A stretch of DNA of 64,000 bases from the NCBI RefSeq assembly GCF_040448695.1, contig NZ_CP159307.1, positions 1,364,001 through 1,428,000 on the forward strand. Reading direction: 5' to 3'. The DNA is from Dehalogenimonas sp. 4OHTPN (GTDB lineage: Bacteria; Chloroflexota; Dehalococcoidia; Dehalococcoidales; Dehalococcoidaceae). The position numbers were made by a program, and so were the translations under genes. Positions 1 through 64,000 of this stretch are shown here, one piece after another; the first letter of the stretch is position 1; the number at the start of each line of letters is the position of its first letter. The notes below the pieces were generated by a model that did no database searches, was not told where the DNA came from, and saw only the letters and a list, made by a program, of their open reading frames with translations.

Positions 1-1358
1 GGATCATTCTGCTTTTAGCAATCGTCAGCTTGTCCGGAACGCTTTTACGTCAAATGCCCCCGGTAGTGGCGGCAGATCCGGAGTTGGTACAGTTATGGCT
101 GGAACAGGTTGCCCGTCCTGCATATGGGGGTCTAACCGGTGTCCTTGATTTCCTGGGGTTATTCGATGTATTCCATTCCCCAGTGTTCCTTGTTCTTGGC
201 AGCCTGCTTATTGTCAGTATCACCGTGTGCTCCCTGAAACGGTGGCCCAGTCTGATCAAGATTTCCCGAGGTGTGGACAGTGAAGACGCTCTCCGATTGC
301 TGGACAAAGGTCACGCCACCAGGGCTACCAGCCGCCTTTCAGCCGGAGACGGCGTTGCTGCCATAGAAAATTTCTTCACAAAGAGAAGCTATCGGCTGCG
401 GCACCTGTCATCCGGTGAGGTGAAACTGTTCCTGGCAGACAAAAACCGATTAGCCCCTTGGGGAACCTACGCCATCCACTTGAGCCTGATATTACTGATC
501 GCGGGTTACCTTGTCGGAAGTTATTCAGGATACTCCAACGATTCTTTTATCGTTGCCGAAGGCGAAACCCGGGACATCGGAGCCCCATATGGCATCTCCG
601 TTCACCTTGAATCATTCGAGGATGAATACTACGCAACAGGGGCGCCCAAAGATTACAGGGCTCAGGTCCAGCTGCTATCCGCTGGAGTTGTCATCAAGGA
701 AGGATTGATCCGTGTCAATTATCCGATGGAATACGGCGGCCTCCGGATATACCAGTCATTCTTCGGGTCAGCAGTAAGGATCGGGGTTGCCAATTCTTCG
801 TCGGGCGTTGAGGTTTTCAATGGCTCCATCGCATTGGCTGACGGCTTCGCCGCGGAAGGGTATCAACGTTTTTCAGGCACCCTCGATCTCAATGCTCAAA
901 ACCTGTTTGTTTACCTGATTTCACCCGCCGCCGGCGGCGACCCGGTGATTCCGGCTGACAGCATCCGCCTGGAGTTCTACGATGGGGAACAGCCGGAAGG
1001 TCAATTTATCGATTTTATCAATATCCCTATCGGACAGCATGCTGAATTCCAGGGATTGGTTTTCTCCCCCGAAGAGATGACCCAATTCTCCGGGTTCCAA
1101 CTGAGGGAGGACCCTGGGTTAGGACTAGTTTGGGCATCACTCGCCCTATTCATGCTCGGGCTGGTTTTAGTATTCTATTTCCCCCACCGTCAGATAATTG
1201 TTTCCATAAAGCCTGATACCAAGGGTAGCAGGATTAGTTTTACTGCGTTGGGCAAGAAAAACCAGTCTGCGATCGAAGAAATGGAAGCCTTTGGACGCGC
1301 TGTTGCGGCCACTGGGCAGATAGCACCAAAAACACCAGGAAAGGAAAACATGAACTGA
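1..1358 (+). CDS. resB: ResB-like cytochrome c biogenesis protein, 5' end cut by window
   Basis: ResB/Ccs1 with CcsA forms the system II machinery that moves heme across the membrane and attaches it to apocytochrome c. The reading frame is open from the first bases (it reads IILLLAIVSLSGTLLRQMPP before any clear start), so the true start lies outside the window. I see an N-terminal membrane helix, a second near VFLVLGSLLIVSITVC, a third near the AIHLSLILLIAGYLVG stretch, a long extracytoplasmic domain, and a last helix near the C-terminus (LVWASLALFMLGLVLVFYF). That is the family topology. It overlaps the next gene by one base (TGATG), so the two are co-translated. Interesting because Dehalococcoidia are generally thought to respire without c-type cytochromes. 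Confidence 0.85.
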   Translation, partial: IILLLAIVSLSGTLLRQMPPVVAADPELVQLWLEQVARPAYGGLTGVLDFLGLFDVFHSPVFLVLGSLLIVSITVCSLKRWPSLIKISRGVDSEDALRLLDKGHATRATSRLSAGDGVAAIENFFTKRSYRLRHLSSGEVKLFLADKNRLAPWGTYAIHLSLILLIAGYLVGSYSGYSNDSFIVAEGETRDIGAPYGISVHLESFEDEYYATGAPKDYRAQVQLLSAGVVIKEGLIRVNYPMEYGGLRIYQSFFGSAVRIGVANSSSGVEVFNGSIALADGFAAEGYQRFSGTLDLNAQNLFVYLISPAAGGDPVIPADSIRLEFYDGEQPEGQFIDFINIPIGQHAEFQGLVFSPEEMTQFSGFQLREDPGLGLVWASLALFMLGLVLVFYFPHRQIIVSIKPDTKGSRISFTALGKKNQSAIEEMEAFGRAVAATGQIAPKTPGKENMN

Positions 1359-2200
1359 TGCAGGCTATTTTCTTCTGGGGCAGTCTCCTGGCACTAGGTC
1401 TCATCTTCCTGTTACTGGTCGCCTATTTTCTGACGCTGCGCAGCAATAAGGGCATGGAAGCCGGCGCCACGCTGCGGCAAACGATGATGGGAATGCTGGT
1501 ACTTTCCTTCGTCCTCCTGAGCGGCTTAATCATCACCAGGTGGGTAGATACCGGTCACGGGCCATTTACCAGCATGTGGGAATTCGCCGTAGCTTTTGCC
1601 TGGGGAATAATCGGCCTTGGGCTGTTATACTGGATGCGCTATCGTCTGATGCTGGTCACCGGTGCCTCCGCGGTTGTTGCCCTCGCGCTAATCGGCTTTG
1701 GAGCCTACCTATTTGCCACCGGCGAGTTTGACCCCTCAGCCCCTTCTGACCTGGTGCCAGCACTGCAGCAAAGCTTCCTTTTGTCAACCCATGTGGCGGC
1801 CGCGGCTCTCTCCTACGGCGCTTTTGCTATAGGCTTTGTAGCTTCAATCATGTTCCTGTCCCAACGGAAACAGGCTAAACCCTGGATGCCGGCGCCGGAG
1901 ACATTGGACCGCCTCAGTTATCATACGGTCATCGTCGGGTTTCCCCTGCTCACTCTGGTTATCATTCTCGGCGCCATCTGGGCTGAGTATTCCTGGGGCC
2001 GCTATTGGTCATGGGACCCTAAAGAAACCGCGGCGCTGGTCACCTGGTTTTTTTACGCCGCCTACCTGCATACACGTGTTCTCAAAGGCTGGCAGGGTGT
2101 CCGTTCGGCGTGGTTACTGGTCATCGCTTTCCTGGCGGTGATCTTCACATTTTTTGGAAATTACTTTTTTGAAGGCTTGCACGCCTTTGAGGTGGTATAG
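1358..2200 (+). CDS. ccsA: CcsA/ResC-type cytochrome c assembly protein
   Basis: Integral membrane heme-handling partner of ResB. The 280-residue protein has about eight hydrophobic helices and the family's tryptophan-rich heme-binding motif near residue 212 (WGRYWSWDPKET). Conserved histidines lie in loops (for example DTGHGPF near residue 65, SYHT near 188, and LHTRVL near 238). The ATG overlaps the resB stop, and nothing else follows on this strand, so the pair appears to end the operon. Homologous CcmC/CcmF proteins share the WWD-like motif, but the size and the ResB neighbour favour CcsA. Confidence 0.88.
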   Translation: MQAIFFWGSLLALGLIFLLLVAYFLTLRSNKGMEAGATLRQTMMGMLVLSFVLLSGLIITRWVDTGHGPFTSMWEFAVAFAWGIIGLGLLYWMRYRLMLVTGASAVVALALIGFGAYLFATGEFDPSAPSDLVPALQQSFLLSTHVAAAALSYGAFAIGFVASIMFLSQRKQAKPWMPAPETLDRLSYHTVIVGFPLLTLVIILGAIWAEYSWGRYWSWDPKETAALVTWFFYAAYLHTRVLKGWQGVRSAWLLVIAFLAVIFTFFGNYFFEGLHAFEVV

Positions 2201-2235
2201 CCTGGAATCCTGTCTGGAAGCCGAGACCAGCTTGA

Positions 2236-2652
2236 TCAGTGTTTCAACCGATTGATGGTCGCGTGCACCTTGGCGATGCAACGGTCCATGACCACCGGCA
2301 ATCCGGCCTGCCGCGCTCTTGCAGCAGCCTCTTCATTGACCACACCCTCCTGCAGCCAAAGAGCTCCAGCCCCGGCCTTGATGGCCTCTTCGATGGTCGG
2401 CATAACTTTATCCGGAGCGCGAAAGACGTTGACAATGTCGATCTTATACGGTACTGAGTTCAGGTCCGGGTAGCTTTTACGTCCCAGCACGGATTCGACA
2501 GTCGGATTGATGGGGATCACCCGGTAACCGCTGGCGATAAGGTAGCCCATAACCGCATTGGAATGGCGTTGCGGATCCGGTGATGCCCCGACGACGGCTA
2601 TCGTCCGGGAATTGGTCAGCAGTTCCTTTTCTATCCGCGGTATTCTGGACAC
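2236..2652 (-). CDS. CoA-binding (YccU-like) domain protein
   Basis: A 138-residue single-domain Rossmann-fold protein of the CoA-binding family. The motif IAVVGASPDPQRHS near residues 18-31 is the nucleotide-binding turn, followed by YRVIPINPT and a central LWLQEGV strand typical of YccU-like proteins. The precise role of stand-alone members is unknown; they resemble the N-terminal domain of ADP-forming acyl-CoA synthetases. The start is GTG. It lies convergent with ccsA and upstream (on its own strand) is the oxidoreductase pair, separated by about 57 bases, so it may be the last gene of that transcript. Confidence 0.8.
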   Translation of the reverse strand: MSRIPRIEKELLTNSRTIAVVGASPDPQRHSNAVMGYLIASGYRVIPINPTVESVLGRKSYPDLNSVPYKIDIVNVFRAPDKVMPTIEEAIKAGAGALWLQEGVVNEEAAARARQAGLPVVMDRCIAKVHATINRLKH

Positions 2653-2709
2653 TTTGTGTTCCTTTGCCTAGTCAAAATCGGTTAATGATACCGCCTGCAA
2701 GCGCCGACC

Positions 2710-3582
2710 TCAAGTAAAATCATCGAATAACTGGCCAATGGATGATGGGTCGATGGGTTGTTTCACCAGGAGTTCACGGCTGCTGATACCGACGTAATCC
2801 TCGAAAACCGGGCGTTCGTGACGGTAAATGACGCCGATAGGGATCCGGTCACCCCATTCCGAAGCCTTTTCAAATGCCGCCGCCCGGTTTGCCGGGTCGT
2901 ATTTGCCGTCCTGGTCAACTTTATAGATGCGCTCCCGGTACCATTGAAAGGTATTCTTTTTGTTGAAACTTATACAGGGTTGCAGGATTTCAATCAGCGC
3001 GAAACCTTCATGTTTTACCGCCTGGGCAATCAGACCCGCAAGGTGATCAATATCCCCGGCGAAGCCGCGGCCAACAAACGAACAATCACAAGCCACTGCC
3101 AGAGCCAGCGGCCTCAACGCGGTCCAGGCGCCGTCCGGATTGAGCTTAGTGGTGAAACCCAAATCAGTCGTTGGCGAAGCTTGCCCTTTGGTCAGCCCAT
3201 ATACCTGATTGTTGTGAACCAGGTAGGTCAGATTGGAGTTCCGGTTCATAGTATGAATGAAGTGATTGCCACCCTCCCCGTACCCGTCACCGTCACCGGA
3301 AATAGCAATAACAGCTAATCCGTGGTTCGCCAGCTTGGCCGCTGTTGCGGCAGGTAGCGGGCGGCCATGTAGTCCATTTAAAACATTAGCCCTGGTATAA
3401 TGCGGCAGTTTACCGGCCTGACCTATCCCGGACACCAGCAGCACCTGGTGGGGCGATAGTTCCAGGTCGACAAGCGCTTTATCCAGCGAGCGTAGAATAC
3501 CAAAATTGCCGCATCCGGGACACCAGGCACTGTTAGACGCGGAGGAATATTCATCAAGCTCGACTCTGGGTACTTTTTTCAC
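2710..3582 (-). CDS. korB: 2-oxoacid:ferredoxin oxidoreductase, beta subunit
   Basis: Thiamine diphosphate-binding subunit of an enzyme that links reversible oxidative decarboxylation of a 2-oxoacid to ferredoxin. The 290-residue length, the early Cys pair (WCPGCGNFG) and the ThDP/metal motif GDGDGYGEGGNHFIH with NN downstream (VHNNQVYGLTKGQ) fit the KorB/PorB family. Start is GTG one base after the alpha-subunit stop, with a GGAGGG ribosome-binding site inside the end of that gene. No delta (ferredoxin) subunit is adjacent, consistent with the two-subunit type. Substrate (2-oxoglutarate, pyruvate or other) cannot be fixed from sequence alone. Confidence 0.9.
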   Translation of the reverse strand: MKKVPRVELDEYSSASNSAWCPGCGNFGILRSLDKALVDLELSPHQVLLVSGIGQAGKLPHYTRANVLNGLHGRPLPAATAAKLANHGLAVIAISGDGDGYGEGGNHFIHTMNRNSNLTYLVHNNQVYGLTKGQASPTTDLGFTTKLNPDGAWTALRPLALAVACDCSFVGRGFAGDIDHLAGLIAQAVKHEGFALIEILQPCISFNKKNTFQWYRERIYKVDQDGKYDPANRAAAFEKASEWGDRIPIGVIYRHERPVFEDYVGISSRELLVKQPIDPSSIGQLFDDFT

Positions 3583-3583
3583 C

Positions 3584-5305
3584 CTAAGCCCTCCCTTCTA
3601 AAGCAGCAATGATTTCATTGGCAGTGAAGGGCCGTCCGTCGTACTTTCGGACATGGCCGTCAGCTGAAACACCGGCCTCGGCACGGATGAGATTTTCGAG
3701 CTGCCCGGTAAAATTCGCTTCGACGACGATGTTCTTGACCCCTCCGGCCAGAGTCCGGGCGAAAGCCTTGACAGGGAAAGGCCAGAGTTCTCTCAGGTGT
3801 GTAACTTGCGCCTTAATGCCTCGTTGTTCCAACAGTCGAGCCGCCTCGGCGACTGCACCATAGGTTGACCCCCAGCAGATTAGGTTGTAAACGGGATTTT
3901 GACGGCGGATGACAGTCGGACCGGCAATCCGACGGGAAAGCCCGCCGTTTTTACGCATTCGCTTGTCCATCATCTTTCGGCGTGTCTTCCCGTCTTCGAT
4001 AATGTGACCCTCTTCATTGTGTTCGTCGGAATCGGCTACCACCAGGGCTCTGCCCTGACCTGGAAAGGCCCGCGGCGAGATTCCGGTTCTGGTATAAGCG
4101 TAACGCTTATAGTCAAAGGCTTCGGCCGCCTCGGCGTCAGACAAGACTTTACCCCGGTCGACGACTACCTTCGCCAGATCAGGTTTGTTCATTGTGTAAT
4201 AAGAGTTGCCCAGATCATGGTCGGTTATGATGATGACCGGCGTCTGGAAAACCTCCGCCAAATTGAACGCCTTGACCGCCGCCCAAAAGGCTTCTTCGGC
4301 ATTACCCGGAGCAAGTACGGCTCGGGGGAATTCGCCGTGACCGGCATTTAGGGCAAACAGCAGGTCCCCCTGCTCGGTTCGAGTGGGCAGCCCGATAGCT
4401 GGCCCCGAACGTTGCCCCAACACAACAACTAGGGGTGTTTCAGTCATACCGGCTAGGGACAGGGTTTCAGTCATCAGGCAAAAACCCCCTCCGGAGGTTG
4501 CAGTCATCGATCTGACGCCAGTATAAGCCGCTCCGACTGCCATATTTGCCGCTGAAATCTCATCTTCAGCCTGGACAACATGGAGGCCATATTCACGTCC
4601 CCTGTCAGCTAAGAACTCCAAAATTGATGTTGTCGGCGTCATCGGGTACCCGGCAACGAATTTGCAGCCCGCCGCCAGGACGCCGAGGGCAAGTGCTTCA
4701 TGACCAGAAATCAGCATCTTTCCTGATGGCTTGCCTGGTTTGAGACGAGGCTTGAAAGCCCTCGGGCGATGCTGTTGGGCAAACTCATAACCGGCTCGCC
4801 CGGCATCCACGTTAGCCTGAACTACCTTTTCACCTTTTCGTCCGTATTCCCCTCGCAACACTGTTTCAAAAAGGCTGAAATCATAGTCTAACAAGCCTAA
4901 GATACCGCCTGCGGCGACGGTATTGATCATCAGAATGTTGCCTGAGACACTGATGGCAATTTTTTCGAAAGGGATGTCAAGCATGGACCGGGCAGAGCTC
5001 TTTGGAACACCGGTTTTCGAAATATCACTGATAATAATACCTTGGCGGGGGACCTTTTTTTCATGGAGTTTGACTGTCTCTTCGTTTAGTGCCACCAGGA
5101 TATCAATTGGAGTCACGGCTGCCGCAACAGGCCGTCGGCTGACCCGCACGCGGGTAAAGGAATGTCCCCCCCGGATTCTGGACTCAAAATCCTGATCGGC
5201 AAAAATCTCGTACCCGCCGCGCAGCAGCGTTTTAGCCAACACACTGCCTACGGATTGGACACCTTGACCGGCTTCCCCTCCAATCATAATATTCAAGTCA
5301 ACCAC
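3584..5305 (-). CDS. korA: 2-oxoacid:ferredoxin oxidoreductase, fused gamma-alpha subunit
   Basis: The 573-residue protein starts with the gamma domain (GGEAGQGVQSVG near residue 8, RIRGGHSF near 43) and continues into the pyrimidine-binding alpha domain from about residue 195, with the family signature GYPMTPTTS and a conserved EDEISA. This gamma-alpha fusion is the usual form of the two-subunit enzymes. It provides the second half of the ThDP site with KorB and the CoA-handling parts. The GTG start is preceded by AGGAGG at normal spacing. In acetate-assimilating Dehalococcoidia such enzymes feed reductive carbon into an incomplete TCA route; that role here is inference. Confidence 0.9.
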   Translation of the reverse strand: MVDLNIMIGGEAGQGVQSVGSVLAKTLLRGGYEIFADQDFESRIRGGHSFTRVRVSRRPVAAAVTPIDILVALNEETVKLHEKKVPRQGIIISDISKTGVPKSSARSMLDIPFEKIAISVSGNILMINTVAAGGILGLLDYDFSLFETVLRGEYGRKGEKVVQANVDAGRAGYEFAQQHRPRAFKPRLKPGKPSGKMLISGHEALALGVLAAGCKFVAGYPMTPTTSILEFLADRGREYGLHVVQAEDEISAANMAVGAAYTGVRSMTATSGGGFCLMTETLSLAGMTETPLVVVLGQRSGPAIGLPTRTEQGDLLFALNAGHGEFPRAVLAPGNAEEAFWAAVKAFNLAEVFQTPVIIITDHDLGNSYYTMNKPDLAKVVVDRGKVLSDAEAAEAFDYKRYAYTRTGISPRAFPGQGRALVVADSDEHNEEGHIIEDGKTRRKMMDKRMRKNGGLSRRIAGPTVIRRQNPVYNLICWGSTYGAVAEAARLLEQRGIKAQVTHLRELWPFPVKAFARTLAGGVKNIVVEANFTGQLENLIRAEAGVSADGHVRKYDGRPFTANEIIAALEGRA

Positions 5306-5381
5306 AAGTGCGGCCTCCTGAAAAGATAAAGCTACGGTGATTCGCGACCATACAAGTGAAAGATTCCGTCAACAACCACGT

Positions 5382-5540
5382 TCATAACTTAACGAACATG
5401 TCTTTGGTAGCTCCGCAAACCGGGCATACCCACGAGTCCGGCAAATCATCAAATGGGGTGCCGGGCGTGACGCCGCCATCAATATCGCCTTTAGCGGGAT
5501 CGTAGATATAATTGCAGATGGTACACCGGTATTTTGTCAT
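5382..5540 (-). CDS. Rubredoxin
   Basis: A 52-residue ORF. It begins [15 protein letters not shown] and ends with the second iron-binding knuckle [13 protein letters not shown], giving the four cysteine ligands of a mononuclear Fe(SCys)4 site. Length, spacing and the acidic linker ([12 protein letters not shown]) match classical rubredoxins. It is a small one-electron carrier, likely part of peroxide/superoxide detoxification or low-potential electron transfer. It lies upstream of korA on the same strand with a gap of about 76 bases, so co-transcription is possible. Its own ribosome-binding site (GAGGAGGAAAA) lies just upstream of the ATG. Confidence 0.95.
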
Positions 5541-5825
5541 TGTATTTTCCTCCTCTTGTCAGAATAAAGCTCCGTGAAGCTTATGTCAAAGAATCCGGGT
5601 ACCGATAATAAAAATGGCATTATTATCTTTCTTATTTATTTTATCGATGTTATCGTATTCGGATTTCAATTGAAGAACCAAATGCGCCGTTTTAATACAT
5701 TTTTTAGAATATTCCAGGGAAACAGAATCAAAATACCAGATAATATTACTATTGAATACGCTTTACAATTAGGTTAGATTCTAGTTATACTGAAATGTAA
5801 ACGCAATAAAAGGAGATGTTCTTGA
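5541..5825. other. Gene-free AT-rich spacer
   Basis: This stretch between rubredoxin and the divergent small gene is clearly richer in A+T than its surroundings. It has an open frame of 67 codons on the plus strand but no ribosome-binding site or recognisable protein features, so I do not call it. It must carry the promoters for both flanking genes; the plus-strand one is listed separately. Confidence 0.6.
5762..5791 (+). promoter_or_regulatory. Sigma70-type promoter for the small AT-hook gene
   Basis: TTTACA and TATACT separated by 18 bases, about 35 bases ahead of the GTG start of the next gene. The hexamers are close to the bacterial housekeeping consensus. Inference from pattern only. 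Confidence 0.5.
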
Positions 5826-6221
5826 GTGACTGAAGCTAGGGTTTTCATCGATCTTAAAGAAGGTGTTATTGAACTGGAAGGTCCGATTGCTTTTGTAGAA
5901 AAATATATTGCCATATACGCTCCAGCCGCTGCGGCAGAAAGTGTCCCCGAGACTCCCCGCAAACGTGGTCGGCCAGCAAAAAAAGGGGCACTACCGTTAA
6001 AGAAGAAAAAGGTAAATGCCGACAGAATAATCGGCGCGATGATTGATAATGGATTCTTTAATTCTGCCAGGGGTTTCGGAGCTATCAAAGTTGAAGCGCT
6101 AAAAATGGCACCGGACCTCTCCGATACCAAAATCAGGAAAGCCCTTCAAAAGGTCAAGAGCACACTTCCCCCCAGCGGTACCGGCCGCGGGACCAAGTAT
6201 TTGTCCGTTCAGTCTGCCTAA
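5826..6221 (+). CDS. Small basic protein with AT-hook-like segment
   Basis: A 131-residue protein of unknown function. An acidic N-terminal part (about 35 residues) is followed by an alanine/proline linker and a strongly basic segment, RKRGRPAKKG near residue 44, which resembles an AT-hook (GRP core flanked by basic residues), then KKKKVNADR. The C-terminal 70 residues look helical. The design suggests a DNA-binding nucleoid or regulatory protein; this is inference. The start is GTG with AAGGAGAT about eight bases upstream; no ATG fits. A strong terminator follows. Confidence 0.65.
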   Translation: MTEARVFIDLKEGVIELEGPIAFVEKYIAIYAPAAAAESVPETPRKRGRPAKKGALPLKKKKVNADRIIGAMIDNGFFNSARGFGAIKVEALKMAPDLSDTKIRKALQKVKSTLPPSGTGRGTKYLSVQSA

Positions 6222-6240
6222 TCAGTATCTTTGTCCAAAC

Positions 6241-6272
6241 AGAAACGCCCGGTTATCAACCCGGGCGTTTCT
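6241..6272 (+). terminator. Bidirectional terminator hairpin
   Basis: A perfect 12-bp stem (AGAAACGCCCGG paired with its complement) with an eight-base loop lies between the converging small basic-protein gene and the acyl-CoA synthetase remnant. T-runs are weak on both sides, but position and stability support termination from both directions. Confidence 0.8.
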
Positions 6273-6290
6273 GTAACAACTTCACAGACT

Positions 6291-8394
6291 TCAGTCTATT
6301 AGGATGCGTGCGTCAACAACCGCATATCCTTCTCCCGCAATGAATGCCCTGATGGGATTGAGATCGAGTTCCTTAATCATTGGTAAATCCTCCGCCATGG
6401 CCGAAAGCCGCAGCAGCAGCTCCTCGATAGCCGGAATGTCGGCTGGCGGCTCTCCGCGGAAGCCCTCAAGCAGCTTGAACGCCCTAACCGAACGCACCAT
6501 CTCCCGGGCGTCAATATCGGTCAACGGTTGTATTCGGACGGTACGGTCCTTGAACAGCTCGGTATATATGCCGCCTAGGCCAAAGAGGATAAGCGGCCCA
6601 AAAGTCTTATCGCGAGTAATCCCGGCGATGAGTTCCGCACCTTCGCCGGCCATTTTCTGGACGGTTACGCCTCGCACTTCGGAAGCGCGGCCGGCGCCTG
6701 CCACCCGGCCCAACATTCGATGATAAGCTACCTTCAACTCCTCCTCCGAGCCGATGTTTAAAGCCACCCCACCGACCTCGGTCTTATGGATGATCGTCAC
6801 CGAGTTCAGTTTCAACGCTACCGGGTAGCCGATATCCTCGGCCGCGCCGATCGCCCTATCGAGGTCTTCAGCGAACCGTGGCGCCATTGACTTGATGCCG
6901 TAAGCTGCCAACAAGGTAAAAACGGATTCTGTTGGCAGCCAGCCATCTCTGGCTGATTCGACGATGCGCTTCGCTTTGCCGAGGTCGATACCTGGCAAAT
7001 TAACCACCCTGCCAGCAGGCTGATTTCTCATCAGGCCATAGTCCCGCGACCTGGATAGAGCATAGACTGCCGCCTCTGGGAAAGAAAACGATGGCACGCC
7101 GGCCGCTCCCGGCGGCATAACAGTGCCTGGTACACAGCCACGCTTACCCATGAAAGAGGCCAGAAGCGGCTTGCCGCGCCGCCGGAACTCAGGCTCCATC
7201 TCCCGGATAACCGCCGCCACATCCTCCGGACAAGCGAAAACCGGCGGGATGAAAATAACAATGACAGCGTCGATATTGTTGTCAGCGGCCAGGAGACGCA
7301 AGGCGCCTTGGTATTCCGGCGCGCCGACATCGGTGATATCGATCGGGTTGCCTGACGAGGCGCGTGCAGGCAAAAGCGCCTTAAGTCCCTGGAGCGTTTT
7401 TTCGGCAAGAGAGGGCAGTTCCAGGCCGGCTGCGGCGCAGGCATCGGCGGTTAACGCTCCCGGGCCTCCGCCGTTAGTCAATACTGCTACTCTCGAGCCT
7501 CGGGGTATAGGCTGGCGGGACAGGATATCGGCGACGTCGAAAAGGCGCTCCAGGTTGTCTACTCGTAGAATCCCCGTTTGGGCGAACAGCGCGTCGACGG
7601 CCACATCAACCGCAGCCAAAGCGCCGGTATGAGAGGCAACAGCCCGGGAGCCGGCTGATGAGCGACCCGATTTCAAAGCGATTATAGGTTTGTGTGGTGA
7701 GATCGACCGGGCTAGACGGATGAATTTTTTTGGATTGCCGAAAGCTTCGAGATAGAGCATGAAGGAGATCATTGGAGGACACGTCTGCCCGGTTGCCGAC
7801 GCTGGCGAAATTGGAAAGGCCGATGCCAAGATTGGATGCGTGTTCCAATATTACCAACCCCAGCGCACCGCTGTCGGTTGCCATAGCAATGTTGCCTTGA
7901 GGCGGGAAGACATGGCTGAAGGTAGCGTTTAAATTTATCGACGGGTCGGTGTTCATCACGCCCATACAGTTAGGTCCGATCAATTTCATACCGTAGTGCC
8001 GACAGATTATGATGAGATTCTCCTGACGCTTGGCGCCGTCGACGCCGCTCTCAGCAAAACCGGCCGAAATGACGATGACCCCCTTTACACCTTTTCGCCC
8101 GCACTCTTCTACCATCAGCAACACGATCTCGGCCGGAACGACTATCACTGCCAAATCGACCGGCTCCGGTATGTCCAGGACCGAAGCATATGTCTTGATC
8201 CCAGCAATGCCATCAACCTTGGGGTTAACAGGAAGGACTTGGCCTCGGAAAGGGGCGTCCAACAAATTGATAAAAATTTTATGTCCGATTGAGCCCTCTC
8301 GCCGAGAGGCGCCGATGACTGCTACTGACCTCGGTTTAAAGACCCCATCTAACGGATTCGTTGGTTTACTCGCTTTACCGGGGTTTGAATCCAT
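6291..8394 (-). pseudogene. ADP-forming acyl-CoA synthetase, frameshifted with internal deletion
   Basis: Two overlapping reading frames together encode a nearly full protein of the fused alpha-beta NDP-forming acetyl/acyl-CoA synthetase family, which makes ATP from acyl-CoA. The N-terminal frame (about 8394 to 7750) has the CoA-binding domain (VAVIGASRREGSIG, LIGPNCMGVMN, the ATDSGALG loop). The second frame (about 7790 to 6291) continues from LYLEAFGNP through the succinyl-CoA-ligase-like domain and the ATP-grasp domain (ALKLNS, EVGGVALNIG). The frame changes near 7755-7765. In relatives about 12-13 residues separate the NDLL segment from the LYLE strand; here they are missing, so the break is a deletion plus shift rather than a single-base error. 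Likely inactive, unless the sequence is misassembled. Confidence 0.8.
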
Positions 8395-8417
8395 ATTTCA
8401 AAAATACCTTCAATGCC

Positions 8418-11015
8418 CTATTGAAAGACAACCTTTAATGTTAAAATCTCAAAGGGGGTGAAAGTAATTGTCACTGCCCCTTCGACGATGGCAACTTCTG
8501 ATTCCTTTTCTTCGAGCAGATTTACTTTCCAAACCTGACTTGGTTGAGGGAACAACCGTCCAAGTGGCTCGGCTCCGGCATTAACCTTATTGAAGAATTG
8601 AATCGCCGCTTCGGTCGCCTGACCTCTGGTCTCATAGAGTCGGAGTACTATTCCGCTGCCATCCTCGGCTCTTTTACATGCTGCCAGGATGATGCTGGAA
8701 GGTGCGATATTGATGAAAGAAAATGAATCGGAGAAGAGACTGCCGTCTGCTTTTTCCGGGCGGAGTTGAAAGGCTTGAAGGTTGCTGTTCACTTCAAATC
8801 CTTGCAGGTAGGATTGGGCGGCCCTCCAGTCTCCTTTGTGAGGGTAAAGAGAATACTCAAAAACGTGTTGTTTGAATTCCTGCGCGTCCGGTGTCGGCAC
8901 CGCCGGCCCTGTCGCCCCATCGGAGGAAAGCATTAGAATACTCCGGAGTAAGGTGAGGTATATCGCCCCGTTTTTGATCTCATGGGACGGTAGACCCTGA
9001 TTGATCAAGGTTATGCCGTATTCCTTGTCGGAATAGTCTACCCAGTTAAGTGCCGGATAAATCCCGGATGGTTTCTCCACCCAGTCCCCTTCGGCTGGGG
9101 CAAGAGCCTGATCCGTCGGCCGGCTGAGAGCTCCGAACTGGATTTCCGAAGTATATTCAGGGGAACGGATATCTGTCGCAAACTTGAGCCTCAATTGAAT
9201 TTGCGGGTGGCGGTTATCGACCCTGGTGACACAGTCGATCCGCGGAAGATCGTGGTAGACCGTGATGGTCTTGGAAACAGAAAGGTAACTGTGACGCCAT
9301 AATACAGGCCGCAGCTTTTCCTGCAGTCTGTATGGCCAGATCAGGGAATAATAATCGCTCTCCAGCTTGATCACACGGCGAAGCTTGGTCTTCTGAATCT
9401 CAAAATGCTTGAGTCTGAATTTACCGAAGGTGACACCGGCTTCACTCTCCGTACGGTATTCGCCCTGGAAATTCTGCCGGTGGTAGTACAGATCGCCTGT
9501 TTCTTCTTCTATTACCAGCTCATTGCCCCTCAGCAGATGCTTGCCATCGATGAACACATCAAGTAATCCGCTGCCGGGGTCGACTTCAAGACGGAAATAT
9601 TTATTCTGAACGCAATTACCCTTGGTGATCAAACGGTGGCCGTCGCTCGAAGCCGGCGTTGATCGCGGGCTGTGCCGAAGCAAACGATAGGTGCGAAAGC
9701 CGAAAGGCGACACCATTGCGATAAACCCGATTTTGACAGTATGGAAAGAATCATCGGAATAGCGAGTCGACTCGAGTATCTCAACCCCGATCTCATCGCT
9801 TCCGCTGCCGAGCCCGCCGATCCTCTTAACTTCTCCCGGATCAAAACCCAATTCTGCTTCAACCCAATTGCGCACCTCCCATGAATGGGCATTGAGTACT
9901 AGAATATCGGCCGATTCAGCTAGATTACTTTGGACCATTTCAATAAATCCAGATAGTATCTGAGCTAGATGACTTTGAAGGTAGCCGAAATTATGTTTGA
10001 CTTCCTCATAAGCATCGTCCATCCCGGTGCCCGGCGCGACATCGTGGAACGCACCCCAAAGCACCTTCAACCAGTTGTCATTGAGCTCATCCGCGGGATA
10101 GGCCATGCCCATCAGCCAGCCTAACGTCAGCCATTTCTCACACGCTAAAATCATATGCTCGTAATGCCGCAGACTCTGTTTCAGCCAAATCCGGGAGGAG
10201 GTGCAATGAGGAAAAACCCGGGAATATTTCCCGGAATAGAGCTCTCCTTGTCGGGTTTCCAATTGCAGTGGAACAGACTTTTCAAGCGCGCGGAAAAAAT
10301 CCACGGATTTCGCCACCACCATCCTGATTCCCTTGTGGGAGCGGTTCCAGCGCCTGACCATGCGCATTGTTTCCGGTTGCGGCGGAATGGAGCCCGAACC
10401 CGACGGCATCAAGATATTCCCAGTCGCCGCCGCCGATTTCAATTTCGTGACGGCGTCATCAAGCTCATCCAGATAAAGCCCGGCGCGATACCCCAGAGGC
10501 ATCCAATGAGTCAAAATCCGGCTGCCGTCTAAACCCTGCCACCAAAATTCAGATGGGCTTTCACGGTCGGCACCCCTGCGGAAAGCAAAATACCGGTAGC
10601 CTGATTTCAAATAGATCTGAGGCATCTGAGCGTTATAACCGAAGCTGTCGGCTCCCCAGGCAACAAGCGTTTTTGTGCCGAACTTGTCCCGGATAAAAGT
10701 TTTGCCAACAAGGATTTGCCTCACCAGGGTTTCGCCCAGCGGCAGCATAGTATCGGACATCAGGTGTTCACCCGGGGCAAACTCTATCTGCCCTTTTTGG
10801 GCAGCCCGCTTGATGTCTTCGAAGAGCGATGGGTTCCGCCGTTCAATTTCCTCAATAAGCGCAGTCTGTTCGATGAGGAAACGGTAGCCCGGATCAGCCA
10901 TCATTTCAATCGCAGGTTTTAAAATCTTTTCGATATTAATGAAAAAATAGTCTTCTTTGGTAAACGCCCATACCGCGTCGTAGTGACTGTGAGGCACGAG
11001 GTATACGGTGTCCAT
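8418..11015 (-). CDS. Glycoside hydrolase family 38 (alpha-mannosidase-like)
   Basis: An 865-residue retaining alpha-mannosidase-type enzyme. The zinc-binding HSHYD sits at residues 9-13, the catalytic nucleophile Asp is in WGADSFG near residue 123, and FHDVAPGTG near residue 324 supplies another family-conserved His-Asp. The C-terminal half is the beta-sandwich typical of GH38. A longer ATG start at 11042 overlaps a TATAAT hexamer (11041-11046), which is probably the promoter; the ATG at 11015 with GGAGG five bases upstream is better. No sugar transporter is nearby. Dehalococcoides is known to make mannosylglycerate, so a mannosylglycerate or glycan hydrolase role is possible, but unproven. 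Confidence 0.85.
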   Translation of the reverse strand: MDTVYLVPHSHYDAVWAFTKEDYFFINIEKILKPAIEMMADPGYRFLIEQTALIEEIERRNPSLFEDIKRAAQKGQIEFAPGEHLMSDTMLPLGETLVRQILVGKTFIRDKFGTKTLVAWGADSFGYNAQMPQIYLKSGYRYFAFRRGADRESPSEFWWQGLDGSRILTHWMPLGYRAGLYLDELDDAVTKLKSAAATGNILMPSGSGSIPPQPETMRMVRRWNRSHKGIRMVVAKSVDFFRALEKSVPLQLETRQGELYSGKYSRVFPHCTSSRIWLKQSLRHYEHMILACEKWLTLGWLMGMAYPADELNDNWLKVLWGAFHDVAPGTGMDDAYEEVKHNFGYLQSHLAQILSGFIEMVQSNLAESADILVLNAHSWEVRNWVEAELGFDPGEVKRIGGLGSGSDEIGVEILESTRYSDDSFHTVKIGFIAMVSPFGFRTYRLLRHSPRSTPASSDGHRLITKGNCVQNKYFRLEVDPGSGLLDVFIDGKHLLRGNELVIEEETGDLYYHRQNFQGEYRTESEAGVTFGKFRLKHFEIQKTKLRRVIKLESDYYSLIWPYRLQEKLRPVLWRHSYLSVSKTITVYHDLPRIDCVTRVDNRHPQIQLRLKFATDIRSPEYTSEIQFGALSRPTDQALAPAEGDWVEKPSGIYPALNWVDYSDKEYGITLINQGLPSHEIKNGAIYLTLLRSILMLSSDGATGPAVPTPDAQEFKQHVFEYSLYPHKGDWRAAQSYLQGFEVNSNLQAFQLRPEKADGSLFSDSFSFINIAPSSIILAACKRAEDGSGIVLRLYETRGQATEAAIQFFNKVNAGAEPLGRLFPQPSQVWKVNLLEEKESEVAIVEGAVTITFTPFEILTLKVVFQ

Positions 11016-11158
11016 CTGGTCCTCCGGCGTATAATGGCCCATTATACCCGAAAAAGCTGCCCTGGAAGAACATTAAAATATTTTCGTAACATTGTGGTAA
11101 TGTATTGTCATCTATTCACTGAAGATATACAATTACGGCAATTAATTAAGAATCGGAC

Positions 11159-13648
11159 TTGGATTTGGTAAAACCGGACTCAGCGCAACTACTTTCGATC
11201 ACTTATCGGTTCCTGGAGATTGCCAACCGGCATACCGCCGTATCGCCGATGCTGGATGAGTTCGTTGGAGAGTTGAAAAATGTGACCGGGTGCGCCGCTG
11301 TAGGCATCAGGCTCCTCGATGAACAAGGCAACATTCCTTATGCATGCTATGACGGCTTCAGCCAGGGTTTTATGGATCAGGAGAACCTGCTATCGATTCG
11401 CCATGACCAATGTATGTGCGTTAATGTCATTTCTGGCAAATCGACTCAACAGAAACCGTTTTATTCGCCAAAAGGCTCGTTCTGGTTGAATGACACCCGT
11501 CAGTTTCTGGATACCGTCGCAGACAGCGAAAAGGGCACTACCCGAAACGTCTGCGCAAATCACGGCTACCGTTCGGTGGCTCTTGTCCCTATCCGCGCGA
11601 GTGATCGTGTTCTAGGTTTGATCCACGTTGCTGATACTAAACCAGACATGGTGCCCATCGAGATGGTTCTACAATTGGAACACACGGCACTAGCCCTAGG
11701 AAATTCCATTACCAGAGTGACATTGTCCCAGGCCCAGCGTGACACTGAAGTCAAGTTTCGGACCCTTTTCGATAACGCAGGTGACGCCATCATCCTCTGG
11801 GAAAAAGTTGGTGCCGAATACCAAATTATCGAGGTCAACCAACTTGCCTGTGACCGGTACGGTTATACCAAAGCTGAAATGATCGGGATGTCCGGAAGGC
11901 AACTCAACACTGCTGCAAGTTACGCCGGAGCGGCGGCTTCGATTACGGATTTAGATGAGCACGACCATGCAAGGTTCCAGCTTACGCATCTGGCGAAATC
12001 AGGGCAAGAGATTCCTGTCGAGGTTACCGCCCATAATTTCATACTGAATTCCAAACCGGTCATCTTGTCTGTAGTCCGCGATATTACCGACCGGCTAAAA
12101 AAAGAAGCGGAATTGCGGCAACTCGCCTCCTTCCCGTTGTCAAATCCCAATCCAGTGTTGCGGCTTACGCCGCAGGGTAAAATAGTCTTCGCTAATCCTG
12201 CGGCTGATCTGCTTTTAAAATCATGGAAACTGGGCATCGGGGATGTGATCCCATCCCTCTGGCTTGAGAAAACCGTCGCCGCCTTTAACACCGGGGAAAA
12301 AACGGTTTCGGAGATCAAGAGCGGCGATGCATTTTTCGCGGTCACTACGTACCCGGACATGACGAGCGGGTTCGTAAACCTTTATGCCATGGATATCACC
12401 GCCCGAAAAGATGCCGAGTTAGCCCTTCAAACAAGCCGCGACCACCTTGAAAAATTGAACAATTCTCTTCCGGATGTTATTTTCGTCACCCGAAGGCCGA
12501 GCCGTCGTATAGAATATGTCAATAACAGGGTGACTCAAATCTATGGCTATTCCGCGGAAGAATGCCTTGGCCGGACACCTGAGTTCCTTTTTGCCACCAG
12601 GGGGGCCTACTTAGGCCAAAGCCGGCGCATCTCTGATGTAATAAGACACAGCAATTCTGGGGATAGTGTCCGGACTGAATTGATGCAAAAAAGGAAGAAC
12701 GGGGAATTGTTTCCATGCGAACTGATTCAGACATTCACTTCACACCCGGATGGAACTATTTCGATCATTTCTATCGCCCGCGATATTACCTCACAGCAGC
12801 AAACCCAAAAAGAAATCGAAAGCTATCACCAACGGCTCGAAGAAATGGTGGCGGCGCGGACTGAGGCTCTGAATGGCGAAATCACCAACAGAAAACGAGC
12901 CGAGAACGAATTAAGGTCACTTTACGAGCGCGAGCAAACACTTTCCGCGGCTCTTCGCCAGCAGATCGAAGAGCGCTCCTTATTTACCCGGGCGTTGGTG
13001 CATGAGCTCAAAACACCGCTCACACCCTTGTTGACGGCATCTGATTTTCTCGAAGCCACTTTGACGGACGAAACAGCCCGGGGATTCGCCCGCAATATTA
13101 AGCTTGGGGCGCGCAACCTTGAAAAGAGAATCAACGAAATGTTGGATCTTGCGCGAGGCGAAGTCGGCGCGCTGCGGTTAACCTATCGTGATTTCGACCT
13201 GGTGGAACTCCTCACCGAAACAGCCACCTACGTCCAACCTGAAACAACGCGCCGGGGCCAAATTCTAGAAATAAACTTGCCTCCAGCGCCGCTGGCTATC
13301 CAGGCTGATCCAGATCGACTCCGGCAAGTGGTTCTTAACCTTATCAACAATTCGTTGAAATTCACCAAAAAGGGTGGACACATCAGGGTGACTGCCCGCA
13401 GTGAGCCGGGGGCAGCAGTTATTTCGGTTGAAGACACGGGTGCCGGCATCGCAACCTCGGACCTGCCATTTATCTTCCAACCCTACCACCGGGGGCAAAA
13501 TTCTGATAAGAAGCGCCTGGGCGGACTGGGATTGGGGCTTGCTTTGGCAAAAATGATCGTAGAACTGCACGGCGGACAAATTTGGCTCAAGAGCGCCGTG
13601 GGGAAGGGCAGCACTTTCAATTTCAGGGTCCCTTTCAAGAAGGTATAG
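11159..13648 (+). CDS. GAF/multi-PAS sensor histidine kinase
   Basis: An 829-residue soluble sensor kinase without clear membrane helices. An N-terminal GAF-like domain (about 10-190) is followed by three PAS-type domains (about 195-320, 325-420, 425-550), a coiled coil (IESYHQRLEEMVAARTEAL), the dimerisation/phosphoacceptor domain with His near 615 (VHELKTPL), and an ATPase domain with N, G1 (DTGAGI) and G2 (GGLGLGLALAK) boxes. The start is TTG. The next gene, 25 bases on, is its response regulator. Many PAS sensor kinases in this group accompany dehalogenases, but here the downstream target is superoxide dismutase, suggesting a redox or stress signal. Confidence 0.88.
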   Translation: MDLVKPDSAQLLSITYRFLEIANRHTAVSPMLDEFVGELKNVTGCAAVGIRLLDEQGNIPYACYDGFSQGFMDQENLLSIRHDQCMCVNVISGKSTQQKPFYSPKGSFWLNDTRQFLDTVADSEKGTTRNVCANHGYRSVALVPIRASDRVLGLIHVADTKPDMVPIEMVLQLEHTALALGNSITRVTLSQAQRDTEVKFRTLFDNAGDAIILWEKVGAEYQIIEVNQLACDRYGYTKAEMIGMSGRQLNTAASYAGAAASITDLDEHDHARFQLTHLAKSGQEIPVEVTAHNFILNSKPVILSVVRDITDRLKKEAELRQLASFPLSNPNPVLRLTPQGKIVFANPAADLLLKSWKLGIGDVIPSLWLEKTVAAFNTGEKTVSEIKSGDAFFAVTTYPDMTSGFVNLYAMDITARKDAELALQTSRDHLEKLNNSLPDVIFVTRRPSRRIEYVNNRVTQIYGYSAEECLGRTPEFLFATRGAYLGQSRRISDVIRHSNSGDSVRTELMQKRKNGELFPCELIQTFTSHPDGTISIISIARDITSQQQTQKEIESYHQRLEEMVAARTEALNGEITNRKRAENELRSLYEREQTLSAALRQQIEERSLFTRALVHELKTPLTPLLTASDFLEATLTDETARGFARNIKLGARNLEKRINEMLDLARGEVGALRLTYRDFDLVELLTETATYVQPETTRRGQILEINLPPAPLAIQADPDRLRQVVLNLINNSLKFTKKGGHIRVTARSEPGAAVISVEDTGAGIATSDLPFIFQPYHRGQNSDKKRLGGLGLGLALAKMIVELHGGQIWLKSAVGKGSTFNFRVPFKKV

Positions 13649-13673
13649 GCGTCAAATATTAAACGGAGGCGGT

Positions 13674-14348
13674 ATGAAAATTTTAATCGTAGAAGATGAC
13701 AGCGCCATCGTAGAACTGGTCAGTCTTTGTCTCAGGGTAAGCTGGCCTGACGCCAGGATTCTGTTTACCAGCCTGGCGGAGGAAGGCATCGAAATTGCGG
13801 AACGGGAAAACCCGGACCTGGTAATTTTGGACCTCGGCTTGCCGGATAGAAGCGGACTGGAAGTGTTGAAAGAAGTCCGTCACAACTCGAATGTTCCTAT
13901 CATTATCTTGACTGTCAGAGACGAAGAAGCTGATGTCGTCCGCGGGTTGGAATTGGGAGCGGATGACTATATCACCAAACCGTTTCGGCAAATGGAGTTC
14001 GTCTCCAGGGCCAAAGCGTTATTACGCCGGCAGCACGCCGCGGATTCCAGCGGGCCGACGACAATCGGGCAGTTCCATTTTTCTGCCTCCCGCCGCCAGG
14101 TGAATTGCGCTGGGAAAACCCTGAAGCTGACCACCACCGAAGGAAAAATTTTGCATAATTTAGCTCAGAACGCAGGTAAGCCGGTATCACATGGTGACCT
14201 CTCACTGGCTATTTGGGGCGAGATGCCCCCGGATGCCGCCAACTCAATCCGGGTCCACATGAGAAATCTCCGTCAAAAACTCTCTGACGCAGGGCTTGAA
14301 AACGTGATCATGACCAAATCCGGGGCAGGTTACTTTTTGAAGAAATAG
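13674..14348 (+). CDS. OmpR-family response regulator
   Basis: A 224-residue regulator: receiver domain with phosphoacceptor Asp53 (VILDLGLPD), acidic pair near residues 8-9 (EDD), Thr near 82 (ILTVRDE) and Lys near 102 (YITKPF), then a winged-helix DNA-binding domain from about residue 125. It follows the kinase gene closely, with GGAGGCGG as ribosome-binding site before the ATG. Its partner is the kinase upstream. The architecture matches the other regulator in this window (47980-48657). Confidence 0.92.
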   Translation: MKILIVEDDSAIVELVSLCLRVSWPDARILFTSLAEEGIEIAERENPDLVILDLGLPDRSGLEVLKEVRHNSNVPIIILTVRDEEADVVRGLELGADDYITKPFRQMEFVSRAKALLRRQHAADSSGPTTIGQFHFSASRRQVNCAGKTLKLTTTEGKILHNLAQNAGKPVSHGDLSLAIWGEMPPDAANSIRVHMRNLRQKLSDAGLENVIMTKSGAGYFLKK

Positions 14349-14438
14349 CCCCGCGATTTTTGGTTTTTGGTCTTTCCTTCTTGCGAGTTTCGGCTAAGAG
14401 TTTATGAATCTCACGCCTGAAACTTGATTCTCCGGTGT

Positions 14439-14466
14439 TTGGATTACGGCTATTTTTTTATATAAT
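14439..14466 (+). promoter_or_regulatory. Promoter of the superoxide dismutase gene
   Basis: TTGGAT and TATAAT with a 16-base T-rich spacer, about 33 bases ahead of the ATG. This indicates that the dismutase can be transcribed separately from the two-component genes upstream. Confidence 0.55.
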
Positions 14467-14498
14467 GAATTTACAGCGAATTTTGGGAAGGCGGGCAT

Positions 14499-15077
14499 AT
14501 GACATACGGCATTCAGGATTATTCAAAACTCTTAGGTATAAAGGGCTTTTCTGATAACCTTTTAAACAACCATTTCACCCTTTATCAGGGGTATGTGAAA
14601 AACCTCAACCGCCTCATAGAAACGATTGCTACCCTGTCTAAAGGAGGAAAATCCGATACACCGGAGTATGCGGAGTTGCAGCGGCGTTTTGGGTTTGAAT
14701 GGAACGGCATGCGCCTGCACGAATACTATTTTGACAATCTTGGTGGAACCGGTTTCGCCGTTTCCGGAGGCAAACTCGCACAGACCATGGCCGCAACCTG
14801 GGGCAGCAGCGAGGCATGGGAAAAGGATTTCCGGGCAATCGGCGCGATGCGCGGCGTAGGTTGGGTCGTGCTCTATCAGGACATCCAGAGCGGTCGATTG
14901 TTTAATACCTGGATTAACTTGCATGAATCCGGTCATCTTACGGGGTGCCAGCCCGTCCTGGTGATGGATGTCTGGGAGCATGCTTTTATGATAGACTACG
15001 GATTGAAGCGCGCAGAATATATCGAGGCGTTTTTTAGGAATATCGATTGGTCAGTTTGCGAGCTCCGCTTAAAATAA
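14499..15077 (+). CDS. sodB: Iron/manganese superoxide dismutase
   Basis: A 192-residue member of the Fe/Mn family. The four metal ligands are visible: His25 (NNHFTLYQ), His74 (LHEYYFDNLGG), Asp157 and His161 (MDVWEHAF). The C-terminal KRAEYIEAFFRNIDW is typical. It removes superoxide in the cytoplasm. GGGAAGGCGGG lies ahead of the ATG. The following ferritin-like gene and the rubredoxin elsewhere in the window fit an oxygen-defence set for a strict anaerobe. Metal preference (Fe or Mn) cannot be told safely from sequence. Confidence 0.94.
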   Translation: MTYGIQDYSKLLGIKGFSDNLLNNHFTLYQGYVKNLNRLIETIATLSKGGKSDTPEYAELQRRFGFEWNGMRLHEYYFDNLGGTGFAVSGGKLAQTMAATWGSSEAWEKDFRAIGAMRGVGWVVLYQDIQSGRLFNTWINLHESGHLTGCQPVLVMDVWEHAFMIDYGLKRAEYIEAFFRNIDWSVCELRLK

Positions 15078-15106
15078 CCCTTTGAAATACCGCCGGAGGT
15101 ACTAAA

Positions 15107-15586
15107 ATGTCCTTAGCCTTCTCTCCTGCTGAACTCTACAACATTGCCATCGCCGTTGAGCGGCGCGGCGCGGCATTTTACGACACCCTGGCTCGTTCAT
15201 GCCAGACCACCGAGGTGCAGAAAGCATTTTTAGCGCTGGCTGCCGTCGAGCATCAACATATCCAGACTTTCCAAAAACTGCTGGCCGCAGCGCCGAAAAC
15301 GCCGAGCGATGGTGCAGATTCGGAAGAGTACGCGGGTTATTTCAAAGCTCTGGTGGATTCATCAGTATTCAACGATGACCTTGCCACCAGCGAACTGGTC
15401 ACCCAGGTAGATTCCGATGTTCAAGCACTGGAAGTCGGAATCGGGGCTGAAAAAGATTCGATCCTTTTTTACGAACAATTGAGAGACATCGTCGCCGGCG
15501 ATGCCAGCGACGATGTGAACCGGATCATTAGTGAAGAAAAAGCCCACCTGCGGACGCTGGTCGAAATAAAAAATCGGATCAAATAA
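15107..15586 (+). CDS. Ferritin-like (rubrerythrin-type) diiron protein
   Basis: A 159-residue helical protein starting 30 bases after the dismutase gene, with GGAGG before its ATG. It carries the diiron pattern of the ferritin/rubrerythrin superfamily: Glu in AVERRGAAFYDTLA (near 19), EHQH near 46, a second Glu in GAEKDSILFYEQL (near 110), and EEKAHLRTL near 146. No rubredoxin-like C-terminal domain is present, so it is the short (erythrin-like) form. Role: peroxide reduction or iron handling, inferred from family and from the superoxide dismutase neighbour. Confidence 0.82.
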   Translation: MSLAFSPAELYNIAIAVERRGAAFYDTLARSCQTTEVQKAFLALAAVEHQHIQTFQKLLAAAPKTPSDGADSEEYAGYFKALVDSSVFNDDLATSELVTQVDSDVQALEVGIGAEKDSILFYEQLRDIVAGDASDDVNRIISEEKAHLRTLVEIKNRIK

Positions 15587-15606
15587 GAGCTTGCACCTGA
15601 GGTACT

Positions 15607-16623
15607 TCAGGACAACTGTTTCGTGACATCCCAGAAGCTGTGAAGAGATCGGAACTCCATCAACCCGCTCATCGCCCGGTTGCGAATTGCGATCCCGGCT
15701 TCAGCGGCGGCGGCAACCGGATTCAGCCCGCCCGTAAGCACCAGGCCGGCTTTATTCAGACCCACCGGCACCTCGCAAACCGGTTTACCGCTTTCCCCTA
15801 CGGCAACTATACCCCGAATCGAAGCCTTTCCCAGCCGGTTGATAAGGTCACGCACCAGCGGTAGACTCATCGCGGGCACTTCTCTGAAATTGGCTAATAT
15901 TTTACCAGCGCCTCGCCGGGCCGTATCGGCAACTGTCGTCATCCGGCTGGCAATGAAGATTTCCGATGGATCAAGTGATGACCCTGAATAGTGAATCAAA
16001 TCGCAGAATCTCCACGGCCGGTTCTGACGGAACTGCAGCGTGCCGCCGAATCGTGAATCCATCGGTATGCCTGCCTTGAGCAGTGTACCATTAATCACAA
16101 TGCTGCACACCGTGGCCAATCCAACGTAACCATCAGGTACCTGCAGCCCTCCCAAAGAGCCGCCCGATTCAGCGATGGCGATTCTATCTGAAACACAGAT
16201 TCCGGCTTTATAAACCTGGGCCATGGCTTTCAGCGCGTCGCTGAACTGGCTTGATTTGAAAAAAGAAATATTCACCGGGATCAACCCGGTCTGCCGGTCA
16301 ACATCGAAGGTGCTTTGGTAAGCCAGCAGCTCTATCTTGTCGGAAACAAAACCAACCTTGTCGGTCACCAGGGCGTTTGACAACTCATCGAGTCCGGCCG
16401 CTGTAATTGACCTGCCGCTGCGCCGGGAAACCTTGCTGGTCAGGCCTTGCCCATCGAGCAGCCCGAGGTGATAACGCACCGCCCTCTCGGATAATTCGAC
16501 GCCGTATTCGTCTCGGAGCCTCCGTGAGATCACCTGGCTGCCGAGGCAGTTGGAGGCGCTGCCTAAGACTCTGAGAATCGCCAGTTTTTCCCGTTCAACT
16601 TCCCGGCTGTCTATCCTGGCCAT
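15607..16623 (-). CDS. NrpR-like winged-helix transcriptional regulator
   Basis: A 338-residue protein with an N-terminal winged helix (about residues 10-75, SERAVRYHLGLLDGQGL) followed by one copy of the NrpR regulatory domain (DUF128) from about residue 90. NrpR represses nitrogen-assimilation genes in methanogenic archaea and senses 2-oxoglutarate; bacterial homologues exist in Dehalococcoidia. Archaeal NrpR often has two regulatory domains; this one has a single copy. It is divergent from mtaB and no nif or glnA gene is visible in the window, so its targets are not local. Confidence 0.75.
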   Translation of the reverse strand: MARIDSREVEREKLAILRVLGSASNCLGSQVISRRLRDEYGVELSERAVRYHLGLLDGQGLTSKVSRRSGRSITAAGLDELSNALVTDKVGFVSDKIELLAYQSTFDVDRQTGLIPVNISFFKSSQFSDALKAMAQVYKAGICVSDRIAIAESGGSLGGLQVPDGYVGLATVCSIVINGTLLKAGIPMDSRFGGTLQFRQNRPWRFCDLIHYSGSSLDPSEIFIASRMTTVADTARRGAGKILANFREVPAMSLPLVRDLINRLGKASIRGIVAVGESGKPVCEVPVGLNKAGLVLTGGLNPVAAAAEAGIAIRNRAMSGLMEFRSLHSFWDVTKQLS

Positions 16624-16723
16624 ATAACCTCATCATAATACGGCAAATTATCACATTATTTTGCCATTATAATACCTCTACGATTCGAATTCAATATAGG
16701 ATACGCTGCCGCTCAATGAGGTC

Positions 16724-16732
16724 TGGTATAAT
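16724..16732 (+). promoter_or_regulatory. Extended -10 promoter giving a leaderless mtaB mRNA
   Basis: TGGTATAAT (TG-n-TATAAT) ends seven bases before the ATG of mtaB at 16740. Transcription would start at or next to the A of the ATG. No ribosome-binding site precedes the codon. The same layout is seen before prfA, uvrC and smpB. Confidence 0.6.
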
Positions 16733-16739
16733 TGATCGA

Positions 16740-17939
16740 ATGACGCGTGTATTAATCGTAACTTTTGGTTGCAAACTGAACCAGGCCGAATCCGAGGACC
16801 TGGGGCGGCGGCTTGCAGGGGAAGGATTTGAGATCGCCCAGTTACCCTCTGAAGCCGAAGTGATGGTCTTCAACACCTGCTCGGTGACTCATATTGCCGA
16901 ACGGAAAATCCGACAGGCGATCCGGTCCAACGCGAAGATCAATCCCAGTCTCCAGATAGTTGTCACCGGGTGCTACGCTGATCGAGACCGATCCGGTTTA
17001 TTAACGCTGCCAAACGTTCTGGGGGTCATCGGGAATGACTCCAAAAGTGAAATACCTGCTTTTCTTTCCGACCATAGTCATCACCGGGTGAGAATCCCCC
17101 GTTCGTTTATGCCGATTCGCGCCAGATCATTCATCAAAATCCAGCGCGGCTGTGATCACCGATGCTCGTATTGTATTGTGCCCTTTGTTAGACCGGTGAA
17201 ACACTCCAGGGACCCAGCAAGTATTATCGCTGCCATTAAGTTACGCCAAGCAGAAGGGACCAAGGAAATTGTCCTGACCGGGACCGAAATCGGAGAGTAC
17301 CAGAGTAACGGCCTTGGATTGAAAGAATTGTTGAATAGGATCCTCGAAGAAACAACTATAGAACGAATCCGCGTATCATCACTGCAGCCCCAGGAACTGA
17401 CACCCTCCCTCGTCGGTTTATGGACTAATGAAAGATTGTGTCCGCATTTTCATCTATCGCTCCAAAGCGGCTCAAATTCAGTGCTGGGTAGAATGAGACG
17501 GCGGTATTCTACTGATATGTACCGGAAAGCGGTCGAACTGGTGCGAAGCGTCGTGCCGGATGCAGGTATTTCAACAGACGTCATCGCAGGGTTCCCCGGC
17601 GAAACCGACGCGGAATTTGATAATTCAGCAGCTTTTATCGAGGAAATGAATTTTTCCCGTTTGCACGTATTTCCTTTCTCGCCGCGGCCGGGTACCCAGG
17701 CTGCCGAAATGCCGAACATGGTTGAGGCCAAGTTAATACAGCGGCGGGTAGAGAAGCTTCTTTCAATCGGTCAAGAATGCTTAAATACGTTTGAAAAACA
17801 ATTCATTGGAACGAAGCAGAAAATTCTGGTCGAGGGCAAATCAGGTAATAAATGGGTAGGATTCACGGGAAACTATATTCGAGCCAAAATATCGGGAAGT
17901 CAGGACATAATTAATCAGATTGTCGAAGTGGTTCTTTAG
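16740..17939 (+). CDS. mtaB: tRNA t6A37 methylthiotransferase MtaB
   Basis: A radical SAM enzyme that converts t6A37 to ms2t6A37 in tRNAs reading ANN codons. In the 399-residue protein the N-terminal cluster-binding cysteines are in TFGCKLNQ, FNTCSV and VTGCYA. The radical SAM cluster motif is GCDHRCSYC, followed by the LTGTEIG and LSLQSGS segments. A C-terminal TRAM-like region ends the protein. FGCKLNQ and the overall order separate MtaB from MiaB (which has YGCQMN). A start eight codons upstream (16716) is possible but would place the promoter inside the gene. Confidence 0.9.
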   Translation: MTRVLIVTFGCKLNQAESEDLGRRLAGEGFEIAQLPSEAEVMVFNTCSVTHIAERKIRQAIRSNAKINPSLQIVVTGCYADRDRSGLLTLPNVLGVIGNDSKSEIPAFLSDHSHHRVRIPRSFMPIRARSFIKIQRGCDHRCSYCIVPFVRPVKHSRDPASIIAAIKLRQAEGTKEIVLTGTEIGEYQSNGLGLKELLNRILEETTIERIRVSSLQPQELTPSLVGLWTNERLCPHFHLSLQSGSNSVLGRMRRRYSTDMYRKAVELVRSVVPDAGISTDVIAGFPGETDAEFDNSAAFIEEMNFSRLHVFPFSPRPGTQAAEMPNMVEAKLIQRRVEKLLSIGQECLNTFEKQFIGTKQKILVEGKSGNKWVGFTGNYIRAKISGSQDIINQIVEVVL

Positions 17940-17946
17940 CCGGTAT

Positions 17947-17984
17947 AAAACACAAGCGCCTCCTACGGAGGCGCTTGTGTTTTT
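17947..17984 (+). terminator. Terminator after mtaB
   Basis: A 15-17 bp near-perfect stem (ACACAAGCGCCTCC and its complement) with a three-base loop and a T-run follows the mtaB stop. The A-run on the left also allows it to serve the converging zinc-ribbon gene. Confidence 0.9.
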
Positions 17985-17999
17985 TCAATTCACTTCAGA

Positions 18000-18317
18000 C
18001 TACCGGGTGGGCGGTCTGACCTTGCGGAAACAATCGCTGCAATAAACAGGCTTGTCGCCGCGGGGTTGGAACGGAACCTGGGTGTTCTGACCGCAAGCAG
18101 CGCAGACAGCCGGGTACATCTGTGCCCGCTGGCCGCCGCTAAAACCACCGCCCATGCTTGACGAGCCACCGCGCTCGACTTTGCGAGCGGAGCGGCAAGG
18201 CGCGCAGCGCTTGGGTTCATTGGTGTAACCCTTGGACCGGAAAAATTCCTGGTCCTCAGCGCTAAAGGTGAAGGTGGTTCCGCAATCGGAACACTGGATT
18301 TGCTTGTCCTGAGCCAT
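18000..18317 (-). CDS. Small zinc-ribbon protein
   Basis: A 105-residue protein with two cysteine-rich ends: CSDCGTTF ... CAPCRSARK in the first half and CAACGQ ... YCSDCFRKVRPP at the C-terminus, joined by a glycine-rich linker. The pairs look like two CxxC zinc ribbons. Such proteins are common in Dehalococcoidia genomes; function is unknown, possibly nucleic-acid or protein binding. The reading frame stays open upstream, but the ATG at 18317 has AGGAGGT seven bases before it and is the likely start. Confidence 0.75.
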   Translation of the reverse strand: MAQDKQIQCSDCGTTFTFSAEDQEFFRSKGYTNEPKRCAPCRSARKVERGGSSSMGGGFSGGQRAQMYPAVCAACGQNTQVPFQPRGDKPVYCSDCFRKVRPPTR

Positions 18318-18513
18318 CGAATGACCTCCTCTCTTAAAACTCGTTGTGAGAGTTGCGGTCACTATACGTAGGCTCTTGGGCGCGGTACTAATGACACGAA
18401 CTGACAACTATTATGTAGCATATATCAGGCAGGAACAGTTGTCAAGAATGTTCCAAATTGGTTCAAAGTAGGTACCTGCCCGAATCGGTTCACTAGAGGC
18501 ATATCCTGATAAG

Positions 18514-18549
18514 ACAAGGGAACGGGTCTTTTCAGATCCGTTCCCTTGT
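18514..18549 (-). terminator. Terminator hairpin downstream of the SDR gene
   Basis: ACAAGGGAACGG pairs with its complement across a short loop, just after the SDR gene on its strand. The stem is about 15 bp with one wobble; the T-run is weak. Confidence 0.6.
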
Positions 18550-18574
18550 GCTGAGCCGGGTGTTTCCAAGATTT

Positions 18575-19369
18575 TTATCCGACTAGATACCCGCCATCCG
18601 CGACAATGGTGGTGCCCGTGATATAGTCCGCCGCTTCAGATGCCAGGAAGAGAGCAACCCGGCCGATATCATCCGGTTCACCCTGGCGGCCGAGGGGAAT
18701 TGTTGCGATAAACGCCTTGGTCAAGGCTTCAATCTGTTCCTTGCTGATCCCGGTAAGGCCGCTTGCCGCGCCAGGTGTGGCGATAGCGCCCGGGGCAATT
18801 GCATTAACGTTGATGTGTTTCGGCGCCAGGTCTTTTGCGATGGCTTTCGTCATCATTACCACTCCGCCCTTTGAGGCATCATATGAAATCAGGTTGCCGG
18901 TTGGATGGAAACCATCAACAGAGGCTATATTGATGATCTTGCCGCCGTGGCCTTTCTCGACCATGGCCTTGGCCGCCGCCTGAGTAAAAAACATCACGCC
19001 CTTTAGGTTTACGTTCAAGGTCTTATCCCAAATCCGCTCGGACATTTCCAGTGTCGAAGCAAAGGGATAAATTCCGGCGTTGTTAACCAGAATATGAAGG
19101 TCACCGAATGCCGCAAGCGACAGTTGGACTGTTTTTTCCGCATCGGACACCTGGCTGGTATCAGCCTGGGCTTCCTTTACTTTGTACCCCTTAGCCCTCA
19201 TCTCGGCGACAGTCTGCATAGCCGCATCTAAATTAAGATCCGCAATAACTACGCTGGCGCCCGCTTCCGCCAGGCGTAAGGCTATGCCTTTACCGATCCC
19301 CATGGCGCCGCCGGTCACGATAGCTACTTTCCCGGAAAGGTCAAACAGTTCTCCGATGGTTTTAGTCAC
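18575..19369 (-). CDS. Short-chain dehydrogenase/reductase
   Basis: A 264-residue classical SDR. The NAD(P)-binding turn TGGAMGIGKG is near residue 20, NNAG near 93, catalytic Ser in IASVDGF near 150 and the YxxxK pair in YDASKGG near 164. The Asp after the second strand (VIADLN) suggests NAD(H) preference. The GTG start has AGGAGGAG five bases upstream. Substrate is unknown; 3-hydroxyacyl or sugar/alcohol oxidoreductase roles are equally possible. Confidence 0.85.
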   Translation of the reverse strand: MTKTIGELFDLSGKVAIVTGGAMGIGKGIALRLAEAGASVVIADLNLDAAMQTVAEMRAKGYKVKEAQADTSQVSDAEKTVQLSLAAFGDLHILVNNAGIYPFASTLEMSERIWDKTLNVNLKGVMFFTQAAAKAMVEKGHGGKIINIASVDGFHPTGNLISYDASKGGVVMMTKAIAKDLAPKHINVNAIAPGAIATPGAASGLTGISKEQIEALTKAFIATIPLGRQGEPDDIGRVALFLASEAADYITGTTIVADGGYLVG

Positions 19370-19607
19370 TTTCTCCTCCTTTTTCGCGTGGTATTAGATC
19401 GATGTTCTTCCTGATTAATACTACCATACCTTTTTGCATAATGACATGGCTAAAAGTCCAAATATTTTCAAAGAAATCGACAAGTTATCGTACTATTATT
19501 CAAAGTAAGAACTCATATCTGCCAAATTAATTCACTACATGATTCGACTCTCAACCGGGACCTTGATTTTGTAACCTCTTCATCGAAATAGTACAATCCC
19601 AATCGCC

Positions 19608-21323
19608 GTGAATAGACTTGTGCCTGCCGTCATCCCCGTTAGATCCTCCCATCCTGACATCAGCCGTCGGAGTTTCGTAAAAGGACTGGCAGCCATCGCC
19701 GCGGCCATCGCAGTCAGCGAGGCTTGCAACGGTCCGGATTCCATTGTCGTTGATAACGAACAAAAGAAAATCCTCGTCCTGGCTAACCGCGGCGATCCGC
19801 CGGCCCATTTCAGCACATTGCGCACTTCAAGCATCGCTCTTCACCATTCCGCCGGAGCTATCTTCGGGCCGGGTAATCTGGTCATGAGAAACCGGGGCAA
19901 CATGTATTTGGTCGCTCCTTACCTGGCCCGACGATGGGTCTCCAGTCCTGACTTCACCGAGTGGACTTTCATTCTCCGGCGCGACGTCCTCTGGCACGAC
20001 GGCACCCAGTTCCAGCCGGAGGATGTAAAATTCTGGCTGGATCTGGCTGTCTTCGGGCTGAAGCAAGGGGATCAGGTCCGGGCGCCGGCCTATTACAAAG
20101 GCGAATTGGCTATCAAGCAGGTGGAGGTTATTCCACCGGATCAAGTGAAGATAACCTTGGACGAGCCAAACCGATTCTTCCCTGATATCCTGGCCGATCC
20201 GAGAATCAAGATCGACCACCCGCGTCATCTGATGGAAAAACGAATCAAAGAAGGAGAGATCAACCTTTCGCCTTCCGACATTGGCATGATCGGCCTGGGG
20301 CCTTTTAAATTTGACAGCTATGAAATTGGTTCCGTTATCCGCGTCAGGCGGTTCGATCAATACTTCGAGCAAGACCCTTCAGGTGCGGCACTGCCGTACC
20401 TCGATGGAATTGACTACATTGTCACGACCGACGCCCTATCCATGGATATCGCCTTCCGCACCGGGCGCCTGGACGGCACAGCGAGGGGATTCGGCCACTA
20501 TTTGACGGAAACCCGTTTGAAGGAATACGTTAAAGATCTCGGAAAGAGTGTCGTCTTTCCCTTAATGGAGGGCGGCACTTTCCGGCTGGCGTTTAACGTC
20601 CTGAAGCCTGGACCGTGGCAGGATGCCAGAGTGAGACGGGCAATTGCGTTATGGATCGATAAAAAAGCGGCTATCCCGCTGGTGCTGGACGGTTTCGGTT
20701 GGACATCGCCGGATGTCAGCCCCAACAACCCTGTCAAAGACAAAAACTTTGTGATCTGGCCGAGACTTGATTCCCAGGATTTGGTGGTAAACCGTATTGA
20801 AGCACGCCGCCTGCTGGGTGAAGCGGGTTTTTCCGCCGGTTTTTCAATGGGGTACCTGTGCCGGGCCGAAAACGGATTGCCCGGCGGTCAATTCCTTAAG
20901 GATCAACTAGCCGGTTTGGGAATTGATCTCCGGCTGCAGATCGTCGATGAGGCAGAATGGAACCGCGGTCGGGTTAGCCTGGATTATGATTCCCAATCCG
21001 GAGCCCTTTCAGTATTGCCTATTCCTGAAGGTACTGAAGGAGTTTACGGCCGCTTCAGTAAAGCTCCTGATGCTTATGCCAAACATGAAGACTTAGAAAT
21101 CGACCGTTTCTATCGCGAATTGAAAGATGCTTCGACCTATGACCGCCGTTTAGACGTTTGGACGCAACTTCAGAAGTACCTGTTTGTGGATCAGACTTAT
21201 ATCATCCCCATCGCCGAAATCACCTATGTCCAGGCGTTCCGGGATTATGTTAAAGGTCTGGTCATCCCGCCCGAAGACGGTCATACTTTCACGGATTATG
21301 CCACGGTCAGCTTGGAGCGGTAA
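19608..21323 (+). CDS. Peptide/nickel-type ABC transporter substrate-binding lipoprotein (Tat)
   Basis: A 571-residue family 5 solute-binding protein. A twin-arginine motif (SRRSFVKG near residue 20) precedes a hydrophobic stretch and a lipobox ending in Cys near residue 40 (VSEACNG), so it should be exported folded and lipidated. The mature part has the family pattern of ARRWVSSPDFTEWTF and VRRAIALWIDKKAA. Two permeases and one ATPase follow in tight order. Ligand class (oligopeptide, nickel chelate, other) is not clear. The GTG start is uncertain; a weak TACAAT lies ten bases before it. Confidence 0.82.
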   Translation: MNRLVPAVIPVRSSHPDISRRSFVKGLAAIAAAIAVSEACNGPDSIVVDNEQKKILVLANRGDPPAHFSTLRTSSIALHHSAGAIFGPGNLVMRNRGNMYLVAPYLARRWVSSPDFTEWTFILRRDVLWHDGTQFQPEDVKFWLDLAVFGLKQGDQVRAPAYYKGELAIKQVEVIPPDQVKITLDEPNRFFPDILADPRIKIDHPRHLMEKRIKEGEINLSPSDIGMIGLGPFKFDSYEIGSVIRVRRFDQYFEQDPSGAALPYLDGIDYIVTTDALSMDIAFRTGRLDGTARGFGHYLTETRLKEYVKDLGKSVVFPLMEGGTFRLAFNVLKPGPWQDARVRRAIALWIDKKAAIPLVLDGFGWTSPDVSPNNPVKDKNFVIWPRLDSQDLVVNRIEARRLLGEAGFSAGFSMGYLCRAENGLPGGQFLKDQLAGLGIDLRLQIVDEAEWNRGRVSLDYDSQSGALSVLPIPEGTEGVYGRFSKAPDAYAKHEDLEIDRFYRELKDASTYDRRLDVWTQLQKYLFVDQTYIIPIAEITYVQAFRDYVKGLVIPPEDGHTFTDYATVSLER

Positions 21324-21324
21324 G

Positions 21325-22305
21325 GTGGATCGCCTCCGGTCTGTTCTCATGTCCCCATGGGTCAGCCGGATAGCTTCCTTTCTATTTACCTGTTTGATCG
21401 CTTCAGTCATCATTTTCTTGATTTTGAGGCTTCTCCCTGGAGATGTCGCCGATTTGATTGCGGGCGACGTCGTTTCCGCCCCGGAATTTAAAGAAGCGGT
21501 CAGGGCAGAACTTGGGCTGGATCAACCACTGTACATGCAGTATGGGGACTGGTTGCTCAGTATTATCAGTGGAAATTTCGGGGGGAGTTCCCTTATCTCC
21601 GGTCAGCCAATCGGGGAACTTCTGGCTAGACAAGTTCCTGTCACCATCCTGCTGGCAATGGGCGTGGTCTTATTATCTCTCGTGACCGGACTCCCCTTAG
21701 GCATCGCCGCAGCCATGAAAAAAGATCAGTGGCCGGACACAGTCATCCGCCTTCTGGTAATCCCCGGCCAATCTCTGCCTGGATTCTGGTTGGCTATTAT
21801 TTGCCTTTTGATACTCGCCGCAGTTTTCAAATGGTCCCCGCCGCTGGTGTATTCTTTCCCCTGGCAAGATCCGTGGAACCATTTTCAAATGATTATTATT
21901 CCTCTGCTCCTGCTAACCTGGGAGTACGGATCCCATATTATGAGGGTCACCCGTTCCGGTATTGTAGCCGCGATGCAAGAGGATCAAATTAAAGCCCTCA
22001 GAGCAAAAGGACTCACCGAAAGACAAATCATTGTCCGTCACGCTCTCCGGGCGGCCGCGCCCTCGCTAATCGCCACCATGGCGCTCCAATTCGGCGTGCT
22101 CCTTGGCGGCGTCATGATCCTGGAGTCCATATTTGGTCTGCCCGGAGTTGGCCGCGGTTTGATAGGAGCCGCTTTGCAGCGAGATCTCCCGGTGATCCAG
22201 ACATATGTACTGCTGATTGTGGTCATTGTCTTGCTGGTCAATCTGGCGGCTGACCGCCTGCACCGGGCAGCGGACCCGAGATTGCCGTCGGGTGCAGAAC
22301 TATGA
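21325..22305 (+). CDS. ABC transporter permease, DppB type
   Basis: First permease of the peptide/nickel-type transporter. About six membrane helices and the coupling motif region RALRAKGLTERQIIVRHALR near residues 225-245 define the family. The frame is open further upstream, inside the binding-protein gene, but a GTG one base after that gene's stop with GGAG seven bases before it is the likely start (327 residues); an ATG at 21349 is an alternative. It overlaps the next permease by four bases (ATGA). Confidence 0.85.
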   Translation: MDRLRSVLMSPWVSRIASFLFTCLIASVIIFLILRLLPGDVADLIAGDVVSAPEFKEAVRAELGLDQPLYMQYGDWLLSIISGNFGGSSLISGQPIGELLARQVPVTILLAMGVVLLSLVTGLPLGIAAAMKKDQWPDTVIRLLVIPGQSLPGFWLAIICLLILAAVFKWSPPLVYSFPWQDPWNHFQMIIIPLLLLTWEYGSHIMRVTRSGIVAAMQEDQIKALRAKGLTERQIIVRHALRAAAPSLIATMALQFGVLLGGVMILESIFGLPGVGRGLIGAALQRDLPVIQTYVLLIVVIVLLVNLAADRLHRAADPRLPSGAEL

Positions 22306-23111
22306 AGATGCTGTTCACCCTCCTGGGCGGGATCATAATTGTTGGGCTCATCGGCACCGCCGTCTCAGCCGAATTGCTGCCGATCCGTGATCCCTTGCTC
22401 CAGGACGCATCCGCCCGCCTGCTGCCGCCTGGCGCGGAATATCTTTTCGGTACCGATAATTACGGCCGGGATGTTTTCAGCCGGGTAATCTTCGGGGCAC
22501 GATCAGCGCTTTATGTGGCCATAGCGTCAGTTTCGCTGGCTACTTTTGCCGGTGTCATCATCGGCGCCGTTACCGGAACCCGAGGCGGAGTCCTGGACGG
22601 TTTTACGCAGCGGGTGAACACAGCCATGCTGGGATTCCCCACTTTGGTTTTGGCTGTAGTTCTTATCACTGTCGTGGGCCCGTCACCGAATGGGGTTCTA
22701 ATTGGCATCGCAATCGGGGTCTTCCCTCAAATGGTCAGGCTTTCCCACACTATTACCGTTTCAGTGAAAACAGAGGAATATGTCCGGTTAACCACGTCAA
22801 TGGGACTGAAGCCCTGGCGGATCGCGTTAAGGCACATTGTTCCAAGAATAGCCTCGCCGGTACTGGCTTACGCTACCGGTTATATCGGTATCGCTCTGAT
22901 TTTGGAATCAGCGTTAAGCTTCCTTGGTCTGGGTGTCCCGCCGCCAACTCCGAGTTGGGGCGGTATGCTTTTGGAAGGCCGGCTGTATATGGAAGCAGCC
23001 CCTTGGCTGGCCGTAGCTCCCGGGCTGGCACTATGCACCGCGGTATTTGCTTTCGTTTTCGTAGGTGATTTTATTCGCGACCTGCTCGACCCCAGAAACC
23101 GCCAAGAGTGA
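22302..23111 (+). CDS. ABC transporter permease, DppC type
   Basis: Second permease, 269 residues. It has the DppC hallmark FGTDNYGRDVFSRVIFGARSA-like segment near residue 48, five to six hydrophobic helices, and the ATPase-coupling loop near residue 170 (TSMGLKPWRIALRHIVP). It pairs with the upstream permease to form the channel. Start overlaps the previous stop (ATGA), showing translational coupling. Confidence 0.88.
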   Translation: MKMLFTLLGGIIIVGLIGTAVSAELLPIRDPLLQDASARLLPPGAEYLFGTDNYGRDVFSRVIFGARSALYVAIASVSLATFAGVIIGAVTGTRGGVLDGFTQRVNTAMLGFPTLVLAVVLITVVGPSPNGVLIGIAIGVFPQMVRLSHTITVSVKTEEYVRLTTSMGLKPWRIALRHIVPRIASPVLAYATGYIGIALILESALSFLGLGVPPPTPSWGGMLLEGRLYMEAAPWLAVAPGLALCTAVFAFVFVGDFIRDLLDPRNRQE

Positions 23112-23132
23112 AATCCGGTATACTGGCATTGA

Positions 23133-24089
23133 ATGACAATATTTCTTAAAACTGCTGGCCTGACCGTGCATTACCGTACCCCCGGAGGGATTATCCGGGC
23201 TGTGGACGGGGTTTCGTTTGAAATCAGCCGGCCGGGGCAGGCTTTGGCGCTTATCGGCGAATCTGGGTGCGGCAAGTCCAGCGTAGGTTTGGCTTTACTA
23301 CGCCTGTTGCCCGGCAATACTTCCGAATTCGCTGGATCGATAAGTTTCGAGGGCTGCGAATTAACCACGTTGAATAATGAGGATTTTCGGAGCAAATACC
23401 GATGGAAAAAGATCGCCTGGGTGCCGCAAAACACTAAAAATTCTCTGGATCCGTACTTTAGCATCGAGGCTCAGTTTAAGGAGCTTTTCGAGGCGCATGG
23501 CATCCGTGATGCCGCTGAAAAAACCAGCCGGTTGCTGGCAACCGTTGGTTTGTCCAAAGAGAAATGCAGTTCAATTCCGGATAGGCTGAGCGGCGGTGAA
23601 ATTCAGCGGGCTTGTATCGCCCTCGCGTTCGCCCTGGAGCCTGCTCTGGTGATTCTGGATGAACCGACCTCCGCGCTTGATCCCAGCTTAAAAGGCCAGA
23701 TAATATCCCTTCTCATTTCGTTGAAAAAAGAGTTATCCACCTCATATTTGTTTATCACTCACGACATCGCCCAGGCAGCCGCCGTTTGCGACTATTTTAT
23801 CGTCCTTTATGCCGGAAAAATCGTAGAAAAAGGCACGCGTGAACAGATACTAAAAGCCCCATTGCATCCCTACACCAGGAAACTCCTTGAATGCATAAGC
23901 CTGTCTCATCAAGGTGAAGGCGTAGCTTATATACCCGGCGAACCGCCCGATCTGAAGGGATCTGTCTCCGGCTGCTCGTTCGCGCCGCGCTGTGACCAGT
24001 CAGAAGCGGTGTGCTTAAAAGAAGTCCCGGTGTTGAATGAGGCGGAGGAGGGTCACTTTGCGGCTTGCCCGCTGGTGCGAAAGATTTGA
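23133..24089 (+). CDS. ABC transporter ATPase, DppD type
   Basis: A 318-residue ATPase with Walker A (GESGCGKSS near residue 43), signature LSGGEIQRA near 152, Walker B (LVILDEPTSALD near 172), H-loop (FITHD) and the C-terminal oligopeptide extension (CSFAPRCDQS) containing conserved cysteines that bind an iron-sulfur cluster in some relatives. Transporters of this type usually have two ATPases (DppD and DppF); no second one follows here, where two tRNA genes on the other strand begin. A homodimer or a distant partner is implied. Confidence 0.88.
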   Translation: MTIFLKTAGLTVHYRTPGGIIRAVDGVSFEISRPGQALALIGESGCGKSSVGLALLRLLPGNTSEFAGSISFEGCELTTLNNEDFRSKYRWKKIAWVPQNTKNSLDPYFSIEAQFKELFEAHGIRDAAEKTSRLLATVGLSKEKCSSIPDRLSGGEIQRACIALAFALEPALVILDEPTSALDPSLKGQIISLLISLKKELSTSYLFITHDIAQAAAVCDYFIVLYAGKIVEKGTREQILKAPLHPYTRKLLECISLSHQGEGVAYIPGEPPDLKGSVSGCSFAPRCDQSEAVCLKEVPVLNEAEEGHFAACPLVRKI

Positions 24090-24094
24090 ACTGC

Positions 24095-24170
24095 TGGCGC
24101 GCCTGGAGGGATTCGAACCCGCGACCCTCGGTTCCGAAGACCGATGCTCTATCCGCTGAGCTACAGGCGC
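24095..24170 (-). tRNA. tRNA-Arg (UCG)
   Basis: Cloverleaf read on the minus strand: acceptor GCGCCTG/CAGGCGC, D arm GCTC/GAGC, anticodon stem TCGGT/ACCGA with loop CTTCGGA (anticodon TCG, reading CGA), T loop TTCGAAT, encoded CCA. One T-stem position is mismatched (C opposite T at the second pair), which is unusual. Confidence 0.9.
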
Positions 24171-24189
24171 CTGTCGTCGGGAAAAAGTT

Positions 24190-24266
24190 TGGGGTGGGTA
24201 GTGGGATTCGAACCCACGGTCTTCAGGGCCACAACCTGACGCCTTAACCACTCGGCTATACCCACC
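24190..24266 (-). tRNA. tRNA-His (GUG)
   Basis: Cloverleaf on the minus strand with the extra 5' G(-1) opposite C73 that marks tRNA-His, acceptor GTGGGTA/TACCCAC, anticodon loop TTGTGGC (GTG), T loop TTCGAAT and encoded CCA. It lies 19 bases upstream (on its strand) of tRNA-Arg, so both are probably one transcript. Confidence 0.93.
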
Positions 24267-24357
24267 GCGCGAAACATGATTATAGCCAGAATGCCATGCT
24301 GATTTCAATTTGCGGCTTGAGAACTCGTCGTTTGAGATGAGCCGAGCCTGCCTCCCG

Positions 24358-24366
24358 TGATATAAT
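24358..24366 (+). promoter_or_regulatory. Extended -10 promoter of prfA (probably leaderless)
   Basis: TGATATAAT ends eight bases before the prfA ATG at 24375; there is no ribosome-binding site between them. Layout matches those of mtaB, uvrC and smpB. Confidence 0.6.
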
Positions 24367-24374
24367 CCAAACTT

Positions 24375-25445
24375 ATGCTGGAACAACTTGAGAAAATCGA
24401 AAAACGCTATACCGAGATAGAAGAGGCTATTGCCACACCCGAAGTCGCCGCCAATATCCCGGAGCTCACCCGTCTTGCCAAGGAGCGCGCCGCTTTGGAA
24501 GATATCGTCGGCCTTTACCGGAAATACCTGCGCACCGTGAAAGCCTTCGAGGACACCGAACACCTTTTAGACACCGAACGGGACGAGGAGATGTTGGAAC
24601 TGGCGCGGGAGGAACACCAAAGCCTCAAAGAGCAGCGGGAGTCCCTCTACGAGGAACTGAAAATCGCTTTGCTGCCTAAGGACCCCAACGCCGGCCGCAA
24701 CATCATCATGGAGATCCGCGCCGGTACCGGCGGCGACGAGGCCAAGCTTTTTGCCGCCGATCTTTTCCATATGTACACCCGCTACGCCGAACTCAAGGGC
24801 TGGAAGGTAGATGTTATCGACCTGTCTGAATCCGCCGCCGGCGTTTTCAAGGAGGTTATCTTTGAGATCGACGGTGAGGAAGTGTACAACCGCCTGAAGT
24901 TCGAGAGCGGCGTCCACCGTGTTCAGCGCGTCCCGGTGACCGAGGCTGCCGGACGTATTCATACATCGACAGCGACGGTAGCGGTGCTGCCGGTCGCCGA
25001 GGAGGTCGAGGTCGACATCAACCCCGACGAACTGCGGGTCGACATCTTCCATTCCGGCGGGGCGGGCGGTCAGAATGTCAATAAAGTGGCCACCGCGGTG
25101 CGCCTGACCCACCTGCCCACCGGCCTGGTAGTCGTTTGCCAGGACGAGCGTTCCCAGCTTAGAAACCGGCAGAAAGCCATGGACGTGTTGCGGGCACGCC
25201 TTCTGGCCATGGAACAGGAGAAGCAGCAGTCGGAGGTGACCGACGCCCGTCGCTCCCAGATCGGCACCGCCGAGCGCTCGGAGAAAGTCCGCACTTACAA
25301 CTTCCCCCAGGACCGCCTGACCGACCACCGCATCGGCTTGTCGGTCCACAACCTGCCGAAACTGCTGCAAGGCTATCTTGATGACGTCATTGACGCTCTG
25401 GCTACCGATGAGCAGGCTCGGTTGCTTCAATCCGCCGGCGTATGA
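24375..25445 (+). CDS. prfA: Peptide chain release factor 1
   Basis: Class I release factor that reads UAA and UAG. The 356-residue protein has the GGQ motif ([12 protein letters not shown] near residue 225), whose Gln is the methylation target of PrmC, and the RF1-type tripeptide PxT as PVT ([12 protein letters not shown] near residue 182), which separates it from RF2 (SPF). The next gene encodes the matching methyltransferase and overlaps by four bases. Confidence 0.95.
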
Positions 25446-26302
25446 CCGTCGCCGCCGCCATATATCAGGCTGCAACCCGCCTGCCTGGTCTCTCAGCCCG
25501 CCTCGACGCCGAGGTGCTGATGCGTCATGTTCTCGGTCTTTCTCGTATCGAGTTGTACCGGGGCCTTTTCGATGTTCTAACACAAGCTGATGAGGTTCTT
25601 TATTCGGCGTTGATCGATCGCCTAATCGCCGGCGAGCCGCTGCAGTACCTCACCGGGCACACCGAGTTCTACGGGCTTGAGTTTTATGTCAACCCTACCG
25701 TCCTTATTCCCCGTCCGGAGACTGAAATCCTTGTCGAAAAAGCCCTCGATATCGCAATGCTCAAGACGGGGGACAAGCAACACGCTCTGGTTATCGCCGA
25801 TGTCGGCTGCGGCTCCGGCGCGGTAGCTGTAACCCTGGCGAAACATTTGCCTGAATCGGTAATCCTTGCCATCGACACCTCGCCAGAGGCTCTTAGCCTG
25901 GCCCGCCGCAACGCCGCCAGCCAAGCCGTCACGAACATCGAGTTCATCCATGGCGACCTCCTCGAAGGCGTCGCTGACCGCCGTATCGACATCGTCTGCG
26001 CCAACTTGCCCTACGTCCCTTCCGTTGAGGCCAGGGGCAACCGGTTTGAACCACAGCTTGCGCTGGATGGCGGTCTGGACGGTTTAGATATCATCCGCCG
26101 CCTGGTCAGCCAGATCACTGCCCGCGATGATCAGCCCGATTGGTTGCTCCTCGAGTTCGGTTCATGTCAATCCGCTGCGGTTAAATCTATAATTGACCAG
26201 GCATTCCCTGGAAACCGTACCGAAATCATCCGCGACCTCATCCCCCTTGATCGTGTCTCGGTCACCAGACTTCTCCCTGGCCATTCCCCGCGTAGCGAAT
26301 AA
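25442..26302 (+). CDS. prmC: Release factor glutamine methyltransferase
   Basis: SAM-dependent enzyme that methylates the GGQ glutamine of release factors. An N-terminal helical domain (about 1-80) precedes the Rossmann fold with motif [12 protein letters not shown] near residue 120 and the catalytic NxPY-type motif, here NLPYVPS near residue 185 instead of the more common [17 protein letters not shown] near residue 91 is also typical. The ATGA overlap with prfA shows coupling. Confidence 0.92.
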
Positions 26303-26420
26303 CATACAAACTTGACTACTCACGAAATGGGACCCGGGACGCAGTTGACCGGGACGCAGTTCGAGTGTTAAATTAAGCCGGTCGTTGACCAATCGTTCAA
26401 TTACGTCGAGGAGGCTGCTC

Positions 26421-27209
26421 TTGGATATCATCGTTCTCATCAAGCAAATCCCCGACCCCGAAATTCCTCCAGCAAGCTTCAAGATTGATCCCTCCGGGAC
26501 CAAGGTCGTACCTCCTGCCGGAGTCTCTCCGGTCATCGATCCATACTCTGAGCATGCCCTTGAGGCTGGGCTGCGGCTCAAAGACACCAACACTGGCAGC
26601 ACCTTGAAAGCGATTTCTTTGGGAAGCGGCCTCAATAAGGAACTCCTTAAAAAAGCCATCGCTCTCGGTGCCGATGAACTCATCCTGTTAGATGACCCGG
26701 CCTTCGCCGAACTGGACAGCGCTGCTGCGGCCGCCGTCCTTGCCGCTGCAGTCAAAAAGATCGGCAAGTTCGATGTTATCCTCGCTGGCCGCGCCGCTGC
26801 GGATTGGGACGCCGGCCAGACAGGCCTGCTTCTGGCGGGTGACCTCGGCCTGCCTTCATTGTCCCGCGCCCGCAAGATCGAATTCACCGGCGGTAAACTT
26901 CGCGTCGAGCGCATCGTCAGCGGCGGCTTTGAAGTCGTCGAGGCAGCCGTGCCGGCTGTCATCACTGTATCTGGAGAGCTCGGGAAACTCCGTCTGCCCA
27001 ACATCAAGGGAGTACTCTCCGCCAAGAAAAAGGAACCCCTCTTTTGGAAAGCCACCGACCTGGGCACCGTCGCTGTTAACCGTCGGGTGAAACTGGTGAG
27101 GCTCTATCAACCGGTGCGAGAAGCGAAGTGCGAACTGATCCCCGGCGCCACCCCCGAAGAACAGGGCACCAACCTGGCGGTGAAGCTTCGCGAACTAAAG
27201 CTAATCTAG
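26421..27209 (+). CDS. etfB: Electron transfer flavoprotein beta subunit
   Basis: Small subunit of the ETF heterodimer. The protein starts LDIIVLIKQIPDPE, then has IDPYSEHALEAGLRLKD-type and GADELILLDDP segments, AGRAAADWDAGQTG near residue 130 and the LPNIKG loop near 200, all standard for EtfB. The start is TTG at 26421 with GAGGAGG six bases before it; open frame upstream is ignored. EtfA follows 51 bases later. No acyl-CoA dehydrogenase or ETF-quinone oxidoreductase is adjacent, so the electron donor and acceptor are not shown. Confidence 0.9.
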   Translation: MDIIVLIKQIPDPEIPPASFKIDPSGTKVVPPAGVSPVIDPYSEHALEAGLRLKDTNTGSTLKAISLGSGLNKELLKKAIALGADELILLDDPAFAELDSAAAAAVLAAAVKKIGKFDVILAGRAAADWDAGQTGLLLAGDLGLPSLSRARKIEFTGGKLRVERIVSGGFEVVEAAVPAVITVSGELGKLRLPNIKGVLSAKKKEPLFWKATDLGTVAVNRRVKLVRLYQPVREAKCELIPGATPEEQGTNLAVKLRELKLI

Positions 27210-27260
27210 TTCCCATGTTTCCCTCTCGAGAGGAGAGAGATAAGAGGAGCGGGTGAAAAC

Positions 27261-28232
27261 ATGCCAGATAATAAAAGCGTCCTAATCGTCGTCGAGGCCA
27301 ATGGCGGCACGCCTTCGCCCGCCGCCGTCGAGCTTTTCACCGCTGCGAAGGCAATCACCTCCGACGAATCCATTTCCAGCCTTGTCATTGGCACCGGCGC
27401 CAGAGACGCCGCCGTTGCCATCAGCAGATTTGGTGCCGTGAAGGTCTTTACCGCCGAAGCCGGCCAAGTTTCGAGCGATGCCGTCGCCGTGACGGTGATA
27501 ACGCTGGCCGCTGACCTGAACCCAAAAACCATCCTCCTGGCTGAAACCGATTTAGGCCGCGACCTGGCGCCGATGCTGGCCGCCCGGTTTTCGACCGCCG
27601 CTGTAACCGATGTTATCGCTATCCGTACAGAGGGCAGCGCCCGGATTTTTACCCGCCCCGTCTACGGCGGAAACGCTTTGGCGGATTTTACCATCGATAC
27701 CGAACCCCAGGTCGTTTCCATCCGGCCCAAGACCTTCGCTCCGGCACCAGAAAACGATAACCACACCTCAGAGATAGTGGAATTGCCGGCGGCTAAACCA
27801 TTGGCTGGTATTCGAATCTTGGAGCGAGTAGCCGTGAAAGAGACCGGCCCAAAGATCGAAGAGGCAAAAATCGTCGTCGGCGGCGGCCGCGGCCTGGGCG
27901 GCCCGGAGGGTTTTGCCCGGCTCCAAGAACTCGCCGACCTCCTCGGCGGTGTCGTTGGAGCCTCCCGCCCGCCTTGCGACCAGGGCTGGTGGCCAGAGTC
28001 CGGCCAGATCGGCGTCACCGGGAAGATCATCGCCCCAGACCTCTATATAGCCGTGGGCATATCAGGGTCGTCGCAGCACCTATCCGGCGTCTCCGGCTCA
28101 AAAACACTTGTGGCCATCAACAAAGACGCCGAAGCAAACATTTTCAAGGCCGCCGCCTTCGGCGTCACTGGCGACTGGAAAAAGGTTGTCCCGGCCCTCG
28201 TCGCCAAGGTCAAGGAACTCAGCGGCAGATAG
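27261..28232 (+). CDS. etfA: Electron transfer flavoprotein alpha subunit
   Basis: Larger ETF subunit, 323 residues, with the C-terminal FAD-binding domain: GGRGLGGPEGF near residue 207, VGASRPPCDQGWW near 231, GKIIAPDLYIAVGISG near 255, SSQHLSGVSGSKTLVAINKD near 272, and FGVTGDW near 300. The conserved Arg of SRPPCD is in place. It binds FAD at the interface with EtfB. GAGGAGCGGG precedes the ATG. Confidence 0.92.
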   Translation: MPDNKSVLIVVEANGGTPSPAAVELFTAAKAITSDESISSLVIGTGARDAAVAISRFGAVKVFTAEAGQVSSDAVAVTVITLAADLNPKTILLAETDLGRDLAPMLAARFSTAAVTDVIAIRTEGSARIFTRPVYGGNALADFTIDTEPQVVSIRPKTFAPAPENDNHTSEIVELPAAKPLAGIRILERVAVKETGPKIEEAKIVVGGGRGLGGPEGFARLQELADLLGGVVGASRPPCDQGWWPESGQIGVTGKIIAPDLYIAVGISGSSQHLSGVSGSKTLVAINKDAEANIFKAAAFGVTGDWKKVVPALVAKVKELSGR

Positions 28233-28334
28233 CGTTACCTTCAGTCCGGCGCACCATGAAGGGGACTGCCATCGATCCTGATTGACCGGTATTAATACTC
28301 TGTGTTACCATGAGCCTAATTAAATATTGATCTC

Positions 28335-28480
28335 CGAAGTCTTGGAGCCTAACTCCCCGGTGATATGGCGACAAGACCGGCGGTCCTTCACAGAAGGGCC
28401 CGAGGGTGATGCCGGAAACGGCGCCGCCTCCCGCGATTTGGAAAGGAGAGCATGCCATGACGAGGGTACTCCGCGGCCGC
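28335..28480 (+). ncRNA. Moco/Tuco-type riboswitch candidate
   Basis: The leader of the tungstate transport operon holds a structured region that resembles the Moco RNA motif: an 8-bp hairpin (GGTCCTTC at 28382 with GAAGGGCC at 28393), then GAGGGTGATGCCGG, a GCCG-GAAA-CGGC hairpin with GNRA tetraloop (28411-28422), and CATGCCATGACGAGG near the 3' end. Moco/Tuco RNAs sense molybdenum or tungsten cofactor. Position right ahead of tupABC and an intrinsic terminator at 28481 supports a transcriptional off-switch. I assign the class by resemblance; a covariance-model search would settle it. Confidence 0.6.
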
Positions 28481-28510
28481 GCACCTCCTTAAAAGAGGTG
28501 CTTTTTATTT
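28481..28510 (+). terminator. Attenuator terminator in the tup leader
   Basis: GCACCTC pairs with GAGGTGC around a seven-base loop, followed by CTTTTTATTTTAT. It lies between the riboswitch candidate and tupA, as expected for an expression platform. Confidence 0.8.
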
Positions 28511-28540
28511 TATAATATTCCAAAATTTGATGAGGTACAG

Positions 28541-29467
28541 ATGAATAAAACATGGTTAAAAATTTCCGGCTTGTTGCTGTCGATGGTACTCGCGGCTTCA
28601 TCGATCGCCGGCTGCAACAGCTCTGATAATCCATCAACCACCGGTCCGACGGTATCGCCGACCACCCAACAGGGCAGCGGCATCCTTACCCCGGCTAAAC
28701 GCCTCAAGGTGGCCACTACGAGTTCTCTCTATGACACCGGTCTGTGGGCCCTCTTAGAGCCTATGTTCGAGAAAGAGTTCGGCGTTGAAGTTGACGTACT
28801 TTACGCCAACACTGGTATCGCCCTCCAATACGGTCAACGCGGCGACGTCGACATCATCACTGTTCACGATAAGGCTCGGGAGCTCCAATTCATCGCGGAC
28901 GGCTACGGCACCACCCGCAGTGCTTTCGCCTATAATTACTTTGTCATTGTCGGCCCAGCCTCCGACCCGCTAGGATTGAAAGGTCTTTCCGCCGAGGATG
29001 CCTTCAAGAAGTTGTTCGCTTCTAAAACCACCAAGTTCGTCTCCCGCGGCGATGCCTCTGGCACCCACTCCAAGGAACAGGCCATCTGGAAGGCCGCCGG
29101 CTTCAACTACGCCGACGTCCGTAGCTCCGGTGCCTGGTACGTCGAATCCGGTCAGGGCATGGGACCCACCCTGCAGATGGCCGGCCAGCTTCAGGCCTAC
29201 ACCCTGTCCGATCTCGGCACCTTTTTAGCATTCAAAGGGCAGACCGGTCTGGCTTCTATCGTAGATAAAGGATCAATCTTGCTGAACGTCTATGCCGCTA
29301 TCCCGGTCAATCCAGCTAAAGTTGCCGTGAGTAACAAGGACATGGCTCAGAAGATGGCCGAATGGCTGATGTCCCCGGCCATCCAGAAGGTCATCGGCGA
29401 CTACGGCGTCAAGGACTACGGCGCGCCGCTCTTTACCCCATGCGCCGGAAACGAACCTTCGAGTTAA
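28541..29467 (+). CDS. tupA: Tungstate ABC transporter substrate-binding lipoprotein
   Basis: A 308-residue binding protein with a lipoprotein signal (hydrophobic stretch then AGC near residue 26). The TupA anion-binding motifs are present: ATTSSLYDTGL near residue 61, SRGDASGTHSKE near 165, and YTLSDLGTF near 227. TupA family members bind tungstate with very high selectivity over molybdate. Tungsten or molybdenum is needed by the molybdopterin-type subunit of the organohalide respiration complex and by formate dehydrogenase-like enzymes in these bacteria. Permease and ATPase genes follow. Confidence 0.9.
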   Translation: MNKTWLKISGLLLSMVLAASSIAGCNSSDNPSTTGPTVSPTTQQGSGILTPAKRLKVATTSSLYDTGLWALLEPMFEKEFGVEVDVLYANTGIALQYGQRGDVDIITVHDKARELQFIADGYGTTRSAFAYNYFVIVGPASDPLGLKGLSAEDAFKKLFASKTTKFVSRGDASGTHSKEQAIWKAAGFNYADVRSSGAWYVESGQGMGPTLQMAGQLQAYTLSDLGTFLAFKGQTGLASIVDKGSILLNVYAAIPVNPAKVAVSNKDMAQKMAEWLMSPAIQKVIGDYGVKDYGAPLFTPCAGNEPSS

Positions 29468-29471
29468 TTAA

Positions 29472-30188
29472 TTGGAAGAAATCTGGCTCGGTTTACAAAG
29501 GGCAGTCGAACTCATCTTTTCGGCTGACCCCGATGTTATGGAGGCCACCTGGCGGTCGCTGAGTATCTCAGCGACCGCCAGCGTCATCGCCGCGGTCATC
29601 GCTCTGCCTTTGGGTTCTCTCATCTTCCATAACACTTTCCACGGCAAGCGTTTCGTGATCAGCTTCATCCATACCCTGTTTTCCCTGCCGACAGTATTAG
29701 TCGGCCTGTTTGTCTTCCTGCTGTTCTCCCGCTCTGGACCGCTTGGGGAGTTTGGGCTGCTGTTCACCCCGACAATTATGGTCATCGGCCAGGCTGTGCT
29801 GGTGACGCCGCTGATACTCGGCCTCGTCATCTCGGCGCTCTCGGGAATTGACCGCATGGCCAAAGAGACGGCGATTGCCTTGGGCGCCAGCCGCTGGCAA
29901 ATGGGGCTGCTGATGATCAAAGAGGCCAGGTACGCTATCTTCACCGCCTTCATCCTCGGCTTCGGCCGAGCCATCTCGGAAGTCGGCCTGGCGCTCATGG
30001 TCGGCGGTAACATCCGCGGCTTCACTCGGGTGTTGACCACCGCCATCTCGCTCGAAACCAGTAAGGGCGACATCGAACTGTCGCTGGCACTGGGGATAAT
30101 CCTGTTGGGTATTGCCCTGCTGATCAACATGGCGCTCTCCTGGCTGCAGCAGCGCAGCACAGTCATCAGACCGAGGCCGGTAGAATGA
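29472..30188 (+). CDS. tupB: Tungstate ABC transporter permease
   Basis: A 238-residue membrane protein with about five helices and the ATPase-coupling loop ALGASRWQMGLLMIKEARYA-like near residue 135. It starts with TTG, five bases after the tupA stop, without a strong ribosome-binding site, so translation is probably coupled. FTRVLTTAISLETSKGD near residue 195 is typical of TupB. It overlaps the ATPase gene by four bases. Confidence 0.9.
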   Translation: MEEIWLGLQRAVELIFSADPDVMEATWRSLSISATASVIAAVIALPLGSLIFHNTFHGKRFVISFIHTLFSLPTVLVGLFVFLLFSRSGPLGEFGLLFTPTIMVIGQAVLVTPLILGLVISALSGIDRMAKETAIALGASRWQMGLLMIKEARYAIFTAFILGFGRAISEVGLALMVGGNIRGFTRVLTTAISLETSKGDIELSLALGIILLGIALLINMALSWLQQRSTVIRPRPVE

Positions 30189-31282
30189 TGTTTGCAGACG
30201 CTAAACCAATCCTTGAAGCCCGAGGGCTGCGCCAGCGCTACGGCGACAACTTCAGCTTGAAAGATATAGACTTGACCGTCGCCGCCAGCGAAACTCTGGC
30301 GCTCATCGGCCCCTCCGGCGCCGGTAAAAGCACCGTCCTCAGGCTGCTGGATCTGCTGGAGTCGCCATCTGGGGGCACCATCTTCATCAAAGGTCAACCG
30401 GTGACCGGCAGTGCCTCAAGTCGTCTGGAGCTGCGTCGTAAAATGGCTTTCGTTCACCAGAAACCGCTCGTCTTTACAACTTCGGTATTTGACAACATCG
30501 CTCAGCCGCTGCGATGGAGAGGTATGAAGGGTGAAGATATTAAACCCAGAGTGGCGGCATCCCTGGCCGAAGTCGGCCTGGCCGGCTTCGAGGGGCGTCA
30601 GGCCAAAACCCTGTCCGGCGGCGAAACACAACGCGTGGCCCTGGCGCGGGCGTTGGTCACCAGTCCTGACATTCTCTTCCTGGATGAACCGACAGCCAAC
30701 CTGGACCCCAATTCTACCGCGATGGTTGAGGAATTGGTCTCAAGCATCATCAGAAAGCGCCGCCTCACTGTGGTCATGGCAACCCACGATTTAGCCCAAG
30801 GTCAGCGTCTGGCAGACCGAATCGGCGTCATGATGAAAGGTGAACTGTTACAACTCGGCACCGGTGACGAAATCTTCATGGCGCCGGCCTGCCGCGCCGT
30901 GGCTGAGTTCATCGGCATTGAAACGATACTCGAAGGCTCGGTGATTGAATCAATCGGCGGACTTATCACAGTCGACGTTGCCGGAAAATTTATACAGGCA
31001 ACTGGTGACTTTATGTCCGGCGACCGGGTCAACCTGTTCCTCCGGCCCGACCAGATCACGGTCAGCTTGAAATCCGAAATATGTTCCAGCGCCCGCAATC
31101 GGCTGGAAGGCACCATAATCAATATGGCTCTGGTCGGGCCGCTGGTCCGGCTGGAAATAGACTGCGGTATCCGGCTGCTGGCGGTCGTTACCCGCCAGTC
31201 CGCCGATGAATTAGGTTTGGCGACAGGCAAGGCGGTAGTTGCCTGTCTTAAGGCGGCCGGCATCCACGTCGTAAGGGCTTAA
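30185..31282 (+). CDS. tupC: Tungstate ABC transporter ATPase
   Basis: A 365-residue ATPase: Walker A GPSGAGKST near residue 42, signature LSGGETQRVA near 145, Walker B DILFLDEPTANLD near 163, H-loop ATHD near 200. A C-terminal extension from about residue 245 looks like two small beta domains (TOBE-like), which in molybdate transporters bind oxyanion for feedback control. The ATGATG start overlaps the permease stop. Confidence 0.9.
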   Translation: MMFADAKPILEARGLRQRYGDNFSLKDIDLTVAASETLALIGPSGAGKSTVLRLLDLLESPSGGTIFIKGQPVTGSASSRLELRRKMAFVHQKPLVFTTSVFDNIAQPLRWRGMKGEDIKPRVAASLAEVGLAGFEGRQAKTLSGGETQRVALARALVTSPDILFLDEPTANLDPNSTAMVEELVSSIIRKRRLTVVMATHDLAQGQRLADRIGVMMKGELLQLGTGDEIFMAPACRAVAEFIGIETILEGSVIESIGGLITVDVAGKFIQATGDFMSGDRVNLFLRPDQITVSLKSEICSSARNRLEGTIINMALVGPLVRLEIDCGIRLLAVVTRQSADELGLATGKAVVACLKAAGIHVVRA

Positions 31283-31330
31283 CTTCAAGTGAACGGCCAC
31301 TTGGGTTGCGTAAGTTTGAAGGCAAACTAA

Positions 31331-31352
31331 AGAGGGGCTTTGGAGCCCCTCT
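31331..31352 (+). terminator. Terminator of the tup operon
   Basis: AGAGGGGCT pairs with AGCCCCTCT around a four-base loop, followed by a T-rich tract. It lies between the converging tupC and EF-G-like genes and can serve both. Confidence 0.85.
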
Positions 31353-31391
31353 TCGTTCTTTCTTTGTAACGGCACTCAAACCCGGCACTTA

Positions 31392-33461
31392 TCAATGTGT
31401 AGATTGCGCCGCCGCTAATTCCGCTGCCCGGTCCGCGACCAGTTTTTGTGTTAGATTAGCCGGCACCTGCTGGTAATGATCAAACTTCATCGTAAACGAA
31501 CCACGGCCTTGAGTCAGGCTCTTCAGGTTAACGGCATAACGTTGGACTTCAGCCAGCGGCGCCATTGCCTCAATAATTGTACGGTCCCCGTCAGGATTCA
31601 TACCCTGGACATGAGCGCGTTTGGTATTAAGGTCGCCGATGATATCACCCACGATAGAAGACGGGACATTTATCTGAAGACTGACGATCGGTTCCAGGAG
31701 TACCGGCCCGGCTTGCTCCATGCCTTTCTTTAACGCGCCTGCGCCAGCGATCTTGAAGCAGATCTCGGAGGAGTCCACCGGGTGGAAACTGCCGTCGCAC
31801 AGGGTGGCACGGAGGTCAACGATCGGAAAGCCCAGACTGCCGCCTTCCTGCACCGCTTCTTTGATACCCTTTTCCACCGCCGGTATATAGTTGCGGGGGA
31901 CAGCGCCGCCGACCACCCTATCAACAAACTCGACACCCGAGCCTGCAGGCAGGGCTTCGACATCAAGTACGACGTGACCGAATTGGCCGTGGCCGCCGGT
32001 CTGTTTCTTATGGCGGTACTCTGCCCTTGCTGAGCCAGTAATCGTCTCTTTGTAGGGAACCCTGGGGGCTTTAAGCTCAACTGCTACTGAATACTTCCGC
32101 GCCATTTTTTCAGCGGCGACATCCAGTTGGGTATCGCCGAGACCCGCAAGTATGGTTTCCGAGGTATCTGGGTCTCGGTGGCTTTCCAGAGTCGGGTCTT
32201 CTTCGATAAGCTTGGCGATCGCCTGGCCCAGTTTATCAATATCCGCTTTGGATTTGGGGTGAACCGCCACCGAGTATGTCGGTTTGGGGAAAGATATCGG
32301 GGTGATTATTACCGGGCTGTCCTGGGTCGCCAGCGTATCGTTCGTCGCTGTGACGGCGCATTTGGCAACCGCGCCGATGTCCCCAGCGCCGATTTGCGTC
32401 GCCGGTTCCTGGTGTTTGCCTCTCATGATATACAGCTGCCCTATTCGTTCGTCAGCTTTCCGCGTTGAATTCCAGACGTGGGTGTTGCTTTGAAGCATAC
32501 CGCGGTAAACACGGAAGAAGGTCAGTTTGCCAACAAACGGGTCCGCGGTCGTTTTGAAGACCAGCGCGGCTACCGGACTTGATTCTTCAGCGGTGAGACT
32601 GTTTCCATCGCTGAGTTCGACTTTCCGCCCTTGAGGAGACGGCATGAATTCACAGACGAAATCCAACAATGAGTCCACGCCGGTGTTGGTTAGCGCCGCC
32701 CCGGCCAGGATCGGTACAATTTCACCTGCCGCAATCGCCTTTTTCAAACCATTATGGATTTCCTCAGCTGACAGTTCTTCACCGCCGAGGAATTTTTCGA
32801 TGAGATTGTCGTCCTGCTCGGCGACTGCCTCGATAAGCCGCTCTCTGGCGTCTGTTGCCGCCTGGGCTAATTGAACTGGTACCTCGCCCTCAGCGGCGGG
32901 GTGGGCGCCGGTAAACGCCTTCAGGTTCAAGACATCAATAACGCCTTTAAATTCTTTGAAAGAACCTATCGGAATCGTCAGCGGTAAGCACTTGTGCCCA
33001 AACTTGGCCTGCAGCGCTGCTACCACATTGTCAAAATTCACATTTTCCCGATCCATCTTGTTGACGACCAGGCACCTGGGTAATTTTGCCTCTTCCGCAA
33101 GAGCCCAGGCAGTCTCGGTGCCTACTTCAACACCCGATGAAGCGGCGACCACTATAATTGCCGATTCGGCCACTTTGATTGCGGCTTTGGCCTCTCCGGC
33201 AAAATCGGCATAACCCGGCGCGTCCAGAAAATTCACCTTGGTTTTGCGCCAGATAAAAGGTAAAAGCGAAAGACTTATAGAAATCTTTCGCTTCACTCCC
33301 TCGGGATCGAAATCTGACGCTGTTGTGCCATCGTCAACTCTGCCCATTCGGCTGATGGCGCCGGCGCTGAAAAGCGCCGCCTCGGCCAGGGTGGTTTTTC
33401 CGGCGCCGCTGTGAGACAGCAGCGCCACATTCCGGATGCCGGCTATGCCATAATTCTCCAT
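31392..33461 (-). CDS. EF-G-like translational GTPase
   Basis: A 689-residue GTPase with the EF-G domain order. G1 is SHSGAGKTT near residue 16, G3 DAPGYADF near 81, G4 NKMD near 135; domains II, III, IV (GHGQFGHVVLDV near 490) and V follow. The effector region differs from canonical FusA (DDGTTASDFDPEG instead of the D-x-ERERGITI element), placing it among the EF-G-like paralogues (FusA2 group) rather than the main elongation factor. Such proteins may act in ribosome recycling or have no known role. The canonical fusA should be elsewhere. Confidence 0.85.
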   Translation of the reverse strand: MENYGIAGIRNVALLSHSGAGKTTLAEAALFSAGAISRMGRVDDGTTASDFDPEGVKRKISISLSLLPFIWRKTKVNFLDAPGYADFAGEAKAAIKVAESAIIVVAASSGVEVGTETAWALAEEAKLPRCLVVNKMDRENVNFDNVVAALQAKFGHKCLPLTIPIGSFKEFKGVIDVLNLKAFTGAHPAAEGEVPVQLAQAATDARERLIEAVAEQDDNLIEKFLGGEELSAEEIHNGLKKAIAAGEIVPILAGAALTNTGVDSLLDFVCEFMPSPQGRKVELSDGNSLTAEESSPVAALVFKTTADPFVGKLTFFRVYRGMLQSNTHVWNSTRKADERIGQLYIMRGKHQEPATQIGAGDIGAVAKCAVTATNDTLATQDSPVIITPISFPKPTYSVAVHPKSKADIDKLGQAIAKLIEEDPTLESHRDPDTSETILAGLGDTQLDVAAEKMARKYSVAVELKAPRVPYKETITGSARAEYRHKKQTGGHGQFGHVVLDVEALPAGSGVEFVDRVVGGAVPRNYIPAVEKGIKEAVQEGGSLGFPIVDLRATLCDGSFHPVDSSEICFKIAGAGALKKGMEQAGPVLLEPIVSLQINVPSSIVGDIIGDLNTKRAHVQGMNPDGDRTIIEAMAPLAEVQRYAVNLKSLTQGRGSFTMKFDHYQQVPANLTQKLVADRAAELAAAQSTH

Positions 33462-33623
33462 GAAACACCTGCCCTGTATTTAGTCATTAGGGGCTATTAT
33501 ATCCACCGACTCACACTGGGGCAAATTACCAATAACGGCGAACTTTCAGCCACCCGCAACCGCTGGAGAAACGAATCGGCAAATTCGGCAGAAAATCTGC
33601 CCTGGTGCTTCTGCTGGTAAAGG

Positions 33624-33911
33624 TCAGCCCAGCGCGAACGCGGCCAGGACCAAAGTGCCGACTATGACTAATCCAAGAATTGCGAACCGCCTGAGCTCAC
33701 TGCCAAGGTTCGCGATGCGGACGCCGGCCTGTCCTATTTCAGCCGGCTTCGCAGAAATAACAGCTGAGACTGCGACGCTTTTCGGTTCCGCCGCGGCTGA
33801 TTTTGCTCCGCCGGTTTTATACACGGCGGATGATGTTTGAATATTCGCAGGGGCTTGCTGCTTTTGCGTTTTTTTCTTTTTCCCCGGTCTGTAAGAATAC
33901 TTATCTGCCAT
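33624..33911 (-). CDS. Small basic protein with C-terminal membrane helix
   Basis: A 95-residue protein of unknown function. The first 25 residues are very basic (YRPGKKKKTQKQ), the middle is rich in Ala, Ser and Val, and a single hydrophobic helix closes the protein (FAILGLVIVGTLVLAAFALG), so it is probably tail-anchored with the basic part in the cytoplasm. The ATG at 33911 has AGGAAC just upstream; an in-frame TTG at 33929 is less likely. It follows the Xer recombinase on the same strand with a gap of 21 bases. Confidence 0.6.
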   Translation of the reverse strand: MADKYSYRPGKKKKTQKQQAPANIQTSSAVYKTGGAKSAAAEPKSVAVSAVISAKPAEIGQAGVRIANLGSELRRFAILGLVIVGTLVLAAFALG

Positions 33912-33932
33912 CTTGTTCCTGCTTTTCAAAAA

Positions 33933-34853
33933 TTAACGAGGATTTGATTTTGCCCGAGGATGGGCGCTGTCATAAGCCTTCCTGATATGTTCGGAAGTCA
34001 AATGAGTATATATCTGGGTGGTGGAAATATTGGCATGCCCTAGGAGTTCCTGCACGGAACGCAGGTCAGCTCCGCCGTTTAGCATATGGGTAGCAAAACT
34101 ATGCCGCAGGGTGTGAGGCGTGACCATATCGCTCAAGCCGGCCTGACGAGCGTATTCCTTCAGAATCTGCCAGAGACCTTGACGGGTAAGACGTTCGCCG
34201 CGGCGGTTGAGAAAAAGGGCTTTCTCCGATTCATCCCTCACAAGCCGGTGCCGGATTTCATTGATATATTCGCCCGCAGCCCTGGCTGCCTGAGGATAAA
34301 TCGGCACGATCCGCTCTTTGCGCCCTTTGCCGAAACAACGGACCTGGGCTTCGTTACAATCCAGATCTTCGATATCCAGGTTGATCAGTTCACTGACTCG
34401 CATACCGCTGGCATATAGCAATTCCAGCATCGCCCGGTCGCGCTTGGCTTCGGGAGCGCTGGTTTTTGTCGGCTGCTCCAGGAGCAATTTCACCTGGCTG
34501 ACTGAAATTGCCCCGGGCAGCGGTTTGCCTACTTTTGGAGACTCGATGTTTTCGGTAGGATTTTGTCGGACCTTGTTCTCATCCACCTGGAATGAGAAAA
34601 AGCTTTTTGCCGCAGCCAGTTTTCTTACCACGGTGGTGATGGCATATTTACGTTCTTTGAGATCCAACAGATAGGACAACATGTCCTGACGGTTAAAATT
34701 GTCCCATAAATGCTGTGCGTTCCGGTTCGTTAAGCATTTCTCAGCAAAATCGGCAAGTTGTGATAGGTCGTTGTGATAGGCTTCCCTGGTGTTCCCGGAG
34801 AAACCCTTCTCTACTACAAGATAGTTTAGAAAGTTGTCTATATCAGCTTTCAT
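33933..34853 (-). CDS. xerD: XerC/XerD-type tyrosine recombinase
   Basis: A 306-residue tyrosine recombinase with an N-terminal core-binding (SAM-like) domain and a catalytic domain. Catalytic residues are visible: Arg in ASGMRVSELI, Lys in GKGRKERIV, HxxR in PHTLRHSFATHML, His in LLGHANIST, and the nucleophile Tyr in TQIYTHLT. Length and motifs fit the chromosome-dimer resolution type acting at dif. The longest frame starts 35 codons earlier, but the ATG at 34853 (MKADIDNFLNYL) fits the family start. It is divergent from uvrC. Confidence 0.88.
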   Translation of the reverse strand: MKADIDNFLNYLVVEKGFSGNTREAYHNDLSQLADFAEKCLTNRNAQHLWDNFNRQDMLSYLLDLKERKYAITTVVRKLAAAKSFFSFQVDENKVRQNPTENIESPKVGKPLPGAISVSQVKLLLEQPTKTSAPEAKRDRAMLELLYASGMRVSELINLDIEDLDCNEAQVRCFGKGRKERIVPIYPQAARAAGEYINEIRHRLVRDESEKALFLNRRGERLTRQGLWQILKEYARQAGLSDMVTPHTLRHSFATHMLNGGADLRSVQELLGHANISTTQIYTHLTSEHIRKAYDSAHPRAKSNPR

Positions 34854-34974
34854 CACAGCGCTCACCGCCTGAAAAGTTTTATGTATTCTAACATAATCAG
34901 AGTCCGGGGCAAACCAGGTTTGTGTGTCGTAAACTGAGATTCCATACAGATTGGGCAAGTTTAAGCTTCCTTTA

Positions 34975-34983
34975 TGTTAAAAT
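34975..34983 (+). promoter_or_regulatory. Extended -10 promoter of uvrC (probably leaderless)
   Basis: TGTTAAAAT (TG-n-TAAAAT) ends six bases before the ATG at 34990, so the transcript would start at the start codon. No ribosome-binding site lies between. Confidence 0.55.
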
Positions 34984-34989
34984 ATTGCC

Positions 34990-36837
34990 ATGGCAATCGC
35001 CCAACTTCTTGAGGAACAAGTCCGCTGCTTGCCTGCAGCCCCCGGCGTATATATCTATAAAGATGAAAAAGGCCGCATTATCTACGTCGGCAAAGCGGTC
35101 AATTTAAAAAACCGCGTCCGCAGTTATTTTCGCGGTACCGGCAGGCTCGACGAGAAGACAGAAATGCTGGTGGCTGAGGTGCGTGACCTGGAGTACTTTG
35201 TGGTACCTTCGGAGCAGGATGCCCTCATCCTGGAGTTAAACCTCATCAAGCGCCACCGGCCAGATTACAACATCCGCCTCAAGGATGACAAAGGCTTGCC
35301 CTACCTGCGGGTCACCCCGGGCGATTGGCCCAAGCTTGAGGTCACCCGTCGCTATGTTGAAGGCCAAGGCCGCTACTTCGGTCCGTTCACCGACTCCCGC
35401 TCCGTCCATGCCGTGGTCGATCTTCTGCGGAAGATTTTTCCCTTTCGCAGTTGTAGTTTGGATCTTAAGAAAGTCAAGCGTTCATGCCTGGAATACGACA
35501 TGCACCGGTGTCCTGCGCCCTGTAACGGCAGGGTCGCCGCTGAAGACTATAAGCGGAACATCAATCAGGCGGTGCTGTTTCTGGAAGGCCGGATGGAGAA
35601 AGTGGTCAGGAACCTTAAATCGGAGATGGCCGCGGCTTCGGAGAACATGGAGTTCGAGCGCGCCGCCGAATTACGGGACCGCATCCGCGACATTGAACAG
35701 GTCATCGCCGCCCAGCGCATAGCCACAAAAGTCAAGGGCGAGCTCGACGCCGTCGCTTATGTCCAGAACGGTGACGAGAGCTTCGTTATGGTCTTTTTCG
35801 TTCGGGGGGGCAAGATCATCGGCCGGGAACACTTCTTCCTGCGGGGCACCTCCGGCCAGCCGCCGTCCCAGGTCATGTCCAGCTTTATCGGCCAGTTCTA
35901 CAGCGGCTCGCCCCACCTGCCGCCGCTCATCCTCATCGAACACGATCCGGAGGATAAAAGGGTTCTTGAAGTCTGGCTTTCCACCAAGAGGGGAACCAAA
36001 GTCGAAATTGTCGTGCCTCAAAGGGGTCCTCGGGTGGAGCTCATGCAGCTCGTCACCGAAAATGCGCGTAAAGGACTGGAACAGTACAAGATCAAGCGAC
36101 TGCTTACCGGCGCCGAAGACTCGCGCGCCGGCCTCGAAGAACTGGCTAAAGTCCTGGGCTTAAGCAAGCCGCCCCATCGCATCGAGGGCTACGATATTTC
36201 GAATATTCAGGGCACGCTGGCGGTGGGTTCGATGGTCGTCTTCACCGGTGGCCGGCCTGATTCAAAGAACTATCGCCGCTTCCGTATCAAGATGGTGCCC
36301 GGCGCTGATGACTTTGCCATGGTGAAAGAAATCATAGGCCGCCGGTTCGCCCATACCAAGGCCCGTCGGGAGAAACCCGACTTGGAAGGTGAAGCTGAAG
36401 CCAAATGGGCTGCCCTGCCCGACCTGGTTCTCATCGACGGCGGCAAGGGGCAAATTTCAGCGGCTGTCGGGGCGCTCAGGGAGAAAGGCGCAGAAAGTAT
36501 TCCCATTATCGGCCTGGCCAAGGAGCGCGAGGAGATATTCATACCGGAGCATTCGGCACCGATCAATCTCGATGAGCGTTCCGCTGCACGACGGCTGCTG
36601 CAAAGGATTCGGGACGAAGCCCACCGCTTCGCGCTTGGCTACCATACCAATTTGCGGCAAAAGTCCACGATCGTTTCTCAACTTGAAGCCATCCCGGGCA
36701 TCGGCCCGGCACGCCGTCGTTCCCTCATTAAAAAATTCGGTTCTGTTCACGGCGTCCGCTCAGCGACGGCTGATCAAATCGCCGAGACTCAAGGCATCAC
36801 TCCACAGCTTGCTCGCCTCATTAAAGAGAGCCTATAA
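34990..36837 (+). CDS. uvrC: Excinuclease ABC subunit C
   Basis: The 615-residue nuclease subunit of nucleotide excision repair. Order of domains: GIY-YIG endonuclease (GVYIYKDEKGRIIYVGKA near residue 19), cysteine-rich region (RCPAPC near 170), UvrB-binding UVR segment near 200-235, RNase H-like endonuclease domain (EGYDISNIQG near 398, DLVLIDGGKGQ near 478) and C-terminal tandem helix-hairpin-helix (IPGIGPARRRSLIKKFGS near 565). It makes both incisions at a lesion held by UvrB. Stand-alone gene in this locus. Confidence 0.95.
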   Translation: MAIAQLLEEQVRCLPAAPGVYIYKDEKGRIIYVGKAVNLKNRVRSYFRGTGRLDEKTEMLVAEVRDLEYFVVPSEQDALILELNLIKRHRPDYNIRLKDDKGLPYLRVTPGDWPKLEVTRRYVEGQGRYFGPFTDSRSVHAVVDLLRKIFPFRSCSLDLKKVKRSCLEYDMHRCPAPCNGRVAAEDYKRNINQAVLFLEGRMEKVVRNLKSEMAAASENMEFERAAELRDRIRDIEQVIAAQRIATKVKGELDAVAYVQNGDESFVMVFFVRGGKIIGREHFFLRGTSGQPPSQVMSSFIGQFYSGSPHLPPLILIEHDPEDKRVLEVWLSTKRGTKVEIVVPQRGPRVELMQLVTENARKGLEQYKIKRLLTGAEDSRAGLEELAKVLGLSKPPHRIEGYDISNIQGTLAVGSMVVFTGGRPDSKNYRRFRIKMVPGADDFAMVKEIIGRRFAHTKARREKPDLEGEAEAKWAALPDLVLIDGGKGQISAAVGALREKGAESIPIIGLAKEREEIFIPEHSAPINLDERSAARRLLQRIRDEAHRFALGYHTNLRQKSTIVSQLEAIPGIGPARRRSLIKKFGSVHGVRSATADQIAETQGITPQLARLIKESL

Positions 36838-36905
36838 TCGTTTTGGTTTTCTCGATCTGAGCTTGGCCAAGGGCAAATTATCGAAGAGGGAGAACCGGAG
36901 GACCG

Positions 36906-37742
36906 ATGGAATGGCTGCTGGTCTTTTTTGCTGTCGATCTAGTTCTTGGCATCATCATCGCCATTGCGCTCGGCCGAAGTATTAAAGGTTGGTCCCAAGA
37001 CCGTAAAGCCGAGATTGAAAAACTGCTGTCGAAGGCAAAACCGATCGACAGGGTTTTCAACCAGGCAGACGTTAGCCGCCTGCCGCCGCCGGTGCAGCGA
37101 TACCTACTTAAAGCTATCAAACAGGGCACACCTTACGTAAGCCGCCTGCACCTGAAACAGAGCGGCCGGATGAGGTTCAACCAGAGGTGGATAAGCATCG
37201 AAGCTGACCAGTATTATTCGGCTGAGCCGCTGTCTTTCACCTGGATTGCGAAGATGAAGCTCGGTCCCGCCTGGGTTGCCGCCCGAGACCGCTACTCCAA
37301 CGGCAAAGGCAACATGCTGATCAAAATACTTTCCGCCGTGCCTCTATTCGATGTCCGAGGCCCGGAGATGGACCATGCCTCTTTACTGCGCTATCTTTCG
37401 GAGCTGCCGTGGCTGCCGACGGCTTTCCTATCCGATCACATCACCTGGAAGGCGATTGACGACTGCACCGCTGAGGCTACTATCACCGATGGCGGTATTT
37501 CGGCCACCGGAACCTTCCATTTCAACGAAGCCGGTGAGGTCTGTGAGTTCACTTCACTCGGCCGTTTTCGCAATGAAACCGGGAAAATCACGCCATGGTC
37601 CGGAACGTGGTCGAACTACCAGGAATTCAACGGCTTCCGCATCCCTACCGAAGGCAACGCCGTTTGGAATGACCCTCAGGGCGATTTTGAGTATGTCAGG
37701 CTCAAGATTGAGACAGCAGAATACGACCAGCGTGTTAAATGA
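36906..37742 (+). CDS. Membrane-anchored protein resembling DUF6544/DUF6920
   Basis: A 278-residue protein with one N-terminal membrane helix (LLVFFAVDLVLGIIIAIALG) and a large soluble beta-rich domain. LPPPVQRYLLKAI near residue 60 and the run of aromatic segments (WISIEADQYYSAEPLSFTW, NEAGEVCEFTS, WSGTWSNYQEFNGFRIP) match a widespread uncharacterised family. I do not know its function. GGAGGACCG precedes the ATG. It follows uvrC by about 70 bases and could be co-transcribed. Confidence 0.7.
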   Translation: MEWLLVFFAVDLVLGIIIAIALGRSIKGWSQDRKAEIEKLLSKAKPIDRVFNQADVSRLPPPVQRYLLKAIKQGTPYVSRLHLKQSGRMRFNQRWISIEADQYYSAEPLSFTWIAKMKLGPAWVAARDRYSNGKGNMLIKILSAVPLFDVRGPEMDHASLLRYLSELPWLPTAFLSDHITWKAIDDCTAEATITDGGISATGTFHFNEAGEVCEFTSLGRFRNETGKITPWSGTWSNYQEFNGFRIPTEGNAVWNDPQGDFEYVRLKIETAEYDQRVK

Positions 37743-37753
37743 TGCTGAGAGTC

Positions 37754-37797
37754 AACCTATCCCAGGATGTCTTGGTCAGGACTGCCTGGAATAGGTT
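37754..37797 (+). terminator. Possible terminator hairpin
   Basis: AACCTAT-C-CCAGG pairs with CCTGG-A-ATAGGTT across an 18-base loop directly after the DUF6544-like gene. There is no T-run, so termination is only a guess. Confidence 0.4.
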
Positions 37798-37921
37798 CCC
37801 GCGACCTTCTGACCAGTCGAGAAGCCCTGCTTGTGTCACTGTTGATAATCGCGGCACAGACCTAGTTCACCTTTATCCTGCCACCTAGGATGATGACACT
37901 AAGGGTTAGGTAACACCTTAA

Positions 37922-38827
37922 TCATCGTGATTCCCCGTACAGCGCCGCCGGTCCCAGGTACTCCGGAAACCTGCCCGTCAATTTCTTCCTGGCTTCGTAG
38001 CACAGGTGGCAGGCATCGACGTGTCCCGCCGCCACCTCCAGACCGTAGCGCGCGGCCAATTCCACTGGTCCACCATCGATTAGCGGCCCGGCGACGGGGT
38101 GGGCTTTGCCTTTATACTTCGTGACCAATTCTAAAAGAGGCGTTTCCCACATGTTGCCCATGAGCAGTCCCTGGCACAGGTGGACGTTGCCGAAGGCATC
38201 GACATGGACGCGCGAGGGGTTTTTGAGGTCTTCGTCGGGACATTCCCTGAAGCTCTTCGAACCAGTACGCGGCAGATCGCCGATAAGACATTCCGCGGCC
38301 CGGCCGCGGAACCTCACCCCGCCGCCGACGATGGGTTCGCCTTTTTTCCGTCCCTTGTCTTCATTGACCACTGTCGGCTTCTCGATGCACATCGTGTAGG
38401 CATTAAGCCCGAGTTTTTGCGCCGCCGCAACGGCGTGTTGTGCCAGACTGGGTTTGTCCTCCGAAGTATGGAAGGCGTCGTCAGAAAGTCCCAGGTCAGA
38501 CAGCCCGAGGTCTATGAGCGGCTTCAGCCATAGCTCAGCCGACTCCGGGTCGGTCGCCCAGTAGGCGTTGGAGACGACACCCGTTGAGAGCTTCCGGTCT
38601 TTCGCCAATCTCATTCCCTCGAGCAGGAGTGGATAATACAGAAACGGCTCGCCACCCTCAAAATAGACATTTTCGATGGATTCAACCTTGGCAATTTGTT
38701 CGAACGCCACCCTCAACTGGGCGACACTGAATGTGCCCTCAGCTTCCGGGCTCCCGAAGACGAAGCAGTGTTCGCACGCCGACGTACAGCGGTAGGTCAG
38801 AAGAAAATGGATTCCGTTTAACATCAC
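37922..38827 (-). CDS. Radical SAM protein of unknown function
   Basis: A 301-residue radical SAM enzyme with the cluster motif near the N-terminus (CTSACEHCFVFG, residues 13-24) and the GGEP-type motif (VYFEGGEPFLYYP near 58). Further cysteines toward the C-terminus (HLCQG, HVDACHLC) may bind an auxiliary cluster, as in SPASM-like members. No peptide substrate gene is visible next to it. It starts four bases inside the HAD gene (ATGA overlap) and so ends a three-gene operon with glutaminyl cyclase and HAD phosphatase. Confidence 0.8.
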   Translation of the reverse strand: MMLNGIHFLLTYRCTSACEHCFVFGSPEAEGTFSVAQLRVAFEQIAKVESIENVYFEGGEPFLYYPLLLEGMRLAKDRKLSTGVVSNAYWATDPESAELWLKPLIDLGLSDLGLSDDAFHTSEDKPSLAQHAVAAAQKLGLNAYTMCIEKPTVVNEDKGRKKGEPIVGGGVRFRGRAAECLIGDLPRTGSKSFRECPDEDLKNPSRVHVDAFGNVHLCQGLLMGNMWETPLLELVTKYKGKAHPVAGPLIDGGPVELAARYGLEVAAGHVDACHLCYEARKKLTGRFPEYLGPAALYGESR

Positions 38828-39690
38828 GTTTGTCCGTCCCGGGACAGCACAAACCGGGAAACAGCCAGTGCAACTCCCGACAAATCAACGCTTGAAGTGA
38901 CAAAGTCGGCACAGGCTTTTAGTTCATCCGAAGCATTACCCATGGCCACAGCCAGACCTGCCTTGTCAAGCAAAGACAAATCGTTAATGCCATCGCCTAT
39001 CGTCATGACCTGATCGAGATCAAGGTTCAGGTACGCCGCCAATTTCACCAGGGCAGCTCCTTTGGAAACCTTTGGGTTGACGACATTGATAAACTTGACG
39101 TTTGGGTAGGCCGGTGTTCGGGCAACCGATCCGCACAGTGAACCGGTAAAATGGTCCAAAAATAGCCTGGCTTTCAATTCCTCATCCTGATTATGAATCA
39201 TCAATTCGCATTTAATGATCAGTTCACTGCCGATAACCTCGTCGAAATTCACATGCGTGCTTCTGAGTCCGAAAAATTCCCGGTGAATCGCGTCTGCCCA
39301 GTTGATCTCTTCAACAAAATACCTGTCACGCGCGTAGAGCTCCAGGTAAATGCTGTTGGCGCGGGCAAAACGCACCGCAGTTGCGAGCAATCCCTGATCA
39401 ATCGGCTGCAAGGCAATTGTTGTATTCTGACTGAGGTTATAAATCAAAGCTCCGTCGAAGAATATATGCGCTCCGTCCAGGCTGAGATCAGCTAGGTATT
39501 GGCGGCAGGCGTCAACAACGCGGCCTGTGGATAAGGCTATGGCAGTGCCTCCAGCTTTTGCGGCCGCAAGCACTGATTTATCGGCGCTGGAAATTTGCCC
39601 CCTGGAGTTTATCAGGGTTCCGTCAAGGTCAACGACAACAAGCTTGATCTGGCTATTTGTTAACGGGGATCCTCGGGCTTTACGGCTCAT
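38824..39690 (-). CDS. Cof-type HAD-superfamily phosphatase
   Basis: A 288-residue HAD hydrolase of the Cof/IIB type. Motif I is VVDLDGTLINSRG near residue 19 (nucleophile Asp), motif II ALSTGR near 54, motif III a Lys near 213 (VSKGAAL), motif IV GDGINDLSLL near 235. The large cap domain lies between motifs II and III. Typical substrates are sugar phosphates, but the family is broad. Both ends overlap neighbouring genes by four bases. Confidence 0.88.
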   Translation of the reverse strand: MSRKARGSPLTNSQIKLVVVDLDGTLINSRGQISSADKSVLAAAKAGGTAIALSTGRVVDACRQYLADLSLDGAHIFFDGALIYNLSQNTTIALQPIDQGLLATAVRFARANSIYLELYARDRYFVEEINWADAIHREFFGLRSTHVNFDEVIGSELIIKCELMIHNQDEELKARLFLDHFTGSLCGSVARTPAYPNVKFINVVNPKVSKGAALVKLAAYLNLDLDQVMTIGDGINDLSLLDKAGLAVAMGNASDELKACADFVTSSVDLSGVALAVSRFVLSRDGQT

Positions 39691-40562
39691 CTGGCCACCA
39701 ACTGGATCTCAAATATTAATGGCCAGAATTTACCGGTGACAAATAATCGCTTCTCCGCCGCATCGTAAGCAATCCCATTTAGAACATCTACATTAATGCC
39801 AGATGCCTGGGCTGGTGTCAGCAACCCGGTAAGGTCTATCCAACCTTCGACCCGGCCGCTGACCGGATCAATGATAGCGATGCGGTCAGTCTGCCATACA
39901 TTGGCATAGATTTTGCCTTCGATATATTCCAATTCATTGAGCCTTACGACGGGCGTCGTCCCGTCTTTAACCTCTACCTGGCTCATCTGCTGTAACGTAA
40001 CCGGATCAATGAAGTAAATATTGGCTGTGCCATCGCTCATGATGATGCGGTTGCCGTCATTGGTAAGGCCCCAGCCCTCGGTGACGTAATTGAAATCATT
40101 CTCCAGATCAAACGTTTCAAGGTCGTAAACAAAGCCGGTGCCTGATTGCCAGGTGAGCTGAATGAGAGTGTCCTGCCACATCGTCAAACCCTCCCCAAAA
40201 TACTGTTGGGGCAGCGTCTTTGATTGCATCACCTTACCCGTCGCCAGCTCCACCTTGCGTATTGATGATTGACCGTTCAGACCTGTGCTTTCGTAGAGGA
40301 ATCCGTTGAAGTAAACCAATCCCTGGGTGAAGGCGGTACGGTCATGGGGATAACTGTTAACGATGCGGTAAGTGTGATGGGTAGCAATCTGTGCGGCAGG
40401 AGACGTCGTGGTTGACACACCGTTTGGTGGTCCTCCGTTGTTACAGGCTGCAGGCACGATGGTAAAAGATATGATGAGGCACACCGCGACCGTTAAACGC
40501 TGTATTTGTTGGGTTATCACTGTTCGACCTGTCACCGATTTATCGCCCATGCGCTTAATCAT
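39687..40562 (-). CDS. Glutaminyl-peptide cyclotransferase, lipoprotein
   Basis: Plant/bacterial-type glutamine cyclotransferase that converts N-terminal Gln to pyroglutamate. A signal peptide with lipobox (IVPAACNN near residue 40) precedes the beta-propeller domain with family segments YPHDRTAFTQGLVY, YESTGLNGQSSIRKV, YFGEGLTMW, and GWGLTNDGNRIIMSDGT. The enzyme should act outside the cytoplasmic membrane. An ATG four codons later is an alternative start. First gene of the operon; its promoter is back to back with that of smpB. Confidence 0.88.
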   Translation of the reverse strand: MIKRMGDKSVTGRTVITQQIQRLTVAVCLIISFTIVPAACNNGGPPNGVSTTTSPAAQIATHHTYRIVNSYPHDRTAFTQGLVYFNGFLYESTGLNGQSSIRKVELATGKVMQSKTLPQQYFGEGLTMWQDTLIQLTWQSGTGFVYDLETFDLENDFNYVTEGWGLTNDGNRIIMSDGTANIYFIDPVTLQQMSQVEVKDGTTPVVRLNELEYIEGKIYANVWQTDRIAIIDPVSGRVEGWIDLTGLLTPAQASGINVDVLNGIAYDAAEKRLFVTGKFWPLIFEIQLVAR

Positions 40563-40627
40563 ACCAGCGTTAAGGCAAAACCGGCGAATAAGGCATCACT
40601 CTTCCGCGGTCAGGTCTGATACTACTA

Positions 40628-40636
40628 TGGTATAAT
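40628..40636 (+). promoter_or_regulatory. Extended -10 promoter of smpB (probably leaderless)
   Basis: TGGTATAAT ends six bases before the smpB ATG at 40643, leaving no room for a ribosome-binding site. Confidence 0.6.
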
Positions 40637-40642
40637 GTTTGC

Positions 40643-41101
40643 ATGGGCGAGATTAAGGTCGTCGCTACCAACCAAAAGGCGTACCACAACTACTATATCA
40701 GCGACCCGATGGAAGCCGGGCTCGTCCTGACCGGAACGGAGATCAAATCCCTCCGCGGCGGCAGGGTTAACTTGGGCGACGCTTACGTCAAGCCGGAAAA
40801 CGGCGAGATGTGGCTTCTAAATGCCCACATTGCCCGCTATGAGGCCGGTTCTTACATGAGCCATGAACCGACGCGGAGCCGCAAGCTTCTAGTCCATAAG
40901 AAAGAGATGCGTACCATGCTCGGGCGCATCAAGGAAAAAGGCTTGACCCTGGTGCCGACAAAAATCTACATTAAAGGAAACGTCGCCAAAGTGGAAGTGG
41001 CGGTTGGCAAAGGTAAAAAGCTCTATGATAAACGCGAGGTCATCGAGAAGAGAGAGAGCGATCGCGAACTGGGCCGCATTCTGAAAAATCGGCTCGCATA
41101 A
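40643..41101 (+). CDS. smpB: SsrA-binding protein
   Basis: Partner protein of tmRNA in ribosome rescue. The 152-residue protein shows the standard segments: VATNQKAYHNYYI, GLVLTGTEIKSLR, NLGDAYVKPENGEMWLLNAHIARYE-like core, HEPTRSRKLLVHKKE and the basic C-terminal tail (GKGKKLYDKRE) that enters the decoding site. The tmRNA gene starts four bases after its stop, an arrangement often conserved. Confidence 0.96.
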   Translation: MGEIKVVATNQKAYHNYYISDPMEAGLVLTGTEIKSLRGGRVNLGDAYVKPENGEMWLLNAHIARYEAGSYMSHEPTRSRKLLVHKKEMRTMLGRIKEKGLTLVPTKIYIKGNVAKVEVAVGKGKKLYDKREVIEKRESDRELGRILKNRLA

Positions 41102-41104
41102 CCT

Positions 41105-41457
41105 GGGGACGCGTGGTTTCGACAGTGGAGGTTAGTTACGGAATTGCAGGTTGAGCTTGCCGCTAAGCTCACTAATCCTGGTGGCAAAACACAATTGGCG
41201 AACGTGAACTCGTTCTCGCCGGCTAAATAAAGCCAGCGCATCCGCCGCTCCTTACCCCGACGGGAGCGAATCGGGTGCCGACAGTTGGGGTGCCGCTGAC
41301 CTGACGCCGACATGGAAAGCGAAAGACTAATCGGCTTGCCCGGCGAGATTCCGCCGGTTGAAGCTCAAAGGGCAAGAACAAAGATCCGGCTAAACCTGTA
41401 GTATATTCCGGGCAGTCTCCATTGGACGGGGAGTTCGACTCTCCCCCGTCTCCACCA
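41105..41457 (+). ncRNA. ssrA: Transfer-messenger RNA
   Basis: The 5' end GGGGACG pairs with the 3' end CGTCTCC, followed by A and an encoded CCA; the 3' tRNA-like domain has the T arm GGGGAGTTCGACTCTCCCC. The reading frame for the tag starts at GGC 41197 and gives GERELVLAG, stop TAA at 41224-41226, short and ending in AG rather than the common AA. The last 68 bases are also the antisense of the serine recombinase C-terminus, which makes this the presumed attachment site of the region to the right. Confidence 0.95.
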
Positions 41458-43045
41458 GAAACACAGCCGAGCCTTTGGGAGAAGATCCCAGAGGCTCGTT
41501 TATTATATGGATCTTCGAATCCTTCTTAGCTGAAGCTACCTGGAAGATAGGCCTGAAAGGGGGCTTTGGCATGACGGCAACCACCCTCTTTCCGGCTTTG
41601 GCGTCGATGTAGACGGCTTCCAGCATGGTGATGAGAATCTTCCTCTGCTCCGTGATGGTGGCACTAGCCCACAGCTTCGGCAGGTCCAGGATCAGTTTGC
41701 CGGCTGCCTCGGCAGCGTTGAAGTCGGGTACTACCAATGATTCAAGTTGAAGCTCGAGTATCCGCTTCTGTCGTCTGTATTCCTCTTCCGGCATGACGTT
41801 ATCGACAAAGGCTCTGCCCAGCCGGAGTAATCTTGATTTGGTTTCTTCACGTTGTTTGTTGATGCGCTCAACATCATCTTTAAGGGCGATGATCGAAAGC
41901 ACCTCCTCCAGCCATTTGGGACCGAGTTCAATCGCTGAGACGAGGCTTCGGACCTGATCGTCGATGATAGAGCAAGTGATGGAGCCGCCGTGTCCGGGAC
42001 ACTCCTTGATGCTTCTGGTTGCCTTGTGCTCCCGGTAATATGCTCTGCCGGAATAGTAGGTCTGCGCCCACATCGGCATACCGCAGTAAGCGCATCGGAC
42101 TAAGCCCTTGAGGAGATACTCTCTTTCAGGGTGAGGTGAGAGCGTTTCAGATCTGCCGCAGTTCGTCTTGGTTAGGCCCTGAACGGTGTTGAATAATTCC
42201 TGGCTGATGATCGGCTGGTGGGCACCGGGCAAGATTTGGCCGTTGTAGACTAATTGTCCCGTAAAGAACTGGTTATGCAAAATGCCCCTGACTGAGGCGG
42301 TGGTAAATAGCCTGGGGCCGGCTACTGCATTACCGATAGCGTCGGAAGACGTCCTGGTATTCCGGGTGCGAAAAGCCCGGTGGTTGAGCCAGCCAGCAAG
42401 TGTCGCAAGCGTTGCTGCACCCGAGGCGTAGCGTTTGAATAGCTCAGATACAGCCGGCCCTTCCTTCGGGTGGATATGAATCCCGCCCGGGTGCTCCGGA
42501 TTGCATCTCCTGATCCTTTCGCCGCTTTCGGTTTGTTCCCAGCAGGACTCATAACCGAAAGGAATAGTGCCATGATGTTTGCCCTCCAGGATTCGCTGCT
42601 CCTGTCCCTTCTTGACATGCTTGGCCAGTGATGAAGAGAAGAACTGGTTGAAAGCGCCGAGCATATGCAGATTGAGCATGCCTTCAGGAGTGGAGTAGTC
42701 GAGGCTTTCAGTGATGGAGACTAAACCGATGTTATGTTTAGATAGGATTGATAAGGATTCAATGGTCACCTTGAGGTTACGTGACCAGCGGTCGAGGGTG
42801 TGGGTCACGATGACATCAAACTGGTGCTTTGAGGCATCGTCGAGGAGCTTCTTGAAGACTGGGCGCTTGGCGATAGCGTCCACATGGGCACTCCTGCCCT
42901 CTTCCCGGTAGACGCCGACCACCTGCCAGCCCCTATTCTGGCAGAGTTCTCGGAAAAGCCTCTCCTGAGCAGTCAGTGAATGACCCTGCACCTGCGACTG
43001 GTCGGAGACCCGGATGTAAGTGACGGCGCGTTTTGCCTCAGTCAC
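41390..43045 (-). CDS. Large serine recombinase, integrase-like
   Basis: A 551-residue recombinase: catalytic domain with nucleophile Ser14 (YIRVSDQSQ) and HTLDRWSRN near 82, recombinase domain with GTIPFGYE near 160, and a zinc-ribbon domain (VRCAYCGMPMW near 316, then a second Cys pair around KECPGHGG) with a coiled-coil region after it. This is the large serine integrase plan. The start is GTG, sharing GTGACTGA with the end of a small upstream ORF. The last 21 or so codons (from about VETGESRTPRP) are antisense to ssrA. Dehalococcoides dehalogenase islands use similar recombinases at ssrA, so this protein is the likely integrase/excisionase of the island. Confidence 0.92.
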   Translation of the reverse strand: MTEAKRAVTYIRVSDQSQVQGHSLTAQERLFRELCQNRGWQVVGVYREEGRSAHVDAIAKRPVFKKLLDDASKHQFDVIVTHTLDRWSRNLKVTIESLSILSKHNIGLVSITESLDYSTPEGMLNLHMLGAFNQFFSSSLAKHVKKGQEQRILEGKHHGTIPFGYESCWEQTESGERIRRCNPEHPGGIHIHPKEGPAVSELFKRYASGAATLATLAGWLNHRAFRTRNTRTSSDAIGNAVAGPRLFTTASVRGILHNQFFTGQLVYNGQILPGAHQPIISQELFNTVQGLTKTNCGRSETLSPHPEREYLLKGLVRCAYCGMPMWAQTYYSGRAYYREHKATRSIKECPGHGGSITCSIIDDQVRSLVSAIELGPKWLEEVLSIIALKDDVERINKQREETKSRLLRLGRAFVDNVMPEEEYRRQKRILELQLESLVVPDFNAAEAAGKLILDLPKLWASATITEQRKILITMLEAVYIDAKAGKRVVAVMPKPPFRPIFQVASAKKDSKIHIINEPLGSSPKGSAVFLVETGESRTPRPMETARNILQV

Positions 43046-43280
43046 CAGATCCCTCTTTCTTCGGGATTCCCCTGGAGGCGACAGATAGGGCGACTTCAGT
43101 GAGAGTATCCAGGAATTGCCTTATCATTAGACCGTTAAGTTCCTCCTCCCCTGAAAAAGTGGTGGCGAGTGTATACTCTGGACGTATACATGTCAACGCT
43201 TTTTCGGATCCTTCGGAAGAAATATTTTCTCCCCTTGAACTAGGAGGGTCTGGCTTCTTCATTAGCATTTCCATGGTCAA
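43038..43280 (-). CDS. Possible small ORF coupled to the recombinase
   Basis: An open frame of up to 80 codons fills the gap between the two recombinase genes. Its stop (TGA) overlaps the recombinase GTG start in GTGACTGA, and three in-frame ATGs lie at its beginning inside the resolvase 3' end. Such double overlap is typical of real genes in a compact operon. The C-terminal part (LMIRQFLDTLTEVALSVASRG) could form a helix. I recognise no family, and the frame also contains a palindrome that may be a protein-binding site, so the call is tentative. Confidence 0.35.
   Translation of the reverse strand: MTMEMLMKKPDPPSSRGENISSEGSEKALTCIRPEYTLATTFSGEEELNGLMIRQFLDTLTEVALSVASRGIPKKEGSGD
43170..43190. 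repeat. Palindrome with paired GTATAC boxes
   Basis: TGTATAC and GTATACA are separated by seven bases (TCTGGAC), a 21-base dyad about 125 bases upstream of the large recombinase start. It could be an operator or a resolvase crossover site. Function is inferred only from symmetry and position. Confidence 0.45.
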
Positions 43281-43869
43281 TTAAACGCTTCAAGGTGGCG
43301 TAGCCTATGCGCAACTCCCGGGCGGCCTGCCGCCGCGAGATTTCACCGTCTCTAAGGCGCTCCAAAACTGCTCCATAAGTCTGATTGAAACCCCGCCTGT
43401 CGGTTACCCTTGGCCGGCCGATTTTATGGCCCTGTTTCCGTGCCCGGTCCATGCCGGCAATGACCCTCTCCCTGATGATGGAGCGTTCTAGCTGGGCATA
43501 GGCGACAGTGATGTAGTAAAGGGCTTCACCGAAAGGCGAAGTCGTGTCCAGCCAGGGCTCGGTGTATGACCTAAGGCCCACTCCCCAAGATTTCAGCCGC
43601 TCCAGTGTGGTGGCAGCGTCAAGCACCGAGCGGAAGGCTCGGTCCATCCGCCAGACCAGTGTTATGTCAAATCGCTTTTTGGATGCATCGGCAAGGAGGG
43701 CTCGCCATGACGTACGGTGGACGATATCAGCAGCCGAGACCTTATCGGTGTACTCGTTGAATACCCGCCAGTTATTGGCAGCTACGAATTCCCGGAGCGG
43801 CAAGAGCTGAGTGGCCAGATCCTGGTCCTTGTCAGCGGTCGAGACCCGGGCGTAGATGGCGACCTTCAT
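43240..43869 (-). CDS. Small serine recombinase (resolvase/invertase type)
   Basis: A 209-residue resolvase. The catalytic Ser10 is in IYARVSTADKDQD, with the conserved VWRMDRAFRS near residue 71 and ERSIIRERVIAGMDRARKQG (the E helix) near 128. A C-terminal helix-turn-helix (DGEISRRQAARELRIGYATLKRLI) binds DNA. It overlaps the zinc-ribbon gene upstream by four bases (ATGA), so it belongs to the same operon. Its role beside the large recombinase could be regulation or directionality of excision. Confidence 0.9.
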   Translation of the reverse strand: MKVAIYARVSTADKDQDLATQLLPLREFVAANNWRVFNEYTDKVSAADIVHRTSWRALLADASKKRFDITLVWRMDRAFRSVLDAATTLERLKSWGVGLRSYTEPWLDTTSPFGEALYYITVAYAQLERSIIRERVIAGMDRARKQGHKIGRPRVTDRRGFNQTYGAVLERLRDGEISRRQAARELRIGYATLKRLIDHGNANEEARPS

Positions 43870-44075
43870 GCGATCTTCTCCCTACTTTCAGATCGCCTCG
43901 CATCAGCTAAAGCCATGACCTGATCTACAAAATTTCGATCAGTGACAAAGGCGCGAAAATGACGGCCGTCGACCGGGCATTTAAACATAACGAATAGCTT
44001 GCCCGATTTGCGCCCGGTTGCCAGATCTACTTCGAGGTCTGTATGGCAAACCGGGCATGGAAAAGCATCAACCAT
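43866..44075 (-). CDS. Small zinc-ribbon protein
   Basis: A 69-residue protein with FPCPVCHTDLEV near the N-terminus and FKCPVDGRHFRAF in the middle, suggesting a Cys/His metal site. The ATG at 44075 lies in the last codons of the ParB-like gene (AATGGTTGATG, overlap of eight bases), which fixes the start by translational coupling; the longer frame to 44123 is unlikely. Function unknown; possibly a DNA-binding helper of the recombinase operon. Confidence 0.7.
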   Translation of the reverse strand: MVDAFPCPVCHTDLEVDLATGRKSGKLFVMFKCPVDGRHFRAFVTDRNFVDQVMALADARRSESREKIA

Positions 44076-44697
44076 TTTGAATCGCCTCCAGGTAGTTTTG
44101 ACATAGCAGATAGAGTTTCCCACCCCTTACATTTGGATTGTTCCTATTTTGGGTGGGATCAAATTTAATGGCTGCCAACGCTTTCTCGACAGTCTTCAGT
44201 TGTTCTTCTGTCAATTGCACGACGAAATGTTTAAGCCTGACTGATCTTGCTCGTTCCCATTTAACTAGATATGCCGATACTGTCTCCTTGCCCATACTAG
44301 CCAATGAAACCAGACTCGCAGCGGTCTCGGGTAGAACCGACGCAATCTCGTTGGCACTAAAGTGCTCCAGAGTCTTTTGTAACAGTTCTGATCTTAACCC
44401 GGGATTATCCTCACCATGGATATGGTTCAATGCCTGGGATAGCAGCCGAGCTTTACAGTCGTCCACTTCCACGATGACACAAGGTACAGTTGTAATACCC
44501 ATTTCCCTGAGCACCATAAGCCGGTGGTTTCCCGAAAGAACTTCATATTCTGACCCGACAGGACGGACGACTAGGTTCTCGACAAGACCGAAACGCCTCA
44601 AGCTCTCCCTCAATCTTGCCATCATCGCTTCGTCCTGGACGTTCGAGTTCCACGGAGAGGTAACAAGTCTTTCAATCGGCAAGTAGGTTGTATTCAT
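44068..44697 (-). CDS. ParB-like nuclease-domain protein
   Basis: A 209-residue protein with an N-terminal ParB/sulfiredoxin-like fold: LPIERLVTSPWNSN, GLVENLVVRPVGSEYEVLSGNHRL near residues 38-60 (the GxHR-type nucleotide-binding loop). A helical middle and C-terminal part follow, with HTH-like potential. Comparable ParB-like proteins occur in phages and mobile islands rather than in chromosome segregation loci; no parA or parS cluster is here. It overlaps genes at both ends, so it is part of the recombinase operon. Confidence 0.82.
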   Translation of the reverse strand: MNTTYLPIERLVTSPWNSNVQDEAMMARLRESLRRFGLVENLVVRPVGSEYEVLSGNHRLMVLREMGITTVPCVIVEVDDCKARLLSQALNHIHGEDNPGLRSELLQKTLEHFSANEIASVLPETAASLVSLASMGKETVSAYLVKWERARSVRLKHFVVQLTEEQLKTVEKALAAIKFDPTQNRNNPNVRGGKLYLLCQNYLEAIQNG

Positions 44698-45353
44698 AGT
44701 ATGGCTTTCGGATATGGCAGGATCGGGACTTTCAGACGACTACGCCAGGTTGGGTCAAGAAAGCATATATAGCGGTGCTTGGGAGTTTGCTTGATTTGTG
44801 TCGCCGGCAGACCGGCACTTCTTAGGTAGTTAATCGAATGAGTGCCCATGATCTGGGCTACGGAGCGTGAATGACGCTGCCGTCCATCACCCAGATCATA
44901 TAACGGCGTGGCTGATGATAGGCCGGTGTAAAGCCAACCGGATGCCTGGTATATGGTTCCAAGGTGCCCACGAGCCGGGTCAGCGTAACTGACCAGAAAC
45001 TTTAGCGAAGTACATCGCCTCAACTCTTTAATCATTTTGGCCAAAACCCATGACTCTGAGTTCCTTGGCAAAGAGTCAGATAGCCACATCCGGGTTAAGG
45101 TCAGACTGTCCTTTAGTTGGGAGCCTTCCACCAGACGAAAAACGTTGGTTGGGCCTGCACCCAGGGTGATCGCACCAACCATTCTCTTAAAATACCTGAC
45201 ACCAAGAGCCAGGCTCGTGGCTCCAGGATACGAATGAAGATAATGGGCTTTAACCAGAATATCTCCTGCTACCGATGCCGAAACCGGTATCAGTTCAAGG
45301 TATCGAAACGGAGACACCTGGTTAACGTTTGGATCTAATTCCGCATAATTCAT
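44694..45353 (-). CDS. Mom-like acyltransferase-fold protein
   Basis: A 219-residue protein that resembles the phage Mu Mom family (GNAT-like fold, adenine methylcarbamoylation): HYLHSYPGATSLALGV near residue 37, LTLTRMWLSDSLPRNSES near 86, FLVSYADPARGHLGTIYQASGW near 120, then HSRS and KHRYICFLDP near 193. The match is from memory of motifs, so the chemical activity is uncertain. It heads the island operon. The promoter TATAAT (45362-45367, minus) ends eight bases before the ATG at 45353, another leaderless layout; GTG at 45359 is an alternative. Mom-type proteins protect DNA from restriction, a useful trait for a mobile element. Confidence 0.6.
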   Translation of the reverse strand: MNYAELDPNVNQVSPFRYLELIPVSASVAGDILVKAHYLHSYPGATSLALGVRYFKRMVGAITLGAGPTNVFRLVEGSQLKDSLTLTRMWLSDSLPRNSESWVLAKMIKELRRCTSLKFLVSYADPARGHLGTIYQASGWLYTGLSSATPLYDLGDGRQRHSRSVAQIMGTHSINYLRSAGLPATQIKQTPKHRYICFLDPTWRSRLKVPILPYPKAIL

Positions 45354-45583
45354 ATGCACCCATTATATGGACGACCCCCAAACAACCAATGACTTGTTTG
45401 TATCCACCGTTACCCTGATGACTAATAACTCCGTCCGGCTGAATGTTGAAAGTTTTGAGTAAATTTTTTTTTAAAACTACTTGACAAGTTTTTTAAGGGT
45501 GGGCAAAAAAGGAAGGGGTTTTAATAAGAACCGTGTTCGGTTTAAAGATTGCTAACCGTGACACGGCGAAAATGACACCTGCC

Positions 45584-45605
45584 AATCGTTCTGACCAGAA
45601 CGATT
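45584..45605. repeat. Palindrome copy 1, AATCGTTCT-type
   Basis: AATCGTTCTG and CAGAACGATT form a dyad with a two-base centre. The same half-site recurs as a second dyad 433 bases to the right, which points to one DNA-binding protein acting at both, possibly from the recombinase operon. Confidence 0.7.
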
Positions 45606-45701
45606 ATTTGAACGTGATCTTATTGGGCTGTTTTCAATCGGTGTTGCCACCTTAAAACATAGAAAAAGGGGGTAATAAAACAGCCCGTAACGTTCAAATA
45701 A
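45604..45701. repeat. Interrupted inverted repeat with about 42-base loop
   Basis: TTATTTGAACGT ... GGGCTGTTTT at 45604-45634 is mirrored by AAAACAGCCC ... ACGTTCAAATAA at 45677-45701. The arms share 12 and 10 matching bases with a longer linker in the left arm. It abuts palindrome copy 1. Could be an attachment or origin-like structure or a structured RNA; no clear family. Confidence 0.6.
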
Positions 45702-46016
45702 GGAGACGCTATTTGACGCTGAGCCCCTAATTACGTTTGGAGATGTAACAACAACAAGTGCCGAAGCATATATATATTAAATAATAAGGGCGAGACTCCC
45801 CTAAACCCCTAAGATTTGGCTTTTCAAAGCCTAACGTGTACACCTTGACTGCTTCGATAGAGCCCGAAATAGGAGTGTGGGTGTCTTCCCTTCACGGCGG
45901 TTGTACCATTTGAAGTCCACCACTGGACCCTAGAGGGGCGCATCAACAAGGAACAAGACCAATGGCAATCGTTCAAGGCTAGACGTTTCAAAGAGGCTTC
46001 AATAATACGAACAAAT

Positions 46017-46040
46017 CAATCGTTCTCGGGAGAACGATTG
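46017..46040. repeat. Palindrome copy 2, AATCGTTCT-type
   Basis: CAATCGTTCTC and GAGAACGATTG form an 11-bp dyad with a two-base centre (GG), nearly the same as copy 1. Confidence 0.7.
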
Positions 46041-46312
46041 GTGACTCGCCTCATTTCGCTCGATGAGGATACCTTGCTGAACCGGCCTGGCTTCTCCAAA
46101 AAGATAATGTCTTGCGGCGTACGTTAATGGCCTTTATAATTGCCTAAGCTAAAAGGACTTGTTTTTAATTCAATCAACAATCCTTTAAACTTGCCATAGT
46201 ACTTGCCCAAGTATATTTTTTCAAATCTAATGTAAAAACCACCGGAGATTGGAGATTAACAAAATCTGTTTCGCCGCTGGTGTATGTGTTACTATTGATA
46301 ACGGTGTAAGTT

Positions 46313-47983
46313 ATGCAACAATCATTCAGCCCTGACCACATCGAAGAAAAATACAAGTTTATTTTTTACGAAGCACGTGATGGGATTGTTCTCACTGATT
46401 GCGAAACGGGTAACATCGTCGATTGCAATCCTGAATTCGAGCGCCAAACCGGAAGGTCGCTCAACATTCTGAAAACGATGGGGATTTGGGAACTGCGGCC
46501 TGCCGATAAGGTTAAGGACGCTAAATTAAAATTCGAAGAGATACGGCGTCTCGGCTATGGAGGATCTGACGAACTCGAGTACCAGAGGCCAAATGGGGAA
46601 ATCGTCCCCATCGAATTCATGGCTAAAACGGTAAGCCTAGGAGATGAATGCTATATCCTGAGTATTACTCGCGATATCAGCAAAAGGCGTCAACTCGAGC
46701 ATCAGCTGGCGAATTATCATGAGCATCTTGAAGAATTGGTTCAAACGAGGACTGACCAACTGCGTCGTCAGGCAAAGCTCCTTCTAGATCTAAACGACCA
46801 CCTTCAACAGGAGATTGCTGAGAGAACCAAGGCTGAGGGGGAGTTAGCCAAACTCTATGAAAAATACCAGTTCTTTTTCCATAAGTGTAACGATGGCATG
46901 GGTATCATCGATTGTTCCACCTGGCCTATTAAACCCGGCAAACACATGGAAGTGAATGACATCCTCTGCAAAATGCTCGGATATAGCCGGGAGGAACTTC
47001 TTGAATTGAGCCCAACAGACATTACAGCGCCGGAGTACCTACCCCAGCACCTCGTCAGGGTTGCAACGTTGTCACCAGGGCTGAAGCTACTTTTCGAGTC
47101 ACTGTACATTACCAAAACAGGCGAACGATTTCCCATGGAGGTGACCATCCACCTCTGCGAGTTGGATGGCAAACTCTCCGCTTTGACCGTATACCGCGAT
47201 ATTAGGCAACGCAAAACTATGGAATTGGAACTCGAACATCATTACGAAGAAGAAAAATCCCTCCGCCAAAATCTTGAAGACAGGATCCATCGTAATATCG
47301 AGTTTATTCGGGGCGTTATCCATGAGCTAAAAACGCCCCTCACATACATGATGGGCACCAGCGAGATGCTGGCGCGGGAACTTGCAGACAGCGAAAGGCT
47401 TAGCAGGTTTGCCCAGAATATTTGCCATGGGACCAGAAGGTTAAACAGTAGGATCTCTGAGCTGATCGATCTGGCCAAGGGCGAAGCCGGCATACTACAG
47501 ATCAAAGCCAAATCGGTCAGGCTGCCCCAACTATTGCGAGATATCATCGATTCCCGCTTTTCCGAGGCTGAAGCCAACCACATCGGCCTGAGACTGGAAG
47601 CGATCTCCGTACCGGACATCATCTGGGCTGACGAAGACAGGTTGACTCAGGTTATAGACAACCTCTTGAATAACGCGATCCGGTATACCCTCCCCGGCGG
47701 CATCATCACGCTATCCTGCCGAACCGCCAATAGCGCGGTTGAAATCGAGGTTGCCGACACGGGCTGCGGCATCGGCGAACAAGAACAGGCGAGTATTTTC
47801 GAACCCTATAGTGCCGACAGGCAAAACAAAGACACCCTCGGCGGATTGGGTATAGGACTTCCGCTGGCTAAAATGCTGGTAGAGCTCCATGGCGGGAAGA
47901 TTTCCTTGCGCAGTGAGATTGGGAAAGGCACGAGGGTATTTTTCGCCATGCCGTTAGATAAACCGAGACCAGGTGAACCATGA
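46313..47983 (+). CDS. PAS sensor histidine kinase next to rdhA1
   Basis: A 556-residue soluble kinase: two PAS domains (about 12-130 and 180-300) separated by a coiled coil, phosphoacceptor His near 337 (VIHELKTPLTYM), and an ATPase domain with DNLLNNAIRYT, DTGCGIG and GGLGIGLPLAKM. No membrane helices. The gene overlaps its response regulator by four bases and rdhA1 follows, the usual arrangement of dehalogenase-linked two-component systems in Dehalococcoidia. It may sense a halogenated substrate or its effect in the cytoplasm; the ligand is unknown. Confidence 0.9.
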   Translation: MQQSFSPDHIEEKYKFIFYEARDGIVLTDCETGNIVDCNPEFERQTGRSLNILKTMGIWELRPADKVKDAKLKFEEIRRLGYGGSDELEYQRPNGEIVPIEFMAKTVSLGDECYILSITRDISKRRQLEHQLANYHEHLEELVQTRTDQLRRQAKLLLDLNDHLQQEIAERTKAEGELAKLYEKYQFFFHKCNDGMGIIDCSTWPIKPGKHMEVNDILCKMLGYSREELLELSPTDITAPEYLPQHLVRVATLSPGLKLLFESLYITKTGERFPMEVTIHLCELDGKLSALTVYRDIRQRKTMELELEHHYEEEKSLRQNLEDRIHRNIEFIRGVIHELKTPLTYMMGTSEMLARELADSERLSRFAQNICHGTRRLNSRISELIDLAKGEAGILQIKAKSVRLPQLLRDIIDSRFSEAEANHIGLRLEAISVPDIIWADEDRLTQVIDNLLNNAIRYTLPGGIITLSCRTANSAVEIEVADTGCGIGEQEQASIFEPYSADRQNKDTLGGLGIGLPLAKMLVELHGGKISLRSEIGKGTRVFFAMPLDKPRPGEP

Positions 47984-48657
47984 AAGTCGTACTGATTGAA
48001 GACGATCCCGGAATCATTGAATATATCAGCATGGCTTTCGGCGTGGGTTGGCCGGACAGCAAGATTGTCGCCTGCCAGCGCGGCGAAGGCGGCGTCGAGT
48101 TAGTCGGGAGTGAAAATCCGGATGCGGTCATCCTTGACCTCGGACTGCCCGATATCAGCGGCTTTGAGGCTTTAAAGCGTATCCGAGAGTTTTCGGACGT
48201 GCCAATTCTCATCGTGTCGGTCCGCGACAACGAGCAGGATATCGTTAAGGGAATCGAACTCGGCGCCGATGAATACGTGGTCAAACCTTTTGGGCAGCTT
48301 GAACTCATGGCTAGGGTCAAGGCTTTAATTCGGCGCCATTCACCCAAGCTTACCGCCAAGATCACGAGAGGCCCGCTGGCTTTCGATCCGCTGTCGGGTG
48401 AATTGACTATAAAACAAAAAAAGATACGTCTCACCAGGACCGAAGGCATCATTATGACAGCCTTGATGAAAAACACAGCCGCATTAGTAACCCATTCCGA
48501 ACTGGCTGAGTCAATTTGGGGGGATGACTACGCGACATCGGTTGATACCCTAAGGGTTTACATCAAACGGCTGCGGTCCAAGATCGAAATCGATCCCGAT
48601 ACTCCCGTATTTATCGTGGCTAGACCCGGGCGGGGCTACGTCCTGCAGTTGCCCTGA
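47980..48657 (+). CDS. OmpR-family response regulator next to rdhA1
   Basis: A 225-residue regulator with phosphoacceptor Asp53 (VILDLGLPD), Ser/Thr near 82 (IVSVRDN), Lys near 102 (YVVKPF), and a winged-helix output domain from about 125 (SVDTLRVYIKRLRSKIE recognition region). It shares length and layout with the regulator at 13674-14348. The start overlaps the kinase stop (ATGA). The promoter of rdhA1 downstream has tandem 9-base repeats at 11-base spacing, the pattern expected for this regulator family. Confidence 0.92.
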   Translation: MKVVLIEDDPGIIEYISMAFGVGWPDSKIVACQRGEGGVELVGSENPDAVILDLGLPDISGFEALKRIREFSDVPILIVSVRDNEQDIVKGIELGADEYVVKPFGQLELMARVKALIRRHSPKLTAKITRGPLAFDPLSGELTIKQKKIRLTRTEGIIMTALMKNTAALVTHSELAESIWGDDYATSVDTLRVYIKRLRSKIEIDPDTPVFIVARPGRGYVLQLP

Positions 48658-48691
48658 TTCACTTTCAATAGTGACATTTCTGTCCAAACCG

Positions 48692-48767
48692 CTGTTACCA
48701 ACCTGTAACGGCGGACTTTCTTTTATAACGCCATTGTAATCGTGCCTTTGTTATTCTTCTGTAACCG
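48692..48767 (+). promoter_or_regulatory. Tandem direct repeats upstream of rdhA1, likely regulator sites
   Basis: Five copies of a YTGTWAYNN-like box: CTGTTACCA (48692), CTGTAACGG (48703), TTGTAATCG (48734), TTGTTATTC (48748), CTGTAACCG (48759). The first two and the last two are 11 bases apart, one helical turn, as for dimers of OmpR-type regulators. A TATAAC at 48725 may be the -10 box. Confidence 0.6.
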
Positions 48768-48784
48768 AAATATGGAGGCGAAAT

Positions 48785-50296
48785 ATGTCATTTTTCCATT
48801 CAACGGTCTCTAGGCGGGATTTCATGAAAAATTTAGGAATCGCGGGGGCGGGGATCGGAGCCGCAGCCGCGGCAGCGCCAGCTTTCACAGACATGGCAGA
48901 CGTCATCTCAAAGGCGCAAAGTATCCACCCCAAGAACCCGTGGTATGTTAAGGAGAGGGAGTATCTTAACCCGACCACTGAGATCGACTGGAATAAAATG
49001 GAGCGGTTCGAAGGGGGTCCGTATGACCCGGTCAAGTGCCTGTCTACCGCTGATTATCAAAAGATCATGGCAGAAATGGGAGCCAATCGGAAAAATTTTA
49101 TCCTAAACAACGCCCCAGGAAAAACACTTAGGGACTTTGCTCTCAACATGAGCGCAGCAGCTTACCCTAATGCTGTGATTTGGGGGCCTTATGTTAAACA
49201 CGCTCGGGTCAAAGGTTACTTCCTCGGCGAGCAGGGCTCTGTATTCACGCCCCAGATGTTGGGTGTGCCCCGATGGGAAGGCACCCCAGAAGACAACGCC
49301 CGGATGATGCGTTCGGTGTTCCAGCATTTCGGCGCCGCTGAAGTCTCTTTTGGTGAGATTATCGAGGGTAAGACCAAGAAGCTGATCAACCTGAGCACCA
49401 CCGACTGGGGACCCAACATGCGAATCATGTTCGAGGACGTGGACAAGGCTTACGTCGTCGATGACGGTAAAGATCTGGCTACCGGCAAGATGGTCATCCC
49501 GAACCGATGCAAGTCGGTGATAGTCTTCAAGATTCGCCAGTCCCAGGAAATGACCAAGAAAGGCAACAGCTACATCGCCCGTTCAGGCAGCAATAAGGCG
49601 TATGACCAATTGGCTATCACCAACTACCGGGTGAAAGCTTTCCTCAATGGTATCGGTTACGAGGCCATGAGCGGCGGCACCTTCGGCATCACCTGCGCCC
49701 GCCCCGGCTGGGGCGCTTTATTCGGCATGGGTGAACTAGCCCGTTCGATGCAGATGATTGCACCAACCGAAGGCCCGGTGATGCGCGCCACCGCGATAAT
49801 GGTTACCGATTTGCCGCTGCCGGTAACTAATCCCATCGATGCCGGCACTAACAAGTTTTGCCATTCATGCTTCAAATGCGCTGACATCTGCCCGTCCGGA
49901 GCCATATATAAAGAGCCAAACCCGGATTTTATCCAATGTCCGACGAACCACTCTGGTGGCGTGCCCGGCTACGTTGCTGAGAAACTCAAACCAGAAACAT
50001 TTAACAATAGCCCGGGATACAAACGCTGGCCGCTGAACCACTTTGCCTGTCGGTCCTATTGGACAGTAAACAGCGCCAGTGACAACTGGTGCATCGGCGC
50101 CTGTGTGTTCAACAAGATGGATGAAGCCACTATCCATCCGCTGATCAAGATGACAGTCGGCGCGAGTCCCGTGTTCAACGGTTTCTTCACCAACATGGAT
50201 ATCGCCTTTGGCTACGACCACCAGCCGGAAGACAAGTGGGAAGACTGGTGGAACGAGGAGCACAAAGTCGTCCCGATGCCTTTCACCAACTATTAG
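48785..50296 (+). CDS. rdhA: Reductive dehalogenase catalytic subunit (rdhA1)
   Basis: Corrinoid and iron-sulfur enzyme that removes halogens as terminal reductase. The 503-residue precursor has a Tat motif at residues 9-15 (SRRDFMK), a hydrophobic Ala/Gly stretch, and the C-terminal ferredoxin-like region. The first cluster motif is complete (CHSCFKCADICP from residue 359). The second reads Cys422, then Asp433 where a Cys is expected, then Cys436 and Cys440, so one ligand is replaced. GGAGG lies six bases before the ATG. No rdhB follows, so how it attaches to the membrane is not shown. Substrate cannot be told from sequence. Confidence 0.95.
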   Translation: MSFFHSTVSRRDFMKNLGIAGAGIGAAAAAAPAFTDMADVISKAQSIHPKNPWYVKEREYLNPTTEIDWNKMERFEGGPYDPVKCLSTADYQKIMAEMGANRKNFILNNAPGKTLRDFALNMSAAAYPNAVIWGPYVKHARVKGYFLGEQGSVFTPQMLGVPRWEGTPEDNARMMRSVFQHFGAAEVSFGEIIEGKTKKLINLSTTDWGPNMRIMFEDVDKAYVVDDGKDLATGKMVIPNRCKSVIVFKIRQSQEMTKKGNSYIARSGSNKAYDQLAITNYRVKAFLNGIGYEAMSGGTFGITCARPGWGALFGMGELARSMQMIAPTEGPVMRATAIMVTDLPLPVTNPIDAGTNKFCHSCFKCADICPSGAIYKEPNPDFIQCPTNHSGGVPGYVAEKLKPETFNNSPGYKRWPLNHFACRSYWTVNSASDNWCIGACVFNKMDEATIHPLIKMTVGASPVFNGFFTNMDIAFGYDHQPEDKWEDWWNEEHKVVPMPFTNY

Positions 50297-50372
50297 ACAT
50301 TTGGGACGAGTTGGGATGAGATAAAGGCTGTGGAATCCTGAGTAACCAAGTACGTTAACATTCTAAGGAAAA

Positions 50373-50483
50373 CCTGAAACAACCCGGAGTCCTGGTAAAC
50401 GGAATGGAAAGTCGGTGTAAATCCGGCGCATACCGCCTACTGTGTGTGGGTGACCACGAGCCAGCGAAGCGCAGTTTTCAGGG
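50373..50483 (+). ncRNA. Cobalamin riboswitch between rdhA1 and rdhA2
   Basis: The aptamer core is clear: GAAAGTCGGTGTAAATCCGG, GCGCATACCGCCTACTGTG, CCACGAGCCAGCGAAGCGC, closed by a P1 helix (CCTGAAAC at 50373 with GTTTTCAGG at 50474). The core is almost the same as the second copy at 55021. Cobalamin riboswitches bind AdoCbl or MeCbl and usually switch genes off. The next gene on this strand is rdhA2, about 400 bases away and behind a terminator, so its target is unclear. Confidence 0.88.
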
Positions 50484-50583
50484 TAATGCCTCCTTCTGGT
50501 GGTAACTGAAGGTAGGAATGTAGTTAAAATTGTTAGCCCCCTGCCTACCAGCCCCTCGGTCTCATTTTCTCTAAGCCAAACAC

Positions 50584-50641
50584 AGATATCACTGATTGTT
50601 TCAGGAAAAGTTCGACTCTCCGATGAGGACGAACCTGAAAC
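50584..50641 (+). ncRNA. Hairpin element, copy 1
   Basis: AGATATC, then GTTTCAGG (50598-50605) paired with CCTGAAAC (50634-50641), with an inner GTTCG/CGAAC helix and a CTC/GAG pair near the tip. A similar element lies at 61879-61934. The outer strand can also pair with the P1 strand of the cobalamin aptamer upstream, so it may be its expression platform. Family unknown. Confidence 0.5.
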
Positions 50642-50650
50642 GACTCTCTA

Positions 50651-50683
50651 GTACCTGTGGGGCTTCACCAGCCCCACAGGTAC
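50651..50683 (+). terminator. Terminator after the riboswitch and hairpin element
   Basis: A 14-bp stem (GTACCTGTGGGGCT with its complement) and a five-base loop, followed by TTTTT. It would stop transcripts from rdhA1 or the riboswitch before rdhA2. Confidence 0.92.
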
Positions 50684-50759
50684 TTTTTCAATGGGCTGTT
50701 CTTCGGCAAAAATACGCATAAAGTCCAATGGTGACTAGTTCTTTTGGACGATGACATTT

Positions 50760-50777
50760 TGTTATATTAGAGTAACA
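50760..50777. promoter_or_regulatory. Dyad in the rdhA2 promoter region
   Basis: TGTTA and TAACA with an eight-base centre, within an AT-rich stretch about 110 bases upstream of rdhA2. ATATTAG occurs twice across it. Possible operator; the regulator is unknown. Confidence 0.35.
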
Positions 50778-50884
50778 TATTAGCTATAGTTTCGGTATTT
50801 GTCTGCTTATTTCCAATTATAAGAAATTTTACACAAGACAATAATAAAAGGGTTAACAAAGAAAATAAATAGGAGGAGCATCAA

Positions 50885-52339
50885 TTGTTCAAAGCACATT
50901 CTACACTAAGCAGACGTGAGTTCATGCGTGCGATTGGAATCGCTGGATCGGGGCTTGGGGCAGCATCTTTGGTCCAGCCAAAGTTCAACGATGTTGACGA
51001 GTTGTTGTCAGCTTCTTCAAACCTAAAATATGACCATCCATGGTACGCGAAAGAGGTTGACGAACCTACAGTCGAAGTCGATTGGAATACAATGCAACGA
51101 TTCCCAAAAGCTAAATATAATAATTTCGCCCAGCATTTAACAACAGATGAAGTGAAGGCAATCCAAGCTAAAACCAAAGCAGACACTGTCAAGCAAATGA
51201 CGGACAGTTCAAAATCAGGATGGTATCTTAGAGACAATGCTATCAAGATGGGGGGTTGGGCTGGTGTCCGCTATCGTATGACTCTAACAACTGCAATAAA
51301 AGATTGGGTGGAAGGATGGAGTATCATCCCGACACCTGCTGTACTGGGAGTTCCAAAATGGCAAGGCTCTCCCGAAGAGGCTTCTTTGTTGGTTACCCAG
51401 GCTTTAAGGCTTTTTGGTGCTTCAAGTGTTGGATTCGCTGAAATTCTTCCTTCAACTACCCAAAAAATGGTTTGGGGGCAAATGCCTCAAAATCCATTTC
51501 CAACACTATCCTTTGAAGGGGATGCCCCTAAACCCGTTTTCGATACTGCAGCAAACAAAGTGGTCATCCCAAACACATCTAGATACGCCATCGTGCACAC
51601 CATTCGGCAATCGTTAGATGCATCGGCAAGACCTGGATATCTATCAGATGGTGCAGCCGGGCAAGCATACGATAACTGTGATATTGCGCAGTGGCGTCTC
51701 CAATCTTTCCTCCGAGTCATGGGATATTCCTCGATTACCCAGAATATTCAAGGTAATGGCGCTATCGTCGGCTGGGGAGTCATGTCCGGTTTGGGTGAGC
51801 AAGGGCGCTTGCAACACCTAGTTACTCCGCGATGGGGACCAATGATCCGCCAGTCAACGATGAACATCGTGGATATTCCGGTCGCTCCAACAAAACCAGT
51901 TGATTTCGGGGCAAGGCGTTTTTGTTACACATGCAAAAAGTGTTCTGATCTTTGCCCTTCCGGAGCGATTCCAAAAGAAACTGAGCCGTCTTGGGATATT
52001 ACCTCAAAATATGACCTCGTGAAACCCGAACTTTTTAACAACCCTGGTATAAAGACTTGGTATTTCAATCACTTCAAATGCAACACTACCTGGCAAGAAA
52101 CTGACACCTATTGCGGTATTTGCCAAGCTACTTGCGTCTTCAGCAAAGACGATGCTGCTTCGGTTCATGAAATTGTCAAAGCAACGCTGGCATCAACCAA
52201 GATCTTGAATTCATTCTTTATCGATATGGATAATATGTTTGGTTACGGATTGACGCCGGAAGACCAAATCGAAGAATGGTGGCAGAAGCCGATCCCTGTG
52301 AATGGAATCCACTACGAGAACGATGTGTTCTATAAGTAA
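50885..52339 (+). CDS. rdhA: Reductive dehalogenase catalytic subunit (rdhA2)
   Basis: A 484-residue RdhA. The Tat motif SRREFMR is at residues 9-15. Both ferredoxin motifs are complete: CYTCKKCSDLCP, then Cys followed ten residues later by CGICQATC. The C-terminal part (ILNSFFIDMDNMFGYG) is typical of the family. Start is TTG with AGGAGGAG upstream. Codon use looks richer in A/T at third positions than in neighbouring core genes, a hint of separate ancestry. No rdhB follows. A terminator closes the gene. Substrate unknown. Confidence 0.94.
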   Translation: MFKAHSTLSRREFMRAIGIAGSGLGAASLVQPKFNDVDELLSASSNLKYDHPWYAKEVDEPTVEVDWNTMQRFPKAKYNNFAQHLTTDEVKAIQAKTKADTVKQMTDSSKSGWYLRDNAIKMGGWAGVRYRMTLTTAIKDWVEGWSIIPTPAVLGVPKWQGSPEEASLLVTQALRLFGASSVGFAEILPSTTQKMVWGQMPQNPFPTLSFEGDAPKPVFDTAANKVVIPNTSRYAIVHTIRQSLDASARPGYLSDGAAGQAYDNCDIAQWRLQSFLRVMGYSSITQNIQGNGAIVGWGVMSGLGEQGRLQHLVTPRWGPMIRQSTMNIVDIPVAPTKPVDFGARRFCYTCKKCSDLCPSGAIPKETEPSWDITSKYDLVKPELFNNPGIKTWYFNHFKCNTTWQETDTYCGICQATCVFSKDDAASVHEIVKATLASTKILNSFFIDMDNMFGYGLTPEDQIEEWWQKPIPVNGIHYENDVFYK

Positions 52340-52398
52340 AAAGAACGCGCAGGGATAACATCAATGATCCCAACCAATAAAACTCAATACTGTTGTAA

Positions 52399-52433
52399 AA
52401 AAGACGAGGGGCTTCATCAGCCCCTCGTCTTTT
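52399..52433 (+). terminator. Terminator after rdhA2, also facing rdhB
   Basis: AAAAGACGAGGGGCT pairs with AGCCCCTCGTCTTTT around a five-base loop; A-run and T-run make it bidirectional between rdhA2 and the converging rdhB. Its core (GAGGGGCTT..TCAGCCCCTC) recurs near 61833. Confidence 0.92.
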
Positions 52434-52446
52434 TCAGCGGTCTTGG

Positions 52447-52734
52447 TTAACTAGCAGCAGGTTTAGTCGGTAGCAAACGCCAGGTCAGGCCAGCGAATAG
52501 AAGCGCGAAGAAGACGACGAAGGCGAAGCCAATCCATCCGCCGCGCTGAGCCCCCTCACCGATTTGAGAACCCAACCACGCAAACGCTGTAACCCAGAGT
52601 AAACCGCTCGCTACGGCCATAAGCCAGTGCCACCATGCAAATGGCCTTCCGGTTGCCCTTGATACGTTAGCTAGCGAGTATAGAGCGATGCCCATCAGAC
52701 CACCAGCCACGATAGAAAACAGGAATGTAATCAT
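52447..52734 (-). CDS. rdhB: Reductive dehalogenase membrane anchor
   Basis: A 95-residue protein with three hydrophobic helices (residues about 3-20, 37-55 and 67-88) and the family's GRPFAWWHW between the first and second. RdhB is thought to hold the Tat-exported RdhA to the outer face of the membrane. The ATG directly follows the rdhA3 stop codon (TAAATG), so translation is coupled. It is the only rdhB in the window. Confidence 0.92.
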   Translation of the reverse strand: MITFLFSIVAGGLMGIALYSLANVSRATGRPFAWWHWLMAVASGLLWVTAFAWLGSQIGEGAQRGGWIGFAFVVFFALLFAGLTWRLLPTKPAAS

Positions 52735-54306
52735 TTATTTTACCCCCATCGGCGTTGGTGTAAATCCGGAGATAAAGTTCGCGGTCTTCAGGTATTCGGG
52801 CGGATCGAAAACGCCTTTGAACAGAGGCGGATTGAGGTCGTCGAGCATGTTCTTTGGATACATATTGCGTTCTGCCCAAAGAGCGACATTAGAGACTAAG
52901 CCGGTGGAATCTCGCGCAAGGATGTTGCGCATCATGCGGTGAGACCAGGTATTGCGGCGCGTCCAAGGACAAGCTGCAACGCAAGCGCGGCATCCAGTCG
53001 GACCTGCACCATAAGCCCAACCATCGTTACACACCGCGAAGTTGGTTGCCCAGCGCTTCATACCATATTCAACTCGGTCTGGTTCAGGCGATTTGGAGAT
53101 TGCCTGCGTCGGACAGTTCTCCGCGCAGATCATGCAGCGCTTGCAGAACGCGTAGAGATTGAAGTCAATCGGTTTATCAGTCGCCATTGGTAGTGATGTG
53201 AATACTACCGCGGGACGACAGTTGCCTCCGACATCAGGAGACATGCAGTTAGAGGTTCTGCCTATATTGCCATATCCCGATAAAGCACCATGAGGCGGTA
53301 TTGTCAGGTCGTAACCACCATTCGGTGAATTCCACCTTGCGGGATAACCCAGTGCCTTCAAATATCCCACGATCTGCTGAGCGATGGTCGAAACAATGTT
53401 GTATCCTTGCTGTGACTGACCATAGTTTGGATCCGCCATCATGGAATCCCATTCCATGGGCGCATTCACGAATATGCCATAATTCCACCATGGCTGAATC
53501 TTGATTTCTTCCCCAACCTTGAATCCTCGAGTATTTGAGCTGTGGTTGTACCACACAAACTCAGGATGAACCGGTATGATACCAACGTACTGTGCCCCAA
53601 AATGATACGCTGCCCATTTGATGTTCTCAGCCGCTTTTTCAGGTGATTCGAAAACGGCTCGTGTAGTGCTTACTTTATCCCAGTCATTCACTTCAGGAGT
53701 TGTCGTGATGGAAGAAACGCCTACTGCGGTATCGCCAGAAACAATTTTATTGGCGATGTAACCTTCCTGGGCATCGAAGTTCGCGCGCATTTCGGTAGTT
53801 TTAAAATACCGCTCCCGGAAACCAGGAAGCCAGTCGTATACGTACTCCTTGTCGCGCTCCAGCATGTCCGGGTACATCTCGTAGTATTCACGCCAGAAAG
53901 GATCGAGAGCTTGAACCCCGTTTGAGGGCCAGGCACTGTAAGGGATAGCGAATTTGAACTTGTTTACATCGGGGTCATGGCGGCTCTGGAATCTCTGATT
54001 ATAAATCCATCTCAGGTCAGGGCGGTGAATCCCGTTGACTACCTGGTTCGGCCGCATATAAGTGGTATTTTGCTCGGTGACCTTCCAGCTGGTTTCCGGA
54101 ACTTCGTCGACTTCGAACGGAGTTCGATCGAATGTTTCATACTCGAAACCGCGCCGGCTTTGGTGACCTGGAAAACTAAGAGGAGTAGCGCCGTCCTGAA
54201 CGCCCCAGGCGTAAGCAACTCCAGCTGCGGCGGCCGTCCCGCCGACGCCAAGCATGACTGACTTCATAAAATCGCGGCGGCTTATTGAATTGTGGAACTG
54301 AGCCAA
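52735..54306 (-). CDS. rdhA: Reductive dehalogenase catalytic subunit (rdhA3)
   Basis: A 523-residue RdhA, visibly different from the other three in its middle and C-terminus. Tat motif SRRDFMKS is at residues 9-16. Cluster motif one is CKRCMICAENCP; motif two is the textbook CX12CX2CX3CP (C, then twelve residues, then CRACVAACP). An extended C-terminal tail of about 70 residues follows. The start is TTG with AAGGAGAA upstream. With its own rdhB it is the most conventional dehalogenase unit here. Substrate is not assignable by eye. Confidence 0.94.
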   Translation of the reverse strand: MAQFHNSISRRDFMKSVMLGVGGTAAAAGVAYAWGVQDGATPLSFPGHQSRRGFEYETFDRTPFEVDEVPETSWKVTEQNTTYMRPNQVVNGIHRPDLRWIYNQRFQSRHDPDVNKFKFAIPYSAWPSNGVQALDPFWREYYEMYPDMLERDKEYVYDWLPGFRERYFKTTEMRANFDAQEGYIANKIVSGDTAVGVSSITTTPEVNDWDKVSTTRAVFESPEKAAENIKWAAYHFGAQYVGIIPVHPEFVWYNHSSNTRGFKVGEEIKIQPWWNYGIFVNAPMEWDSMMADPNYGQSQQGYNIVSTIAQQIVGYLKALGYPARWNSPNGGYDLTIPPHGALSGYGNIGRTSNCMSPDVGGNCRPAVVFTSLPMATDKPIDFNLYAFCKRCMICAENCPTQAISKSPEPDRVEYGMKRWATNFAVCNDGWAYGAGPTGCRACVAACPWTRRNTWSHRMMRNILARDSTGLVSNVALWAERNMYPKNMLDDLNPPLFKGVFDPPEYLKTANFISGFTPTPMGVK

Positions 54307-54398
54307 TGAATTGTTCTCCTTTCAGTCTCCTTGATTGGGCCGGACCGCTTTATTTTGTTTCTAAATCGGCACCTCCTGTTCCGAGAGAATTTCAATAC

Positions 54399-54791
54399 CT
54401 AAAGCGACGCGCCCTCGCCGCTGATTTGTTTTGCCATCTCAAGTTCTGCCATATATCTCATCGGTGCGTCGGGTTCTTTCCCGAATTTGCTTTGTACTTC
54501 CTTGGCAAATGCCTTCTCTGACGCTCTTTCCTGTTTAACTTTGTTCAACCAGTTCGTGGGGTCCAGCAGCGGGTCCTCATCCATGCGCTTATCGGTCTTA
54601 TACCTGGCTTCTTCCTGGCGTTCCTGCATTTGCTGGTAGTGGGTGGTCGCGTGGCGGAAGGAAAAGCGTGACATCACTTTTTGACCATCTAAACCGCACC
54701 TTTCGCAGGCTACTCGCGGTTCGCTAGTCATCGGACAAAGTGATTCAAATGAGTGTCCGCAATTCGGGCAAAAGAATTCATAAATCGGCAA
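54399..54791 (-). CDS. FmdB-type zinc-ribbon protein upstream of rdhA3
   Basis: A 130-residue protein beginning LPIYEFFCPNCGHSFE, with a second Cys pair (VACERCG) forming the FmdB-type zinc ribbon, then a charged helical tail. The TTG start at 54791 (GGGGCGGGGAC upstream) matches the family's MPIYEF start; upstream frame is ignored. It lies 92 bases ahead of rdhA3 on the same strand. FmdB-like ribbons are small regulators or assembly factors of unclear role; the position suggests a link to rdhA3 expression. Confidence 0.8.
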   Translation of the reverse strand: MPIYEFFCPNCGHSFESLCPMTSEPRVACERCGLDGQKVMSRFSFRHATTHYQQMQERQEEARYKTDKRMDEDPLLDPTNWLNKVKQERASEKAFAKEVQSKFGKEPDAPMRYMAELEMAKQISGEGASL

Positions 54792-55020
54792 TGTCCCCGC
54801 CCCCCCTTGATGATAGTTAATAATTGTTACCCGTATTGTATCATTCGTTCGTTTAAAGTCAATACGCATTTTAGCTTATTTATAGGCATACTAGGACTAA
54901 TACATTCGATACAGCCTATTATGTCCCAAATGTCATTACATTTTACTTACTAATTAGCCAAATGGCAGTTGCTTTTCTTAACCATTTGTGCTAGCATCCG
55001 TCCGATTAATAATTGAATAC

Positions 55021-55130
55021 CGGGGCACAGTCCTTAATCGGACCAAAGGAGAGAAAGCCGGTGAAAGTCCGGCGCAGTACCGCCTACTGTGTGTGGGAAA
55101 TCCCACGAGCCAGCAAAGCGCCAGGCCCCG
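55021..55130 (+). ncRNA. Cobalamin riboswitch upstream of the corrinoid operon
   Basis: P1 is CGGGGC (55021) with GCCCCG (55125). The core has GAAAGCCGGTGAAAGTCCGG, GCGCAGTACCGCCTACTGTG and CCCACGAGCCAGCAAAGCGC. It lies about 80 bases ahead of the radical SAM-cbiZ-cbiB-cobA operon, a standard target: excess cobalamin shuts off salvage. Confidence 0.93.
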
Positions 55131-55210
55131 TTGCCTACCTCCAGTGGATATTGGAAAGGGATAGCCTGATTGCATGAATCGCTGTCCCTACCGATTGAGG
55201 GGAAGCGATT

Positions 55211-55999
55211 TTGTTTTACATCAAACCGAATCCGACGACCGTTTATCACGTTGCCTACGCACCTGCCATTGAAAAAGCCTACCTCTTTCACTGGGGCTGC
55301 AATCTTAAGTGCCGCGGCTGCCTGTGCAATAAAGAAATCAACTGCATGGCCCTCGAGGAAAACCTTGACGTAGTCCTGCGCGACCCAAGATTACCAAAGC
55401 CGCAAAACCCGTCACAGTATCTTGACCTCGACGAAGTCATCACCACGCTCAGGAAGGTCGCGGTCAAAGAGGTCCTTTTCGAAGGGCAAGAAGCCTCGAT
55501 CGACCCGGCCTACGGCGCCATCACCGAGGCGCTGAAGGCTGAATTCGGTTGCTACATTACCCTTAACACCAATGGCGTGAAACTCCCTGACCTTTCCCAC
55601 ACCGACGAGGTGGTAATGAGCCTCAAGGCGGTAACACCGGAGCTGTACCGCTATTACACCCTACATTCAAATGATCGGGTACTGCGCAACTTCGTCGAAG
55701 TTTATCGCCTGGGTAAGAAACTGCGGGCTGAAAGCGTCTTCATACCGGGTCTCATAGATCTGGAAGAGACGGAGAAAATTGCCGGATTCATTGCCGGGGT
55801 TGATTCGAAAATCCCTTATCGCATCGATGCCTATTTCGAGTCCGGAGCTGAAAATCCCTGGCGAAGGGCGACGCCGGAAGAGATGGCACAGGCGGTAACC
55901 GTCGCCAAGAAGCATCTAGCAAACGTTACCTGCACCCAACAGACGGCAGCCAAACTGGAGAAGAAAGACCTGATGTATGAAGTCATCAGGCTTTACTAA
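55211..55999 (+). CDS. Radical SAM protein in corrinoid salvage operon
   Basis: A 262-residue radical SAM protein with the cluster motif GCNLKCRGCLC near residue 30; the loop that usually reads GGEP is EGQEAS near 96. Substrate is unknown. It is the first gene of an operon under a cobalamin riboswitch, ahead of cbiZ with a gap of 10 bases, so a corrinoid-related step (for example lower-ligand or side-chain chemistry) is a reasonable guess. The TTG start has GAGGGGAA before it. It is not similar enough by eye to BzaF/ThiC-type enzymes to claim lower-ligand synthesis. Confidence 0.78.
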   Translation: MFYIKPNPTTVYHVAYAPAIEKAYLFHWGCNLKCRGCLCNKEINCMALEENLDVVLRDPRLPKPQNPSQYLDLDEVITTLRKVAVKEVLFEGQEASIDPAYGAITEALKAEFGCYITLNTNGVKLPDLSHTDEVVMSLKAVTPELYRYYTLHSNDRVLRNFVEVYRLGKKLRAESVFIPGLIDLEETEKIAGFIAGVDSKIPYRIDAYFESGAENPWRRATPEEMAQAVTVAKKHLANVTCTQQTAAKLEKKDLMYEVIRLY

Positions 56000-56009
56000 G
56001 AGGTCATTA

Positions 56010-56771
56010 ATGGTATACCACAAAAAGCTAGATCGAAAATCAATCAGCTCATGTCACGGAATAAACATTGATGTTGTCTATCACAACGCCGTAGGTGTCC
56101 CTACCGACACCCTGGTCATCACTCTGCCTGAGCAGCGACCGATGCTGACGACCCGGCATGGCTATAAGGCAACGGACGTCATCTGCAACTGCCACGTACC
56201 AAAGGAACTCTGGGATTTTATGCATGATGAATCCCGCTGCTGGCAGGAGACTTACGGTCAGATCATGGCTGAAGTCCTGACTGAAGCTAATCGGTCGATC
56301 GAAGACATCGCGTTCTTGTCTACCGGCATCAAGCAGGAGCGAGTGGCCGTGGCCGAAGAAGTTTACGATGAGTTTTGGGTATTGGCAGTGACTACCGCGG
56401 GTGTCAAGACCAATGCCATGCGGGTGGGCGTCGACAAAGCATCGGGCGTTGAGCGTAACGGCAAGTTCGAGAAGATCGGCACGATTAACAACATTATCCT
56501 GACGAACGCCATCCTCGAAGCCCCGGCGCTGGCCTCATCCTTCATCACTATCACTGAAGCTAAAAATATCGCCCTGCAAGAGCTTGATATCCGCAGCGCT
56601 TACGCGCCGTCGCTGCTGGCCACCGGTACCGGCACCGACCAGATCATCGTGGCATCGGGTCTCGAGCACAAGTACACCTACGTCGGCGGTCATACCAAAC
56701 TGGGGGAGATGATAGCTCAGGCGGTTACCAAGTCCACCATCCAGGCGATAAGGAATTCCAGAGGTTTCTGA
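56010..56771 (+). CDS. cbiZ: Adenosylcobinamide amidohydrolase
   Basis: CbiZ cuts the aminopropanol side chain from adenosylcobinamide and from some cobamides to give adenosylcobyric acid, which lets cells remodel scavenged corrinoids. The 253-residue protein has the family segments STGIKQERVAVAEEV near residue 100, VTTAGVKTNAMRVG near 128, and NIILTNAILEAPALAS near 160. The ATG at 56010 with AGAGGT six bases upstream is preferred to the longer frame. The gene belongs to the riboswitch-controlled operon. Dehalococcoides carries several cbiZ copies near dehalogenases. Confidence 0.92.
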   Translation: MVYHKKLDRKSISSCHGINIDVVYHNAVGVPTDTLVITLPEQRPMLTTRHGYKATDVICNCHVPKELWDFMHDESRCWQETYGQIMAEVLTEANRSIEDIAFLSTGIKQERVAVAEEVYDEFWVLAVTTAGVKTNAMRVGVDKASGVERNGKFEKIGTINNIILTNAILEAPALASSFITITEAKNIALQELDIRSAYAPSLLATGTGTDQIIVASGLEHKYTYVGGHTKLGEMIAQAVTKSTIQAIRNSRGF

Positions 56772-56772
56772 A

Positions 56773-57705
56773 GTGGATCTCATCCTGATGTTGCTGCTCG
56801 CCCTGGCGATCGACCTCACTATCGGCGAGTACCCCACGGCTTTCCACCCAACGGTGTGGTCTGGACGCCTGGCTGGGGCACTGATTCAGCCTGGGTTAAA
56901 GCTGCCGTGGAGTCTTCAACTCATCTACGGGATAGCGATAAGCCTTTCGATCATCACCCTGTTCACAGTCTCAGCCTGGCTTATACTCGGATTCCTGATG
57001 GGAATCGACCACTGGCTCTTTGTCTTTACCGGGGCGCTCATCCTCAAACCGGCCTTCTGCCTGGCCCAGCAGTGGCGGGTGGCGCGGAAGACCCGGGCAG
57101 TGGTTGAATCTGAGGCCCCGGTGCCTCCGGGGATGGAGGGTCTTTTCAACACTGTGAATTACAACCAGCCGGCTACCCGGGGTGAGATCGCCTCGGCCAG
57201 TATTCGCTCCATTGCTGAGAACGCGTCGGATTTTGTAACCGCACCGCTTTTCTATTTTGTGTTCCTCGGCGTACCGGGTGCGGTTGCATATCGCGTCATC
57301 AACACACTGGACAATATGATCGGCTACCGCGGCAAGTTTGAATACCTGGGTAAGTTCGCCGCGCGCCTCGACGATGTCGTTTCCTTTATTCCGGCCAGAA
57401 TCACCGCTTTGTTGTTTGTCGCCTCAGCCGGGCTGAGACGGGCAGGTGCCAGCCAGGCTTGGCGGACAATGATAGCCGACCACGGCCTGACACCAGGACC
57501 CAATGGCGGCTGGCCGATGGCTGCGGCTGCTGGAGCTCTGGGGGTCAAATTATATAAAACCGGGCATTACGAGCTAGGTAGTTCATTCGTTGAGCCACCA
57601 ATCGACAAGATCACCGAAGCTGTCAGCCTATACCGTTTAAGCATGTTCACTTGGATCGGCGTCTGTCTGATGGCACTGGCAGTGGCTGCCGCATTGCGAG
57701 GATGA
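56773..57705 (+). CDS. cbiB: Adenosylcobinamide-phosphate synthase
   Basis: CbiB (CobD in aerobic nomenclature) joins aminopropanol (phosphate) to adenosylcobyric acid, the step that follows CbiZ in remodelling. The 310-residue membrane protein has the expected hydrophobic helices and the conserved stretches AIDLTIGEYPTAFHP at the N-terminus, ASIRSIAENASDFVTAPLFY near 140, RVINTLDNMIGYR near 175 and AAAGALGVKLYKTGHYELG near 250. The GTG start follows cbiZ with one base between. Confidence 0.92.
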   Translation: MDLILMLLLALAIDLTIGEYPTAFHPTVWSGRLAGALIQPGLKLPWSLQLIYGIAISLSIITLFTVSAWLILGFLMGIDHWLFVFTGALILKPAFCLAQQWRVARKTRAVVESEAPVPPGMEGLFNTVNYNQPATRGEIASASIRSIAENASDFVTAPLFYFVFLGVPGAVAYRVINTLDNMIGYRGKFEYLGKFAARLDDVVSFIPARITALLFVASAGLRRAGASQAWRTMIADHGLTPGPNGGWPMAAAAGALGVKLYKTGHYELGSSFVEPPIDKITEAVSLYRLSMFTWIGVCLMALAVAAALRG

Positions 57706-57706
57706 G

Positions 57707-58228
57707 ATGATAACTAAGGGCATGGTCCATTTATTCACCGGCGAAGGCCGCGGCAAAACATCGGCCGCCCTTGGCACGGCAATACGTGCAGCCGGTTATG
57801 GGTTGAAAGTATTCGTTCTCTTCTTTATGAAGGGCATACATCCAGGGGGTGAATATTCCTCGTTCCAAACATTAGGTGTTGATTTCAAAGTCTTCGGCCG
57901 GCCGGATTTCTACGGGCCGTCAGATATCAGGGATGAAGACCTGAAACTGGGCAGAGAAGCCTTGAAAGCTTCTGTCGACGCTATAACTGGCGGCCGGTAT
58001 GATCTGGTGGTGCTTGACGAAATCAATACGGCGGCTGCCTGGAACCTCATTGAAACGGCTGATGTCCTGAAATTAATCGATAGTAAACCGCCAGGCGTTG
58101 AACTGATCCTGACTGGCCGTTATGCCTCTCAGCTAATTATTGACAAGGCTGATTATGCCACCGAACTGGTGAGCACGAAGCACCCCTTCGACCGTGGCGC
58201 GCCTGCGCGGGAAGGAATCGATTACTAG
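57707..58228 (+). CDS. cobA: Cob(I)alamin adenosyltransferase, CobA type
   Basis: Adds the adenosyl group to reduced corrinoids, needed before CbiZ and CbiB can act. The 173-residue protein has the P-loop TGEGRGKTSAALG near residue 11 that binds ATP in the unusual CobA orientation, VLFFMKGIHPGGEY near 42, VVLDEINTAA near 104, and ELILTGRYAS near 130. It begins one base after cbiB and its stop overlaps the next start (TAGTG). Confidence 0.93.
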   Translation: MITKGMVHLFTGEGRGKTSAALGTAIRAAGYGLKVFVLFFMKGIHPGGEYSSFQTLGVDFKVFGRPDFYGPSDIRDEDLKLGREALKASVDAITGGRYDLVVLDEINTAAAWNLIETADVLKLIDSKPPGVELILTGRYASQLIIDKADYATELVSTKHPFDRGAPAREGIDY

Positions 58229-58998
58229 TGAAAGTCGCCTTTTTCCATATCGAGCCGAAACCAGGCCAGATCGAGGCCAACCGCCACTTGTATGAGCGGC
58301 TGATCTCAGCAAGTGCCGTACTGGGGACGCGCTGGATACTTACTCCCGAGCTCGGTATCTCAGGGTATTACTTCACCGATATCATCGGCACCAACTGGAT
58401 CAAACCCCAGCCTGATGAATGGATGAACAAAATCAAGCTCGAAAGCCGCAGGCTTGATCTAACCATCTTCTTATCTCACCCTGAGCGGGACAAGAAAACC
58501 GGCAAGTTCCACAACACTTTATTCGCGATCGATAAAGGCAGAATCGCTGGCCGTCACCGCAAGATAGAGGTCCATCCGGGCGCCGAAGAAGCCTGGTCCT
58601 CTCCCGGTGATAGCCTGAAACCCTTCGCTATCGACGGTGCAAGAATCGGGATGCTGATCTGTGCTGATACCTGGGACACTCACCACGGACTTGAACTCCA
58701 AAAAAAGGCTGCTGAGCTACTGGTCGTCAGTGCTGCCTGGGGTCAGAAATACCCGCCGCTGGAAAACTGGAAAACCCTGTCGCTATCTACCGGACTACCG
58801 GTATGGGTCTGCAACAGAACAGGCCAGGAACGTAATGTCGACTGGACTCAGGCTGAAAGCATGGTCCTGGCGAAAGGCCAGCCGGTGCTCAGATACTCCG
58901 GCAAGCCGGCGTTGCTGGTCTTCGACTGGGATTTCGAAAGGATGTCGCCTGTATCAGCCGAGTTTACCGTCATACCCGTTGATGGAAGGGAGATCTGA
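58228..58998 (+). CDS. Nitrilase-superfamily (carbon-nitrogen) hydrolase
   Basis: A 256-residue CN-hydrolase. The Glu-Lys-Cys triad can be placed: Glu in ILTPELGISGYY near residue 42, Lys in GRHRKIEVHPG near 113, Cys in GMLICADTWDT near 150. The family hydrolyses or condenses amides and nitriles. Co-translation with cobA and position in the riboswitch operon suggest an amide of a corrinoid side chain or a lower-ligand precursor as substrate; this is inference. Start is GTG. Confidence 0.82.
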   Translation: MKVAFFHIEPKPGQIEANRHLYERLISASAVLGTRWILTPELGISGYYFTDIIGTNWIKPQPDEWMNKIKLESRRLDLTIFLSHPERDKKTGKFHNTLFAIDKGRIAGRHRKIEVHPGAEEAWSSPGDSLKPFAIDGARIGMLICADTWDTHHGLELQKKAAELLVVSAAWGQKYPPLENWKTLSLSTGLPVWVCNRTGQERNVDWTQAESMVLAKGQPVLRYSGKPALLVFDWDFERMSPVSAEFTVIPVDGREI

Positions 58999-59000
58999 CC

Positions 59001-60779
59001 ATGGTCATCGATACCAGATCAATGCCCATCTATTTAGACAAACCGGCTCTAACACCCAATGCTAAACTGGTCTTGGAAAAGCGCTACCTGCGCCGGGATG
59101 AAAATGGTGAAATTATTGAAACACCAGACGAGATGTTTTGGCAGGTAGCCCGGGCAGCAGCTTCTGTCGAACAACACTACGACCCTCAGGCAGATATTGA
59201 GACTGTTGCATCTGAATTCTACGAAATCATGGCGGGACTGCTCTTCCTGCCCAATTCGCCTGCCCTTTTAAACGCCGGTACCGGTCGAGGGCAAATGGCT
59301 GGCTCGATGGTGCTGCCGGTCGAAGACTCGCTGGATTCCATTTTCGATGCCGTAAAAAATGCCGCCATTATCCACCAGCGTGGTAGCGGGATCGGTTTCG
59401 ACTTCTCGAGCATCCGACCCAGAGGTGACCGGGCAGGCAGTCGGCCTGATGCCGCCATCGGACCAGTAGCCTTGATCGAGGTATTTTCCAGGGTGACCCA
59501 GAATATCCGCCAGGGCGGTATCCGCCGCGGCTGCAATGCCGTCTCGTTGGGCATCGACCACCCGGATATTATTGAATTCATCAGGGCCAAAGCTGACCAG
59601 TCATCCTTAAGCAACTTCTATACCTGCATTGCCATCACTGATGATTTCATGCAAAGAGTGAAGCAAGGATTGGATTATCCCTTGATCCATCCCCGTACCC
59701 AGAGCGTTAGCAGGTGGCTGAATGCTAGAGAGGTGTTCGACCAGATCGTCGACCAGGCCTGGCGTAATGGTGAGCCGGGCTTTATCTTCCTCGACCGGAT
59801 CAACCGTGACAACCCCACCCCACAACTAGGGACTCTTCATCATGTCAGCGGCTGTGGTGAACAGCCGCTACTACCCAACGAATTTGCCCACCTCGGCTCC
59901 GTCAACCTTTCCCGAATCGTGAAATCTGATGGGGATCAAACATATATCGACTTCAAACTGCTGGCCAGTGTCGTCGGCACAGCGGTGAGGTTTCTGGATA
60001 ATCTCATTGATTTAACAGGCTATCCGACGAATGAGAGCATGCTCGCTACCAAACGGACCCGGAAGATCGGCCTCGGGGTGATGGGCTTTGCCGATATGCT
60101 GTTCCAATTGGAGATCGCCTACAACTCCGAACAGGCGCTCGATATAGCAAGAGAGGTGATGAGCTTCATCCAGCGGCAGGCGCTTGATGCCTCTATCGAG
60201 CTTGGCCAGAAGCGGGGGCCATACCCGGCTTTCCATGGTGGCGGGAAACCAATCCGTAACGCCTCGCGTACTACCATTGCACCAACTGGCACCATATCGC
60301 TGATAGCTGGTTGCACTTCGAGCATCGAACCGGTTTTCGCTACTGTCTTTATCAGGAACGCTTTCAAAGGTGAACACCAGATGCTGGATATCAATCCCCA
60401 TTTCGAAAAGGCGGCGCGCCAGGCTGGGGTCTTTACTTCAGACCTCATCGAGCGCCTTGTCAGGTGTAACCACCTGCAACAGCAACCGGATGTACCTGAG
60501 GAATTGAAACGCATCTTCGTCACGGCTCACCGGGTCAGCCCCGAGTGGCATATCAAAATGCAGGCGGCTTTCCAGGAGTTTACTGATGCTGCCGTCTCTA
60601 AAACAGTCAACTTGCCTCATAATGCTGATAGAGAAGAACTTGGTATTATCTTCATGCAAGCATATGATATTGGGCTCAAGGGTATTACAGCCTACCGTGA
60701 CCAGAGCCGGTCATCTCAGCCCTTCTGCACTGGCGATATCGGCATTAGTCTGGTCCGGGAATATATGAATTGTAGGTAA
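59001..60779 (+). CDS. Class II (AdoCbl) ribonucleotide reductase-like protein with altered active site
   Basis: The 592-residue protein follows class II RNR throughout: FLPNSPALLNAGTG near residue 87, the GSGIGFDFSSIRPRGD segment near 130, PEFIFLD-like GEPGFIFLDRINRDNP near 258, PTGTISLIAG near 430, and AVSKTVNLPHNA near 533. The thiyl-radical Cys is kept (GCGEQPLLP, Cys285). However, the first reductant Cys is Ser102 (AGSMVLP instead of SACFVLP), the second is Ala296 (NEFAHLGS instead of YESCNLGS), and the substrate-binding Asn two residues before Cys285 is Ser283. It lies last in the corrinoid operon. Either an RNR with another electron source, a new radical reaction, or an inactive copy. 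Confidence 0.85.
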   Translation: MVIDTRSMPIYLDKPALTPNAKLVLEKRYLRRDENGEIIETPDEMFWQVARAAASVEQHYDPQADIETVASEFYEIMAGLLFLPNSPALLNAGTGRGQMAGSMVLPVEDSLDSIFDAVKNAAIIHQRGSGIGFDFSSIRPRGDRAGSRPDAAIGPVALIEVFSRVTQNIRQGGIRRGCNAVSLGIDHPDIIEFIRAKADQSSLSNFYTCIAITDDFMQRVKQGLDYPLIHPRTQSVSRWLNAREVFDQIVDQAWRNGEPGFIFLDRINRDNPTPQLGTLHHVSGCGEQPLLPNEFAHLGSVNLSRIVKSDGDQTYIDFKLLASVVGTAVRFLDNLIDLTGYPTNESMLATKRTRKIGLGVMGFADMLFQLEIAYNSEQALDIAREVMSFIQRQALDASIELGQKRGPYPAFHGGGKPIRNASRTTIAPTGTISLIAGCTSSIEPVFATVFIRNAFKGEHQMLDINPHFEKAARQAGVFTSDLIERLVRCNHLQQQPDVPEELKRIFVTAHRVSPEWHIKMQAAFQEFTDAAVSKTVNLPHNADREELGIIFMQAYDIGLKGITAYRDQSRSSQPFCTGDIGISLVREYMNCR

Positions 60780-60817
60780 ACGGGAGAGTTTATGCCCAAC
60801 CCAAACGTTAGGAGCGA

Positions 60818-60885
60818 AGTTGATTGGTTTAAGTCTCAAAGATCAAAGCCGCGCTTTTAAGATACCTTGTGTTAACCAATCAACT
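60818..60885. repeat. Inverted repeat after the RNR-like gene
   Basis: AGTTGATTGGTT at 60818 and AACCAATCAACT at 60874 are exact complements with a 44-base middle. It lies between converging genes and has no T-run. Could be an old insertion end or weak terminator. Confidence 0.45.
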
Positions 60886-60926
60886 AAGAGTCGCGTTCCA
60901 GAGAGAGTCCGACCCGACAAGGATGA

Positions 60927-61739
60927 CTAAGGTTTTCTTCTTGAGTACTTTATGAAATCAGGTAATGCCATTAAAGCTCGAAAAAAGCGCTCAGGTCGCT
61001 CGGCTGAATAACATTTCCCCGTAATCCTACCCGGCTTCACGCTACACATTTCTAATGCCACTTTTTGTACCCGTTCTATAGGGGTAGCAAAAGCTTTCAA
61101 CAGCACCGACATTAGTCCCATTTTGGAATCAGTTTCGGGACAGGTCTTTACATCCTTGTAGATGTCCGTCTCAACCATGCCTGGAAATAGGCAGTTTATT
61201 GATATCGGCTTATCCTTGTTCTCAGCAGCCAGGCTCTTCGTAAGACTTGTAATCGCAGCTTTACTCGCACCGTATGGGGATTGGAAAGGACTGGGATTCC
61301 CACGTCCCCCACGCCCACCTATGTTAATGATCGTTCCTCCCCCACTTGATATGAAGTATGGGATTAATAGCCTGCAGGCATAGAAAGAACCCATCAAGTT
61401 GGTATCAATGACTTCTCTTATCTCGTCGGTGGTCATAGACTGAAGAGTTCGATAGCCGCCAGATATCCCTGCATTATTTATCCACACGTCGATTTTCCCG
61501 AAGGCTAATTTGCTACTCTCGAACAGCCCTAAAATTTCAGCCTCGTTTGTGACATCTGCTTGGAAAGCCCGAACGGAAAAGCCGCTTTGGTATAGCTCTT
61601 CGACCGTCTTCGAAAGAAGGGTGAAATCTCTTGAACATAGAACTACGTTAGCTCCGGCAGCCGCACAAGCTTCCGCAATTGCACGTCCAATACCCCGGCT
61701 GGATCCGGTGACGACTACTGTTTTGTCTTTGAGTGTCAT
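60927..61739 (-). CDS. Short-chain dehydrogenase/reductase in the island
   Basis: A 270-residue SDR: TGSSRGIGRA near residue 11, NNAGISGG near 88, catalytic Tyr-Lys in SPYGASKAA near 158. The usual catalytic Ser region reads INIGGRGGRG, with Gly where Ser is common, so activity may be altered. The frame is open further upstream, but MTLKDKTVVVTG at 61739 with AGAGGAC nine bases before it is the clear start. Flanked by dehalogenase and corrinoid genes; role unknown. Confidence 0.8.
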   Translation of the reverse strand: MTLKDKTVVVTGSSRGIGRAIAEACAAAGANVVLCSRDFTLLSKTVEELYQSGFSVRAFQADVTNEAEILGLFESSKLAFGKIDVWINNAGISGGYRTLQSMTTDEIREVIDTNLMGSFYACRLLIPYFISSGGGTIINIGGRGGRGNPSPFQSPYGASKAAITSLTKSLAAENKDKPISINCLFPGMVETDIYKDVKTCPETDSKMGLMSVLLKAFATPIERVQKVALEMCSVKPGRITGKCYSAERPERFFRALMALPDFIKYSRRKP

Positions 61740-61823
61740 TATGATTGAGTCCTCTAATCTAGTGATATTCGGAGTTAACTCTATCACAAGCTCTGTTTTT
61801 GTATAAGATCCCATGTCAGACCG

Positions 61824-61860
61824 AAATGAACGAGGGGCTTTTTCAGCCCCTCGTTCATTT
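61824..61860. terminator. Terminator-like hairpin similar to that of rdhA2
   Basis: AAATGAACGAGGGGCT pairs with AGCCCCTCGTTCATTT (16 bp) around TTTTC. The core matches the rdhA2 terminator at 52399. It lies in the 324-base region between the SDR start and the rdhA4 stop, which has no gene. Confidence 0.7.
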
Positions 61861-61878
61861 CCCGAGAGATCCATTCCA

Positions 61879-61934
61879 AGATATCCATTGTTTCAGAGAG
61901 AGACGGACTCTTTGAGGAGGACGAACTGAGATGG
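61879..61934 (+). ncRNA. Hairpin element, copy 2
   Basis: Shares with copy 1 (50584-50641) the blocks AGATATC, ATTGTTTCAG, GACTCT and GAGGACGAAC in the same order and similar spacing. GTTTCAG can pair with CTGAGAT, with an inner CTC/GAG helix. As in copy 1, a terminator follows within ten bases. Confidence 0.5.
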
Positions 61935-61940
61935 CTTAAT

Positions 61941-61976
61941 AACACCCGAGGGACTTTGAATGTCCCTCGGGTGTTT
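61941..61976 (+). terminator. Terminator after hairpin element copy 2
   Basis: AACACCCGAGGGA pairs with TCCCTCGGGTGTT across a nine-base loop, with TT directly after on the plus strand. The orientation matches a short plus-strand transcript that includes the hairpin element. Confidence 0.75.
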
Positions 61977-62014
61977 TCGCCGGCTGAGACCAGGTGATTG
62001 AAAAAAGAGGGACA

Positions 62015-62050
62015 GGAACAGTGGCTGAAATTGATTTCAACCACTGTTCC
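62015..62050. terminator. Hairpin at the end of rdhA4
   Basis: GGAACAGTGG and CCACTGTTCC enclose a further TGAAAT/ATTTCA helix, so nearly the whole 36 bases fold. It lies 14 bases after the rdhA4 stop on the minus strand. TTTT follows on the plus strand only, so its direction is ambiguous. Confidence 0.7.
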
Positions 62051-62063
62051 TTTTGCATATATC

Positions 62064-63584
62064 CTACCGATATGCCCCGTGGCGGGAAAGGACATTAGAG
62101 TCCTGTCCATAGAATGGCAACTCGAGATCCCACCATGACTCAGGATCTTTCTGTCCATACTCGAAAGTCTCAGCCATACTGAATAGAAAACCGTTAAAAA
62201 GGGGAGTGGTAGCTATGGTACTTTTCACTACGTCGTGAATCATAGCGCCATGATTTACCGTAAAAGTGCATTCACCCCAGCATATGTTGCAACTGCTTCC
62301 ACTTTCAGAAGCCCAGAGACTGCAACCAGGACCGTTCATGATAAAGGCCTTGGTCCCTTGCACGGTCCAAATCGCCGCTTTCCCATTAACAGTTGGACGT
62401 TCCCAAGAAGGCTCTTTTTCGAAAGATATCACTTCAGCAGGGCAGTTATTTGCACATTTCTGGCAGGTATGGCAGAAGCGGAAAATACCTGCGTCTATTG
62501 GTTTGTTTGGCGCCAGCGGCAGATCAGTTACAAAATCATATAAACGGCCAGGAGCACCATATTCAGGGGAAATTGTATAGAGTTGTTGGCGACTTGCCTC
62601 CCCAAGTCCGTTCAATATCGCACCAGCCCCACCAGCGAAGAAATGGGTCGCGTCTTGATTGGGTGTTGCGTTACCAACTACTCCGATCTTCTGATAGCCT
62701 ATCATGCGCAGAAAGTTTTGAGTACAAGCGTTGATATTGCCGACATTCATAAAAGTATTGCGATTCGCAAAACCGCCCCAAGCCGGGGAGCGGCGGAATA
62801 ATTCATTCGACCCTTGGGTCGAAACACTCACTTCCCACATTTCTTTATTGGGGATGACTAGCTTTGTAGAAGTCTCATAACCTGTGTCAACATTCTCGTA
62901 CACGATTGGACGAGCAACACTTTCGGGAGGCGGCCATTTGTCAATGTAGCTGTTGCTGTTAGCTCCGCCTTTCTCGTAGGAAAACACAGCCTTGTTTCTG
63001 ATTTCGCTTGTGAACTCACCATATCCTACTAAAGAGGCGCCATACACCCTCATTGCAGCCCTGAGCATCTTTGAAGCTTCCTCCGGTGTTCCGGTCCATT
63101 TGGGGACACCAAGTTGTTCAGGGGTTTTCGTCGGAGCCAAATTGAATTCACCAGCCCAACCGAAATCACCAGGCTTCCGTTGGATTGTATTCGTCGTCGT
63201 CGCGCCGGCGTACAATGCATCATCTCGCAAACGATAACCAGATTGGTTGGCATCTTGGCGAGCTTTTTGTAAGGGAGCTCCCACCGCATTGGCATTAACC
63301 ACTCGGTCTTTCCCATAGTATTGAGCCTTTGTGTAACCTGCTTGACCCTGAAGACGGCCGTCATGACGCTTCATCATGTCCCAGTCAATCTCGATCGTGG
63401 GATGATCAAACTCCCTCTCTTTGACATACCATGGCCGTTTCCAGCTTGCGTCAGAAGATCCAATTAACTCGTCCATATCATGGAATACTGGTGTAACCAA
63501 AGAAGCGCCACCGATGCCAGCACCTAAGAGCCCAATGGCTTTCATGAACTCTCTTCTACTTACAACGCTATGAAACCTGGACAT
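62064..63584 (-). CDS. rdhA: Reductive dehalogenase catalytic subunit (rdhA4)
   Basis: A 506-residue RdhA with Tat motif SRREFMKA at residues 9-16 and complete ferredoxin motifs: CHTCQKCANNCP, then Cys followed ten residues later by CNICWGEC. PWYVKERE and the FNGFLFSMAETFEYG end region show kinship to rdhA1 and rdhA2. AGAGGA lies seven bases before the ATG. No rdhB follows. An IS3-family element ends immediately upstream of the ribosome-binding site, so the natural promoter has been displaced and expression may depend on the insertion. Confidence 0.94.
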   Translation of the reverse strand: MSRFHSVVSRREFMKAIGLLGAGIGGASLVTPVFHDMDELIGSSDASWKRPWYVKEREFDHPTIEIDWDMMKRHDGRLQGQAGYTKAQYYGKDRVVNANAVGAPLQKARQDANQSGYRLRDDALYAGATTTNTIQRKPGDFGWAGEFNLAPTKTPEQLGVPKWTGTPEEASKMLRAAMRVYGASLVGYGEFTSEIRNKAVFSYEKGGANSNSYIDKWPPPESVARPIVYENVDTGYETSTKLVIPNKEMWEVSVSTQGSNELFRRSPAWGGFANRNTFMNVGNINACTQNFLRMIGYQKIGVVGNATPNQDATHFFAGGAGAILNGLGEASRQQLYTISPEYGAPGRLYDFVTDLPLAPNKPIDAGIFRFCHTCQKCANNCPAEVISFEKEPSWERPTVNGKAAIWTVQGTKAFIMNGPGCSLWASESGSSCNICWGECTFTVNHGAMIHDVVKSTIATTPLFNGFLFSMAETFEYGQKDPESWWDLELPFYGQDSNVLSRHGAYR

Positions 63585-63597
63585 TGTCTATTCCTCT

Positions 63598-64000
63598 GAC
63601 CTGCCCCCAATGATGGTACCAGTTGTTAAGTAGTTTTGGCAGCCATAATAGCCTCAGGTGCCGGTGGCAGATAACCAAGTGAGCTGTGAGGCCGGACCTG
63701 ATTGTACTGCCTCCTCCAGTCGGCAATCAATACTTCAGCCTCAAAAAGCGTGGTGAAGATCTCCCGGTTCAGTAGTTCATCCCTGAGCTTGCCGTTGAAT
63801 GACTCGATGTAGCCGTTCTCCCAGGGTGACCCAGGCTCGATAAACAGCGTTTTGATGCCAATGTCTGCCAGCCATTTCCTGATCGATCTGGCGGTGAATT
63901 CCGGTCCGTTGTCCGACCTCAGGTGCTCGGGTATGCCCCTTAAGATGAACAGATTGAAGAGCTGGTCGATGACATCCTCTGACGTGATCCGTCTCTTGAC
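63598..64000 (-). mobile_element. IS3-family insertion sequence, partial
   Basis: The end appears to lie near 63598, where TGACCTGCCCCCAATGATGG begins, an IS3-type terminal sequence. The element runs out of the window to the right. Its transposase reads toward rdhA4. The other end, target duplication and the first transposase ORF are not visible. Confidence 0.8.
63626..64000 (-). CDS. IS3-family transposase (OrfB), C-terminal part
   Basis: The 124 visible residues are the C-terminal half of the DDE integrase core: LRSDNGPEFTA with the second catalytic Asp, SPWENGYIESFNGKLRDELLN with the catalytic Glu, and the usual YNQVRPHSSLGYLPP close to the C-terminus, ending MAAKTT. The N-terminal part is beyond the window edge. 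No frameshift is seen in the visible section, so the copy may be functional. Confidence 0.92.
   Translation of the reverse strand, partial: VKRRITSEDVIDQLFNLFILRGIPEHLRSDNGPEFTARSIRKWLADIGIKTLFIEPGSPWENGYIESFNGKLRDELLNREIFTTLFEAEVLIADWRRQYNQVRPHSSLGYLPPAPEAIMAAKTT

Follow-up and report, generated by a model that had tools for sequence, protein, structure and literature searches.

The dehalogenase interval and its surroundings

Two reductive dehalogenase genes of Dehalogenimonas sp. 4OHTPN, rdhA1 and rdhA2, are separated by a cobalamin-type aptamer, a hairpin element and a terminator. Does this arrangement place rdhA2 under the control of B12? An earlier note, made from the sequence alone, had suggested that it does, since the 5′ strand of aptamer helix P1 can pair either with its own partner or with the hairpin element. 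We analysed the window (64,000 nucleotides, positions 1,364,001 to 1,428,000 of contig NZ_CP159307.1) against its own 1.75-Mb single-contig genome (G000) and seven genomes of the same genus. The features are listed in Table 1.

Table 1. Features of the rdhA1-rdhA2 interval and landmarks of the island (window positions).
Feature	Position	Strand	Basis or remark
ssrA (tmRNA)	41105-41457	+	3′ end is the source of sibling attachment sites
Large serine recombinase, island left edge	41390-43045	-	Pfam Resolvase, Recombinase, Zn_ribbon_recom
Small serine recombinase	43240-43869	-	Pfam Resolvase
rdhA1	48785-50296	+	Pfam PF13486
Cobalamin aptamer	50373-50482	+	82-87% identity to three same-genus aptamers; RF00174, 10.3 bits
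Aptamer P1, CCTGAAAC / GTTTTCAGG	50373-50380 / 50474-50482	+	
Aptamer P4	50411-50415 / 50423-50427	+	
Aptamer L5, ACCGCC	50432-50437	+	
Aptamer AGCCAG	50459-50464	+	
P13 hairpin	50492-50512	+	Kept in all three G002 copies
Leftover AGCCCCCT, 5′ arm of the native riboswitch terminator	50535-50542	+	Alignment with G002; folding
Putative rearrangement junction between aptamer-type and rdhA-3′-flank-type sequence	50543-50546	+	Aptamer homology stops at 50542, rdhA-flank homology starts at 50547
rdhA-type terminator 3′ half ACCAGCCCCTCGGTCTCATTTTC, without 5′ arm	50547-50569	+	Match to rdhA-3′ terminators in the genome
Hairpin element (core 50609-50631), an ssrA-island-family attachment-like site	50598-50641	+	33 related sites; sibling sites with tmRNA 3′ end
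Strong intrinsic terminator, cassette boundary	50650-50689	+	Found again, with the element, at G000:C1:1473680-1473862
Conserved rdhA upstream box, candidate rdhA2 operator/promoter	50711-50756	+	Same box before three other rdhA genes
rdhA2	50885-52339	+	Pfam PF13486

Genes for a ParB-domain protein and for the large and small serine recombinases adjoin ssrA in the window, as recognised by Pfam. The large recombinase ORF, on the reverse strand, and the tmRNA gene share 41390-41457, at the 3′ end of the latter, an overlap also noted for dsiB in Dehalococcoides. An 11.2-kb segment of the window (52405-63596), carrying rdhA-like genes and a corrinoid-salvage operon, is duplicated at G000:C1:1460415-1471613 with 91.8% identity.

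The aptamer and its relatives

The window aptamer is homologous to aptamers that lead corrinoid genes. A DNA search of the same-genus genomes recovered three aptamers in one of them (G002), matching the window copy at 87, 85 and 82% identity with E-values down to 1.6e-43, which bears out the earlier description of a cobalamin-type aptamer. Two of the G002 copies (247377-247515 and 360983-361127) sit directly before a radical SAM-type operon; the third (364878-365017) has no sense gene directly downstream and is an orphan. Two more-distant members were found in the genome of the window itself, one of them within the window at 55011-55139, and both lead the same kind of operon. The proteins of the window salvage operon match Pfam Radical_SAM, CbiZ, CobD/CbiB and CobA/CobO. 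An exact-pattern scan of a collection of genome contigs for the aptamer core gave no match, nor did a search of plasmids.

The RF00174 covariance score of 10.3 bits lies below the gathering threshold of 31.5, so that the score by itself does not place the window copy in the Rfam family; intact close relatives likewise score below the threshold (21.5-30.1 bits). Both P1 strands lie where they had previously been placed, and compensatory changes in P1 could be seen by eye between members (CCTGAAAC/GTTTCAGG, TCTGAAAC/GTTTCAGA and CGGGGC/GCCCCG); P1 of the two divergent members is misaligned in the subfamily alignment. The L5 loop is complementary to L13 (GGTGGT, 50498-50503) through five Watson-Crick pairs and one G-U pair, and this kissing loop, read from the sequence, is kept among the relatives. 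Despite its sub-threshold Rfam score, the same-genus homology, the compensatory changes in P1 and the conserved kissing loop identify 50373-50482 as a cobalamin-riboswitch aptamer by descent.

With the salvage-operon leaders of the genus, then, the window copy shares the aptamer core, P1, P4 and the L5-L13 kissing loop, and two of its 82-87% identical relatives lead an operon of the radical SAM-cbiZ-cbiB type. It differs from these leaders in its sub-threshold score, in the loss of one P5 base and of the terminator 3′ arm, and in having no corrinoid gene after it. That the aptamer lacks an obvious gene had been remarked on before, and indeed it has no gene of its own; a search for a small ORF under its control yielded only short ORFs overlapping the aptamer or the element, none of them convincing. 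Among the other aptamers of the genus that we examined, none has rdhA as its first gene except the G002 orphan: the next gene on its strand lies about 890 nt away and is rdhA-like as judged by eye from translations.

Loss of the expression platform

In the G002 relatives the expression platform ends in a terminator formed by AGCCCCCTCC and GGAGGGGGCT, with folding energies of -22 to -24 kcal/mol. The tail is a U-tract in two copies and A/U-rich in the third. The window copy can be aligned with these sequences through TTGTTAGCCCCCT, which ends at 50542, and there the homology stops. The last arm that it keeps is AGCCCCCT; the 3′ arm of the riboswitch terminator and its U-tract are gone, and the stretch equivalent to the relatives' terminator folds at only -2.0 kcal/mol. 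Homology to the 3′ half of rdhA terminators, with the flank leading into the element, starts four bases past 50542. Because the aptamer homology ends and the 3′ half of a different terminator begins so shortly after it, the alignments indicate that the expression platform of the window aptamer is amputated. With the terminator 3′ arm absent, we recognised no functional platform, whether a terminator or sequestration of a ribosome site. The arrangement had been called a natural switch design, a description at odds with the loss of this arm from the native platform, a terminator that follows an alternative hairpin. A P5 guanine is also missing at 50430/50431, changing GGCGCAGTACCGCC to GGCGCATACCGCC; the eight other matches found across 151 genomes from this order all keep it.

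The hairpin element as a dispersed site

The two strands of the hairpin element, GTTTCAGG (50598-50605) and its partner CCTGAAAC (50634-50641), had been correctly located in the earlier note. A BLAST search with the element found many copies across its own genome, and 33 related sites with the consensus GCGTTTCAGAGAGAGTCCGACTCTCCGAGGAGGACGA were identified; a reversed control pattern gave zero matches. The sites are uniform in strand within each island (19 of 19 in G002, 6 of 6 in G001 and 6 of 6 in G000), and 8 of the 33 come after a gene that runs the other way. Such uniformity within an island, whatever the orientation of the genes, is the pattern expected from DNA sites rather than from elements of an mRNA. 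Of the 33 sites, only 2 have the full right arm CCTGAAAC, which makes the hairpin, and only two have both full arms. Examples of the family, which lies between the cassettes of rdhA islands, are found at G002:C1:1436588-1468524, at G001:C1:1040254-1050187 and in the window at 50609-50631 and 61901-61923. Several sites are paired about 105 bp apart, and a small terminator-like hairpin often follows.

Several sibling copies run on into GTTCGACTCTCCCCCGTCTCCACCA, the 3′-terminal sequence of the tmRNA gene (41105-41457). The left half of these sites is present in the 50598 copy too, but the right half of that copy is not tmRNA sequence: the copy has only AGTTCGACTCTCC in common with ssrA and then diverges, so it does not carry the tmRNA 3′ end as a 20-bp direct repeat, which is present in the sibling sites at 1442287, 1475692 and 482.6 kb. 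In a hand count, the 15-bp left motif TTCAGRSMGMRKCCA was matched at about 11 of 15 positions in the 50598 copy and at 14 of 15 in the 1473715 copy. The element is located 3′ of ssrA, and serine recombinases mark the left edge of the island. A junction with ssrA on its left and the site on its right, as expected from integration of a site-bearing circle into ssrA, was found at ssrA in none of the eight genomes, and the element can therefore not be assigned as attP. A hammerhead-type ribozyme, considered because of the string GATGAGGACGAA, was rejected, as Rfam gave no such match even at E<=10 and the core does not fit. One ssrA-type site with the tmRNA 3′ end (G000:C1:482576-482650, reverse strand) lies about 0.92 Mb from ssrA, beside a transposase-like ORF.

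The element is best regarded as an attachment-like site of the ssrA-island family, a DNA-level feature that would serve as a recombinase substrate. In Dehalococcoides, McMurdie et al. 2011 (PMC3146451) describe ssrA-specific genomic islands with serine recombinases at the left edge and tmRNA direct repeats among the rdhA genes, as well as a conserved TTCAG-type motif left of the tmRNA repeat. For Dehalogenimonas, too, there is a report of an ssrA-associated island that has direct repeats (PMC13390414). The site at 50598 resembles those of Dehalococcoides in its left half (TTTCAG..AGTYCGACTC) and in its position downstream of ssrA among rdhA genes, with serine recombinases adjoining ssrA. In contrast to them, its right half is CCGATGAGGACGAACCTGAAAC and not the tmRNA 3′ end. 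We found no description of the CCGATGAGGACGAACCTGAAAC right-half variant or of the GCGTTTCAGAGAGAGTCCGACTCTCCGAGGAGGACGA site family in those portions of the ssrA-island literature that were covered. Attachment-like sites between dehalogenase cassettes appear to form a wider family than the published tmRNA direct repeats, and may be a route of gene shuffling.

Control of rdhA2

A box, AATACGCATAAAGTCCAATGGTGACTA...GATGACA, lies 3′ of the terminator and is common to three other rdhA upstream regions (G000:C1:1471905, 1473825 and, on the reverse strand, 1471760). In the four genes the box precedes the rdhA start by 159-218 nt, and it is a candidate for a shared rdhA operator or promoter. Near rdhA2 a scan for sigma-70 promoters gave a single promoter-like site, which does not exceed chance expectation, and no consensus promoter stood out; the proposal of an independent rdhA2 promoter hence rests on the conserved box. 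The whole block of element, terminator and box (50574-50756) recurs at G000:C1:1473680-1473862 with 90% identity, behind a different rdhA and without an aptamer. In G002 the rdhA closest to rdhA2 (71%) lies upstream of its aptamer, not downstream. Control of rdhA2 readthrough by B12, as put forward in the earlier note, is unlikely given that the element is a dispersed site found with the same terminator and box where there is no aptamer, and rdhA2 is probably independent of B12.

Strand exchange and alternative explanations

Pairing between P1 and the element is possible, as had been pointed out. A repeat search found a perfect 10-nt inverted repeat (50373-50382 and 50596-50605), and the forced exchange is iso-energetic in the thermodynamic model with P1 plus the element hairpin (-108.4 against -108.3 kcal/mol). 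Our expectation that the exchange would be energetically unfavourable was dropped for this reason. Among dinucleotide-shuffled versions of the region, 2.1% had a perfect distal complement of at least 10 nt, 9.7% one of at least 9 nt and 31.5% one of at least 8 nt, so that the observed one is only mildly unusual. What does not hold is the role of the exchange as a switch. The strong terminator recognised earlier after the element (50650-50684, 15 pairs, a 5-nt loop and a T-tail, with rdhA2 starting about 200 bases past it, as noted) has pair probabilities of at least 0.99 save for two end pairs (0.78 and 0.92), and its stem is retained in both forced folds because neither alternative pairing overlaps it. 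The P1 strand CCTGAAAC is native to the aptamer subfamily, and thus older than the juxtaposition. In G002 no partner element lies near the two operon-leading aptamers; a single GTTTCAGG is present some 1.2 kb past the orphan aptamer. As aptamer P1 and element occur independently, their match here is most simply a coincidence. Together with the loss of the native platform and the occurrence of the element and terminator without an aptamer, these results make it extremely improbable that the P1 5′ strand swaps partners in a working riboswitch that controls read-through into rdhA2.

The aptamer might instead act without a gene. It could still bind B12 and govern a non-coding transcript some 310 nt long (50373 to 50689), or else what becomes of the 3′ end of rdhA1, for its core, P1 and kissing loop are mostly intact, G002 holds a second orphan with an intact terminator, and gene-less or antisense-acting cobalamin riboswitches have precedents. 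One example is Listeria pocR (PMC9943018), where a cobalamin riboswitch makes an antisense RNA; like the window copy, it is a cobalamin aptamer with no sense gene directly downstream. Unlike the pocR riboswitch, the window copy has no antisense target on the opposite strand, no opposite-strand gene being within reach, and its platform is broken, which counts against a non-coding role. Since a P5 base is lost as well and the downstream sequence (50543-50689) is not conserved together with the aptamer, we hold this explanation to be unlikely. The G002 orphan (locus G002:C1:364298-365017) has an intact terminator and lies antisense to a MarR-family gene, at the 3′ end of the latter; the MarR gene and an rdhA-like gene are divergent. 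This orphan is a candidate antisense-acting riboswitch and the better candidate for a non-coding RNA. More generally, there is a slim chance that orphan aptamers are retained in dehalogenase islands as non-coding or antisense RNAs, which would provide B12-dependent tuning of dehalogenase expression; the G002 copy would then be the stronger case and the window copy an altered version. It is very unlikely that the platform has been partly rebuilt as a new ligand-dependent structure around the GGTAGG/CCTACC hairpin that spans the junction. This hairpin appears (as GGUAGG...CCUACC) in both the centroid and the minimum free energy folds, but neither a U-tract, a start codon nor a ribosome site follows it, and a single sequence gives no covariation support.

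Probable origin of the orphaned riboswitch

Most likely 50373-50542 is an orphaned and truncated cobalamin riboswitch beside an island integration scar, a relic of gene shuffling with no working control of rdhA2. The ancestral riboswitch would have led a corrinoid-salvage operon (radical SAM-cbiZ-cbiB) and worked through ordinary ligand-dependent transcription termination, by means of the aptamer, the L5-L13 kissing loop and a terminator opposed to an alternative hairpin. Deletion or recombination in the ssrA-associated reductive-dehalogenase island, at a short AGCCCC-type homology (50543-50546), would have fused it to an rdhA cassette's 3′ flank and removed the salvage operon and the terminator 3′ arm. 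The terminator at 50650-50689 would belong to the cassette boundary and halt incoming transcripts whatever the ligand, and rdhA2 would be driven from its own upstream region, 3′ of that terminator. Sequence comparison establishes the homologies and the loss of the arm, the dispersed nature of the site and the independent occurrence of the element-terminator-box block; the order of the rearrangement events is our reconstruction. A counterpoint to the relic interpretation is that the conserved core is mostly still present, as are P1 and L5/L13, so ligand binding by the window aptamer may persist. In addition, the orphan in G002 (C1:364878-365017), which has its terminator intact and precedes a comparable module by about 4 kb, suggests that the retention of orphans may have a reason.

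All the parts belong to known kinds, namely a cobalamin riboswitch, an ssrA-island site and an intrinsic terminator. New are the apparent truncated, orphan state of the riboswitch and an element family that extends past the published tmRNA repeats. Through island recombination, it seems, a riboswitch can lose both operon and terminator, and what then stands before a dehalogenase gene is a plausible but probably non-functional "B12 switch". Such a remnant is an annotation trap.

Further riboswitches were observed in these genomes. Tandem cobalamin aptamers occur at G002:C1:924171-924522, in G003 and at G008:C1:599223, upstream of apparent corrinoid-transport binding proteins, with a terminator-like hairpin after the first aptamer. 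In the window, a molybdenum/tungsten cofactor riboswitch (RF01055, 68.6 bits) was found at 28320-28464, upstream of a putative transporter binding-protein gene at 28541.

Follow-up and report, generated by a model that had tools for sequence, protein, structure and literature searches.

The last gene of a cobamide operon in Dehalogenimonas sp. 4OHTPN, a bacterium that makes its living by degrading chlorinated compounds, encodes a 592-residue protein with the fold of the class II ribonucleotide reductase (RNR) NrdJ, here called RNR*. Judged by its residues, RNR* is very unlikely to be a ribonucleotide reductase. The gene occupies positions 59001-60779 of the forward strand of the window, by which we mean the whole 64,000-nucleotide stretch of DNA analysed here (C1:1364001-1428000, C1 being the single contig of the 1.75 Mb genome). 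The active-site Asn, the redox cysteine pair and the C-terminal cysteine tail have been lost, the thiyl-radical cysteine has been kept and the family shows signs of constraint, which together argue that RNR* works, but not as an RNR. It would probably still be an adenosylcobalamin (AdoCbl)-dependent thiyl-radical enzyme, and a function in the corrinoid and reductive dehalogenase (RdhA) pathway is somewhat favoured. The reading as a whole is that RNR* has been neofunctionalised into an AdoCbl/thiyl-radical enzyme that helps to supply corrinoid to reductive dehalogenases; it is put forward tentatively and with rather less than even confidence. To our knowledge, RNRs are regarded as catalysing a single reaction. 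The lineage studied here holds many RNR paralogues that miss RNR essentials and yet are constrained, often within organohalide-respiration and cobamide loci. If RNR* acts in corrinoid supply, this bears on how dehalogenases obtain their cofactor, a question of importance to bioremediation and to RdhA production in other hosts.

Active-site residues, domains and fold of RNR*

The reading frame is uninterrupted, and its only Pfam matches are PF02867 and PF00317. Alignment with the ordinary NrdJ of the same genome and with T. maritima NrdJ places the thiyl-radical cysteine at Cys285 (59853-59855, forward strand, as for all residues given here; T. maritima C322, E. coli C439) and confirms the spacing given in the original prediction, the second redox position coming 11 residues later. 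The general base is present as Glu287 (59859-59861; E324 and E441). Three other residues are replaced: the active-site Asn (N320 and N437) by Ser283 (59847-59849), the first redox cysteine (C134 and C225) by Ser102 (59304-59306), and the second (C333 and C462) by Ala296 (59886-59888). Positions 102/283/296 read S/S/A in RNR*, as against C/N/C in 36/36 core NrdJ of the order, each of which also has C285 and E287 (RNR* numbering). Among 29 distant viral RNRs, N283, C285, E287 and C296 were found in 29/29 and C102 in 28, with one gap. Both comparisons uphold the retained cysteine and the three substitutions that had been proposed, and the implication that RNR* is incapable of normal NrdJ turnover is likewise supported.

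The same positions were compared across 43 intact short relatives. None of them has the active-site Asn (26 have T, 11 S, 5 D and 1 C), the first redox Cys is found in 40 and the second in 32. Cys285 is present in 43/43 and Glu287 in 38/43, its position being Gly in all five members of a group named here the DPCGGQ clade. S86, which belongs to the substrate phosphate site, and the loop-2 residues Q171 and R175 are retained in 43/43, which suggests that a nucleotide may still be bound by the family. A further cysteine of loop 2, Cys178 (59532-59534), corresponds by alignment to T. maritima A210 and E. coli A301; this position is Cys in 43/43 short relatives and Ala in 36/36 core NrdJ.

Two features go beyond the original prediction, namely that RNR* is one of seven short paralogues in its genome and that it lacks the C-terminal cysteine tail, which is present together with a TSCPD domain in the 914-residue NrdJ of the same genome (C1:556017-558761), the ordinary nrdJ for which a search had been proposed as a check. 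E. coli RNR with a mutated active-site Asn is inactive. In the enzymes of E. coli, yeast and T. maritima, the Asn and the Glu both contact the 3'-OH of the substrate, according to Table 4 in the available part of PMC4728125. RNR* has the RNR barrel fold, the thiyl Cys (C285) and the catalytic Glu (E287) of NrdJ, and is without the active-site Asn, the redox Cys pair and the cysteine tail, in cis or as the separate subunit NrdJb. Its score against TIGR02504 (NrdJ_Z) is 595.9 bits for a cut-off of 399.95, so that annotation by this model would name it NrdJ. A working RNR that relies on alternative cysteines, on a tail supplied in trans or on formate would be in keeping with this score, with the Cys pair kept in most relatives and with the universal Cys178 of the set, and the tail subunit of a class II RNR can indeed be separate (NrdJb, available text of PMC4520616). 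Nevertheless, such an activity is very unlikely, since the Asn is missing in 43/43 relatives and no separate TSCPD tail protein was found, the genome's sole TSCPD match sitting in the ordinary NrdJ. Cys178 was considered as a substitute reductant, and this is weakened by the orientation of its E. coli equivalent, A301, whose side chain is directed away from the substrate (PMC8772380, in the text available). The formate-type nucleotide reduction raised by the original prediction did not hold up well either: class III RNR retains a second, electron- and proton-donating cysteine (available portion of PMC4390871) whose counterpart here is Ser102, which makes the analogy weak. In addition, RNR* has no NRDD domain and the genome gave no PF13597 match. 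The other option then named, a different radical reaction, fits best.

An AlphaFold2 model of RNR* (pLDDT 89, pTM 0.90) was built from an alignment of 32 rows, consisting of RNR* and 31 of 33 non-redundant proteins (L167, 988 aa, and L174, 903 aa, were left out; L, G and f numbers denote loci, genomes and families). Its closest solved structures are those of T. maritima NrdJ (1xje, 3o0o, 3o0q), and it superposes on the AdoCbl-bound 3o0o_A with a VIA Z of 46.9 (rmsd 1.9, 549 aligned). From fold and kinship we infer that RNR* would bind the cofactor, and AdoCbl use is plausible. As a separate observation, a 696-residue NrdJ with NPCGEQ in genome G042 (L099) has no cysteine-rich tail in its final 40 residues.

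Phylogeny, selection and distribution of the RNR* family

All 11 genomes drawn from the family have matches. The 43 intact short proteins were aligned with 43 full ones (36 core NrdJ and 7 of a second RNR type), leaving out one fragment, two broken genes, one partial record and an identical twin of RNR*; two short fragments of G005 stand outside the analysis. A tree of RNR homologues had been proposed as a check; in it, the short proteins, all 43 without the Asn and the NrdJ cysteine tail, are split from the full ones by a single branch (SH-aLRT 99). In a tree computed without the divergent L149 and rooted with viral NrdJ, whose rows are long-branched and do not form one clean outgroup, 24 chosen short rows form one clade, with support 99, that lies among the NrdJ of Dehalococcoidales. 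These trees show the RNR* family as one clade, apparently born inside the NrdJ of the order.

Loss of the redox cysteines came later, in some branches, including nine cobamide-operon copies (twin counted). The first is missing only in the window clade (the window gene, L047 and L048), and the second in the window gene and L047, in L050, L052 and L070 (Thr), in L150 (Ser) and in the five DPCGGQ members (Ala). This last clade (L062, L065, L072, L078 and L081) lies in cobamide operons, and its Asn, Glu, second redox Cys and APTGT loop are all altered, the thiyl Cys being retained. Of the 35 members that belong to neither the window clade nor the DPCGGQ clade, 31 keep both redox Cys. The two Cys-poor groups stand apart in the tree, implying two changes; the AU test of a single clade gave p = 0.053, and a separate origin is not secured.

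The genome of the window has eight PF02867 genes, the full NrdJ and the seven short ones, and the number of intact RNR* paralogues in one genome reaches nine, in G005. The twin, at C1:1467018-1468796, is identical to the RNR* gene and has partly different flanks. The identical DNA begins at 57.9 kb of the window at the latest and ends at 63.6 kb (57900-63596; twin near C1:1465900-1471600), covering part of CobA, a CN-hydrolase, RNR*, an SDR gene and RdhA, and upstream of it the two regions share 76-94% identity, which speaks for a recent duplication or gene conversion. Sequencing error or chance is an unlikely source of the substitutions and was rejected in view of this twin and of relatives with the same changes, among them L047 from another genome, 69% identical to RNR* and with S/S/S at positions 102/283/296.

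The family appears to be under purifying selection wherever this could be measured. Nei-Gojobori estimates were run on 17 pairs, nine of which gave a ratio, the others being saturated or nearly identical: dN/dS was 0.038-0.151 in six short pairs and 0.058-0.129 in three NrdJ pairs. When the window gene is compared with its relatives, dS proves to be saturated (pS 0.78-0.80, pN 0.21-0.27), so that no ratio is given and its constraint is read from pN lying well under pS. Decaying or hitchhiking copies carried by mobile rdhA islands would be consistent with transposase-like genes nearby (by eye), with the recent identical duplication and with two copies broken by stop codons, L057 (G007) and L058 (G004). 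However, this reading is hardly credible given dN/dS values like those of NrdJ, the invariant Cys178 and the adjacency of a radical SAM gene in distant families. L057 is the sole short copy of G007, which indicates that the RNR* function can be lost. Selenocysteine at the TGA of L057 was rejected by eye, since relatives have Trp there.

The motif [TSC]GC[GA]EQ...LG[ST], which is blind to the DPCGGQ clade and to more divergent copies, was found in 13/294 genomes of the class, which represent three genera. In a genome-contig collection (84,980 species per its description), a scan that may omit records close to the window's own genome matched seven stretches, three from Dehalococcoidia and four from Rokubacteria. 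The latter (L087, L089, L091 and L093) were set aside, as by eye they are ordinary NrdJ apparently interrupted by an intein at their catalytic cysteine (NPC|GEQ), which leaves the motif in Dehalococcoidia only. Phage origin was dismissed on 0 motif matches in viral contigs, and plasmid origin on 814 plasmid records that match the protein, every one at less than 60% identity. In a draw of 81 genomes of the order, rdhA was found in 9/9 RNR* carriers (families f1, f2, f16 and f27) and 19/72 others (Fisher p = 2.6e-5, a value that ignores kinship, with just four families independent). Carriers were picked by frame length and by the residues of second matches (E up to 1e-150), and their count may miss weaker copies and copies in many incomplete genomes.

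A 2026 survey of the genus (PMC13390414) describes, in the text available, the RNR family as expanded in strain NSZ-14 and contracted in strain W, under DNA replication, and places an RNR next to rdhAB in a drawing of 'DNA replication-associated' genes; that text makes no mention of residues absent from the RNR copies. Among the matches listed, no other literature on the RNR* family in these organisms was found: the available parts of PMC6113397 and PMC7733943 do not deal with it, and that of PMC9531940 gave no match for Chloroflexi or RNR-like.

Gene neighbourhoods and candidate roles

The original prediction had RNR* as the last gene in an operon of AdoCbl-making genes, and this is the case. 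The operon runs on the forward strand, with gaps of -22 to +3 nt, from a small radical SAM protein with weak similarity to glycyl-radical-enzyme activases (55211-55999) through a CbiZ-type adenosylcobinamide amidohydrolase (55977-56771, PF01955), the adenosylcobinamide-phosphate synthase CbiB/CobD (56773-57705; PF03186, and TIGR00380 above cut-off), the ATP:corrinoid adenosyltransferase CobA/CobO (57707-58228, PF02572) and a carbon-nitrogen hydrolase (58228-58998, PF00795) to RNR*. A reductive dehalogenase, RdhA (62064-63584, reverse strand, TIGR02486 above cut-off), lies 1.3 kb from RNR*; the genome has 37 TIGR02486 (RDH) matches, 32 of them over cut-off. A molybdenum cofactor riboswitch is present at 28320-28464 of the window (forward strand, above gathering score), and no cobalamin riboswitch reached gathering score in the 14 sources scanned.

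Within 3 kb and on the same strand of 44 RNR* places (twin and two broken copies included, gene-cluster names partly by eye), RdhA was found 19 times, radical SAM 19, PP-loop protein 12, CbiB 9 and CobA 8. Six of the seven RNR* copies in the window's own genome have RdhA within 3 kb, or 5/6 if the two identical copies are taken as one (chance 0.129, binomial 1.9e-4), and in Dehalogenimonas RdhA lies within 3 kb on either strand of 21/37 RNR* places, for a rough chance of 0.21 derived from the 52 rdhA of strain GP. RdhA is common in these genomes, and even the ordinary NrdJ is only 3.1 kb from an rdhA match. The eight copies that have a same-strand CobA within 3 kb (the window gene, its twin, L047, L048, L062, L072, L078 and L081), together with L065 beside CbiB, each lack at least one redox Cys and belong either to the window clade or to the DPCGGQ clade. 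L056 retains both, with a BtuF-type uptake system (by eye) and CbiB downstream on the same strand, so that Cys loss is not tied to every cobamide locus. At L013, L053, L061, L071 and L076 no RdhA or cobamide gene is near, and a PP-loop protein or ArsA ATPase is found instead. L077, L079 and L080 (putative Dehalococcoides), as well as L088 and L090, have the radical SAM gene, and RdhA was not found in the stretch.

A radical SAM gene of about 250 codons directly adjoins RNR* in 14 gene models (13 upstream, 1 downstream; L131 repeats L090), spanning Dehalococcoides and Dehalogenimonas (inferred genera) and families f2 and f27. Distances of RNR* and radical SAM proteins are correlated (Mantel r = 0.85, p = 2e-4, 11 adjacent pairs; r = 0.67, 16 pairs), a correlation to which shared species history contributes. 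The best matches of the partner are glycyl-radical-enzyme activase models, at no more than about 43 bits for cut-offs of 131 (NrdG2) or more. This small radical SAM family is expanded, with six members in 6.5 kb at L065:330-6781, and the members scanned pass no NCBIfam cut-off. The adjacency, the co-inheritance and the weak likeness to activases would suit a hybrid system whose protein radical comes from the radical SAM partner instead of AdoCbl, just as NrdG generates that of NrdD. Such a scheme is decidedly unlikely, considering how far these scores fall below the cut-offs, that by eye no glycyl motif in the tails distinguishes RNR* from NrdJ, and that the nearest fold is the B12-dependent NrdJ. 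A catalytically dead regulator of rdhA or cobamide genes that binds AdoCbl or dNTP is also quite unlikely. Response-regulator-like genes (by eye, within 3 kb on the same strand of 11/44 places) and rdhA adjoin copies, and catalytic residues have been lost stepwise, which speaks for a regulator; however, the thiyl Cys persists even in the most altered clade, and a pure binder would not need it.

The main rival, rather unlikely but the strongest of the alternatives, is that RNR* carries out redox-neutral radical chemistry on a nucleotide, in which thiyl abstraction of the 3'-H would be followed by dehydration or epimerisation, as in diol dehydratases, yielding a modified nucleotide with the help of radical SAM, PP-loop and B12-radical-SAM neighbours. 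It could account for the retention of S86, Q171 and R175 in every short relative and of Glu287 in most, for the weak matches of the radical SAM partners to viperin and MoaA models, and for the PP-loop protein near more than a quarter of the places. The PP-loop neighbour is a Dph6-like ATP pyrophosphatase, for example at L009:10303-11094 and in the cluster 4 loci. Against a nucleotide reaction stand the DPCGGQ clade, without the Glu and the APTGT phosphate loop, and the RdhA and cobamide context, which that reaction alone does not explain.

We favour corrinoid supply because the DPCGGQ clade has lost nucleotide-side residues and kept the thiyl Cys, and because of the cobamide and dehalogenase neighbours. 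RNR* would bind adenosylcobamide and cleave its Co-C bond, a thiyl radical would arise on Cys285, and this radical would drive a reaction without an electron pair from the enzyme. To judge from the neighbours, the reaction may serve corrinoid handling for reductive dehalogenases, together with the small activase-like radical SAM partner. CobA produces adenosyl-corrinoids, and dehalogenases use a cobamide lacking the adenosyl ligand. In its most specific version, the proposal is that RNR* strips the adenosyl group from the corrinoid. We consider it unlikely that dealkylation is itself the reaction, and the 31/35 members outside the two Cys-poor clades keep a redox Cys pair for which a pure dealkylase has no need. 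Equally doubtful is the idea that RNR* represents a functional class not seen before on the RNR fold, an adenosylcobamide-dependent thiyl-radical enzyme that leaves nucleotides unreduced and, with a dedicated radical SAM partner, would convert adenosyl-corrinoid to the form that dehalogenases take up; if true, it would be a bacterial answer to the removal of the adenosyl ligand.

Relation to known systems

NF005401 ('ribonucleotide reductase-like protein', PRK06948) resembles RNR* in being an RNR homologue model of about 600 aa, but RNR* scores 262 bits for a cut-off of 906. The split NrdJa/NrdJb of P. aeruginosa likewise has a catalytic protein without the cysteine tail (PMC4520616, in the part available), whereas in the RNR* genome the TSCPD tail protein was not found and in RNR* the Asn is also gone. 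Class III NrdD/NrdG shares with RNR* an activase-like radical SAM gene beside the enzyme gene and the want of a full redox pair; in contrast, RNR* has no NRDD domain and has Ser102 in place of the second Cys, and its partner is far below the activase cut-offs. T. maritima NrdJ matches RNR* in fold (Z about 47), thiyl Cys, Glu, and substrate phosphate and loop-2 residues, and RNR* differs from it by the loss of the Asn, the redox pair and the C-terminal cysteine domain and by the additional Cys178.
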